This document shows, piece by piece, positions 1 to 64,000 of a stretch of 64,000 nt of DNA (positions are counted from its first letter, which is position 1; each line of letters starts with the position of its first letter). Source of the DNA: Styela clava (taxonomy: Eukaryota > Chordata > Ascidiacea > Stolidobranchia > Styelidae). The position numbers were made by a program, and so were the translations under genes. Location of the stretch: the NCBI RefSeq assembly GCF_964204865.1, contig NC_135255.1, forward strand, positions 9,825,135-9,889,134, written 5' to 3'. The notes beneath the pieces are model-generated. The model was not told the origin of the DNA. It saw only the letters and a program-made list of their open reading frames with translations, and ran no database searches.

Positions 1-392
1 TAATGAATAAAATGTTAAAAACGGCTTTTTTTTTATTTTTGTAAAAAAATTTTGATCTCAATTATCACTATTAAACATCTGAAATACCGAATTTAATGAG
101 TTTAGAATTGTAATTTTATTGAAATTAGCTATTTCAGGACTGAATAGGTTAACATAAAATTTACGATACTAGATTTTTATTAAGCACTCTTGATTCTGAT
201 TATTGTTGCTATATTTTGTAGGTGGAAAAAATAAACGAAATAAATTCTTATCATTTTAAACAACGTTGATTATATATGTATGCATTTTAGCACGTTTCGC
301 AGACAGCAGCAAATAAGCGCTATAAAAAAATTACGAATTTTTTCTCAAACTTATCTACCGATTACACTAAACACACATTATATATATTCCAG
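1..392. other. Intron 1 of ADH-A (presumed), no exon seen
   Basis: AT-rich sequence left of the first recognisable ADH-A exon. ADH-B and ADH-C have a 96-bp first exon encoding the first 32 residues. I find no counterpart here, so ADH-A exon 1 is most likely beyond the left edge and this stretch is its first intron. A pyrimidine-poor but usable acceptor AG sits at 391-392. Confidence 0.6.
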
Positions 393-3300
393 ACTGCTTT
401 CTGTGGTATTTGTCACTCCGATCTCCACTTTGTTGACGATGAATGGATAATAGGAAATCATGACAAAATAACTTGCGAAGAAATGAATCCTCGGCTTCAA
501 TATCCTCTCGTACTGGGACACGAAATATCGGGCATTGTTCACGCAATTGACGGGGACGAAAAGGGTAAAGTGATGAACTGTTTGGAGTTGGATGAATCCT
601 TTTTTCCTAAAACTGTTTCGAATTTTTTCATGCGTTTACACATTTATATTCATGGTTAAATAAGCCAAAGAAAGAGAATATAGAGCCAGAGAATATAATC
701 TCCATACGTATAAGATAAATTTTTTAAGATGATTAAATATAGATTCCTATCACCACGAGTCCTGCACAGACCTACCACGATGTAAACCGAAAAGAACTCT
801 TGATATTACCATATATTTTTTAGACGACCTCAAAGTGGGAGATAGAGTAATTGTTTATCCTTGGCTTGCATGTAATAATTGTGACTTCTGTGCTACTGAT
901 TTTCCAAACTTTTGCTACGGCCCATCCTACAGTATTGGTTGCTCTGGATCAAACGGCGGGTAAGAAAATTTGCATATTGAACAAATAAGTGAAAAACACT
1001 TTGTAGTCGAGATTCTCTTATATAATAACGGCTGAAGATGATGTTCTATAAGAAAAAATGCTTAGTTATATGATGTCTGGAATGTTGATATTAGTTAATC
1101 TTTGTTCAGCAAAAGCGGTTAAGATTTAGAGATATACTTGAGTAGGCAAATCTCTCAGTGTTTAACTGACGCGTGTATTCACGAATTTCAACTCGTGTCA
1201 CCATTTGCTTCAGAAGTATATTAGTTGATGTGTTGTTCATTTATCAATATGAACTGATATTTAATTTTTTTTTAATTCCAAGTTATGCGCAGTATGTCAC
1301 AGTACCAAAGAAGAGTTTCGTATTAAAGATACCCGATACAATACCGTTAGATATTGCCTGCATGTTGCCTTGTTCTACGTTAACCGGATATAATGCTGTA
1401 ACTAAAGTAAAACCCACTATCGAGAAGTTTATCAAACTTCAAGGTAAGATACTATAAGTGAAAAGTGGTTGCAAATATATTTTATTAAAGATACTGAGAC
1501 TTGTATTCAATTCAATATTTGTGCTTCAAACTATACGATCACAATTATCCAATTCAAAATGGGTGTGATATACATTCTGGCCTTTAATATGATGTATACT
1601 AATATATAAATTAATATTAAATGAAAATATACACTACAGTTCCATACCCGATTACTAGCTATCAATTGCGCTTATGACATTTACATACCGAGGTGAAAAG
1701 TACCAGTTTTAGATCAATTAGTACTACGAGTATGCAATCTTTCACAGCCTTCTAGCGACAAATACAATCTTTAACCACTGACAATTTAAAGAAAATGGTC
1801 TAATAATTAAAGAGAATGCGATTTTTTCCTAACAACAATAACATTAAAACGATCCATATGTACACTCCGTGTTCTATAAATGCTTTATAAATATGTAAGG
1901 ATAACAGCAATTGCGATCCACGAAAAGAGAGCGTACCATTTAAATCGAACCGCAGTACCATGACCCAATAAGATCGTAAATAGGAACTATGAAACTTATA
2001 ACGGGTCGTTGTCAAAATCACAATACAACAAAAATTTGAAGATTCCAAGTGAAGTCGTTAAAATCATAATTTTTATCATTTTCGTGTTGCACTTTTTAGG
2101 AGAGGCTACGTTGCTCATCATTGGCACTGGGGGATTAGGATTATGGTGCCTGCAAACAGCCAGGGCGTCTCTACCGAAAGGCACTCGCATCATATGTGCG
2201 GATATAAATGTAAGTCACAATGAAACGTGATTTTTACGTGGTCTGTCCGTGAACCTCGAAGAGAATATCTCACAAATACTGCTTTAATTGACAGCTATAG
2301 GCATCACAAATTATGAAAAAAACTGTATTATCTCGAAATATGAATTAGATATCCAGTCGGTACCCATAGAAATTATCTATACAAATCTATGCATCAAAAA
2401 AGATTTAGTCTGGCAGAACCTCGTTTCAGGACATAACGTGTTTTTATTGTTTAGCAATATTCTTGATGACATAAATATTGATATCCAGGTGGGTGTGGAG
2501 CTCATAATGTTGAGCCATTTTTTTTTAAATAAATTTTCATTTGCACACATGAGCGAAAATTCAACCCTCCAAAAATCTGCATTCTCAAATATTATTCAAT
2601 ATTTTTCTGTTTATATAAACAAATATGTCATAACTACGTAAGTATTTTTTAGAGAAAAACTACTTTAAATTTTTCAACGATGTTCAGAAATTTTGTTCTG
2701 ATATCACAAATGGTAGAATATTTCACTCATAAGATGAATTGGGGAATATTTTATTCGGTGAAATAGATCGGAAGATTCGACCGTTACATGTTTAGGAGCG
2801 GTTTTGAAATATGCAATTTCATCCCCTTTTACATCGACCAACACAGGTTATGTTATTTAAACTCGATGGTTCAAACGTGGTGGTTTATACGTGGTAACGT
2901 GCATAGTTTCGGTGCTCAAGCACCAAGTCTCACTCGTATAAAAACCTATAGATAGGATATCTACCGGGCTTCTGTTTATGATTGACAATCATTCCATTTC
3001 ACGCTGTAAAAAAAAACAATCAAGATTGCAAACTCCACACCCACGGGGAAACGACTGGTAATAACCCCAGGATGAATAATCACGAAGGAAAAAAAATAAT
3101 GTCTGAAAACAAAGTTGAGCCCCAAAACGACTCTTGGCTGTCAGGCTATACAACTGTAGATTCCGCAAAGTGAAAGTTATTTTTGAATACTTCGTGTTTA
3201 GTTATAATTAGTCAACGCTCATTCTGTAAAATGATTTAGGACAAAATCTATATGTTACAAACAACCGATTCACTGTCATATGTTAAACAAAATTCTTGTT

Positions 3301-4435
3301 TGATCATATCTAGCAATCAAAGCTGGACAATGCCATCGCGCATGGTGCTGATGATTGTGTGCTGTGGGATAGATCCCTTAGCAAAGACGATATTATTAAA
3401 TTAACAAAAGAAAAAGGAAACAATGGATCGATTCATGGTGTAATTGATTTTGTCAACTCAAGCACCACGGCTTCACAAGCTATGGAATGTCTTTGCAAGG
3501 TAAAACACATTACAAACCTTTATTGGGGTCGTATTAAATTAATTTAAAGCCTCACATCCTGTCGCCGAAACGGGCAGCTGATCGACTTCTGTCGTCATAA
3601 ACCAAACCTCCGCGTTTCCTTATTCGTGAACCCGGCCATTGCGCTGATTTTAATTACAAGCTTTATTGGGGTCGTATTAAATTAATTTAAAGCCTCACAT
3701 CCTGTCGCCGAAACGGGCAGCTGATCGACTTCTGTCGTCATAAACCAAGCCTCCGCGTTTTCTTATTCGTGAAACCGGCCATTGGGCTGATCTTAATTAC
3801 AAGCTAAAGATTTGTCCTCATATTATAAACTAACCAATTCAAGCTGTTTTGGTTCATCTTGTTATCAGGGAGGTGCCATCGCGTTGGTCGGATTATTTGG
3901 AGGAACAGTGGAATTATCATTGCCGTTGTTTGCATTTTCGCTTCATGAAATATACGGAATAGCTATCGGATCTATTAATCAACTGAGAGAATTGATTGAT
4001 TTGGTAGCAAATACAAAGGTATATAGGGAATTTTGTAAAATAATGTAGCTATAAACTTGATCTGGTTCATAAGGTAATTATAAAAAATATTGCGGTAAAA
4101 AAGGACTGACACGTGTTCATGTATATTGTAGAACAATGGATACATTTTTAGAATATTTCAAGATATACCACTTGTCATGGGGCAAACAGTAGAAGTAAGC
4201 ATAGAATTCATGCCTGTAATAAATACGAGTTACGATAGATATAATACTATTGTACAAGATTAAAGTATATATGTATATATTTATCTAAACAGATACGTTG
4301 AATTTAATGTAAAATATTTATCAATCGCAGCTCATTCCACCAGACATTACGCATGTTTCGCTTGAAGAAGCCCCGATTAGTTTAATGAAATTGAAGAAAG
4401 GACAAATCGCAGGAAGATCTCTAATAAAATTTTAA
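393..4435 (+). CDS. Zinc-dependent medium-chain alcohol dehydrogenase A (exons 2-8, 5' partial)
   Basis: Likely oxidises an alcohol or reduces an aldehyde with NAD(H) in the cytosol; the substrate cannot be told. Exons: 393-564, 824-959, 1283-1443, 2100-2209, 3314-3499, 3869-4018, 4331-4435 (TAA). All junctions are GT-AG and the phases match those of the two downstream paralogues. Visible family marks are CGICHSD (catalytic zinc Cys plus Ser/Asp), GHE, a structural-zinc lobe with Cys spacing C-x2-C-x2-C-x7-C, LPC (third catalytic-zinc ligand), the Rossmann motif GTGGLG, and an Asp at the end of the second Rossmann strand that favours NAD. Exon 1 is missing at the window edge. The protein is clearly divergent from ADH-B/C, with a longer loop after CGICHSD (GNHDKITCEE), so it is an older duplicate. 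All catalytic ligands remain, so I see no sign of decay. Family assignment is firm; substrate is unknown. Confidence 0.92.
3518..3803. repeat. Two-copy tandem repeat, 143-bp period, ADH-A intron 6
   Basis: A 143-bp segment beginning CTTTATTGGGGTCG occurs at 3518-3660 and again at 3661-3803, differing at only a few bases. It lies wholly inside the intron between exons 6 and 7 and does not touch the splice sites. No coding content was seen. Confidence 0.9.
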
Positions 4436-5153
4436 ACGAAGTGGATATTATTGAATAAGCAATTTGGGAAATGCGAACTGTAGCTATATAGTATAACTGA
4501 ATGATAATTATTTTTTCTTGGTGGCCTACACCAGAATGCACTTGCTTAGTGACCAAAGTGAACCGCTGGTGGTCACATATATCTAAATGATTATGAGACA
4601 CACTTTGTACCTGATATCTTGTTATTATATAAAATCACCTTCGAGTTAAACAATCAGAATAAAATTTTGATTTGATTACATCCTCATTTTGCGAAAATTG
4701 TAAATGGGGCCGCTGCTATGCTTACACTCAGTTAACAAGGAACGCAAGCTTTAGGAAGCAACGTATAGTTATTTGTGGAACATCTTATGTCGAATATTAC
4801 TGTAGATGAATTGAAACAGATTCATAACGTCATACAATATTCCCGCCCATGCTGATTTCGAGATTTTTTGCTAGGGGTGCAATTGCTATCGTATACAATA
4901 TATGGTGAACAGGAGATTCTGATTAAAAACTATATGTTCTTCATGACACTTCAAAGATTTGATGTGGCTGAATGATATGGGGTGATAAAAGATCCAAAGT
5001 GAGATTGAGTCTAAATGTAATTTTTCAAAGCCGGGAATTTCGGTCCTTTCAAAATTAGAAACCACATATGATAAACTCAGAAACATGTTCGTTTTCACTA
5101 ATGTTTGATCACGCTCGCATGATGACTGTAAAATGATATTGCTGACTGTAGAG
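4436..5153. other. ADH-A 3' flank with an older ADH upstream-region duplicate
   Basis: The 3' UTR follows the TAA, with a polyadenylation hexamer AATAAA at 4659-4664. From about 4975 the sequence resembles 6835-7130 (a shared stretch around GATAAAAGATCC and AACATGTTCGTTTTCACTAATG). This marks the left part of an old duplicate of the ADH-B upstream region. No gene was seen. Confidence 0.6.
4659..4664 (+). promoter_or_regulatory. Polyadenylation signal AATAAA, ADH-A
   Basis: Canonical hexamer about 225 bases after the ADH-A stop codon; the first good candidate downstream of the gene. Confidence 0.5.
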
Positions 5154-5954
5154 CAGTGGTTCTCAACCGGGGCCGGTGCCCCCCTAAGGGGGCCACGAAG
5201 CAGTTCAAGGGGGGCCACGACACAAGGCTAATAATTGATCATAAAACGACTTCGTTTGCATGCTTTCCTTTTAAAATAATTCCCTGTTCAGGCGTTCACC
5301 CAACTTAGATTGCCAGAATAGATTGATTATTTGCTATCACATGGTGTATTCACTTTCTTGTGCGTGAATCGTTTGATCATAATGGAATTTGGAATCTACA
5401 AATCAAAATAGTTTGCCAGTAGGCCTTATACCTGCAAACGAACAGTTTCACTCGATTGGGAGATAACTTTGCTATCGTATTATAGACGCAAAAATCCATT
5501 TATAAATTTCTAAAGCCCAAAATACGAAAATGTGAACGACAGATACTTTACCGAAGTAAATAGAGATGACAGAGAATGTGATCAATGTCTTTATGCGTTA
5601 TGCGTTCATCTAAACTCCAAAACCACCATGACTAAAATCATTCTCAGGTGAACGACATTGACATCAGTTTCTTTTCTGCCAAGCGGGTTAGATTTGACAA
5701 GAAAGCAAAATTGGCCAAGTTTGGGATTCTGTCGAAGGAAAAGCCGAGCAGTCCCAATCGCAAGATTCCCTTGAATTGTATACTAAAAAGCTTATACTAT
5801 TTTGTCTGTGGTTTGCTTTTGCATTCCATAATAGGTCGTAAAAACATTATACAATTCTATACATTTATTTTTTTCGGAATGGCGAACAGGGGGGCCACGA
5901 GTGCAAAAAGACGCCGGAAGGGAGCCACGAGCCATAAAAGGTTGGCAACCACTG
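5154..5954. mobile_element. Non-autonomous hAT element (801 bp)
   Basis: Terminal inverted repeats CAGTGGTTCTCAACC and GGTTGGCAACCACTG (rightmost 15 bases) are flanked by near-perfect 8-bp target duplications CTGTAGAG (5146-5153) and TTGTAGAG (5955-5962). Terminal motif and 8-bp duplication are hallmarks of the hAT superfamily. No transposase is encoded. A paralogous, element-free version of the flanks exists near 7110-7190, supporting insertion. The left boundary of the 8.6 kb tandem duplication (5572) falls inside this element. Confidence 0.85.
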
Positions 5955-6486
5955 TTGTAGAGTATGATGAACACATCCGGAGAATAAATTTTGCTTCCAT
6001 AAATGTTTTAAATACACTAATGAAAAATAGTAGGTGAAAGATCTGGCGCAATTCTGACATAAATAGTATAAAAAATGTCACGGACTTCTTCATTTCATTC
6101 TTGCTGTGATCAACGACGCTGTGATCAACGACGCGGGTCTCGTCAGATATTTCTAAGTAGAATTCCTGGGCAATGGGATTTCAAACAGCTGTAGAACGCA
6201 GCGACATGGTCATTTGTAGCTGATTAGCTATATAGCGTGCTTTTGACTTATTAGCATGCCCTTATAGGAAAACTAAGTATAAAGCAGGCTCTGTATTCAG
6301 AATTTTTTTTTGCCATGAAAGTATGAAAGTTTTGGGCTCACATTTTTTCATTCATATCTTAAGTTTCACAACTAAAGAAATGACTTCGCTTACAATTACG
6401 GTACAAGATAACTTAACTTGAATTTATGTAATATTTTCAACCTGTTTTATAAGTTGAGTAATCAGACACGAAACTCAGAATCCATC

Positions 6487-6581
6487 ATGAAACAAATGGG
6501 AATTCCTTTTTCGGAAGAACCATTGGCACTAAAATACATTATATGGTTCCAAAACCACCGAAAGGCGGAATTACAGTTAAG
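6487..6581 (+). pseudogene. Decayed ADH exon 1 (1-bp deletion)
   Basis: Similar to ADH-B exon 1 from the ATG context (ATCCATCATGAAAC) to the donor (TTAAG then GTAAAG), but 95 bp instead of 96. One base is missing around ATACATTATATGG compared with the functional copy, which throws the frame before the splice site. It cannot supply an in-frame start to exon 2. It is best read as the first exon of a lost ADH copy or an abandoned alternative first exon. Confidence 0.8.
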
Positions 6582-6694
6582 GTAAAGAACAACTAAGTCA
6601 ATTAGCTTATTAGTAATAACTACAAGTCTGTGACGTAATTGCGTTATATTCTGGTACGTTTAGGAATTTATATCAAAATATTTATCTATCTTGA

Positions 6695-6724
6695 CGCCCG
6701 TGGGCCGTAGTTTGGTGACCCCTG
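6695..6724. mobile_element. hAT terminal fragment
   Basis: The string ending GTTTGGTGACCCCTG is typical of the 3' terminus of a hAT element, with a GGCC-rich subterminal part. No partner terminus is seen nearby, so this is a truncated relic. It has an identical counterpart at 15261-15290. Confidence 0.45.
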
Positions 6725-7465
6725 CTTTAGAGCTTGCTTTTAGATGAATTTTCCCATTTCCGCTTCGAGTCGATTCGTAAATCCAAAAGTGGCATCCCTA
6801 TTCATGACACTTTTGACAAGATTTAGTTTGATTGAACTATATGGGTGATAAAAGATCCGAAGTGAGATTGCAATCAGATCAAACATTTAATGCTAGTACT
6901 TGAATTATGCGTACGAAATAGAAGTTGAGGGCACGTCTGTGAGGTCGAAATTCGGCGTTACTGGCTATAGACTGAGTGATATTTCAGAACTTTCGACTTC
7001 GGAGTCTAAATGTAATTTTTTTACGCCGAGAATTTCGGTACTTCTGAACCAGAGACCACATATGAACTAAGAAACATGTTCGTTTTCACTAATGTTTAAC
7101 CACACTCGCATAGTGATATTGCTGGTGGGCAATTTAATAGTGTAGTGTATGATGAACACAGACGGAGAATAACGGGTTTTTGCTTTCATAAATGTTGAGC
7201 AAACACAGTAAACAAATATTACGTGAAAGGTATGGCCCAATTCATACAAAAAAAAAATAGTATAAAAAGTGTAAAGGATTTCTTAATTGCAGCCACATTT
7301 TCAACGATGCGTTGCGTTGTGATCAATGACGCGAGTCTTGCGAGATATTACTAGGTAGAATTGCTGTGCTAAGGAATTTCCAACAGATGTAAAACGCAGC
7401 GACATGGTTATTTGTAGCTGATTAGCTATAGGGCATGCTTTTTACTTATTAGCATGCCAGTATAG

Positions 7466-7961
7466 CAGGGATGTGCAACCTTTTTCACTGGCGGGCCAAA
7501 TTCAAGTAACTGAGTGAAGCCGCGAGCCGCACTGTTATTTAATATAGACTTTCTAGTAGTTACAGGCACAAAATTGTTTATTTTTGCTAGTCACCGTACG
7601 GCATTATTAGGGCTCCTATAGAAATAGTGAGTTAAACGCATAAACTTCTGAAGGGACTGCTATTTAAATTTATCGCCGCACCGTCTTTAATTCAATTCAG
7701 TGGAAAACACGTTTTTGTAATAAATATTGTATTTTTTGCAACAGAATTTTGCTAGCTAGTTTTGCTAATATGACAATGGCACTCAGGTTCTGGTATAGGC
7801 TTTGTGGCACAGAAGGATCAGAAGTGCTCGCACGTACCAGATTACATAAACTAAATACTCGGTTCGCGGACACACCATTCAAAATTGTTATTTTTCCGCG
7901 GGCCCCACAAATTTTTCCTGCGGGCCGCATTTGGCCCGCGGCCGCAGTTTGCACACCCCTG
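7466..7961. mobile_element. Non-autonomous hAT element (496 bp), unit 1
   Basis: Termini CAGGGATGTGCAA and TTGCACACCCCTG are inverted repeats with one mismatch. The 8-bp target duplication is CCTTATAG on the right (7962-7969) and CAGTATAG on the left (7458-7465, two mutations). Unit 2 keeps both flanks as CCTTATAG. The older duplicate has the empty site, GCCCTTATAGG at about 6259-6269. There is no long ORF. It inserted in the ADH-B upstream region about 240 bases before the start codon. Confidence 0.92.
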
Positions 7962-8197
7962 CCTTATAGGAAAACTAGATATAAAGCAGGCTCTGTATGC
8001 AGAAATTTATTTCACATATAGGTGTGAAAGTTTTGGGCTTACATTCATATCTTAAGTTTTAGAACTTAAGAAGTGAGCTCGCTTACATTCACGGTACAAA
8101 ATAAAATAATCTAAATTAATGTAATATTCTCAATAGTGAGTAGAAACTTTTTATTCATAAGTTGAGTAATCGGACACAAAACTTAGACGAATCCATC

Positions 8198-11100
8198 ATG
8201 AAACGAATGGAAATTCCTTGTTCGAAAGAACCAATGATATTAAAAGACATTGATACGATTCCAGAACCACCGAAAGGTGGAGTTACAATTAAGGTAAAGA
8301 ACAGTTTGGTCGATTAGTTTGTTAGCAATAACTGCAAGTATGTGATTATATACGTATATGTATTTATGTCGGAATATTTATATATATCTTGATGCCAGGG
8401 TTCAATATCCCCTTTGTTGTTAAGTATCACTGTTTTGTAAAATTATATTTCATTATAAATTATCTATGTTTTGCTAACATGGAATCCATAAGTCTATGTA
8501 CGAAAAAAGAGAATAATTTGTTATCAATTTTGGCCCGATGTTTTTAGGTTTTTATTTTGCACTGTCGCGAAATAGTATACTATAGTTGTCTGTTAATATA
8601 TACAATCAATCCCAAAAGAATTCCAGTCAGAGTTATACATCAACAACCTAAAACAAATCTCAAGTATATCGACGATTTGAATTCCATATTGTGAAATGAT
8701 TTGACATTCTTGTGAAACACACTTTTGTATTAATCCAGGCAGCTTTTTGTGGAATATGTCACTCAGATGTTCACATGTTCGATGATGAATTTGATATTGG
8801 TGGAGGGATATTTCTGAAGACACAGGATATCAATCCAAATGTAGAATATCCAATCGTGCTGGGGCATGAAATATCTGGGACCGTTCATGCTATTGGAGAA
8901 GAAGCCGGTGAACGCGTAAATTTTTATAAAATACAGTATTTCAAATGATGATAGTAGAAGTAGACAATAAAATATGACACAAATGCAATTGTTGATGAGT
9001 GCAAATGTATATACCGTAGTTCTTGAACCGAATCAAAAATGGTTTAGCGCCGTTTTAAATGAACACCAAAATAAAGTAGCGACAAGGCTATCATTCAGAC
9101 CATACAATCATATTCAGGAGATGATTTTAATAAATTTGTATTTAGATAATACGGACTTGAAAGTTGGTGACAGAGTTATTGTCTATCCATGGCTTGGCTG
9201 TAGTGACTGCGGATTATGCGATGGAGAACAAGCAAATTTTTGTTGTGGACAATCAAATTATATTGGATGCTCTGGACCTAATGGCGGGTAAATATCTTAT
9301 GTTGAGCTTCACTCACTCACTATATATCAAATTTGGGTGGTATATTTCGTTTTATTCTTTCCTATTTTTACACTTTATATGTTTTTTACAAAATAAAAAT
9401 AATTCAATTGTATGCATTTCTTGCTCTAGATATTCTGAGTACATGAAAGTTACCAACCCAAAATACGTGCTAAAATTGCCTGACAATATACCATTGGATA
9501 TCGCAGCAATGCTGCCATGTTCAGCACTAACCGGATATAACGCTGTATCAAAAGTGAAACCAACAATAGAAAGATTCATCAACGCCAAAGGTATATCATT
9601 GTATTTCAGTCTTTTAGTTTGTAGAAGGCCTATAATTTTAACCCGTACTTCTCGGTTCGGTACAGTTCAAAATAAATATTACATACAAAGGTTGAATGAT
9701 TTAGGTTTACTCCCGTGAAAATATTTCTATGGATGGCTATAGCAGTCAGGCGTCAAAAATGTAAACGATCTTGTTTACTAACATTGAATTTACAAAATTC
9801 AACAACGCTATCTTTGATATGCGCTATCAACAATTTTGTCTTATCGAAAAAATTCTTGAATAAGAGTGATCTTACATGGGGAAAGTAAATATTTGTTTTA
9901 GAATGTAAAATATCCGGTTCAGCGAACGGCATTGCAATGAATTACAAACGGATTTGTTTCAATCGCATCGAAGTAATTTGAGTGTCGCAGAATATAAAAC
10001 CCACGATCTTTGCGTGTCATAGTCTGAACAAGCTCCATTTGGTAGCTAACTGATCTATGCCTCTTGGAGTGTTTCAGTCGTTCTTTTACCTCTATTATAT
10101 AATTCAAACCAATGTTATATATGAAACATACCTAATGCAATACAGTAATCCGAATGACGCATATAATAAAATTTCCTAGCTTCGCTGTTTCATTATGCTT
10201 TGATACTTTGACATATTATCAGTCGTGAAATTGCGGTACCTGTTAAGGTGTTACTAATTTATTGTCAGCTCCTGTGCAGTGATACGAGACTATAAAATTA
10301 TCGTGTTGGCACCGAGCGGTGATAAAAAACTTACATAGCAAATAATGAACAATTGAATTTAAAACGAAATGGGAGCAATCATCTGATTTTCTATATAAAG
10401 TTCGAGGTTTTTACCACTACAAAGGCGTACCGACAATTGAAAGAATGTTTTATTAAAATCAAACAAACAGACAGACGATTTACCAATGATACATCAAATA
10501 TAAAATACCGCATACATACAATACTACTAATGTATAATGTACCAGTTACATTTATTAAACAAGTTTGAGCAAATCGATTCGCTGGACCTCATCTGTAAGG
10601 CAGAATCACAAGCTGCCATTGGCAGGCCGGCATTTTTATAACTATGTATCCTTGAAGGTGACCGTACATTTGAACCCATGTGTATATCCCGGGGTTCAAT
10701 CAATATGCGTGTGCTAAAACCCATGGGTTAGTATGAGTTCAAATATCTGCAAAACAAAAAATTTCCATAGGTGCAATAGTCGGTTCAAATGTACAGGAAC
10801 CATCCTTGAAAACTAGATGATAGTAAATAAATTACGTTCCCATAACAAATCATTGAAGTACACATGTCCACGACCATGTAATGACCATTTATGGACGTTA
10901 CCCTTCTCCAAAACAAAAAGTAGCAAGAGTATTGGTGTCGGCTGGTAGTGATTATTAATATCATGTTCTCACAAGTTAATATAATTCTATAACATTGATA
11001 TACCAGAAACAATTTGAAGCATCTGCTAGACTTTGGACATTAATCATGATTTTGTACTTTATGAAGGTAAAGCTACTTTGCTAGTTATTGGAGCAGGAGG

Positions 11101-13632
11101 ACTTGGATTGTGGTGTCTACAAACGGCAAAGGCAGTTTTACCGGAAGGAACGCGGATAATAATCTCCGATATAAGTGTAAGTGGATGGCGAGTTTTTTTT
11201 TTCAGTTTGGAGTCAGTTACACTACCGATTGTAAAAGAAAACTTTTTCAAAAGAAAAAATGCACATGTATATTCAAAAGTGATTATGCGTGCAAGAAACT
11301 AATATGAAAATGCCACCTTAGTGGGTGAAACTTCGAAAGAGTCCATGAAATACAAAAATTATCAAATCAGATTACCGGTAATATTATTAAACTGACAACA
11401 TTAAAATGGCATTTGCTATACTTCAAATTGCTTTTTTTCTAATTTAAGCATGGGCCACTGCAAAAGAGTAGAAATAAGAAAGATAAACAGCCAATGAATA
11501 GAAAACTAATTGTATATGTACTTGGGATAGTTTTTGGTCAAATTCAAATGTCTTTTAATATGATAATTTTGTGTAATTTTATTCAAGCAACCTAAATTAG
11601 AAAATGCTCTTGCACACGGTGCGGATGACACAGTTTTGTGGGATCCTTCTTTCAGTAAAGAAGATATAATAAACAAAACAAAAGAGAAAGGAAGTGATGG
11701 CTCTATTCAAGCCGTTATAGATTTTGTCAACTCGGCTGCAACATCATCAAGAGCTATGGGAGTTCTTTCGAAGGTATGATTAATTCAGCTAAAATCACGC
11801 AAAAAAGATTGAATGTCCGTCGACAATTCCTATATTCTACGCAACAGTGTATCTCAAATGTACCCAGCGAGTATAGCCAACTTAGGAAAAGGTTTGGTTT
11901 AATGATTCAAGTTCAGCATCAACCTTTTATTTTAGGGTGGTACTATTGCTATGGTGGGATTATTTGGCGGATCATTAGAAATCTCCCTGCCATTGTTTGC
12001 ATTTCTTCTTCAACAAATTCATGGAGTATTTGTCGGTTCTCTGGATCAATTAAAAGAACTTGTACAATTAGCTTCAAATACCAAGGTAATGTACATTTAA
12101 ACAAGCCGGTAGGCGCCCAGGATCTCCGCTGATAGTTGAGGCCCGCACTCAGGCAACCGGTTACCACCCATAGAAACCTGAGGATCTCTAACGGCAGCGC
12201 GATTCAGAAAATGAGTGGGTTGTTACCGTAACTTGCGAAAAAAAAAATAAAAATTTCATAAAGATCGGCGTGTTTTTCGTTGTTATCATGGGAACGAAAC
12301 TTCAATCCGGACTTTCCAAAAACGCAACTTAATAGGGTGATGGCATAATCGACGTGTAAAATTTCATCCAGATTGGTCCAGCTGTTAAGACGCTACATCT
12401 AAACAGACAGACAGATACACAGACAGAACAAGCCGGTAGGCGCCCAGTTAGATTTCCGCCATTGCTTGAGGCCCGCATTATTTCAGTTTACTAACGGATA
12501 ATAGGAGACACTACTAAAAACGCTAGTTCATTTCAAACGCAGCGCGTTTCGTAGACTCACTCGCGTGACTGGTATATTGTAACTGAAAATTAAAAAATAA
12601 TCTTCAGTAAAATCCCTAAGGCTCCTCCAGTTTATGAAGTAACGAGATCAAAGATAACTTATTGGAAAGAGTATTTTGCTATGCGGAAGGTAGCGTTCTT
12701 GGAATTTTAATTTTCGACTTGGTTGGCGAGAAAACGGCGATATGTTGTGAAAAAAATTTCATAACGATCGGCGCGTTTTTCGTTGTTACCATGGAAATGA
12801 AACCTCCATCCGGACTTTCCATAAAACGCAATACTAGGGTGGCTTGATAACCCATGTGAAAAATTTCATCCAGATTGGTCCAGCCGTTAAGACGCTACAT
12901 CTAAACAAACAGACAGACAGATATACCGACAGACAAGCCGCTAGGCGCCCATCAGGGTCTCCGCTGATAGTTGAGGCCCTCACTTAGGCGCGACCGGTTA
13001 CCATCTATGAAAACTTGCGCAGGAAATTGCGACAGATTCTCAAAAAATTAGAAATTTCTCGACGATTGGATGTTATTTGGTTGGTGCCATGGAAACGAAA
13101 CACCAATCCAGCCTTTCGAGGAAACGAATAATACTAGGATGACAGGTTAACCTACATGAGAAATTTCATCCAAATTGATCCAGCCGTTTAGAGGCTACAT
13201 ATAAACAGACAGACAGGACGACTGAGAATAAGGGTCTCCTATAGAGCGGAGATCCAACAGACAGAATGACTGATAATAAGGGTCTCCTAGAGCGGAGATC
13301 CAACAACTGATAATAAGGGTCTCCTAGAGCGGAGATCCAATATAAACAATTGTGGTTTCATAAATAGTAACAGAAAACGCGATAATGGGACACGAATAAG
13401 TTTAAGAAGTAATCTCTTTTGGTACTTGACCGACCTTCTCAATGAATCGTTTTTTAATATCCTTGATAGCGCGGAAAAAGTCGAATAACATTAACAAACA
13501 CACAATATATTTTCATTCGATGTACAGCTGAAGCCACCTGAGATATCTCATGTCAAGCTTGAAGAGGTGCCAGAGATGCTAGCAAAGCTGCGTAGAGGCG
13601 AAATCACCGGAAGAACCTTAGTGAAGTTTTAA
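8198..13632 (+). CDS. Zinc-dependent medium-chain alcohol dehydrogenase B (8 exons, 372 aa)
   Basis: Predicted NAD-dependent alcohol dehydrogenase of the MDR family, probably cytosolic (no signal peptide); substrate unknown. Exons: 8198-8293, 8739-8907, 9146-9287, 9430-9590, 11067-11176, 11588-11773, 11936-12085, 13528-13632; total 1119 bp including TAA. Exon 2 uses the donor CCG|GTGAAC, which alone keeps frame with exon 3. Catalytic-zinc ligands are Cys39 (in CGICHSD), His75 with Glu76 (GHE) and Cys166 (LPC). The structural-zinc cluster is Cys107, 110, 113 and 121. The Rossmann motif GAGGLG is at 198-203 and Asp224 favours NAD. Length is normal for the family. The start is chosen because a conserved ATG is followed by 32 in-frame codons to a consensus donor. 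It differs from ADH-C at about two residues (Phe/Leu near residue 50, Val/Ile at 196). Confidence 0.95.
10657..10801. mobile_element. Short MITE (145 bp) in ADH-B intron 4
   Basis: Inverted termini GGTGACCGTACATTTGAACC and GGTTCAAATGTACAGGAACC match at 17 of 20 positions and share a perfect GTACATTTGAACC core. The element is flanked by the perfect 9-bp direct repeat ATCCTTGAA at 10648-10656 and 10802-10810. A 9-bp duplication would suit a Mutator-like or similar DNA transposon; the superfamily is not certain. There is no coding content. Confidence 0.85.
12230..13220. repeat. Series of degenerate CAGA-tailed repeats in ADH-B intron 7
   Basis: Three related copies each run from an AAATTTCATAA...CGGCG part through TTTCGTTG..CCATGG, then TTCATCCAGATTGGTCCAGC, and end in a CAGACAGACAG run (about 12400-12420, 12900-12925, 13205-13217). 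This layout resembles the 3' tails of RTE-like non-LTR retroelements or SINEs derived from them. Between copies lie CAAGCCGGTAGGCGCCCA modules. The third copy carries a 204-bp deletion relative to unit 2. Confidence 0.6.
13221..13340. repeat. Three-copy minisatellite, ADH-B intron 7
   Basis: Three copies of a ~37-50 bp unit, core ATAAGGGTCTCCTAGAGCGG then AGATCCAACA. Each unit contains the imperfect inverted repeat GGTCTCC / GGAGATCC around a short loop, so each could fold as a hairpin. It directly follows the CAGA tail of the preceding repeat. Confidence 0.8.
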
Positions 13633-14152
13633 TATGAAGCGTTGTTCAATTTAAGGGACTAATGAATTCATTATTTCACCTTCAAATGATTAATATTATT
13701 TAGAATAGTAGCTATAAGTTTTCGTAAGGCCCAGCAAAATCAATACTGACAAACTTTGGAATAATGATACAAACCAATAATTTCTGAATTGTTTTCATTC
13801 TACTATACTATTCCAACGTTTAATTTTTAAGGTTTTTAACTTATTCATGTAACGTTTGATTTATTGATCTTGAGATATATACCATGTGCAACACGCGTCA
13901 TATGATCAAAAATATATATATAATTCATCTTGAGGCAGATAATCAAACATACATGCATAATAAAACATACAAAAATGAAGAAAAAAAAACACGTTTAAGT
14001 TTGTTGGAAGAAGATATGGGCAGTGGGCAGTTGACATATATTCGATTTTTTTCTATTCGACACGAACAATATTTCACACTTGTGCAACGACAGAACAACC
14101 AGATTGCAATTACCGTCGCCAGTTCTATACCTTATCTAAACTCAAACATTCG
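13633..14152. other. ADH-B 3' flank to duplication junction
   Basis: 3' UTR and flank, with an AATAAA hexamer at 13959-13964. A 92-codon open frame here lacks any family resemblance and sits in the presumed 3' UTR. The stretch ends at the tandem-duplication junction, ACATTCG joined to GAGAATG. Confidence 0.6.
13959..13964 (+). promoter_or_regulatory. Possible polyadenylation signal AATAAA, ADH-B
   Basis: Canonical hexamer about 330 bases after the ADH-B stop; the same site occurs in unit 2 at 22660-22665. Confidence 0.35.
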
Positions 14153-14535
14153 GAGAATGTGATCAATGTCTTTATGCGTTATGCGTTCATCTAAACTCCA
14201 AAACCACCATGACTAAAATCATTCTCAGGTGAACGACGTTGACATCAGTTTCTTTTCTGCCAAGCGGGTTAGATTTGACCAGAAAGCAAAATTGGCCAAG
14301 TTTGGGATTCTGTCGAAGGAAAAGCCGAGCAGTCCCAATCGCAAGATTCCCTTGAATTGTATACTAAAAAGCTTATACTATTTTGTCTGTGGTTTGCTTT
14401 TGCATTCCATAATAGGTCGTAAAAACATTATACAATTCTATACATTTATTTTTTTCGGAATGGCGAACAGGGGGGCCACGAGTGCAAAAAGACGCCGGAA
14501 GGGAGCCACGAGCCATAAAAGGTTGGGAACCACTG
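14153..14535. mobile_element. 5'-truncated hAT element at the duplication junction
   Basis: The right part only of the hAT at 5154-5954: it starts exactly at the unit boundary and ends at the terminus GGAACCACTG, followed by TTGTAGAG. The left terminus is missing, so the truncation was made by the segmental duplication, not by transposition. Confidence 0.85.
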
Positions 14536-15052
14536 TTGTAGAGTATGATGAACACGTCCGGAGAATAAATTTTGCTTCCATTAATGTTTTAAATACACTA
14601 ATGAAAAATAGTAGGTGAAAGATCTGACGCAATTCTGACATAAATAGTATAAAAAATGTCACGGACTTCTTCATTTCATTCTTGCTGTGATCAACGACGC
14701 GGGTCTCGTCAGATATTACTAAGTAGAATTCCTGGGCAATGGGATTTCAAACAGCTGTAGAACGCAGCGACATGGTCATTTGTAGCTGATTAGCTATATA
14801 GCGTGCTTTTGACTTATTAGCATGCCCTTATAGGAAAACTAAGTATAAAGCAGGCTCTGTATTCAGAATTTTTTTTTGCCATGAAAGTATGAAAGTTTTG
14901 GGCTCACATTTTTTCATTCATATCTTAAGTTTCACAACTAAAGAAATGACTTCGCTTACAATTACGGTACAAGATAACTTAACTTGAATTTATGTAATAT
15001 TTTCAACCATTTTTATAAGTTGAGTAATCAGATACGAAACTCAGAATCCATC

Positions 15053-15147
15053 ATGAAACAAATGGGAATTCCTTTTTCGGAAGAACCATTGGCACTAAAA
15101 TACATTATACGGTTCCAAAACCACCGAAAGGCGGAATTACAGTTAAG
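15053..15147 (+). pseudogene. Decayed ADH exon 1, second copy
   Basis: Counterpart of 6487-6581 with the same 95-bp length and the same missing base, so the lesion predates the 8.6 kb duplication. The ATG and the GTAAAG donor remain but the frame does not join ADH exon 2. Confidence 0.8.
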
Positions 15148-15260
15148 GTAAAGAACAACTAAGTCAATTAGCTTATTAGTAATAACTACAAGTCTGTGAC
15201 GTAATTGCGTTATATTCTGGTACGTTAAGGTATTTATATCAAAATATTTATCTATCTTGA

Positions 15261-15290
15261 CGCCCGTGGGCCGTAGTTTGGTGACCCCTG
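15261..15290. mobile_element. hAT terminal fragment, unit 2 copy
   Basis: Identical in its terminal part (GTTTGGTGACCCCTG) to the fragment at 6695-6724; carried along by the segmental duplication. Confidence 0.45.
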
Positions 15291-15955
15291 CTTTAGAGCG
15301 CGCCCAATGATGAAGTTTCCCATTTCCGCTTCGAATCGATTCGTAAATCCAAAAGTGGCATCCCTATTCATGACACTTTAAAGATTTAGTTTGATTGAAC
15401 TGAACTATATGGGTAATAAAAGATCCGAAGTGAGATGGCAATCAAATCAAACATTTAATGCCAGTACTTGAATTATGCGTACGAAATAGAAGTTGCGGGC
15501 ACGTCTGTGAGGTCGGAATTCGGCGTTACTGGCTATAGACTGAGTGATATTTCAAAACTTTCGACTTTGGAGTCTAAATGTAATTTTTTTAAGCCGAGAA
15601 TTTCGGTACTTCTGAAACCAGAGACCACATATGAACTAAGAAACATGTTCGTTTTCACTAATGTTTAACCACACTCGCATAGTGATATTGCTGGTGGGCA
15701 ATTCAATAGTGTAGCGTATGATGAACCCAGACGGAGAATAACGGATTTTGGTTTCATAAATGTTGAGCAAACACAGTAAACAAATATTGTGAAAGTTATG
15801 GTTGCATTGTGATCAATGACGCGAGTCTTGCGAGATATTACTAGGTAGCATTGCTGTTCTAAGGGATTTTCAACAGGTGTAAAACGCAGCGACATGGTTA
15901 TTTGTAGATGATTAGCTATAGATCATGCTTTTGACTTATCAGCATGCCCTTATAG

Positions 15956-16448
15956 CAGGGATGTGCAACCTTTTTCACTGGCGGGCCAAATTTAAGTAAC
16001 TGAATGAAGCCGCGAGCCGCACTGTTATTTAATATAGACTTTCTAGTAGTTACAGGCACAAAATTGTTTATTTTTGCTAGTCACCTTACGGCATTATTAG
16101 GGCTCCTATAGAAATAGTGAGTTAAACGAATAAACTTCTGAAGGGACTGCTATTTAAATTTATCGCGCCACCGACTTTAATTCAATTCAGTGGAAAACAC
16201 GTTTTTGTAATAAATATTGTATTTTTTGCAACAGAATTTTGCTAGTTTTGCTAATATGACAGTGGCACTCAGGTTCTGGTATAGGCTTTGTGGCGCAGTA
16301 GGATTAGAATTGCTCGCACGTACCAGATAACATAAACTAAATACTCGATTCGCGGACACACCATCCAAAATTGTTATTTTTCTGCGAGCCGCACAAATTT
16401 TTTCTGCGAGCCGCATTTGGCCCGCGGGCCGCAGTTTTCACACCCGTG
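15956..16448. mobile_element. Non-autonomous hAT element (493 bp), unit 2
   Basis: Copy of the element at 7466-7961. Here both 8-bp target duplications are intact (CCTTATAG at 15948-15955 and 16449-16456), which fixes the element ends. The left terminus is CAGGGATGTGCAA. The right terminus has mutated to CACACCCGTG. Confidence 0.92.
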
Positions 16449-16688
16449 CCTTATAGGAAAACTAGGTACAAAGCAGGCTCTGTATGCAGAAATTTATTTC
16501 ACATGTAGGTGTGAAAGTTTTAGGCTTACATTCATATATATCTTAAGTTTCAGAACTTAAGAAGTGAGCTCGCTTACATTCACGGTACAAAATGAAAGAA
16601 TCTAAATTAATGTAATATTCTCAATAGTGAGTAGAAACTTTTTTTTCATAAGTTGAGTAATCAGACACAAAACTTAGACGAATCCATC

Positions 16689-19600
16689 ATGAAACGAATG
16701 GAAATTCCTTGTTCGAAAGAACCAATGATATTGAAAGACATTGATACGATTCCAGAACCACCGAAAGGTGGAGTTACAATTAAGGTAAAGAACAGTTTGG
16801 TCGGTTAGTTTGTTAGTAATAACTGCAAGTATGTGATTATATACGTATATGTATTTATGTCGGAATATTTATATATATCTTGATGCCAGGGTTCAATATC
16901 CCCTTTGTTGTTAAGTATCACTGTTTTGTAAAATTATATTTCATTATAAATTATCTATGTTTTGCTAACATGGAATCCATAAGTTTATGTACGAAAAAAG
17001 AAAATAATTTATTATCAATTTTGGCCCGATGTTTTTAGGTTTTTATTTTGCACTGTCGCAAAATAGTATATATACTATAGTTGTCTGTTAATATATACAA
17101 TCAATCCAAAAAGAATTCCAGTCAGAGTTATACATCAACAACCTAAAACAAATCTCAAGTATATCGACGATTTGAATTCCATATTGTGAAATGATTTGAC
17201 ATTCTTGTGAAACACACTTTTGTTTTAATTCAGGCAGCTTTTTGTGGAATATGCCACTCAGATGTTCACATGTTCGATGATGAATTAGATATTGGTGGAG
17301 GGATATTTCTGAAGACACAGGATATCAATCCAAATGTTGAATATCCAATCGTGTTGGGGCATGAAATATCTGGGACCGTTCATGCTATTGGAGAAGAAGC
17401 CGGTGAACGCGTAAATTTTTATAAAATACAGTATTTCAAATGATGATAGTAGACAATAAAATATGACACAAATGCAATTGTTGATGAGTGCAAATGTATC
17501 TACCGTAGTTCATTAACCGACTCAAAAATGGTTTAGCACCGTTTTAAATGAACACCAAAATAAAGTAGCGACAAGGCTATCATTCAGACCATACAATCAT
17601 ATTCAGGAGATGATTTTAATAAATTTGTATTTAGATAATACGGACTTGAAAGTTGGTGACAGAGTTATTGTCTATCCATGGCTTGGCTGTAGTGACTGCG
17701 GATTATGCGATGGAGAACAAGCAAATTTTTGTTGTGGACAATCAAATTATATTGGATGCTCTGGACCTAATGGCGGGTAAATATCTTATGTTGAGCTTCA
17801 CTCACTCACTATATATATATCAAATTTGGGTGGTATATTTCGTTTTATTCTTTCCTATTTTTACACTTTATATGTTTTTTACAAAATAAAAATCATTCAA
17901 TTGTATGCATTTCTTGCTCTAGATATTCTGAGTACATGAAAGTTACCAACCCAAAATACGTGCTAAAATTGCCTGACAATATACCATTGGATATCGCAGC
18001 AATGCTGCCATGTTCAGCACTAACCGGATATAACGCTGTATCAAAAGTGAAACCAACAATAGAAAGATTCATCAACGCCAAAGGTATATCATTGTATTTC
18101 AGTCTTTTAGTTTGTAGAAGGCCTATAATTTTAACCCGTACTTCTCGGTTCGGTACAGTTCAAAATAAATATTACATACAAAGGTTGAATGATTTAGGTT
18201 TACTCCCGTGAAAATATTTCTATGGATGGCTATAGCAGTCAGGCGTCAAAAATGTAAACGATCTTGTTTACTAACATTGAATTTACAAAATTCAACAACG
18301 CTATCTTTGATATGCGCTATCAACAATTTTGTCTTATCGAAAAAATTCTTGAATAAGAGTGATCTTACATGGGAAAAGTAAATATTTGTTTTAGAATGTA
18401 AAATATCCGGTTCAGCGAACGGCACTGCAATGAATTACAAACGGATTTGTTTCAATCGCATCGAAGTAATTTGAGTGTCGCAGAATATAAAACCCACGAT
18501 CTTTGCGTGTCATAGTCTGAACAAGCTCCATTTGGTAGCTAACTGATCTATGCCTCTTGGAGTGTTTCAGTCGTTCTTTTACCTCTATTATATAATTCAA
18601 ACCGATGTTATATATGAAACATACCTAATGCAATACAGTAATCCGGATGACGCATATAATAAAATTTCCTAGCTTCGCTGTTTCATTATGCTTTGATACT
18701 TTGACATATTATCAGTCGTGAAATTGCGGTACCTGTTAAGGTGTTACTAATTTATTGTCAGCTCCTGTGCAGTGATACGAGACTATAAAATTATCGTGTT
18801 GGCACCGAGCGGTGATAAAAAACTTACATAGCAAATAATGAACAATTGAATTTAAAACGAAATGGGAGCAATCATCTGATTTTCTATATAAAGTTCGAGG
18901 TTTTTACCACTACAAAGGCGTACCGACAATTGAAAGAATGTTTTATTAAAATCAAACAAACAGACAGACGATTTAACAATGATACATCAAATATAAAATA
19001 CCGCATACATACAATACTACTAATGTATAATGTACCAGTTACATTTATTAAACAAGTTTGAGCAAATCGATTCGCTGGACCTCATCTGTAAGGCAGAATC
19101 ACAAGCTGCCATTGGCAGGCCGGCATTTTTATAACTATGTATCCTTGAAGGTGACCGTACATTTGAACCCATGTGTATATCCCGGGGTTCAATCAATATG
19201 CGTGTGCTAAAACCCATGGGTTAGTATGAGTTCAAATATCTGCAAAACAAAAAATTTCCATAGGTGCAATAGTCGGTTCAAATGTACAGGAACCATCCTT
19301 GAAAACTAGATGATAGTAAATAAATTACGTTCACATAACAAATCATTGAAGTACACATGTCCACGACCATGTAATGACCATTTATGGACGTTACCCTTCT
19401 CCAAAACAAAAAGTAGCAAGAGTATTGGTGTCGGCTGGTAGTGATTATTAATATCATGTTCTCACAAGTTAATATAATTCTATAACATTGATATACCAGA
19501 AACAATTTGAAGCATCTGCTGGACTTTGGACATTAATCATGATTTTGTACTTTATGAAGGTAAAGCTACTTTGCTAATTATTGGAGCAGGAGGACTTGGA

Positions 19601-22333
19601 TTGTGGTGTCTACAAACGGCAAAGGCAGTTTTACCGGAAGGAACGCGGATAATAATCTCCGATATAAGTGTAAGTGGATGGCGAGTTTTTTTTCTCAGTT
19701 TGGAGTCAGTTACACTACCGATTGTAAAAGAAAACTTTTTCAAAAGAAAAAATGCACATGTATATTCAAAAGTGATTATGCGTGCAAGAAACTAATATGA
19801 AAATGCCACCTTAGTGGGTGAAACTTCGAAAGAGTCCATGAAATACAAAAATTATCAAATCAGATTACCGGTAATATTATTAAACTGACAACATTAATTT
19901 AAATGGCATTTGCTATACTTCAAATTGCTTTTTTTCTAATTTAAGCATGGGCCACTGCAAAAGAGTAGAAATAAGAAAGATAAACAGCCAATGAATAGAA
20001 ACTAATTGTATATGTACTTGGGATAGTTTTTGGTCAAATTCAAATGTCTTTTAATATGATAATTTTGTGTAATTTTATTCAAGCAACCTAAATTGGAAAA
20101 TGCTCTTGCACACGGTGCGGATGACACAGTTTTGTGGGATCCTTCTTTCAGTAAAGAAGATATAATAAACAAAACAAAAGAGAAAGGAAGTGATGGCTCT
20201 ATTCAAGCCGTTATAGATTTTGTCAACTCGGCTGCAACATCATCAAGAGCTATGGGAGTTCTTTCGAAGGTATGATTAATTCAGCTAAAATCACGCAAAA
20301 AAGATTGAATGTCCGTCGACAATTCCTATATTCTACGCAACAGTGTATCTCAAATGTACCCAGCAAGTATAGCCAACTTGGGAAAGGTTTGGTTTAATGA
20401 TTCAAGTTCAGCATCAACCTTTTATTTTAGGGTGGTACTATTGCTATGGTGGGATTATTTGGCGGATCATTAGAAATCTCCCTGCCATTGTTTGCATTTC
20501 TTCTTCAACAAATTCATGGAGTATTTGTCGGTTCTCTGGATCAATTAAAAGAACTTGTACAATTAGCTTCAAATACCAAGGTAATGTACATTTAAACAAG
20601 CCGGTAGGCGCCCAGGATCTCCGCTGATAGTTGAGGCCCGCACTCATGCAACCGGTTACCACCCATAGAAACCTGAGGATCTCTAACGGCAGCGCGATTC
20701 AGAAAATGAGTGGGTTGTTACCGTAACTTGCGAAAAAAAAACTAAAAATTTCATAAAGATCGGCGTGTTTTTCGTTGCTACCATGGGAACGAAACTTCAA
20801 TCCGGACTTTCTATAAAACGCAACTTAATAGGGTGATGGGATAATCGACGTGTAAAATTTCATTCAGATTGGTCCAGCTGTTAAGACGCTATATCTAAAC
20901 AGACAGACAGATACACAGACAGAACAAGCCGGTAGGCGCCCAGTTAGATTTCCGCCATTGCTTGAGGCCCGCATTATTTCAGTTTACTAACGGATAATAG
21001 GAGACACTACTAAAAACGCTAGTTCATTTCAAACGCTGCGCGTTTCGTAGACTCACTCGCGTGACTGGTATATTGTAACTGAAAATTAAAAAATAATCTT
21101 CAGTAAAATCCCTAAGGCTCCTCCAGTTTATGGAGTAACGAGATCAAAGATAACTTATTGGAAAGAGTATTTTGCTATGCGGAAGGTAGCGTTCTTGGAA
21201 TTTTAATTTTCGACTTGGTTGGCGAGAAAACGGCGATAAGTTGTGAAAAAAATTTCATAACGATCGGCGCGTTTTTCGTTGTTACCATGGAAATGAAACC
21301 TCCATCCGGACTTTCCATAAAACGCAATACTAGGGTGGCTTGATAACCCATGTGAAAAATTTCATCCAGATTGGTCCAGCCGTTAAGACGCTACATCTAA
21401 ACAAACAGACAGACAGATATACCGACAGACAAGCCGCTAGGCGCCCATCAGGGTCTCCGCTGATAGTTGAGGCCCTCACTTAGGCGCGACCGGTTACCAT
21501 CTATGAAAACTTGCGCAGTTACCGAAATTGCCTGTTCATTTTGAACGCTGTGCGTCTGCTTTTCATCGTTGCGGGAGGAATAAAATGTGGCTAATTATTG
21601 AAAATTCCCAGAGCTTCGCCAATTTACAAGGTATCGAAATGAATGGCGGCTTGTTAGGGAAAGCATTTTTTTCCGCGAAGGGTAGCAATCTCAGAATTTT
21701 AATTTTCGACTTAGTTTACGAGGAAATTGCGACAGATTCTCAAAAAATTAGAAATTTCTCGACGATTGGATGTTATTTGGTTGGTGCCATGGAAACGAAA
21801 CACCAATCCAGCCTTTCGAGGAAACGAATAATACTAGGATGACAGATTAACCTACATGAGAAATTTCATCCAAATTGATCCAGCCGTTTAGAGGCTACAT
21901 ATAAACAGACAGACAGGACGACTGAGAATAAGGGTCTCCTATAGAGCGGAGATCCAACAGACAGAATGACTGATAATAAGGGTCTCCTAGAGCGGAGATC
22001 CAACAACTGATAATAAGGGTCTCCTAGAGCGGAGATCCAATATAAACAATTGTGGTTTCATAAATAGTAACAGAAAACGCGATAATGGGACACGAATAGG
22101 TTTAAGAAGTAATCTCTTTTGGTACTTGACCGACCTTCTCAATGAATCGTTTTTTTAATATCCTTGATAGCGCGGAAAAAGTCGAATAACATTAACAAAC
22201 ACACAATATATTTTCATTCGATGTACAGCTGAAGCCACCTGAGATATCTCATGTCAAGCTTGAAGAGGTGCCAGAGATGCTAGCAAAGCTGCGTAGAGGC
22301 GAAATCACCGGAAGAACCTTAGTGAAGTTTTAA
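16689..22333 (+). CDS. Zinc-dependent medium-chain alcohol dehydrogenase C (8 exons, 372 aa)
   Basis: Near-identical twin of ADH-B, the same predicted NAD- and zinc-dependent alcohol dehydrogenase. Exons: 16689-16784, 17234-17402, 17635-17776, 17923-18083, 19560-19669, 20084-20269, 20431-20580, 22229-22333; sum 1119 bp. All zinc ligands (Cys39, His75, Cys166; Cys107/110/113/121), GAGGLG and Asp224 are conserved and no stop or frameshift is present. Introns carry the same insertions as ADH-B, but intron 7 is about 206 bases longer. Since the upstream kilobase is also duplicated, both copies should have the same promoter and are probably expressed alike. A collapsed haplotype placed in tandem by the assembler is the main alternative to a real recent duplication. 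Confidence 0.94.
19150..19294. mobile_element. Short MITE (145 bp) in ADH-C intron 4
   Basis: Duplicate of 10657-10801 with the same 9-bp flanking repeat ATCCTTGAA at 19141-19149 and 19295-19303. Confidence 0.85.
20730..22040. repeat. CAGA-tailed repeat series and minisatellite, ADH-C intron 7
   Basis: The same series as in ADH-B intron 7. CAGA runs lie near 20900-20920, 21405-21420 and 21905-21917, and the three-copy minisatellite is at 21921-22040. The third repeat copy is full length here: 21519-21722 is the 204 bp missing from unit 1, and it includes the expected module ATTTTAATTTTCGACTTAG also seen in the previous copy. Confidence 0.65.
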
Positions 22334-22659
22334 TATGGAGCGTTGTTCAATTTAAGGGACTAATGAATTCATTATTTCACCTTCAAATGATTAATATTAT
22401 TTAGAATAGTAGCTATAAGTTTTCGTAAGGCCCAGCAAAATCAATACTGACAAACTTTGGAATAATGATACAAACCAATAATTTCTGAATTGTTTTCATT
22501 CTACTATACTATTCCAACGTTTAATTTTTAAGGTTTTTAACTTATTCATGTAACGTTTGATTTATTGATCTTGAGATATATACCATGTGCAACACGCGTC
22601 ATATGATCAAAAATATATATATAATTCAACTTGAGGCAGATAATCAAACATACATGCAT

Positions 22660-22665
22660 AATAAA
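22660..22665 (+). promoter_or_regulatory. Possible polyadenylation signal AATAAA, ADH-C
   Basis: Duplicate of the ADH-B hexamer, about 330 bases past the ADH-C stop. Confidence 0.35.
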
Positions 22666-22854
22666 ACATACAAAAATGAAGAAAAAAAAAACACGTTTAA
22701 GTTTGTTGGAAGAAGATATGGGCAGTGGGCAGTTGACATATATTTGATTTTTTTCTATTCGACACGAACAATATTTCACACTTGTGCGACTACAGAACAA
22801 CCAGATTGCAATTACCGTCGCCAGTTCTATACCTTATCTAAACTCAAACATTCG

Positions 22855-25800
22855 AGTTTAAAACAACTACTAGCAACAAGTAACAAAGCGAACCCACTGG
22901 CGATATCAATCAATGACAACAAAAACCAAAAATTTTGTCAACAACAAACACGCCATTGATATATATTAAATACTCGGGATTTTCATATATGATCATGGAC
23001 GGTCACGAAATTGAATGCTCACACCGAAAGCCTTTTTGCCTACCTCACACTAACCTGCATATGCTAGCCAAATACTAGTGCTTAATGCACTGCAAAAATA
23101 TGAATGTGGTATAAGCTTGATATAAGTCGTTAACAAATCTTTGCCCCTAGAAAGGTATTTTCGAACTTGTGCAAAATCGTTTTCCGCAAGTCAGGTCTCA
23201 TTTTCCTGGAATTTTTGATAGCAGGCTTATAGGTACGTGGCCCTAGCAAAAACCTCTTCCTTGGCCGTAAATAATGTAGGGTGGTGGTAAAGCAGATGGA
23301 ACCAGTTCAGAAAATATTCCGGAATTGAAAGTTACTAAAATGTGGCTATAGTGTTAATGGCTAATACGTGCCGGTCTCATCGCAATGACCCTAAAATCGT
23401 AAACAGCAGTATTACGCTTAGAACATTGGTCCCTTCGAATACTAAAATATTAGATAATAGCGTACTGAGTTTCAAATAAAATATGGAGAAAATGGAATGT
23501 AGACCTAAACGTCCTCAATGCTTCGAAACGCTGTATTAGTTTATTTGGCCATGGTATTATATATGTTCATGGAAACTTACTAAACTAAAACAAAATTTAT
23601 TCATATTCACTTGAACTGTACAAAGGGTGCCTCAAATTCCGAGTAATCCTGTCAAAAGTATGGCCTGAGTAAGCTGTACCAATTCTAGACTATTACTCAT
23701 TATATGGCTCTGTAAAGCATGCCTACAAGTAAAATGTTTTTTAAATATATATAAACAAAACGTGAATATATAATAATAGAAGGGATTATGAAGATTGATG
23801 TGGACAATGACTCGACTAGAAAGTACATCACAAATTCCCAGAAATATTATGAAAATTGGTTAGAATTTCTACCTCCAACCTATATTTCTCATGATTGATA
23901 ATAGTTTGCCTGTCGGTATTTATATACATTTATGCCGGGTGGTGCAATCGGTTAGTGCGTCAGGATTTTTCGTATTGGAGATTTGACGAACGTGATCAAG
24001 TTATGTAACGAAAAAATTGAAATGTACATGTTTCACAACTCGAAAATAGACCTGCCAGATATGCGGTAGAAAAGACTCACTGGCGGAAAAGTTTGATAAC
24101 TTTGTAGCTTACATGAAATGCTTGTTTCACAATATTTCGTTGTACATGGATACGTATTTAAACATGACATTTCTAACTGTGAACAATGAATCCATGAAAT
24201 TAATCACCGCAAAATTGACTCCAAAATATATGCCCAAAAAATGAAAAATTTGCCACGAAAGTTGAACTAATTACAAATATATAAATGCAACTGTATGCAA
24301 ATACAGTTAGTAGCCGCGCATCATAAAACTTACAAATCAATTTCCACGAATTTTAGGAAAACTTTAGATAATGAGTCAAGGTTGCGTTATATTGTGCCAA
24401 AATTGTTATACTGATGTTCTTTCTGAGAATTACATTTATTCTGAGAAATGCATTGCAATGATGATGTCGTGTATTATTGATAGTCGAGCTATTACTTATA
24501 AACTAAAGATTAGGAATGAAATTCTTCTATCGAAGATATTACTAACATAGTTGAAGTTTGTTTCATTTATCGCGTTAATTCTAAGCATCTACCACAGCGT
24601 GTCGGATATACCTCAAGAACGATCGCAATTTCTCCATTCTCTACGCCTTGAGGAAATTAACAACGAAAACGGACGTGTTTAATAACAATAATGATACAAT
24701 CGAAATCGAAAAATTGTCGAATGCTTTAAAATTGTTACGCGTGGTCATCAAATGATGATAAGATAAGGTTTTGCAACACTATAGAATATATGATAGAAGG
24801 TGTGGTATCATAAAATTATCTTTGATTTCAAATTTCGGATATTTACCTACGTATTTATTAGTAATATAAAAAAGCGCGTAATGGAAAAGAATTCAGTCAG
24901 AAAATGAGGTATATAGTTGTCAATGAAATTGATTTGCCCCCCAATAGGATGTCTACTTTTCGTTGGATTTCAGTGTAAATTTTAGTATTTTAATTTAACA
25001 TCCTGGTGGAATAAGTCGAGTGGAATACGTCGAAGTGTAAAGATACGGTGTCTTCAGTTATAGAGTCATGCAAAATTTTATAGTAATTAGGCTGAATATC
25101 GAAATGTAGGCTGTTACATTTGGTAAATTTTGCAAGCATCCAAAGTAGAGTTTCTAATAAAACATATCATTTGTTTCAGTACTTCCGGTTGTTTAATAGT
25201 TTTCGTTGAAATTTTTTGGCAATAAAATTGATGGAATTTTCCCTTTTTAGATGCCAGGTGAAAATAAAATTCACTGTAGTCATGCCGCTCTGTTTGAGGA
25301 ACGTGTTGCATGCGTAGGTCAATGTGACATTATATAAATTAAACATTAATGTATAAATAAATATAAATTACCAGACATATAAATCATTATTTTTACGTAT
25401 ATATAATTGTATGTATATAAACATGTACCATATGACAAGGTCGCGGTCAGTCACGATAGATATTGAAACTTATTAACATGGCAAAGGGCTGCGCATAATA
25501 GCGCACTTGCTCAGGTACCTTCGAGTTCAGTATTCTGTAAGTTGATAACACCAAAACAAAAGGAACATCTGTTCCAAGTTTTAAGAAGGCAATGCTAATA
25601 ATCAACATTGGATTGAAAAATAAACGGATAGTGGATTAATATTCATTTTTAGGACTTTAACACAAATATAGCGTTTTTATCAGGCGAAGACAAAATTTAG
25701 GAGCAATTTTTACAGCCTTATAAAACTTCTTGAGTGTACGTGGAATTTATGTAATAGCATTCCGAGCAATCAATCGCAGAATTAAAATTATTCAGCTCGT

Positions 25801-26291
25801 AAATTTAAACGTAACATATCTTTGACCTGTAACGGCGCGCAAAAGCAATATTGTTATGAAACATAATAATACGTAATTTATATCTTTATTTGTCTTGACT
25901 TGTCATCTTCTATTACGCTTATTTGCAATTTCGCACAATTCAGAACATGTTGACTATGAGTAACATCGTTTAATCCAATTAAGTGACAGTGTATTTTTTT
26001 TCCAATTTTTAAGCTTAACAAAATTACCTTTCGTTGGAATACAATATAAAAACTTACTTATAAACGGTTTACTTATTTATTCAATACAGTTTACTCACTT
26101 TTCAAAACTCAACGGTAACCGTGGTTTAGTATATAATTGCAGCAATTTTCGGTGTCATATTTCAATAAATTCGAACTGCAAAACCGTCATAAAAGGTGAA
26201 TTCAGGTCCATTTTTTCAGATTTGCACAGAACATATCTGAGCTTGAGAACTTTTTATTCTTTCATATGTCAAACAAGGGCTAAAACTTAAT
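22855..26291. other. Intergenic region between ADH cluster and sushi-VWA cluster
   Basis: AT-rich, with no ORF over about 85 codons and no splice-linked coding pattern that I can recognise. The only feature I can point to is a tRNA-like fragment near 23934. The final few hundred bases should hold the promoter of the first sushi-VWA gene, but no clear TATA or other element stands out. Confidence 0.6.
23934..23970 (+). repeat. tRNA-like (SINE-head) fragment
   Basis: The stretch GCCGGGTGGTGCAATCGGTT followed by AGTGCGTCAGGA resembles the acceptor and D-arm of a tRNA, including an A-box-like TGGTGCAATCGG. No convincing B box or complete cloverleaf follows, so it is more likely a degenerate tRNA-derived SINE head than a tRNA gene. 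Confidence 0.35.
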
Positions 26292-29200
26292 ATGTATACC
26301 TTAATGCTCAATGAATTTGGAGGGTTGAGAAGGGGGATACTCCTACTCTTGGTGTACGTACAACTAACTGAAGGTAAGAACGTTAACGCGTTAAAATTTT
26401 TCAGTAAGGTATAATATAAATTCTGATGCATCGTTACTTACTTACTTACCTGGTTGCGTAATACACGAACATCGATAAAGAATATTTGTTGCTACGAATT
26501 TTAGAATAGCTTTATTTTGGTTAAGTATGGAATGATTAGATATGTACTTCATCGTCAAATCATCTGTTCTGACAACAATTCGGCAGTTTATCATCTCCTT
26601 AAATTTCAATAAAGTTGTCATGACGGAAACAATAGGGTGCGCGTTATTTATGTAGTTTGCTCCAATTAATATTATTATTACCGTAAAAAGATTCACAAGC
26701 GGTCACTTGCTTGGGGGCAACATGTTGATCCAATGAAGCCATGATACTGGGTATATATTGTGCATAGTATATTTACATATACTGTATAAATAAAAAATAA
26801 TTTGAATTCTAATTAAAGCCGTGTAAAACCAAAGTTTGAATTCAATGCAGGACTGAAATGCTGGACATGCGACGGCAAACGATCGCTTTCAGAATGCTAT
26901 GCGCAGTATGGAAAGATGCTCGAATGTCAAAACCCTGATGATGTAAGAGATATGAATATAATTTTTCGTGAAAAAATAAACATATTATCGATGTACTATT
27001 TATTGATTGTAGGTCTGCCAAAACGACTACAGATTTAGGGCTGGTTTGCCGCTGCTTATAAAAGGATGTAAGCAGGAGCAAGCTTGTTTGAATGAAGAAA
27101 AAGAGGTAAGGTGTATTTTTATTACCATTGGGAATTTCGGTTTACCGAGAATTGGGTGAAAAAACAGGTTCCGAGTAGAAACATATTTTGTCAAAAATTG
27201 CAACTTGTGTACCATGGCGAATATTTGAGGCCCGTAAAACTGTGTTAAGTGGAAATATTCGTAGTTTAATATTTTTTGAATTCCCATTTTTAGAAATATA
27301 TTTGTATGCTATTTTTATTAATTTCTATATATGGTTCATTGGTAGAGCTATTCAAAAAATTTATTATGACTATCAATTTTTTTGGGTGAAAACTTGTATG
27401 TGCCCAAGTTTTGAATAGCAATTAAACTTTATTATCACAAAAAAGAGAAATAAACTTTATAGAGGAATTAGTTCGGATTCGGACAGACTTACGTATGATA
27501 AAATTGGATTGACGGGATTAAACCAAATTTGACCCAAGCCACAGAAAATATGCAGTATCAGTAAAAAATAACCATAGAAAAAGCAAGCATATGGAGCTTG
27601 AGTTCTTTTTTACTTTCTATAGCATAAAAATCAATGTGGTCGAGGGAAAAATAACGCCTGCAGATGCTGCTGCAAAACAAACGGGTGTAATAGAAAAGTA
27701 TCAGGATGTGTTCCTCGTAAGTTATTTTATTGTTGTTTTTGTTCGTTAATCAGAACATGATTTAGTTTGTACATGCATGTATGTCCACGTATCGACGGAA
27801 TAATAAAACGCATTACTTATTACAGCCCCGGCCCCGTGCAAGAAACCTAGAGCTCCAATCAACGGACTAGTGTTCTGTGACCGCGAGCTAAATTTTGGCG
27901 CAAAATGTAGATATCGTTGTATTTTTGGATACGAAAGAGAAGGCCCTCCTACATCAACCTGCGTGAAGAATCCTGACAAGCCAAAGAAAGGGTTATGGTC
28001 ACCTGAGCCACCAATCTGCAAAAGAGTGTTCATTGAGTGCCTTCCACCTCGCACAAATCCACAAAATGGATTTGTCAGATGTGAAAACTCAAGAGAGTTT
28101 GCAAGGTACAAAAGATTTACTTTTGAAGGCACGAGATGTGTATATTCTTGCAAGCAAAATTACTATTTGAAAGGAAAGAAACTATCGCAGTGCAGATCGA
28201 ATGGACTATGGAGCAACGATATACAACCGACTTGTGTGATCGGAAGATGCAGAATTCCAGTCCCAGATGAGAACAGAATTAATATTTGCACGAGTGGTTT
28301 TAAATTTGGAAGCAGTTGTAGATTCAAGTGCAAGCCCGGATATAGGCTGGTCGGGAAAGACTTCTCTGATTGTAATCAATTCGGTAGATCGGAACGCGGA
28401 TTTTGGTCACAAGGTCTACCAAGATGTGACAAGATTAAATGTTCAAATCTAGATGATCCGGAGAAAGGCAAAGTCTCCTGCCCGAACGGCACTGACTTGG
28501 AAAGCGTATGCCAATACAGATGTAACAAAGGATATGATTTGGACGATACAATACAAAAAATAGTATTGACAACATGCCAGTACGTGGACGTCGAAGAAGG
28601 GTCTGTTGACTGGAGTCGGAAGCCTCCTCCTACTTGCAGTAGAATCAGGTGTAATCCTCCATTCCAAAATCCAAAAAATGGGAAAGTAAAATGCACAAAT
28701 AAGAACTGGCTAGACAGTGTATGTAGATTTTCTTGTGACAAAAATCATGTTGCTCCCTACGATACAGCTGGCTCTCTAAAGAGTGTCTGCCAGGACGATG
28801 GAGATAATGACAAATTTGGCGAATGGAGCATGAAAATGGCTTTTGATTGCAAACCTGTAACATGTGAGACTAATACTATCAAACTCATCAATTCAATAGT
28901 GACATGCACGCAAGGAAATAGTGTTGGCAGTACTTGTAAAATTGAGTGCTTAAGAGGATACGCATTTGAAGGTTCACAAGTTGGAGTAATCAACACAACA
29001 TGCAGAAGCACTAATTCAATGTCATATAAAGGTTCTTGGACTTTGATACCACCTCAATGTAGCATTATCAAATGCCCCCCATTACCTCCTGTTGAACATG
29101 GAACAACGAAGTGTTCTAACAAAGACTATATAATTGGAACGAAGTGTAAATTTGCTTGTAATAAGAACTACCGTATGATAGGAAAAGCACAAACATCCTG

Positions 29201-31153
29201 TCGAGATATTGAAAAGGATGGCGACACAACAGGAGAGTGGACTAATCCTCCGCCGAAATGCAGTCTTGGAAAATGCCCACCTATACTATTTGACGACCGA
29301 ACTGTTGTACGGGACTGTACAGCCCCGGAAGGGTATGATGTATTAGAATTCAGAGTGGGCACCCAATGCCGATACACGTGTAAAGATGATAGTTATTACA
29401 TGCTCAATGAATTTACCAATGAACCAATACTCAGAGATGAAGTGCTCGCATCATGCACCGATAGACGTTTATGGAGTAATCCGGCACCGAGGTGTATAAA
29501 AAAGATATGTCTTCCCGTGCCCAAAGCTCTAACCAATGGATATTTTCCAAAATGCACAAATGGAAATATAATTGGATCAACCTGCGTATTCAGATGCAAA
29601 GAAAAATATGAGCTAACCCAGCCTAGGCCTATAAAATGCATCGCAGACGACGACAATGATGCATATGGAACATGGGATGGGGAATTGCCAACATGCAAAC
29701 GCAGTCATTGCGACGATTTTGGAATGGTGAAACATGGTACTCTAAATTGCACAGAGGGTTCAAGAATCGGATCTGTGTGTCAGCTCACATGTAAAGATCG
29801 TTACACGACAAAGCAATATGAAACTACAGCATGCCTTGATACAATTGACTGGAGTTCCCGCCAATTTTTTTGTTGCGTCCGATGTTTATTCAATAAACGA
29901 ATTAGGGTTTTGGGTGTTTACGATTCTTCAGCTTTCCGGACAAAGCTTGACTGGGAATATATGGTTGATTTTACGGAATCTTATCTATCTTATATGGTAC
30001 GGTACGGATTCGACATTGAGTTTTCTGCTTTCAACTATGCGAAAGACGTTGACACCTCTAATTTGATCAAGATGAAAAAATTGAGAGACCGAGAGGATGT
30101 GAGTGAAGTATCTGCGGATTTGGAATATATGTGCGACAAAGAATGTTTGAAAGACAATGGTAAGACAATATTACCGTTTCACAAATGTACTGCGTATGGT
30201 TGTGTATGGAACGTAAATGGTTCACACGCGTCGTTCTAAATATCGCGCGAAGTCACATTGGTATCTGGGTAATATAACCAGAATACAAGTAGTGCAATTT
30301 TGCAAAATAGAGATATTTATCTTTACCAAGACGCCTGGGGTTAGGCGCCATTTATAACAGTAACTATACATACCCGTTTGAAGCAGATATGAGAAAGAAA
30401 TATAACCCGATAAATCCGAAACGATAAAAACCTAAGGCTACATCTTTCTAATTAAAGCAAAATTTATATATTAGCTGCATATACTGGTCGGGCTTTACGA
30501 TACATTGACGAAGAAGTATTCCCTGAAGTGGAAAAAAGAAGAGAACATTTCGTTATCTTGAGAACGACAGGAAGATCAAGAGATCAAACAGCGGCAATTG
30601 CAAAGAAACTCCGAGAGAAAAATATAAATGTAAGAGTAACTTTAAAATACACACACTATCTAGCTAGTTTAAAAGATGCGATGGAAGATAAGTTCATAGA
30701 AAAATGTCAACATTTAAACGGCATTTAACTTCCCCATGAAACGTCCGAATTCAGTCAATCAACTTCATTATAAGGTTATTATGCTTTCGTCAAAACACAG
30801 AAATTCGTAAATGAGGGAATTCACGATTTACTGTGGTTGCATTTCCATGAAAATGATAATATGACGGGTGCCTGTTGCGGGTGGCATAAATGTTCAGGCT
30901 ACGCAAAAAAAGAAGAATGACAATACCCCATACGTTATTGGTAATCTATTTACTTTCTTTTACGTAGATTTTAGTCATCGGCATTCAAAGCAAGAAAGAT
31001 TCGGAGGCACAACTGTTGCAGATCGCTGGTAAAGAACGTAACTATCTAGCGGTGAGAAAACCACAAGATTTAAGAAACGTGCCCGCAAAGATTTTCGAAA
31101 TATCGCGAGAGACAGGCTGCACAGCTGCAAGCAAGACACAAAATTGCTCATAA
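26292..31153 (+). CDS. Secreted Ly6/uPAR-like + 10 CCP + VWA protein, paralogue 1 (7 exons, 1011 aa)
   Basis: Predicted secreted multidomain protein; ligand and function unknown. Exons: 26292-26373 (signal), 26851-26942, 27013-27105, 27623-27716 (Ly6-like), 27826-30159 (ten CCP plus start of VWA), 30475-30629, 30968-31153 (rest of VWA, TAA). The sum is 3036 bp, in frame. Residues 1-28 hold a hydrophobic stretch (GILLLLVYVQL); Met5 at 26304 is an alternative start. Residues 29-118 have the Ly6/uPAR pattern (CWTC, KGC, CRCCC, GCN). CCP modules run about 125-803, each with four Cys and a Trp before the last. VWA starts near 812 with DSSAF where a MIDAS motif DxSxS would be. The C-terminus TGCTAASKTQNCS is conserved in the sisters. 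An AATAAA is at 31439. First of three tandem paralogues. Exon structure is firm; the signal exon is less certain than the rest. Confidence 0.88.
27826..30159 (+). CDS. Giant exon 5 of paralogue 1: CCP1-10 and VWA N-half
   Basis: A single 2334-bp open exon, phase 1 at both ends. It opens PPAPCKKP and carries ten consecutive CCP modules with no intron between them, unusual because CCPs in vertebrate genes are mostly one per exon. CCP8 has an enlarged N-terminal part (TVVRDC then EFRVGTQC) and CCP10 ends in an adjacent Cys-Cys (FCCVRCLF) that joins the VWA. Several modules contain an acidic run before the conserved Trp, for example CQDDGDNDKFGEW and CIADDDNDAYGTW. Confidence 0.92.
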
Positions 31154-31438
31154 CGTTCCTACAATAGTCACAATCCATCACGGGTCAATGTTGAACATAT
31201 TCATCTCACAGTGACACTAGATGCAGGACAAAAATAGAATTTCAAGATTTGCAAAAATGATTCTCATGGTATTTCAAGTATTATAAAATATTTGAATATG
31301 AGAGTTATGAGAATTGAGCAAGATCACACTTGTTTTCTTCTACAACTGCAACATTCTTCAACTTCCACTTGTTTGGTGCACAAAATTAGACCAGGCATTA
31401 TCCCATTTCCACTCTTTTCTTCGTAAAGATGACTTGGC

Positions 31439-31444
31439 AATAAA
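31439..31444 (+). promoter_or_regulatory. Possible polyadenylation signal AATAAA, paralogue 1
   Basis: First canonical hexamer, about 285 bases after the stop codon of the first sushi-VWA gene; another is at 31648. Confidence 0.4.
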
Positions 31445-34400
31445 ATACATCCGAGGGGTGTCGCCAGCGATCACAGTATAACAATAAACATAATTAAAAT
31501 CACTTAGTAAAGAAATCACTTTAATAAGATAGTATAATCTTTTCTAATCAATTAAATTTTTGATGTATGTCATGAATATATATTCGGTCTCATTGTTGCT
31601 ATCTCTTTAGGTGTAAGAAATTATTTTATATCATGTTTCATCGGAACAATAAAACTAAAATTTGCAACATCGTTCTATGACAATATTCCCCGCGAAAGGT
31701 GTGGAAGACAGTCTAAGGTGGAAATGTATAGCGATTATACAAAAATTCAAATAGTGTAATTTAGTTTTTATATACCCATATTTGATTAGTTTTTGTGCGG
31801 AGAGGAAATTCAGATTTATCTGGCTTCAGAAAGATCAAATTTTTTTTCGATTTTCTAAAAAAAGATCATAAAAAAGTTGTTAAAGTTTCTGGAACTTATA
31901 TAAAATGTTTTTTTTTTCAGTTTTGGCGCATTTTCGTCAGACTAAAAGTCCAATATTCTAGTCTGGCACTTGTCTGTGTTGCGTCCTAAAAACAAGAATT
32001 TGGTATTTAAATGAAACAGTCTTGTGGTTAATAATACCAAAGTCATATTCCCTCTGTGACTGTGAAAAAAAAATCGTCATGTCAATTTGTAATATATACT
32101 AAATATATAAATTTACAACACTACTCACCGAAATAACTTGAAAAAAAAAAATAATTACGGAAATTGATTTATATGTATTTTTGCTAAATATTAACTTTTC
32201 AAACACCAACTCTTGGGTCAAAAAACGAGCTCACGTTTAGGTAACGTAGCAGTAAAGTTCAATATCGTTCGAAAAGAAGTCAATTCCGAAAGGAAATTCA
32301 CTTTTAGACCTTTTAAAAAATCGAAGAGCGATAGTTATTTATTTTGAATTGATGATTTGAATGAAAACTCTTCGTATGAAAAAAGCATCATTGTGGAAGT
32401 CTAACAAAAATTTACTCTCTGACTCGTTAGAACTGAAATGGCGCTATTTTGCTTTATTACCAGCAGGTGGTAAAGATTGATCGGTAGGAAAGAGAGGTTC
32501 AATATTAATACCGCTTTCCTTTAACACCCATAATGTGAACAATCAACCGTACTGAGTCGACATAATAAGCTATAGAAAGCTAGAATTCAATTTACTGAAA
32601 TTTGAATCCAACATAAGAAGTTTCGGTTATATATTTTTAATTATACTGATATTTAATGATGACACGTTCACTATAGCTTTACTATTATAAATCATAACGT
32701 GCAGATTTCTACTTTTGTAAGCGTGCTGGAAGCTGACAATCGACCTTAGAGTCCAGACATGTAATTAACGCAATGATCTGTGTTGGCATTGATCGATAAG
32801 GTGCTGTTTGAGCAAAAAAGATCGAATAATAAAACTGTACAAAGTGCATATTCAATTAATACTTATCAATACATTAGTCTAAGTTGTTGAACATTATAGC
32901 AGTAGATTTATAGCCAAATATATGACATTATTCAATATTGGAATTAACGAGTAATTTAATAATTACAAATGGCAAAAAAAGTAAATAGCAATAGGTATTT
33001 TAAAATCCGACTAGTAACATCGAAAATTTCAACATCGAAATATTCGAATGACATATAAATTTTTTTCTTAACTTTGATAGAAATTTGTTTGATTATTTAA
33101 AATAATACATTTTGTTGTGTATGTCTCAAACAACATTAAAGTAAACAAGTATATACGCCAATACGCGTATATACAGAGATGCATGGAATTATTTTTGAAT
33201 GACCCCCGCTACGCATTTGGCTGTTAAACAAAATACAGTCTACAGTCGGTAACTACACCGTGCAACACATTGGAAATTCCGATTGGTCTTATAAATACTT
33301 AAAATAAAATTATTTTCTCATTACAAAGAAAACAACAGGACTATATTTGAATAAAACAAAGTTTCAATGATTTCCATACCAGACTATACTTCATCCACCT
33401 CTATCAATCACATTCTTTGTCTGGACAGTACGTATCGTTAACGTGTTTAATAATTCAGACGAGACGTACAATTTTAATACTGACCGTTGATCAATTGTGT
33501 CCGACGAAACAAGTTATTCCCGTTCTCGATGATATGAATTAAAATGTAAAATGTTTAACTTATTATTTACTTTTTAATCCGGACGTGCGACAAATTTAAA
33601 CTGAAAATTCTATTTTTACTTGAAGTCAGTAATTATTTATATTTCAAAGACATCAATCGTAGACAAAATATTCTGAACATTCAAATATGGAAAGGTCATG
33701 GGTAGGATAAATGATTTCAATTTATTCTGTAATATCTTATTATTAATTTTATCAATTTACCAAGTCAGGTCGGTAATTCGCTTCGAAGACTTTCTTTCAC
33801 ACACAAAGGCGATTTGTATGACCAATATGACTAGTTGATATAATTCCAATACCACGCGTTGACATGGTATATATATATACATTGTATGAAGTAAAACTAT
33901 TATGATGATACACAAATTTTGAAGAAGTACAATTTCGCTTTATTAGTTAAACTCAACCTTAACAAAAAATATTTTTTAAATAGGTTCTATCTTTCATGAC
34001 TTTACACATGCCCATATAAAACTGGTTTATGTTATGCGCGAGGAAATTTGGCCTCGCTATCTAAGCATCGTGAAATAGAATTCTACCGCTAATATTCAAA
34101 CAATAGACCAGTGTCTTTTTAATCCAGAACTTATGATGTAATCCATTTCAGAATATCTCAGTCGAGTTTGCTAATAAGTGGCAGCAACATAAGATATATT
34201 ACATCTTTGTATACGGCGCTTCTTTTAATAGTAAACATTTATGAATTTTTCAGTCTGCGATGCGATATACTCATGATCATCCAATTTATATACAGTAATT
34301 TTTTACAGACAACTACATATATTTGTGTTGGAGAAAGTTTCAACTCGTATTCATACAATACCCGTTACAAAAAATAACGCCTATTTGGAATACGTCACAT

Positions 34401-35948
34401 CGGCTGATTGTTCCAATGACATTTCATGTAACCAATACAAACATGTATGGTGCGATGTCAAGTATTTGTGATAAAACAATAACTTATTAATTAACAAAAT
34501 CGTATATCACGTTCCCGTGCCGCAATGACGTAGTGTTATCATTGCGTGAATCCGATTCAAATTCGTCCACGCCAACTATATTTATGTCACCATGTCAGTA
34601 TTCTAAACCTGTTTTTGAAATTTCGTTTCGTCAGACGCGTGTAATATTGCAGTTTTTGCGTCTTTTATTCTGTTTCTGGTCGAAGTGTTTTTCCATGAAA
34701 CGAACAACGATTTCTATTATGTTATTAAATTTCATTTCTTCGAAGGCACAAAATATGACATGATTATAAGAAATTAAAAAACCCCGGACAAAAAGAACTA
34801 ATAGAAAATTAATACATACTCTATATCCGGGATTATCATGATGGCCAATATGATTACATACAGATTTCAAAATGTTTAGAAAACTAGAAAGAAAGGAAGG
34901 ACGCATAAAACTGTATAATTATTTTTTATTATCTATATTTATTATTTCAAAACTTTATAAATGGGACATTCTTTTGTCGATCCCTAGTATGCAGCAAGAT
35001 CGAGCAAACGAAACTTTATACAATATTGGTTGAGCTAAAAATTACTGAAGAAACTTGAACTCTTTTGAAAATGATTGGAGCATATTAATTAAAACTAGTC
35101 AATGTCAGATTGCAAATGCGTGGCATTTACATAGTTGTTTCCGCTTTAACTGAGAATAGTAGTATGATAGTGAACAGTTTATTTTGTGTTATTCACATGT
35201 AAACCTAATCATTGTAATCGTTAATGTTAAAATCCTATATACGCCTGTGGAGAAAGTTTCTAAACGGGTAATTCGCAGGAAATTTTTAAATATATTGACA
35301 AATGTCGCGTGGTCACTAGTACTGAATATTAAAATACATTCTCTAAAGGTCAAATTAAAAATGAAATGATTTCTCATTCGGTTCCAATACATAAAAGTCA
35401 CATTGTCGAAAGGTTATATTGCCGTTGCCGTAATGGCGCGACCGGCCTACCAAAGACAGGCACGGGGATCATGTAGGTGTAAACCATAGGCATAGAGTAA
35501 CAGATACGAAATCTGCGAACCCGCCCTAATTTTTAAATGAGTCATTTATGTTTGAAAAGTATAAATAAAAATAAGTGAAAACGATTAAATATTTAATATA
35601 AATATAAAAAAAATAATAAATAGTAATTTTCAATGGCGATCATTAACGACAATGATATATTTATGACTTTTTTTCACATTTATATTTCATATTTATATAG
35701 TTCAAACAAACAGTGCATACCTTGTGCAGAGTAGAAAAATGATATATTGTCTTGTTAACGGCCTCATCTATATCAACAGCTTAATTGGATGTTGCCATTA
35801 AAGAAGCTGCGGTCAGATTTTTTTTCTTTGGATTTAATTTGGCGAGAGACGTAAACCATTTGAAACGGGACAAGTTGACCACGTGTCCAGTCAGGGAAAT
35901 GAAACAATGACCTGATAATTATAATGACTTGTCCGTGACAGATTAGCT

Positions 35949-36015
35949 GGAGATATGCTTAGGAAACTCGAACCCTGATGAAGTAAAAAAAATGAATATT
36001 TAATATTTTTAAAAG
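35949..36015 (+). pseudogene. Decayed relic of a Ly6-domain exon 2 and its donor
   Basis: The segment around ATATGCTT...ACTCGAACCCTGATGAAGT then AAAAAAATGAATATTTAAT aligns, with small gaps, to the end of exon 2 and the start of intron 2 of paralogue 1 (ATGCTCGAATGTC...AACCCTGATGATGTAAG, then ATGAATATAAT). Similarity extends across the donor into the intron, which suggests a DNA-level duplicate rather than chance. The short length leaves room for coincidence. Confidence 0.4.
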
Positions 36016-36541
36016 AGATAGAAACATCGAAACAGACTGTTTTTTTTTGTTTGAATATATATATTAATCAACAACTTAGTTTTATCTCTATTCTTAGAAT
36101 TGAAACTTTCGCAAATGAAGCATAGTGACATAGTCACGGTAGTTGTAAATTCGCGGTTGCGCGAAAGCCACACGACAACTTTGTCAAGTGTTTAGTTACA
36201 TATTCTTAAAGCGACATTAGCGTATGGTAGGTATGTAGCAATAGGTATTTGTTGTTCATATATATTATCACATGAAAAATGACGAGTTTTGTTCCACGAT
36301 GCCGACCGAGTGCATTTGGAAGGATTAAGTTGAGTTGTCGATTCCAATTTAGAGGGCAAAGATATGGTGGGAAGTCAAAGCATGATTTACAGAATGCGAA
36401 AATGATGTGCGTTTTTAATTTAACTTTTCTTACCATATGTCATTAATCGTTAAATTGAGTGTCAATTACAGAATATTTATTTAAGAAGATATATTGAATT
36501 CATCACATTTTGTTTGCAGTTATAGCCATAAACTAATAATT

Positions 36542-39500
36542 ATGGCATCTATTGCGAGGAGTATCTTCTTGTTTGTTTTTATTGTTGTAGTAGCTGTACA
36601 GACGGTTCAAGGTAAGTTAAAAATTGACATGAACTAACACCAAATAAAAGCAAAACACGATCATATTGCACCAGTGTTTCGAGTATTCAATCAGTATCAA
36701 AACTAGTTATTATGGATCATAATCATTTTAAAACAATATAATTAGGTTTTATAATTTTTTCGGAGGACAATATTTAGATCTACCAGGCGGCCGTGCATAC
36801 TGCATTATCCTCAGATCGATAATTTCTAAATACCGGGAATTCTAGAAAACTTTATTCCGTGCAATAATCTGCCAATATGTAATCGCGAATTTCACTTCCT
36901 GTTCATCATGAAACACGTAAGTGGAATAACCCAGCATAAAGTCAATTATTGAATTAATATAACAGAAATCATTAAACAAGACAATACAATAGTGAAAATA
37001 AGCAAATCGTTAAAATTACATGCTTGTTGGATCATGACATGAAATTTTTAAAATGTTCCGGAGTAACACGTCGAATGAATACTTGGGGGCGCATAAATAA
37101 AACAACTGTGTGATAAATACGGGAATCAACGCACACTTGATGTCATGTTCTGACTTTGACTTTCAATTCGCATGAAAAATGCCAAACCATCAAGTTTGGT
37201 TAGTTTACTGTGTGTTTGAACACCGATAAAAATAACGAAAACGTGAAAATGAAATGTTCGTTTTCTAAAGTGAAACCTAGATATGAGTAAAATGCAAAAA
37301 ATGGTGGTTTCGCCGTAATCACATTCGCAAATATTGCTTTCGAGTTTTCTTTTTGAAAAAATTTATTTGCGATATTTTGCCAATAATTATTATTCTTTTT
37401 AAATATGTTTGTTAATAATGTGAAGTGATATTACTGAATAGACATTAGTAGAACCAATACGTTCCATTCACGTTTAGTCAATCTCGAGTTGTTAAGATTT
37501 TCTTAACAACACTTATTCTTCAATTTCGACTTATGATTTAAGCGAACGTTTTGCTTTTCTAGGTATAAAATGTTGGGTTTGTGATGGGAAAAGGACATTG
37601 AAAGCATGCCATGCACAATACGGAAAGATGCTTGAATGTCCAAACGCTGACGATGTAAGTTCTATTGAAGTTTACCTAAAAAAAATTATTTTACGTATAG
37701 CGGGCTATTTTCTATTCTGATGACAATTTCAAATGCAATACTAAGAATTTTAGAAATAAACTGTCAATGTCATTCTTTTGGTATTTCTTCTTCGATTATG
37801 AGATATATCGCCATTGAATCCTGACCCAAAGCAGAAATTAGAGACATAATACTATGTGATTTACACAAAAACTTGACCAACCTCATGATCGAAATAGAAT
37901 GGGTAACTGGCATACAAGACGTTTTCATCCAATCAAAATTTAATTCTTCAAATTAATGATTTTTAGTCAGTCCTATTAAAATATTATTTCCTTACTCGGC
38001 TACAATATAGAAATTCCCCATATTATGTCTTTTTAAACAGGTATGCCAAAATGACTACAGGACTGCACAAGGTAAACCTCTCATTACAAAAGGATGTAAA
38101 CAAGCCAAAGCATGCGAAACGGAAGTCAAACAGGTGACTAGAAAGTTTTTGATAAAATTTAATTTTTGCTCAATCAATTATCCGGGTCAAAGACGTAATA
38201 CCCTAGGTCAGTGGAAAGAAAATCAATTGAAAATTTGAGGCGAATTGTGTCGTGAACTGCTACCTTCAACAAAACATAGAATTTATTGCAGATGTTGAAG
38301 AGTAAAGCTTGGATAATACCTTAATATATATATATATATGGGCATGTATTTATCACTTATGTTTGTGTTATGCATATCACATTATACTATGAACGATGAT
38401 ACGTATTTCAAATGCGCATATCTGTAACCAAATACGTCTTACAATAACAAAAAACTGTTTTAAATAGACAGACTGGTATCCATTTCTAAAATCAATAGGT
38501 CATGTTCGTTTATAATTTGCACGAAACCCGAAGGAAAAAATTTTCTGTGCCAAAAGACGGGTGACATTTTAGTGTGACTTTGTACCTCGAACGTCGAAAG
38601 TAAATGATCTTCGTGACAGTCCTTTTTTTCTTTGATATTATGACACAACTGTTATTGATTTGTATCAATGCACCAATAGTCCAACGACTGGATTTTTAGG
38701 TTATTGATATCTCCAACAGTGTTAACTCTAAGGGAATTATGAGTGCGAAAGTGCTTCGCAGTTGAAAAAAAAAGTGCGAAAGTGCTTTTGCCGATTTTAA
38801 CAAGTTAGGTGCTCTAGCCTTTCATATAACCCATTTAACACGGCATAGATACTCGAAAAAGCGCTCCTCCGGTTAATATTATGAATTAAAGAGAAGCCTT
38901 TCCGTTAACCGAGTTCCCTTTGAGCGAATTCATGTTTAATTAAAACAAGCGAATTCAACAAGCAGAATGTAAACCAATCAAATTAAAAAACGGGAGTTAC
39001 GACGCCCTTAACACATCGTGTGTATTAAACTTCCCTGGTAAGTACTATTATTATTGTACTTATACACTTGTTGGAGTATTTCGGACAATTTCGAATTTAA
39101 AATTAATGATAACCTGACATATAATAAAGACGCAAAAGTAAAATGAACATTTTTTGAAAAAGTTATTATTTAAGAAAGACAACATGATCGTACAATTCCG
39201 CCCAAACCTCGATGTTCGCAAGTGAGATGATAAATAAATACTTCCCTGTATTCGAGCAATTAACTTTAGCGTATCGTTGTTCTGCCAACAAACAGCCGGG
39301 TGCAAAATATTTCCGTCCTGTGATATGCTCACAAATATTCTCGATATTAATATCATACCCTCGCGTATGTACTTTCTATTAGCTCTTTAGTGATCCCTTC
39401 CATCCTTGGCCAAGTCAAGTTTCGAATATGTGAACATTTTATTCGACCATACATGGCCGGCGGGATGTTAAAATTGTAAACAAGAGAGAGTCGCAACAAT

Positions 39501-42500
39501 CGCGAATTTCGTTTTGTTGCGTCTGTTATCGTCGAAAATGATTACATTTGTTGTATTTTGAGGCGTTTAAGCAGTAATAATTAGGGCATGGCATCATCAA
39601 AATCGTCGAGTGAGATTTTGAAATTGCAAATTCCGTAAATAAAATTGTGAATTACTCGGTAACGAATTCAGCTTCAATGACCGTCGGGGTATTGTTTTGT
39701 TGAAAATTATAATTAATGTGAGAGCGCCAAAAACATACAGTCCATACCGATGCGACTGCAATTTATATGGCCGCACTTGGTGTGGCGCGTTTATTAATAG
39801 TGTAAAATAAACTAAACGAATATCAATTATAACCAAGGCTGTCAGCGTGTTTATTTTCTGTGGGCAAGAATCGTAAAATACCATCTTGAGACAAATTCAC
39901 TTCTATTATAAAATCTAATTTTTCAGTTAATAACGTGTGGCAACTTTTTAATTTATCGTCGACCAAAACACCGCCCCACACTCGTCCAAACGTGTGTCAA
40001 GCTTGACCGACAGGAACAGATTCATCGACGACTTTAATTAGGGAAAATATGTATTTTGTTGGGAATGCAAAATAAATGTAACAAAACGCATTTTTTTGTG
40101 ATAAAACTTTGTATTTTCGGAAACGGATTGTCGTGAAGGGTAAAATTTGATCTAAATTAATCGCAAAAATGTTTTATTTTAAATGTAACAAAACACATTT
40201 TGCGATATAACCTTGTATTTTCGAAAACGGGTGTCCTGAAAAATAAAATATGATCTAAATTAATCGCAAAAATGTTTTATTTTAAATGTAACAAAACACA
40301 TTTTTCGCAATATAACTGTATTTTCGGATACCGGGTGTTATGAAGAGTAAAATATGATCTGAATTAACCGTAAATAATGTTTCATTCCAAATGTATCAAA
40401 ACGCATTTTTTTGCGATATAATTTTGTATTTTCAAAAACGGGGCGTCATGAAATATATTAATCTAATGTTTTATCTATCGTCTAACTAACGTCTGGTACA
40501 CATCATTTTCGGGGAGAACTCTAGCCCGCGAAACGTCATTTAATTTAAAATAGAGAATGTTCCACGCATTCCAAAACGGAAAATCACCAGTAAGTCGACA
40601 GGGATTCAACCCTCCAGATTCAGTATTCTATATCCCCCCGTGTCAGAAATTTCTGAAGATTGGAACAAAGAACCCATCAAACCGCCGCGGAAGAAGGGGA
40701 GTATTTTTTGCACTAATAATTAGGGCGTGACATTATCAATATCGTCAAGAAACTGGTGAATTTTCAAATTCCATAAATAAAATTGTGAATTGCTCGGTAA
40801 CATTTTAGCTATAATTATCGCCGGGGTTTTGTTTTGTTGAAAACATGTTGAAACTTGAGGGAATTAGTTACAATTAGCGCCTGACCTCTATTAGGCACTC
40901 GAGCACTCGAAAAAAAAAGCACTCAAGTCCAATCTTTTCAGCATCAAGTCTAAGTCGCATACGTAAAATATCCTGTAAAAGAAGTGCTGTTCATTAACGT
41001 TATCTCGTCCTATGACCATCACGCAGAAATGCCTTTATTGCCGAATTATTCAATCACTATTTTAAATCAACATTCAGGATTGGCACAATTTCAGATTTGC
41101 CAAGTTTTTCACCATAGAAAAACATGAGAAAGTTAATTATCGTCTTAATAAATATCAGCATCACGGTATCGACAATAATATTACCATTCGCATAAAATTG
41201 GGACCGTAAATTTACAAATCTTGATAGGTAATATTAAAGCCAACGCAAATGTTAATTTGAGTCCTCAATGTCTTCAACAGCTGTTGCCGATGTGAACAAA
41301 CGGGTAAACCCGAAATATAAAACTTCGATGTCCGCCGACCCGCAAGAATTCATATTTGTAAAAAAGAGAGGGCGGGAATATAGATTAGCAAAACCTGGAT
41401 ATCGCCGCCAAAACGATCGGTGACAAGAACAATTAGCGATTACAACGGAATTAACCAGTAAAAAGGCTTTGTTGCCGATTTTTTAATGTTTCAACCGACG
41501 TTCCAAAAATATTTGTTATTCCGTACTGGTTAAAAATATTCAATTCAATAAAATATTGAATTTTGCCCACCCGTACTCGCATATCAATGAGAAATAGTTG
41601 TGTAAATATCGCAAAATGCCACGTGCTTTCAACATTGTGATTACAATAAAATGGCACTTAATGGTATTTTGTGAATTTGGTGATTTTGCAAATCTGTGAC
41701 ATGCTGCTAAAAGTTTCGTCTGATTTGAAAATCGTGCACTTTGGTCACAATACATCCAAAGTGACTATAACACTTTACTAACACTTTTATAGTCATTTTG
41801 AATTCAAGGATATCATTGATAGTCACATGACCACTTTCGTTCAAAGAAAGGCACTGGTAGTATTCCAACATCTGGTTTCAAAGACGCGGAGCGTTTTTGC
41901 GGGAGAAGCGGAATCGGTGTGCTTGTATAATAATCATATTATAAACAAGAATTTTGCCGTTAATGCAAAAGCTTTATCTCTTATGTCTGCATCTCATAGG
42001 TTAGAATTCCGGTAAATATCGTTATGATATATATGCAGAATTGAGTTACAAAAGTACTAGTATGTTACTTATTTGTCAACTTAATACTCGAAAATATTTG
42101 TTAACTTTGAATTTTTATTCCCTTCAAAATCGGAAAAAAGTGCTATTTCTCTTCAAAATCGGAAAAAAGTGCGCTAATAGTGAACACTGATCTCCAATAA
42201 TATTAACATACTATTCACATTGATTTTTCATTAGCTATTTACGAATAGTTTATGGTAACTTGGAAGTCGCATATGTTTGAGCATATTACACGATTTATCA
42301 ATATTGATAAAAGTCAATTTATCAACGAAAATTTACCTGGGAAAATTCACATATCATTCGTCGGAGCGATGGAAAAATCTTCCTAATCTTTAGATCAATA
42401 CATTATTTGGATAAAATAATAGCGCGATGCCGTCCGAATTATTACTTCATTGTATTCCTTTTTCAAGGAAGATTTTTCCGATTTTAAATGGCGGAGGTCT

Positions 42501-45500
42501 TTGAGCTTGATGTGAACAAAATGGTAGTGGTAATAGGTGTAAATATTTTTCCTCAAAAAAAAAATGCAAATCAAGCTCAGTATATAGATATTTTTAATTT
42601 GTATTGACAAAATATTGTGATTGCATCAATTAATAGTAAATCGGTCTTGGAGCTGAAAACCGAGTCTCCAAACTTAACAAAGTTTCAGCTAAGCAAAATA
42701 TGATTGTTGCATAATTTGCATTCCTGCTTTAAATGTATAAAGCATCCCGCGCGTAAATAATGGCTATAAAAATTATCGTGCAAACGTGTCATTATTATTG
42801 ATCACAGCGGCCTACACTTCTCTAACTAATTTGAAACTATTAAGGGCAAAAATGAAGTGAGGTCAAATAAAGTACAATATCAATTAAATTACTCAGAAAT
42901 ACACAATGTTAAACACACTCCAACAAACGTGACCTGAAAACCTGACATATATGCATAGAAATGAGTTTGTCGAATAAGAATCAACCAATTTTAGCTGAAT
43001 TAGTAGGATGAGTGCACCTGGTTTGCGTTGACGGATTGGGAGAATCCGGAACAATCCTGTCGTATAGAATTATACTTCTTTTTATAACATTGAAATTAAA
43101 AACATACTAATTCTGCGATAAATACACGGACTACATGGTCCACGAGTAAATTGCTTTCACTTATGACCCTATGTAAATATAATTTTCTTTAATTTCAGAA
43201 CAAGGATAAGAATCAATGTGGAAGAAAAAGATTAATTAAAAACATGGTCTGCAGATGTTGTTGCTCATTTTCTGGCTGTAATTCTAAAGAATCTGGATGT
43301 TTGCCACGTAAATATTTCATTCAATTGACTGTACACTAAATACTCTTCGTCGAAGGTAATTCCAACTTTTTTCCAGTTGGAATACTCTGACTGGAAGATG
43401 ATATGATTCACATCGTACAAAAAAACCCGCGTGATATTCTTCCAAATTAGCAATATGCCCAATTATATTATCTTATTATTTGCCATTGTAGACTACCATG
43501 AAGTAGCAAATTGCAAATAAAAAACAACGCATTATATCACAGCTCCGGCACCATGCAAGAGAATACCACAATTAAAGAACGGCCAAACCAGGTGCCCAGT
43601 AGACATCGATTTCGGATCACAATGTTTCTTCAGATGTCATCAGGGCTACGAAATGAAAGGCAAAAACAAGGCAAGGTGCTTAACTCTTTGAACCCTGAAA
43701 GCCGCTAAACCGGCTTTCCCGAGAAAGTCTTCTGACGCTGAAAGCCGGTTTAGCGGCTTTCGCATCCCGTAAGAGGTATGCAACTTTGAAACCTAATATC
43801 TCGCGAACCATTTATTATATTTAGACAAGTTTTACATCGTGTGAAAGATAATCTACAGGACTAAGTATAATCTTAAAATTGAGATAAAATATTGTGATCA
43901 TCTTATGAAAATTGGCAAAATTAAAAAGCATAAAAAACTTCTGAAAATTGCTCAAATCTAATTGACAAAACTTCAATTTGTTTTCGATTAAACCTAGTAC
44001 ATTATCGACAAAATTTGTAGAATTTGAAGATAGCTTTCCAGTGATACCATTAGATTGAACTTATGTTGCACCATCCAAATTTTAGAAGCATTTTTATTCG
44101 TGATTTTGTTTGTTTGATTCGTGAAGATCGAGGCGACGTCAAGGTGACGTAAATAACGACCTAACACATTTACGTCGTTACGCAGCGACGTTAAGCAATT
44201 ACGTTGGCACGTAGCACGTTTACGTTTCATACGAGAAACACTTTTCCTCGCATGCTCGTAACGTCATTTACTTAAGTTCGTACTCGTGAAGCGACTTACG
44301 ACTTGTAAACGATACACGGGGAAATTTACGCATTACATCGGTTCGACTAAAACACACAATACGCAGTGTTATTGCCGTTTTAATTGCATAAAGATATGAA
44401 AAATACGAATAGCCAAAATAAGGATTTTTAAAAACAGAATGATGGAACATATCGATGGATGCATTGTTTAGCGCCATTGCTGAGTTTTATTGTGCCATAT
44501 TTTCTTCTTCTGATAGATGAATACCATCCAATATTTCAACTGGACAAAGCTTTCTTTTAAAATCCATTGTAAATATAGCGATATCAGGAATGTAGCGTAT
44601 ATGCAGTAATTTCGAAAATCTAATGAGGCTGCAAAATGTAAAACACTGACCAGGTGAGCTACTGGTGCCACCATGTCTTCCGTGTACCCGTTATCAGTTT
44701 TTTTTTTATTCAATCTTCATGATATCTAACGGTGAATAATTAGCCCTGATGTTTCCGGCGGAACCTCATAAATTCATGAGGATCAAATATTTCGTTTTGG
44801 CCATTCATTTTCGTCCCATATCCTAATAGTAAACGTATATAAAATGGCCTTTATATTCTAGCAATTTTACTATGTTCGATCAAAATTCGTCTGAAAGGGT
44901 TTTATCTGCGGCCGAGGATATGATACTAATGCAATGAAGCCACAATCTGCACTCAAGCTGTGAACGACCAGATGTGCAATTGCGCAATATACCTCACGCA
45001 AAGAGTTACGCACGATACGTCGCATGAACGTTATCACGACAATGTCGCCGTCGCCCTTTGCGTCCTTACGCAAACTTGGCGTCAAATAGTTGATAAATTT
45101 TGTTCGCAAACCATTTGAATCGATAGTACAAATTCTGCAATAAAATGAGTTATGCGTATGTTAAGAAAGTCATACGTATATCCTCCGAAAGGTAATTTTG
45201 TATACTTTTCAAAATTGTACTTATATTGATGATACATTTCTAAGAAATGTATTAAATATTACCAAAATACAAAAAAATAGTAGATGGGGCTACAAATAGA
45301 CTTACACATCTCATCAAAACATCTCGTGAAAAATAATGCCAGTTAAAAATAAAAGACTAGATAAGCTTTTATATGATATATTACAGACCATCTGATATGT
45401 AATGGTTTAGAAGTTATTTTGATTCAAAATTAGGGATATTACAATTTTTTAACGCGTCGAATCGATGCGACGCCGTGGGAGGTCAGGGTGAGAGAGTAGC

Positions 45501-48500
45501 ATCGTTCTGGGGATTCAGAGTTCAAAGAGTTAAGATTGTCAAAGGGAAGTAAAAAAGGCCGTTGGAACCCTGAAAAGTTGCCAGTGTGTGAAAAGGTCAT
45601 TGTACGCTGTGATCCGCCAAGAGTTGCCCCAACAAATGGCTTCATACAATGCAAAAACGCATTAGAATTTGCCAAAGAAAGTGACCTCAACTATGAAGGA
45701 TCTAAATGCTCATATCAGTGCAAAGCGAATTACTATCTTAAAGGTAAAGCAAACTCTGTATGTGCTAACAGCGGTAGGTGGAATAACCCGGAACCTAGAT
45801 GTGAGATGGGGCAGTGTGAAAACATGGAAAACGATCCAAACAGAATAGAAACTTGTACAGACAACTACAATTTCGGTAGCACGTGTACATTTAGCTGTAA
45901 GGAAGGGTTCAATTTAATAGGAAGCAAACGTTCAGAATGCCTTCAGTCGGGTCGCTCAGCTCAGGGACAATGGTCCAGAACATTTCCTCGATGTGCTGAA
46001 GTAATTTGTAATCCAGTTCTTACAAATCCCGCTTATGGTAAGGTATCCTGCACAAAAGAAAACCTCAAAGGAAGCGTGTGCACCTATACGTGCAACGAAG
46101 GTTATGATTTGGATAAAACAAACCGAACGTCTGTTAGTTCGGTTTGTGAAGATGACGGAAACGGCGATGCGTTTGGAAAGTGGAGTGCAGATGCCCCTAC
46201 ATGTTCGGAGATAAAATGCGAACCCGCATTCGTTGATCCGGTTGGTGGTCAAGTGGTTTGCACAAGTCGCAATAGATTCGGCAGTGTTTGTACTTTTTCA
46301 TGCAATTCACAAAACGACTTGGATGATACAACTCAACCAACAATGGAATCAACGTGTCAGAATGACGAAAATGGAGACAATATCGGAAAATGGTCACGTC
46401 CAGCGGCCGAATGCAGTCCTATCACGTGTCAACCAGAGTTCAAGGAGACCAGAACCCAGAAATTAAGCTGCACTAACGGCAATGCTAAAAATAGCGTATG
46501 TACTTTTATGTGCGCGGAAGATTACGACCTCGATGGAGGCATTGAAAGAACTCAAACATCCACTTGTCAACCACCAGTAGACGGAACATCGATAGGAAAA
46601 TGGACGAAGAATAAACAACCGGAATGCACTTCAATAAAATGCCCCCCGCAACCTTTCCCTGATAATGGCTTTCGAATTTGCTCTACCTTCGACTTCATGC
46701 GCGGCACATTTTGTGTATTCATGTGCGAAGATGGATACGACTTAATTGGCAAATCGTACATGTCTTGCCAAGATTCTAAACAAGACGGTGATGCAATTGG
46801 TGAATGGACTGACCCGACGCCGACATGTAGACTCGGGCAATGTACTGTCACGAAATATGACAAAAGCACTGTTGTTGAAGATTGTGCGCCTCCAAAAGGA
46901 TACAAGGTTTCAGAATACAGAGTAGGCACAGTGTGCACATACCGATGCATAAGTGATGCATACTACATGGTTCCCAACGTAGGCGATGAACCAGTAATGA
47001 GTGGGGAAACGATAAGTAAGTGTAATATCGAGAAAAAATGGACAAAAAAAGAACCTAGGTGTCTCAAAAAAACATGTCAACCAAAATTGTTACCACCTGA
47101 CAATGGATACCCTCCACTTTGCACAAATGGAAACGACTTTGGTTCGAAATGTACATTCTCTTGTCAAGAAAAGCATGCATTGACTCAAGAACGACCTCTG
47201 GTGTGCGAAGCTGACGAAGACAATGATCAATACGGTAGGTGGAGCGAGATTATTCCGGAGTGTAAACGCAGCCATTGTGATGAGTTTGGAACAGTTTTAC
47301 ACGGCAAGATCAACTGTACCGATGGAACGAAAATCGGCTCTGTGTGCAATCTTAAATGTATTGATCGTTATACAGCCAAACGATACGAAGAAACTGAATG
47401 TCTCGATACAATAAACTGGAGCAGACGACAGTATTACTGCTGCGTACGATGTTTGTTTAACAGGTAGGCTAGCGCGGCTGTTACACCTTCCTCCGACCAT
47501 GTATAGAAACTGTGAAATAATAATTGAAGTAACGCGCAAAGCAACGTTAAAATGTTTTCTCTAATGCATAACTTATGAAAAACTATTATTATCGTTAACA
47601 CTGATTTCTAAGGTTATATGTTTATAGTATTTTTTGGTGTACTGTGTTTATTCGGATCTATTTGCGTCATGAAACGTTGCCATAATTAAGTCCTACAAGT
47701 TATATTTTTACAACGTACATTCTTTACATTTCTTTCTAGGCGCTTGAAAATCACAGCGGTATTTGATACCACCGCGTTTCAAACACGTGACGATTGGCAA
47801 TACATCGTTGACTTCACGCGATCGTATCTGGCTCCGATGCTTAGATTTCGACTAGACATCGGATTTGCTGCCTTGACTTATTCTGATGATATAGATGAAG
47901 AAACATTGATACCGATGCGTCGACTTCGATATCCAAATGAATTGGACGAATTGGTGTCAGAATTAGAGAACATGCATTTTGGTGGACATGGTAATAGTTT
48001 GAAATATTACGCGCTTTCCCAACGGTAGTAGTGTGTGAATACAATTGTTTCTGATCAACTTTGCATACAATATTCGAACTATCAACTACGGGTAAAATTC
48101 GAATAGCCAAATATGAGTGTAACGCAATACCGAATTCCAAGCGCTCATGTCCAATTTAATCACAAGCCATTCAAAAAAGACTATCATCAATCGGTATAGC
48201 AATTAGGAATGTTTTAGCTGAATCTTACTACAAGTACTATAAAATTACGAATGAGGCCCAGCAAGTATCATTACAGTAAGAGTCCCAATAGCAGTTAATA
48301 CTAATTTTTCAGTGACACAGATTCAAACGTATGAATTTTACCGCCAAGGGTTTGGTTACATTGGTTAAACAAGTTGATATGTTGCATATGCTTATGAAAT
48401 GTGCGAACGGTTAGAGCAACAATTTAAAAAAAATTAATGTAAATTAATAAAAATCCGTCGATTGTATTTGATTTGTAAAATTAAGTAAGGCTACATGCTA

Positions 48501-49935
48501 TGGAATCTGTATCGGGGGTGATATTGTATAACATATACATACAATATTCATATTGTAGTGGCCAACACTGGGCGAGCACTTGACTTTGTAAACGACGTCA
48601 TCTACGAGAGAATTGATAGAAGAAGAGAGCATTTCGTTGTTCTTGCGACATCAGGAAGATCGAGAGATGACGTTCGTGATGCATCTAGGCAACTTCGCGA
48701 CAGAGGTGTCAACGTGAGTAGTAGATATTTACTCTCACACTTTTAGTGGAAAGGCTCATTTTACACATTTTATCTTCAACTGAAATTTTATATTACAGGC
48801 TTTTTGTAATAAATTGGATGGAAATACTATTTGAGTATCGTTGAGATTTCTTTTTCACTCTCTTGCCTAGCTTGCAATTATCTGATGTTAGATAAAATAA
48901 TACCGACTCGATTAACTATACCAAAAGACATTATTTTTTATTATAGCAGTGGCTAAACCAGTATAGAACTTTAATCGACACAGTAACGGATATTTTTTAT
49001 ATTCATGATTCAATATACAAGACTACTATTATTAAAGTGAAAAAATATGAACTGAATAACCTAACGATAACGCATCACCGTGAAATAAATTATGCGAATT
49101 CGAACGAGAGCCTGTTGAACCTGTACGTTCGACAGGTTACTTCATCGATAAAAAAACGTTGCGTACATAAAAACCGCCAGAGGGTATTTGTTTAAAGATT
49201 CCAATCAAACTAGCTAAACCCGTCATAGCGATTCGTATGCGCTTTGTGCCACATCAAAATGCCGCGCATGATCATACTAGAAGTTTTCGCTGTGTGGTAA
49301 ATAGTACTACCTTCAATCAGACAAAATAACTGATGACTTGCGCAGAATCCGTAAAATTATATATTTTTGCATCCGTTGAATCAATAGCTCATAAAAGAAT
49401 TATATAGGTATGAATTGGTGATTTTAGCTGAATGCGTGAACAAAATTTTTGTACTGAAACGATCATTTTTTCATGCAATGAATTCAAGTATATTTCATTA
49501 TACGATGTTTCCAACCTGAACACTGAACAAGGTTGTTTGTGTGTGAGTAACTCAGAAAGAATTACTTTTCATTGTCATTCCAATTTCGTAGCCAGCTGAA
49601 TTGTTGAAATACCAACACAAAAGGGATAAAGTAAACAATATATCTTCGAACTACTTCGAACTTTGACAGCGTCGCCTAAAAATTATGAATTTGCAGCGCG
49701 CAGTCTTTCCTGTTCATGTTTAATTACACAAAAAATTTTCTATCATAAGATTCTGGCAACCGGTGTGAAACTTGACAGAGTGGCGGAAGAAGAACTTATA
49801 CAAATGGCTGGAATGGAAAGGAACGTCTTTACTGCTGCAAAATTTCAGGACATGGCATCCATACCGGCTAAAATATTTGAGATTTCTAGAACAACTGGGT
49901 GTACCACTGCCAGCAAATCTCAGTCCTGTCCTTGA
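36542..49935 (+). CDS. Secreted Ly6/uPAR-like + 10 CCP + VWA protein, paralogue 2 (8 exons), coding exon broken by a piggyBac-like element
   Basis: Same predicted protein family as its two neighbours. Exons: 36542-36611 (signal, MASIARSIFLFVFIVVVAVQ), 37563-37654, 38041-38133, 43199-43307 (Ly6-like), 43543-43683 plus 45534-47463 (CCP1-10, interrupted), 47740-47990, 48559-48713, 49750-49935 (VWA, TGA). As sequenced, CCP1 reads into a stop four codons after the TTAA, so the product would be about 170 residues: signal, Ly6-like domain and part of CCP1. Without the 1846-bp element and one TTAA the exons total 3027 bp, an intact 1008-residue frame. VWA shows DTTAF in place of DxSxS. The intron at 47464-47739 is absent from the sisters. 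Intron 3 is swollen to 5 kb by a hAT element. AATAAA lies at 50304. I read it as a recently broken allele of a functional gene. Confidence 0.87.
39576..40860. repeat. Direct ~140-bp repeats bracketing a segment inside the hAT
   Basis: About 39576-39720 and 40715-40860 are diverged direct copies sharing ATAATTAGGGC, AAATAAAATTGTGAATT, CTCGGTAAC and GGGTTTTGTTTTGTTGAAAA-like parts. They enclose about 1 kb that includes the 105-bp tandem array. Confidence 0.75.
40074..40450. repeat. Tandem array, ~105-bp period, about 3.6 copies
   Basis: The motif AAATGTAACAAAACRCATTT recurs at 40074, 40181, 40284 and 40389. Each is followed by GCGATATAA...TTGTATTTTCG, an ACGGG(T)GTC part and ATGATCTAAATTAA. 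It is located inside the intron-3 hAT element and resembles the internal minisatellites common in hAT elements. Confidence 0.85.
43543..43683 (+). CDS. 5' fragment of paralogue 2 exon 5 (N-half of CCP1)
   Basis: This fragment follows a consensus acceptor (TATCACAG) in phase 1 and encodes the PPAPCKRIPQLKNG... part of CCP1 up to Cys3 (KARC). It ends in the TTAA target site at 43680-43683, after which the transposon begins. The equivalent exon in the sisters is uninterrupted. Confidence 0.9.
43684..45529. mobile_element. piggyBac-like non-autonomous element (1846 bp) in a coding exon
   Basis: Inverted termini CTCTTTGAACCCTG and CAGAGTTCAAAGAG match at 13 of 14 positions. The element is flanked on both sides by TTAA (43680-43683 and 45530-45533), the target duplication typical of piggyBac. 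Just inside the left end is a 22-bp inverted-repeat pair. No transposase is encoded; the longest open frames are about 80 codons. Removing the element with one TTAA rejoins the host codons into an open frame matching the sister protein (KARC then LRLSKGSKKG). Confidence 0.93.
43697..43761. repeat. Subterminal inverted repeat pair (22-bp arms)
   Basis: Arms at 43697-43718 and 43740-43761 are perfect inverted complements (core GCCGCTAAACCGGC against GCCGGTTTAGCGGC) separated by 21 bases. Each arm is also partly self-complementary (GAAAGCCG / CGGCTTTC). It is probably a transposase-binding or hairpin feature of the piggyBac-like element. Confidence 0.85.
45534..47463 (+). CDS. 3' fragment of paralogue 2 exon 5 (rest of CCP1 to CCP10)
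   Basis: Open throughout, it resumes CCP1 at LSKGSKKGRW and continues through CCP2-10 to CCVRCLFNR. It ends at a phase-2 donor AACAG|GTAGGC, whereas both sisters read straight on into the VWA at this point. Acidic runs such as CEDDGNGDAFGKW and CEADEDNDQYGRW recur before the conserved Trp. Translation from a start inside this fragment is possible in principle, but such a product would lack a signal peptide. Confidence 0.92.
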
Positions 49936-50705
49936 CTCTACCTCACGGGAACGGGTCTGAGACTATCACCATAACAACTATTGCCTTAGGGACAGAAAAA
50001 AAACTGAAGTCCGACTGGCAACCTTAACATTCGAATACTCTAACATCGTGATGGATTTTCATAAATCAGCAAAAACATTTATTAAATAATTAGATTTCAT
50101 GCTCACTTAATTCATTTACAATTATAATTTCTCATCAATTTATTTTAAGAAATATTGTTTCTGTACTATTTGATAAGCGTTAATTTGATTGATAGACTTT
50201 CCGATGAAGAGTTGACACTAGTGATACTGTCAGTTTTTGAGTAGAATATTTATGCAATTTTTTTGTTTGAATGTTCACTTTTCTCCGTCTTCTACCTTGT
50301 TAGAATAAAACCTCAATAAATTTATGTATAACGTTTAAAACAAATAATAAACGTTGATAATAAATATATGTTTAGTATTAAAAATTCAATATTCAGTTGA
50401 AGCCTGAACAAGATAGTGGCAATAAAATTAGTAGAAACAATTTGTATTCTCAAACGCATCATCCCACACAATCCACCATATGCGATTATGGGCATAATCG
50501 GTAAGATGTCGGTCGCATTTCATATTGGGTTGCACTTCACATGTACCACACCTAAGCCAGACTTGGATATAGAGATGTAATTTGATGCAGGCTATCGGAT
50601 CAATTTCAATGTGATCCCACAAAATCCCATAAAAATAAGTTAAAGTTGATTAAAATCATTTGAAAAAACATCATTAGAAGTAGAATGACTATTACGAGAC
50701 AATTA
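49936..50705. other. 3' flank of paralogue 2
   Basis: 3' UTR and flank, with two close AATAAA hexamers at 50304-50309 and 50315-50320. No gene was seen. Confidence 0.6.
50304..50309 (+). promoter_or_regulatory. Possible polyadenylation signal AATAAA, paralogue 2
   Basis: First of two hexamers 11 bases apart, about 370 bases after the TGA, followed by T-rich sequence. Confidence 0.4.
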
Positions 50706-50713
50706 GGGAACAT

Positions 50714-52876
50714 TAGGGATGCGACGAATCCAAAAAGGTTCGGCTCGGCCGAATCCCGAGTATTTGTGCTGGACCCGTGTCCGAGTCCCGAGTCCAATAC
50801 TTTTACATAGCTACGAAACAAATACCTAAAGTGATGCTGTTGTTCTCGTATATTGGCCGTAAATTAAACATTCTGTATGAAAAGACTATGTAATTTGAAA
50901 ACGTTGCACATAAACACTATTGCTTTCGAGACGATCATTCTCTGAGCGACTAGTTTAAATTAGAATAAATAGGTCATATTCCCCGTCGAAGGAATACTTT
51001 GTTACGTAACTCTGATCGACCGCCGCGTCGACTGCTGAAGACGCCGCGCTCGTGTCCTGTCACGATAAATACGGGCCATAACCCACACGTTTGGAACAAG
51101 TTTTTTATGGGAAATTTTTACTCATATGTCATCTTTTTTAGTCGGCGCTGATACAGACGCCCATCTCCGTGATAATTGGGGTACTAATAAAGAATTGCCA
51201 ACTGTGGAAGCATCGAATAAATGTATCTTATAAATATATCGTAACAAAATATCTAGCTATTCTTCGTTTGAAAACCATCAATAGCGATTGTCGAATCCGC
51301 GGAAAATAAGAATGTGTAATTGTTGATTTTGATTCAATAAGAGAGACGCAAAAGGCGAAATGTGTTATATGCTAAGTTACGGCTGTATGACACAATCATT
51401 TTCATTAATACAAATAACGGCGCTTTGAAAAGCAAAATCAAATTTATTAACATTAATTTAGAAGTGAGAGTTACAAGTAAGAAGTGGTTTTCTTTCTGCG
51501 CCTATCGTTATCTTAACAATTCCCAATTTTGCATAAAGCGCGCCAACACCTTTTCACATATAGAAACGTCAAACCAGATTAAGTGAGGCAGGTAAATTAT
51601 GTATTATATGGAAATATTGTTTCGACTAGGTGGAAATGCCATAACTCGAAACAGCAGGCAATGGTAAATTTCCGGAGTTTTTATTTATTATCTAATATTA
51701 AAATAACACAGCCACGATAGGTATTGTTCGCTTAAAATAGGGACCGTAATTTACAAACTGTGATATGAAAGATCAAATCCGGAAGATGAGGCCAGAATAA
51801 AATTTTTATATTTATGAATTCACTAATTAATAGCTGTCTTTAATATCTTCGCCGATTTGTACTCACACTTCTGCCTGAAATATAAAAACGAAACTTCGAT
51901 GTCCGGCGTTGCGTGAGAGCTGATAGTGAAAAAGGGTGCTTTAAAAATATAGTTTACCAACCATAATTAGGATGTCGGTCGCCGAAACGATCGCGGTGAC
52001 AAAAAAACAATTCACGATTGTGATAAAATTACGAATAAGAAGTAAAGACGCCGCGTTGTTATCGAGTCTCCAGTCTTCTAGTAATTTTCTACTATCGGTA
52101 TATTAAAAGAAATACGGTAGTCGAATTATTCGATCAGGAAAAATTCGATTTTGCCCGTCACTAATCGCGGTGTATGTAAATAATTATTGAATAAAAATAA
52201 AAAGTCGGCCCGATTAACATCCAATTACCACGAGTAATAGTTTCCAAATTTATGCACATTTAATCGATGCGGCTTGCGAGATTGTTTTTGTACATATATA
52301 CGATTGTAACGCCACTGACATCTGCGAGTTGTACTTTTCTCCTAAAAGAACCGTAATTTTCAATATTTTATCGTTTTATTTCTAACATTTGTTTCTCTCC
52401 GGAAATAGCTAGATCATTTATGGAACGATAACAGGCGAACAGCACGACATGGTTACCGCTGATTACGGATTAATCACTGTTAGAGGATTAGCAAGTATAT
52501 GCTTGAAATAGGACGTGGTAAACATTCACTAAACGACGTCTGGCACTGGAAGGCAAGCTACACGCGCAACACTGGAATTTATTCAGCTGACTTTCGCTGA
52601 CATTTTTTTGTTCTTACGGCGTCGTGAATTTGTAGTTTTGGCGCCTAGTTTTAATTTCACCGTAGAGAAAATAGATTGAACAGTCTCGTGGCAAAACAGA
52701 ACGAAAAAGTTGAATTTCTCGTCGAATCCGCCACCAGTCTGCGCTTGACTATCGCGTGACGTATGATATCCCGGACTCGGGTAAAATCATCAAAGACTCG
52801 GGCCGAATCCGAGTATCAAATTACGAGAGATTCGGCCACGAATCCGAGCACGAGTCCGAATCTTGTCGCATCCCTA
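50714..52876. mobile_element. Non-autonomous hAT element (2163 bp)
   Basis: Perfect 12-bp termini TAGGGATGCGAC and GTCGCATCCCTA, with a perfect 8-bp target duplication GGGAACAT at 50706-50713 and 52877-52884. The subterminal regions are rich in GACTCGG / CCGAGTC repeats in inverted arrangement. The interior has no transposase. It shares diverged interior stretches with the element at 38717-42188 although the termini differ. Confidence 0.93.
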
Positions 52877-52884
52877 GGGAACAT

Positions 52885-54470
52885 ATATATATATATATAT
52901 ATAACACTACAAGATAAGCTTCTTCGATCTAACAAGTTTGTTCTCTATGAAATTCTTGACATTTAGAAAAGCCAATCCAAAGCACCGATAGTTCAATATT
53001 GAAACTGACATTATTTTCATTACTCGATGCCATGAGTCATCGACACAATTATTATACTGCTTCCGTATTTTGTGCATTTTATACGTCCGATTTCATATTT
53101 GCTACAAAAATAGCATTATGATAATTTTGAATATTTCGCAACGATTGAAATATGGATAAAATGAGAAAATGTCTTCAAAGCAGTAGATCTTGTGATAAAA
53201 TCACAATTCGAATAAGTTTTAAGCCGCATCCTGCGATTAATTTATACCGCGTCACCACAGGTGTTTCTGGTATGCCCAAAACGCTTCAATAGTCACAAAC
53301 AATAAGAAACACAGATGCAGAATCATCGACGTGGTAACAGGCAGAAATAGCAAAAGCAGAATTGATAAACTTGATCATTTCGTAATTATCTACTATCAGT
53401 GAATTCAGCTACATATAGTTTTGCTCTAATTACACCAGTGGGTAGTTGTGTGTTAGAGGCCCTTTCAAGTCTGCTGTCTAGCATGATATAATTAATAGGC
53501 AGATTATTCACAATATAAATATAATTGGAAAAACCAATAGTGAACACGGTCACGAAAGTTTCATTAAAAAGTAAAGTTGAAAAGTTTACTAGTGGGATCG
53601 AGTTACTTTCCAGTTGCAAGTTGAACTGCTATTCAGTCTCTGCATAAGATATTACTCCAACTCTATGATAAATTATATAGTTAGATATTTCATCTCCGTA
53701 CTCCTCGAACCGACGTTGAATGTTTTCCAGCTGATGTAGCCAAAAGGTCAGACATCATATCGATTATCAAATTGATCTCTGAATGCGATTGTCATGATCA
53801 AATATCACTAGTTATATGTTAGAAGACAGCCAGAATAGTTGGCCCGTCTAGACTAGACTTTTTGGCCAGGGACTTGGGAATTTTTCGTTTTTTAAGTACA
53901 TGATAATTTAATTTAAGGTTTAAACTTTTTCTAAATATTTGTAGTGGCTGGCAATTGTTAGAAAATATAACAAAATAGTTAGATAATATGACAAAAACAG
54001 TGTGCGAGAACAAATAATAAGATAAAAGTCAACGAACTTTTGTTGCTGTACGAAAAATCAGATGTTGAGATTACTCACTGCGGCTACTAAACAACTAAAA
54101 TTATTGGTGATTAAATAAAGATATAAAACGTTATAAGATTACGTAATTAATCACTCTAAAAAACCAGTTTCTAAATTTAGGTTTGACGAAGCGATAAAGA
54201 AAGATTGAGGCAACGAGTAATTGATATACATACGGTCGTCAGAAAATATGCAGAAATTGCGCAAGTAACCAAGTTAGCAAATAGGACGAATTGATGATCT
54301 GAGTTACTGAAATATTTATTGAAAGCAATCTTATCTAACTGCATTTTCAGACTAAACACCCGATAATAATGGCTACGTAAATCTCGGAACCTAAGATTCA
54401 TAGTTTTTCAAACCTCATTCCAACGGTTTAGTGTGTTCAGCATCAAATTTTCAAAAACATTAGAGTCGGC
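52885..54470. other. Intergenic region upstream of paralogue 3
   Basis: A short TA dinucleotide run just right of the hAT (about 52883-52903), then AT-rich sequence without recognisable genes. The paralogue 3 promoter should be near the right end. No TATA box can be named with confidence. Confidence 0.6.
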
Positions 54471-57400
54471 ATGAATATTTTTCTGTCAGTTTTCGTCAGC
54501 TTGCTGGTCGTCTATTTAAATGTCAGCTTGGTTCAAGGTGAGAACTTTTTTCATCCATATTTTTAGTTAATTCTCTAAGCCACATGCTTGGGTAACTAAT
54601 ATTTGGCTTTATAGTCTTCATTACAACATTGATTTAACACTAGAATCGTCTAGAAATATCTTGATTGAGATATCTTTTGAACATTTCATGCCCATTCATT
54701 TGTAGTGTCGGCTTAAATGCGAATTTTTTTTAAAAAGCATCGTTTCAGCGCAGTTTTTAGGGGGTCGGCTTATACGGTACTAATTGACAGTCCCCGACAA
54801 AGCCATCAATGACGGTTGTTGGCCATTGCTAATTCATGCATGTAATCATGATTGTTGTATGACGAACTTTATATATATATATGATAAATTAAACCATACC
54901 TGGAGTTGACTGGTTGAGCAATAACTTTTTTTACGCAATACCCAGGTATCAAATGCTGGACATGCGATGGAAAAAACAGTTTAAAGGAATGTCATGCACA
55001 GTACGGGAAAATGTTGGAATGCTCCCAACCAGACCATGTAAGGCATTTCATTGTATGAAGCAAAGGTATACCAATGAAAAAAATCTAAATCCTGTTAGTA
55101 TTTGATATCAAATATTTAAATATACGTGGATTAGGCTTTAAATAGTAAAGTTCCAGATATCTAGTCCAAGACACAAGTGTTCAAACCAGTAATAAAAATG
55201 TTGCCTATAGTAAAAGAAATAGTCGAACAAATATTTGATTACCACAGCGATTTTATTTTCACAGGTCTGTCAAAACGATTATCGAACTGTGAGAGGTAAA
55301 CCACTTATTATAAAGGGATGTAAACAAGAACGAGCTTGCATAACAGAAGTCAAACAGGTATCGTGTTTATGTTAATATTCAATAATGTATTGTTAATTTG
55401 CTCTTAGAAACAAGAATATCATTACCTCTTCCCAGGAATTAGAGAGTGCATCATAAATATACCTCATATATGAAATTATTATGATTTTAATTCATCACAC
55501 TAATACTATCTCGATCAAGCATGCTTCCCACGCGGATCCATTATCTTTGCAGCCACGCGCATTTGCTAACACGTAGATTTGCATCCATAGACGACATTGC
55601 TACAAACAGGTTGCAAATGTCCATGGATACTAATGTTCATGGATGCATATGTCCGTGAGTGCAAATGTTTATGGATGCAAATGTTCATGGGTGTAAATCT
55701 CAGTAAGTGCAACTGTTTATGGGTACAAACGGCCATGGCTGCCAATGTACCTATGAGTGTAGATTTCAAGGGCGCCAATGTAGACGGTTGCAAATTCTAC
55801 AGGGGCAAATACCCATGGACGCAAACATTCATTGGGACAAAGTTCTACGGTTTAAAACTGCGCGGGTGCTAAAATCTGCGTATGCAATGGTATGCGGGTT
55901 CAAACGTCCTGGGTACAGTTTATTAGTGCTCATATACGGGTGCAAATGTACGTGGGTGCAAACGTGCTATCACTGTCACCCACATCTGAAGTAGGAAGTA
56001 AATAATATGAAAAGACATGTAGTTCTGTAGTACCATCTGGATCAAAAAGAGTTTAATCCATCCATATTTGAAAGCATATCTAAGTTTTACGATGTTTCTA
56101 TCATGCTCACTGCAATCACATATCAAACGATAAATGTTTGGTTTTCGCAGCAACTGGTAAGTTCACCGTATGATAAATACATTAGAAATGTTCGTTTCAA
56201 AACACTCACATAGATATATTGGAAATCTAGAACAAAAATGACAATCAATGTGGAAGAGTCAGATTGTTGAAAAATCTTGTTTGCAGATGTTGTTGCTCAT
56301 TCTCAGGATGTAATTCCAAAGAATCCGGATGTCTACCACGTAAGAATGTATATCGAACATAAATATAGTAGCCATCGGGGCTACTTGATGCAATCAAAAT
56401 ATATTATAAACACGACTACCGATATGATCAAATACAAATTCACTCTTCAGGCTAACTATGTAATTAATGTATGAAAAGAATTTGAGAAAATAATTTCTTG
56501 AAAATTGTTGAACACCACGGTAATATTGATGAATAGTTCGTAGAACAGTGGCCGGCAAACAGTGGGCCGCCGAGCATTTTCTGATGGGCCTCTATTATAT
56601 TTCAAATATGGTCAATGATATCCAAAAAAGTTCTATAAATCCAGCATTACATATAATTTTTTTTGCCAAATGGCTATTTATTCATATATCAAAGAATCAT
56701 ACATTACGTTCATTTTAACTATAGTACCAGCATTGCAACTATTCTCGCCTCTTCATTCCAGCGTATCTGGTTATTTTATTGGGTCATCAAAATAGCGCGT
56801 GCGAACGACGCGTATCGGATTAATTTCAAATTACATGTCTCTTAACAAGTTTATTACGTGGTTAAATTTATAATTCTCAAAGAAATCTTGGCCGAAGCAA
56901 GCTAGGCTGTCACCAAAGTAATGGTTGTTGGGCCTTGAAACCTTTTCCATTCTACTATTTGGGCCTCACTTGGAAATCTTTGCGACCACTGTCGTAGACG
57001 AAGGTACAGTGATTAAGAAATCTATCTAGTGTTTTTATACTTCCAGCACCCGCTCCATGTAAACGAATACAATCAATAAGAAATGGTAGAACATATTGTC
57101 CACACGGAGAAATTAAATTTGGCACGCAGTGTTCCTTTAGTTGTAACAACGGTTTTGAACTAGTCGGAAAAAAGACAGCAACTTGTAGACCTCTCGGCAA
57201 AGGAAGTAAAAAAGGAAAGTGGATACCCGAAGAACTACCATTCTGTAAGAAAATAATAATCAAATGTGAACCTCCAAGAACAGCTCCTGAAAGCGGTTTT
57301 CTATCCTGTAAAAACTCCAAAGAATACGCAAAGTTTGATGGTTTCAACTACGCGGGCTCCACCTGTACTTACGCCTGTGAGCAAAATTATTACGTTGCAG

Positions 57401-60400
57401 GAAAGAGAATAACACAATGCGAGTTTAATCGAGACTGGAACAATCCTCCTCCAACATGTAAAGTGGGAATTTGCGAACCAGAGAAGGAAGATCCGAATCG
57501 TATTGAAAAATGCACGAATGGAAATATGTTTGGAAGTTCGTGCACATTTGAATGCAAAGAAGGATTCAACCTCATCGGACATAAAAAATCAGATTGTGCC
57601 CAAATTGGTTACAGCGAAAAAGGCTTTTGGACGAAAAGGTTCCCGCGTTGTGCGAAGATAATTTGTTTCCCAGAGTACACAAAATTTACTCAAGGCACGG
57701 TAAAGTGCAGCGACAATAACTTCAAGGACAGCGTTTGTACATTCACCTGCAATTTCGGATATGATATCACCGAAACAGAAAAACCGTTTAAAGAAATAAT
57801 ATGTCAGGACGACGATACTGCGGACACAAAGGGACAGTGGTCTGGCAATCCACCAGTATGTGAGCAAATTACTTGCAAGCCTGCACTGCATGATCCCCAA
57901 AACGGGCAAGTTGCGTGTTCAAACAAGAATAATATTGGAAGCAATTGTACCTTTTCTTGTAATGAAGGTTACGATTTGGATGGCACTGTGGAATCTTCCA
58001 TTGAATCACTATGCAGAGATGATGGGGACGGGGACGAAGTGGGAGAATGGACAGTTCCTGAAGCAACGTGCAGTCCAATCACTTGTAAACCTGCAGCATC
58101 AAACCCCAGTGATGGATATGTGAGGTGCACAAACAGAAATTTCCATAAAAGCACATGCTCTTATGAATGTGAGGATGATTACGACTTGGACGATACCAAT
58201 GATTTGGTCGCTTTAAGAACCTGTGAGGATAGCGGAAAAGGCGTGGCAGAGGGTGAATGGAGCGGTAAACCTCCCACGTGTTCCACCATAATATGTGAAC
58301 CTTTGCCAGAGTTTCGTGATGGTTTCCGATTTTGTTCAATGCAGGGGGGCTTGAGTGGCGCCTTTTGCGTGATGTCTTGCAACGACGGATATGAAGCGAT
58401 AGGAAAGACGTACATCAGTTGCTCGAATTTGAAAAGAGACGGAGATGCAGTAGGTGAATGGAGCGATACACCAGCTGTATGTGAATTAAGTTACTGTGAG
58501 CCACCGAAATACGACGCATCGACTGTGGTACAAAATTGCAAGGCACCAAAAGGCTATGCCATCGATGAATACAGAGTAGGAACGGTATGCGAATACAAAT
58601 GTATTAACGAAGGTTACTACATGGTACCAAACACTGGCGATGAAGTCGTCCTTCAAGGTTTTATAAGAGACAGGTGCAATGTAAATAAAAAATGGTCGAA
58701 CCGCCCGCCTCGATGTTTTCCTAAAACTTGCTTGCCTCCCATAACTACACTTGAGAATGGTCATACGCCTAAATGCACCAATGGTAACACTTTCAACTCC
58801 AGGTGTCGTTTTGAATGCTTGGCAAAATACGGGCTAACGCATGAAAATCCTTTAGTATGCCGAGCTGATGATGACAATGATCAGTATGGTAAATGGAGTG
58901 AAGAAATACCCAAATGTGAGAGGAATGAATGTGATGAGTTTGGAATTATTAATAACGGAAAATTGAACTGTTCTAACGGACTAAAAATCGGTTCTACGTG
59001 TGATTTGACATGTATTGACAAATACACACAGAAAAGATATGAGCAAATAACTTGTATGCCGAGTGCTGAATGGAGCCAAACAAAATTCGTCTGCTGTGTG
59101 CGTTGCCTTTTCAACAAGCGGCTCAATATTTTGACCATGTTTGATTCAACAGCCTTTACAACGCAGAAGGATTGGCAATACATTGTTCAACTGATGGAGA
59201 AAACCATTAATAGAATGCTGTACTTCCGTCTGGATGTCGGATTCGGAGCAGCTCGATACGCTGAAGTGGTTGACACTGAAAGCGCGGTTGAAAAAGTAAG
59301 AATGAGATACACCGAGCATTTCATCCCAGTGGCAGAACAAATCAAGAACATGCCGATAACTGGGAGAGGTAGCTATTAAACTATCAACTCAATTATAATT
59401 CACATTTGACTTAATCTCCCCCCTGCATGTGGAAATGGCTAGTTAATGGTATTTATAATTCGTATGAACGCCGAACGTATTGAAAATAAAAAAGTTTCAA
59501 GACGACATGAACAGAAATGTTACAGTAAGATGTCTCGGTGCACTGTCGCCAACTCTCTAAACTAAATCATCATTGTATATTTTGAAACAAGAATTACAAG
59601 TTACACATAGGTTGCCAAAACGAATGATTCTGATATATGAATTTCTCAGGTGTACAGCAAAGCAACAATTCAATTTCAATAGTAATAGAACGGTGTAAAC
59701 TATATTATATTCTTGGATGATCACTCATAAAACATATACAAATGTTGATATCAGATCAAATTCAGATATCTGTTATCTCAAAAAACGCCATCAAATATGG
59801 CTTTGCTTGAATTTTGTTTTTTAAGAAATGTAATAAATAAAATAGCTACAAAATTTCTTTCAGAGGCAAATTTAGGAGCGGCACTGACATACGCCAACGA
59901 TGTTTACTTTAAAACTACCGATAGAAGACGTGAACAATTTCTTATCTTGTTCACATCAGGATCGGGTATAATGAATAACGCAGTTGTCGAGCAAGCGAAG
60001 ATTATCAGACAGAGGGGAATAAACGTAAGTAAATTTAGATAGCCTGATGACAGCATGGTTTTACTGATTTCAAGATGTTTATGTATTCAGTTATTTTTCA
60101 TACAAGTAGTACGTTCTTGGCAAAAATCCACAGCATGACTTGGGATGTCCAGACAACTAAACGTTTTCAGGCCAATAGATATTTCACGTTTTTTCTGAAC
60201 TTAAATATTTTCCGGTCATGTTTCTGAGTGTCTATTAGATGAACGGAAATTCCTGAAAATGGCAACTGCTTAGTTTCTGTAGAGGTATCTACTAATATCT
60301 GATACTTTTCCTGAACTTCAAATAAAATATTCTGAAAATTTGATCTTTAGGGTTATGTATCATTGTAAAGACCTTAATTGTTTAATGTTTATAGATATTG

Positions 60401-60580
60401 GTGGTAGCCTTCAACGCAAATAAGAGTGCAAGCAAGACACTATTGGATATTTCTGGTCTTGAACGAAATATGATATCTGCGTCGAATCTAGAAGACTTGG
60501 CACGTTTGTCAGAACAAATCAGTGTAATATCAATGACGACCGGATGCACATCAGCTAGCAAATCACAACCGTGCTCTTAG
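54471..60580 (+). CDS. Secreted Ly6/uPAR-like + 10 CCP + VWA protein, paralogue 3 (7 exons, 1009 aa)
   Basis: Third member of the cluster and apparently intact. Exons: 54471-54537 (signal, MNIFLSVFVSLLVVYLNVSL), 54946-55037, 55265-55357, 56231-56339 (Ly6-like: CWTC, KGC, CRCCC, GCN), 57047-59368 (CCP1-10 and VWA start), 59864-60024, 60395-60580 (TAG). The sum is 3030 bp, in frame, with the same intron phases (1,0,0,1,1,0) as paralogue 1. CCP modules keep four Cys and the Trp; CCP10 ends VCCVRC. VWA shows DSTAF where DxSxS is expected, EANLG where the MIDAS Thr should be, and TSGSG in place of TDG, so metal-dependent binding is unlikely. It ends in TGCTSASKSQPCS. Introns 3 and 4 carry a 16-bp minisatellite and a hAT element. 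Secretion and an adhesive or recognition role are inferred from domains only. Confidence 0.92.
55598..55970. repeat. Degenerate 16-bp minisatellite in paralogue 3 intron 3
   Basis: About twenty diverged copies of a 16-base unit close to TGCAAATGTTCATGGA. The open frames it creates on both strands are periodic artefacts. It lies between Ly6 exons 3 and 4 without touching splice sites. Confidence 0.85.
56546..56991. mobile_element. Non-autonomous hAT element (446 bp) in paralogue 3 intron 4
   Basis: Termini CAGTGGCCGGCAAAC and the complement of TCTTTGCGACCACTG are imperfect inverted repeats. The 8-bp flanks TCGTAGAA (56538-56545) and TCGTAGAC (56992-56999) differ by one base. No transposase. 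Confidence 0.82.
57047..59368 (+). CDS. Giant exon 5 of paralogue 3: CCP1-10 and VWA N-half
   Basis: A 2322-bp open exon, phase 1 at both ends, running from PPAPCKRI to MPITGRG. The uninterrupted CCP1 (TATCRPLGKGSKKGKW) is the reference that shows where the transposon broke the same module in paralogue 2. Acidic runs before Trp include CRDDGDGDEVGEW and CRADDDNDQYGKW. Confidence 0.93.
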
Positions 60581-61101
60581 TTTTTATGCAATAGACAACA
60601 AATGATAGTGTTATTTGTACTTTTATTACTATTATTCAATATCCTAGACAAAAGAGCTTCATAGCATTAAAAAACGATCGAACCACCAGAATCACTATTG
60701 CTGCGAGTACCTGTTCTTGGCATCACCGAAATCGTATTGGTAAAAAACATGTCACATATTTTTCTCGTTTTATGTTGGTCATATATAATACTAAAACCGT
60801 TTCAATAACCAATGCCGCGAGTATGTGTAATAAATTGTAAAAGTCAATTTATACGGCGTACCATTTTTGACTATTGCCTGATCTCAATTAATGGCTATGA
60901 TAATTTCAAAATATAATCAAACAGACGAAATGCTGGTCTACTTCAATGTTGTTGTGACTGAATAGCTTAAATATATTAAATGCAGATGTTCTATAACACG
61001 GGAAGAAAATAGAATCCCCGTGGACGTTGATTGCAATAGATATATATCACTGAAATGGCAATATTAAAATACTTATACTGAGTAGCATCATGTATCTAGG
61101 G
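60581..61101. other. 3' flank of paralogue 3
   Basis: 3' UTR and flank; the first convincing AATAAA is at 60829-60834. No gene was seen. Confidence 0.6.
60829..60834 (+). promoter_or_regulatory. Possible polyadenylation signal AATAAA, paralogue 3
   Basis: Canonical hexamer about 250 bases after the TAG stop codon. Confidence 0.4.
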
Positions 61102-61511
61102 CAGGGGTTCCCAAACCAGGGGTCGCGGCCCCAAATTGGGTCGAAGTGATAAGTAGGTAGGGTCGCAAACAGGTCATGGGGTCGCTGAGATATAGTAGAG
61201 GATGGATGTGCAAAACATCTAAGATTTGACAAACCATGTTAAATTTAGCAGTTTGTACCATGGCATACTGTAAAATAGGTCCATTGGCATTGCTCTATGC
61301 TTATGCTATACATAGAGAATGTAGGTGCTTATTGTGACATCACTGTTTGGTTTTAGTTTATTTTACTTAATACCACCACATGACCAAACTCAAAAGTCCA
61401 GTGAAAGAAGCTTCAGAAGTTTCATTAAAAATTTATATATCGACCTGGGGTCGCACTGGACACTTGAAAGTTGTCTTTGGGGTCGTCCTGGAAAAAGCTT
61501 GAGAACCCTGG
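61102..61511. mobile_element. hAT-like element (~410 bp)
   Basis: Termini CAGGGGTTCCCAAAC and the complement of GCTTGAGAACCCTGG, with subterminal GGGGTCGC repeats in inverted arrangement typical of hAT MITEs. Flanks ATCTAGGG and ATTCAGGG agree at six of eight bases, an eroded target duplication. No coding content. Confidence 0.7.
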
Positions 61512-61530
61512 ATTCAGGGCATGTATCATC

Positions 61531-61743
61531 TAATGGCGTATCTAGGGCATGTCAGCCATGGCTAGTGCCATGGGCGCCGTTTGGACAGGGCGCTAAAAGT
61601 CTCAATCGTAAATATTTGAAACTGGATTTTTACTCATTAATACCGTACAAGTATCAAATTTCATTTGCTAAAATTGTGAGTCAACGGCCAGGCGGAGCAT
61701 TTTTAAACTTTGCCAGGGCGAAATTTACGTAGATACGCCACTG
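61531..61743. mobile_element. Short MITE (~213 bp)
   Basis: Inverted termini TGGCGTATCTAG and the complement of TAGATACGCCACTG; the interior carries GCCATGGCTAGTGCCATGGG. The CAGTGGCGTATCTA terminus is common among animal hAT-like MITEs. Target duplications are not clear. Confidence 0.65.
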
Positions 61744-62254
61744 TGAATCCTTCACGTCATATATATACTGCAAACACCTTTTTTATTTACCTTGTTGAAA
61801 GAGACGTTAGGATGGAACGTGTGGTGCATCACGGCTACTAAACTGCCTGCCAGTGTAGAAAAGGATGAAATATTGTAATTTACCAGTTTAGCATCCCAGG
61901 TGCACGGGCTCAGACGATGGAAGAAGCTCGAACCTTACAAACCTATACCAGAAATAATCAACGCCGCTAGATCTTCTACGGCAGGGATGTGCGTGTTGCC
62001 TTTGTCAACACTTGAATTTTTCTCCATCAGGCACAAAATCCCAATTTCAGAGTTTACGGCAAAAAAGCGCTCACGTGGGTAAAAGTACATGGTTTATGCC
62101 CTTTTCGCCGCGCTAAATCTTGCATTATGATAATTTCCTAATTCGACGTGTACATGGAAAAACTAAATTGTTTGTGTGGCCCAGCTTGATGTCTGAAGTT
62201 GGTTGCATATTCAACTGACAAAAATGTCGCACAGCCATGTTCTAGAACTCAGGG

Positions 62255-63031
62255 CAGGGTGGTCCAAACTGCGTCCCGCCGACACATTCCGTGCGGCCCG
62301 CAGAACAGTTTTAGCGTACACTACTAAACCATCGGCAGATATTTGTATTAATTAGCAAAACATTTTTGGTTTATTTTTTAACTATTCCAACTGGGAATAG
62401 TCCTTTTCCTAATCCCGATGTAGGGATTGATATTTGTTAAAATCACGAAATTTTATTTTTCATCTATAAAAGTCAAGACGGTGGCTAGATGGGAAAGACG
62501 TCCTGTGATCAGTAGAGGCCAAAGCGAGATTGAATTGTCCTGTGCAGACAGGACCAAGCCGATGAGATGAGCTCGCGTCGCGCGATCCAATTTTTATATA
62601 TATTTGGGTCCAAGGTCCAACTTAGACGAACTTGGTTGTTTTTTGACGGTAGCGCTAGGCCTGCACAAGCTACAAGTAATAAATTCATCATACAATAATT
62701 ATAGAAAAAAAGGTGACCGAAGTAAACTGAGAGTAAACGTATTTCCTTGCCCACAACAAGAATATAATTTAAAGTGAAATTACAAAACCAAACACGAGAA
62801 AAGATACCGAAAATACCACGATATTTCTCGGGAAGCAATTTTAAAATAATATTTATCTTCCTCAAAAAACGAATTAGAACTGTACACTCTCATTCTTAAA
62901 TATAATTAGTATATAGTATATATATACTAAACTAGCGATGTTTTGATCACTTTTGGGTTTTCTCCGACTGAGGCCGCGAGTCCTCCTCAAAAGTTCTTGC
63001 GGCCCTTCAACCGCAACCTTGGACCACCCTG
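62255..63031. mobile_element. Non-autonomous hAT element (777 bp)
   Basis: Perfect 13-bp termini CAGGGTGGTCCAA and TTGGACCACCCTG, with GCGGCCC-rich subterminal regions. Flanks ACTCAGGG and ATCTAGGT are only weakly similar, so the target duplication is eroded. The 118-codon open frame on the minus strand inside it has no transposase features. Confidence 0.88.
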
Positions 63032-64000
63032 ATCTAGGTTATCTCACATAGGAAAATAAAACATAATTTTCTCACCATCGATTACGATCTTTTGCTTTTA
63101 ATAATCATCCTGAGCTGCAACTGGAGATCAATCTGTCAATAGGCACCCAAGCCAATACTGTACCTTCGGTGGCCTGAAAATGCATATTCTGATCAATTAA
63201 TGCATATTACTGACAAAATACACTTCACACAATAAAATAAGCATTTCTGTACTTGGAAACACAAAAACTCGAGATTCTAAAACTTAGCTTACTTTCATGC
63301 CTGGAGGCTCGCTATCTTGCTCATCTACTCAACACATTCTTTACTATACAAAATCATAAAAATATAGCATTCTTCAACCCTTGTGTAATATTCTAACAAT
63401 GCATTCAACCTCTTACATACAACTATAGCATGGAACTATGAAACTACACAACTGCATACAATTTATCGGTAATCTACAACATAATGAAGAAGACGTTAAA
63501 CATACATCTGAAAAATATGAAATTTGAAAATTGATCAGTATAAGAACGTAAAGTATCCACTATATTTTTATTGATAAATATTGTATTGTGCAAACAAAAA
63601 AGGCACATTGACTCAAAAATGCTTCAGCTAAACCAAAATATTATGTACATATGCAGCAGTAAAAATATGACATACGCCAAAGAAAAGCAATCAAATAAAA
63701 ACCTCCACAGAATTTAACACCAGATTACACAGACAATGAAATGTGAAGTGATGAAAGCTAAGGAACAACAACAGGAACATAAAAATATTCAGAAACACAA
63801 AATGCAAAAATAAAATGCTAAAATACGAGCTATTAATAGGACAAATAGTTGGTATGTTTATATTCAGTAAGAGTCCTACTGCTAGAAATTTTACTTTAGC
63901 ACATTACAAAAAAGAACAAATGCTTCTTTATTCATTAAATTGTCACAAGCATATAAATATTATAGCAAGCTTTACATTGCACTGCACGAGCATATTGCAC
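63032..64000. other. AT-rich tail, no feature seen
   Basis: AT-rich sequence with no long open frame, no clear transposon termini and no recognisable exon. It may belong to an intron or spacer continuing beyond the window. Confidence 0.55.

Follow-up and report, generated by a model that had tools for sequence, protein, structure and literature searches.

A split sushi/vWA gene in a tandem array

The window, that is the whole stretch of 64,000 nucleotides analysed here (G000:C6:9825135-9889134, in a genome of 376.6 Mb), contains three tandem genes on the + strand. In each, a Cys-rich N-terminus is followed by consecutive sushi (CCP) repeats, with a vWA domain at the C-terminus. Sushi matches were obtained for every paralogue. 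The other parts were searched for in paralogue 3, with paralogues 1 and 2 assigned by alignment; the vWA domain has an E-value of 1.7e-14, and for the Cys-rich N-terminus there is no Pfam match at 0.1. Paralogue 1 (26851..31153, + strand) and paralogue 3 (54946..60580, + strand) were modelled with six exons each and are open, with 983 and 986 codons free of internal stops.

Paralogue 2, also on the + strand, begins in our model with three Cys-rich N-terminal exons (a, 37563..37654; b, 38041..38133; c, 43199..43307). They are followed by the CCP exon (exon 4, 43543..47463), which is split by an inserted element, by two vWA exons (47740..47990 and 48559..48713) and by a last exon with the stop (49750..49935). 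A first, signal-peptide exon was not found for this gene, and the model starts without it. Between the CCP exon and the first vWA exon lies a 276-bp intron (47464..47739, + strand) that is absent in paralogues 1 and 3 and is likely an intron gain in paralogue 2. Its sequence has one match in the genome, itself, and a repeat origin was rejected on this ground.

Across the genome, 70 matches to the CCP exon were found; eight of them are long (C6 has five, C10 two and C19 one) and the others shorter. One further paralogue of this exon, G000:C6:7518053-7519918, has one TAA within the match; this paralogue could be damaged, or its match could simply extend into an intron, as happens for paralogue 2. 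Elsewhere in the window there are two copies each of some near-identical frames and of a repeat array, spaced about 8.5-8.7 kb (5636-6037 and 14217-14618; 9161-9718 and 17795-18211; 13209-13340 and 21909-22040). This is a recent tandem duplication, and the frame beside it is one that we take to be alcohol-dehydrogenase-like.

Anatomy of the insertion

The element in the CCP exon is 1,846 bp long (43684..45529, + strand) and is flanked by two copies of a TTAA target, at 43680..43683 and 45530..45533. Its terminal inverted repeats, CTCTTTGAACCCTGAA on the left (43684..43699, + strand) and CTCTTTGAACTCTGAA on the right (45514..45529, - strand), match at 15 of 16 bp; the first 10 are exact, or 14 counting the TTAA, and a 21-nt inverted pair was also detected for the ends. 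When all TTAA pairs 200-4000 bp apart in the window were scanned, this was the only one with an end match of at least 14/16, and permuted controls gave 2 matches in 20 runs. The element is non-autonomous and non-coding, with no open frame of 100 aa between 43684 and 45529. Next to the left end it carries a perfect palindrome with 22-bp arms 21 nt apart (43697..43761), and further inside a small templated insertion (44114..44123, + strand) that is private to this copy and has one match in the genome, itself.

Read through from the host exon, the protein ends in ...KARCLTL*, at an in-frame TGA carried by the element (43689..43691, + strand). It lies four codons into the insertion and is codon 147 of the paralogue 2 model. 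Without the element and one TTAA, the host exon measures 2,071 bp and keeps the downstream phases; the joined flanks KARCLRLSKGSKKGRW align with TATCRPLGKGSKKGKW of paralogue 3, and the frame runs on through the later exons, 984 codons being open before the stop. All 78 cysteines that are common to paralogues 1 and 3 are retained in paralogue 2. Comparison of the paralogues by dN/dS gave no result, as NG86 yielded no synonymous value.

The first-pass annotation of this DNA had described a TTAA duplication with 14-bp inverted ends (14 bp if the TTAA is included), a stop four codons past an insertion site in coding sequence that breaks paralogue 2, and an exon that regains 2,071 bp, its phases and its likeness to paralogue 3 when the element and one TTAA are deleted; all of these hold in our analysis. 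Its predicted protein of 1008 residues was not reproduced, our model having 984 codons with the first exon not found.

Copies of the element elsewhere in the genome

The element family occupies at least 41 places in the genome including the window site, a lower bound because the scoring covered 40 of the 377 first-look candidates. The other copies are 92-98% identical to the window copy. Thus the search for identical copies proposed in the first-pass annotation finds relatives and no identical copy, the best other one being 98% identical. Out of the 41 loci 37 were read, and 29 of these, the window site included, have a clean TTAA on both sides. In the remaining eight, either no TTAA lies between an abutting pair (L012, L014) or the ends are degraded or missing (L058, L059, L063, L064, L069, L070). 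The abutting pair (G000:C8:3148705-3152379) stands head to tail, its copies two substitutions apart, which suggests a tandem duplication and not two insertions. Two copies on unplaced contigs, L018 on C220 and L057 on C105, lie inside a ~51-bp satellite whose unit contains TTAA; since both are in this satellite, reading them as two alleles is unsupported. L006 (G000:C16:7568884-7570724) is at the edge of a frame that has a weak collagen-repeat match, below the cut-off of Pfam.

At one of the 29 clean sites, L015 (G000:C4:16830047-16831884), the copy splits an open NACHT (NLR-like) frame that spans the site with 385 codons or more. Searched apart, the two flanks match positions 72-165 of the NACHT profile (E 3.9e-11, above the cut-off) and 1-21 (E 5.6e-4, below it). 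The other frames of more than 200 codons across clean sites are those of L018 and L057 (the satellites), the window gene, and L061, for which one piece was searched and has no Pfam match at 0.01. NACHT sequences are also abundant on G000:C2, where 97 of 194 candidates were scored: the first 6 Mb hold dozens of near-equal matches. Most are frames of 467 codons, and the spacing of many is about 50-145 kb. This region is a large NLR-type array.

Age of the copy and decay of the gene

To place the window copy among its relatives we aligned 34 copies, the window copy (entered in place of L001) and 33 other loci; L058, L069 and L070 were dropped (missing ends). Six copies fall in an old group and 28 in a young one. 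Young copies differ from their consensus by 8-23 substitutions, and the window copy, with 21 in 1,838 bp, ranks 27th, more diverged than 26 of the 27 others. In a FastTree phylogeny its terminal branch is 0.0118, at a low placement support of 0.733. The other young copies range from 0 (L014) or 0.0006 (L006) up to 0.0131, the zero arising because the abutting twin L012 shortens the branch of L014. Three of the 21 substitutions fall in the templated insertion at 44114..44123, and a genome-wide search allowing up to 2 mismatches found no sibling or source copy with this private insertion. Given the 21 substitutions, the long terminal branch and the private insertion, the window copy is not fresh. 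For an element that moves by cut-and-paste, the private age of the copy sets no more than a maximum for how old the insertion is.

The state of the gene gives a different picture. We applied the substitution spectrum and the indel rate of the young copies to paralogue 2 over the private divergence of the window copy, counting stops, frameshifts, lost cysteines and lost splice dinucleotides as disabling hits. Neutral decay would have produced 3.2-6.0 such hits, depending on divergence and indel rate, and none is observed. The probability of zero damage is 0.003-0.042 over ten settings, a range that is somewhat generous because the cysteine criterion was added after the retention of cysteines had been seen; without this criterion it is 0.021-0.084 over four settings, which is not decisive. 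Accumulated stops in the flanking exon, to which the first-pass annotation had looked as evidence against its proposal, are not seen anywhere in the 984 open codons. Its description of the insertion as recent gets no support from the element (27th of 28, with a private insertion) and indirect support from the undecayed gene. Together, these results favour either an insertion event more recent than the copy itself or alleles lacking the element that have stayed under selection.

It could also be that the insertion is old and fixed, and that paralogue 2 is a pseudogene lacking other disabling changes by luck. The position of the window copy among the most diverged young copies and the uniqueness of its private insertion agree with this, as does the outcome of our search for an empty allele in the assembly. 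As DNA, the upstream flank matches just itself and paralogue 3, and with the paralogue 3 protein as a query the sole near match for the downstream exon is the exon itself; no hidden empty haplotype was found in these searches, only the filled site. Luck would however have to account for the absence of all of the expected hits, and the private age that makes the copy look old does not date the insertion of a cut-and-paste element. We regard an old fixed insertion as rather improbable. With an insertion younger than its copy, or alleles coexisting for long, the absence of other damage is accounted for, and an unbroken version of paralogue 2 may persist in the population, because the readable remainder of the gene shows no decay.

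Splicing or excision of the element

A gene without decay might also still make its protein if splicing removed the element as a new intron. With a donor GT at 43676 and an acceptor AG in TTAAG|A, after which the exon resumes at 45535, the frame would be kept at a net cost of three codons, and paralogue 2 already bears one private intron. For a second in-frame pair, 43592/45772, the acceptor scores 4.9 and the donor 2.7; in leave-one-out scoring, real acceptors span -0.4 to 9.7, which includes the former, and real donors 2.9 to 10.7, which the latter just misses. Scored as pairs, however, the exact one reaches -4.2 and 43592/45772 reaches 7.5, whereas the 16 real introns, themselves part of the small matrix used (built on 16 donors and 19 acceptors from these three genes), lie at 14.0-23.7. 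Moreover, the former would cost a conserved cysteine of CCP1 and the latter 110 residues. The element is unlikely to be an intron, and we give very little weight to a protein made in this way.

Another way for paralogue 2 to remain under selection would be precise TTAA excision, either somatic or frequent in the germline, like that of the internal eliminated sequences of ciliates. Excision of piggyBac elements restores one TTAA (PMC3408717), the gene is undecayed despite a diverged copy, and open frames for piggyBac transposases are numerous in this genome. In the assembly, on the other hand, no empty form was found, and simpler explanations fit; such excision seems to us scarcely probable. 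If true, regular precise removal at TTAA would let an animal keep a diverged transposon copy inside a coding frame that does not decay. The data are fitted most simply by a recent jump of an older copy to this site, or by a presence/absence polymorphism of long standing.

A candidate source of transposase

The genome has 121 listed matches to the PF13843 profile, and 30 of these transposase loci were compared with the element. The best matches to the element among the 30 were L049-L052. L051 (C3, 3,694 bp) and L052 (C8, 3,700 bp) are 99.4% identical over 3,710 bp, are flanked by TTAA at different sites and carry ORFs that, read from M, are 633 and 635 aa long; the L051 transposase matches PF13843 with an E-value of 2.3e-75. 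The likeness of L051 to the window element is short and moderate, limited to three stretches of more than 40 bp at E 0.002 or better: the right end (80.9% over 47 bp), the left subterminal part, where the palindrome lies (71% over 70 bp), and the interior (75% over 65 bp). The first 15 bp of the right end are the same in L051, L052 and the window element. L051 and L052 are likely the helpers of the window element, judging from these shared sequences, and L053 is a second, less close candidate. Inverted ends were found at 2 of the 30 transposase loci (12-bp, 1.5-kb scan), where random pairings gave 3 in about 200.

Several piggyBac transposase frames, mostly open, occur in clusters (G000:C17:4346273-4382456, with seven; C18:12377689-12399102; C6:2783834-2861597). 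No inverted TTAA ends were found within 1.5 kb of the 13 clustered frames read, and these are possibly domesticated tandem genes.

Elements of the piggyBac superfamily are described as having inverted ends of 12-19 bp that generally start CC[C/T]T (PMC2872659). The 15/16-bp ends of the window element are of this length, but start CTCT. The same departure is seen in PF13843-bearing elements: CTCTTT with TTAA stands at one end of L051 and L052, whose other end starts CCTC, and at both ends of L053. Since these do not fit either, CC[C/T]T does not separate families in this genome, and the label piggyBac-type therefore rests on the ends, moderately similar, that the window element shares with a transposase-bearing element of the same genome. 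To this extent the name piggyBac-like in the first-pass annotation is borne out, the element being a TTAA transposon with piggyBac-type helpers in its own genome. Kolobok elements likewise give TTAA duplications, and the lack of CC[C/T]T would allow the element to belong to such a superfamily, which is very hard to credit when PF13843-matching elements carry the same CTCTTT ends and TTAA.

A possible presence/absence polymorphism

Taken together, the most plausible account, to which we assign a probability of about 0.7, is that of a trans-mobilised piggyBac-type insertion that nulls paralogue 2 and is young or has long coexisted with an empty allele. The non-autonomous element would have been moved in trans by a piggyBac transposase from another locus of the genome, as the shared ends suggest; the anatomy of the site shows that it was pasted into a TTAA within the CCP1 codons of paralogue 2. 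The sequenced haplotype is null or truncated, translation ending at model codon 147 and the next in-frame ATG probably standing far downstream of any secretion signal. Because paralogue 2 has no other damage, the insertion would probably be much younger than the private mutations of the copy, brought by cut-and-paste from an earlier site; alternatively, filled and empty alleles may have coexisted for long as a presence/absence polymorphism.

Several points stand against this account: the rank of the copy (27th of 28), no sibling with its private insertion, no empty allele in the assembly, ends that start CTCT, a similarity to L051 that is short and moderate, and a tree support of 0.733 for the window copy. 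The type of event is textbook knowledge; the one real tension is that of a diverged copy in an undecayed gene.

For annotation, there is a risk that gene predictors put the start of paralogue 2 in the wrong place. For biology, the locus would offer a clean natural test of whether a recognition-type gene with sushi and vWA domains can be lost, because the empty allele would amount to an exact revertant. A NACHT frame is likewise split by a copy of this young family, so immune-type genes here may currently be gaining presence/absence variation from TTAA elements.

Comparison with known systems

Among the known systems closest to the window element are the PF13843 elements L051, L052 and L053 of its own genome, with the same TTAA and ends; the difference is that the window element has no transposase. 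Set beside MITEs, which are homogeneous, non-coding and usually well under 1 kb, the young group is homogeneous and the element non-coding, but 1.8 kb long.

The internal eliminated sequences of Paramecium (PMC3408717, PMC8354472) resemble our case in that an element lies in a coding exon and its exact removal leaves the exon in frame. Their excision is programmed, whereas no sign of this was seen in the present animal. The CMITEs of corals (PMC2872659) share with our element the TTAA duplication, the short inverted ends, the lack of coding capacity, ends and adjacent parts that resemble a transposase-bearing element, and tandem copies. In contrast, they are ~100 bp long against 1,846 bp here, the ends here start CTCT, and our tandem pair abuts without a TTAA.
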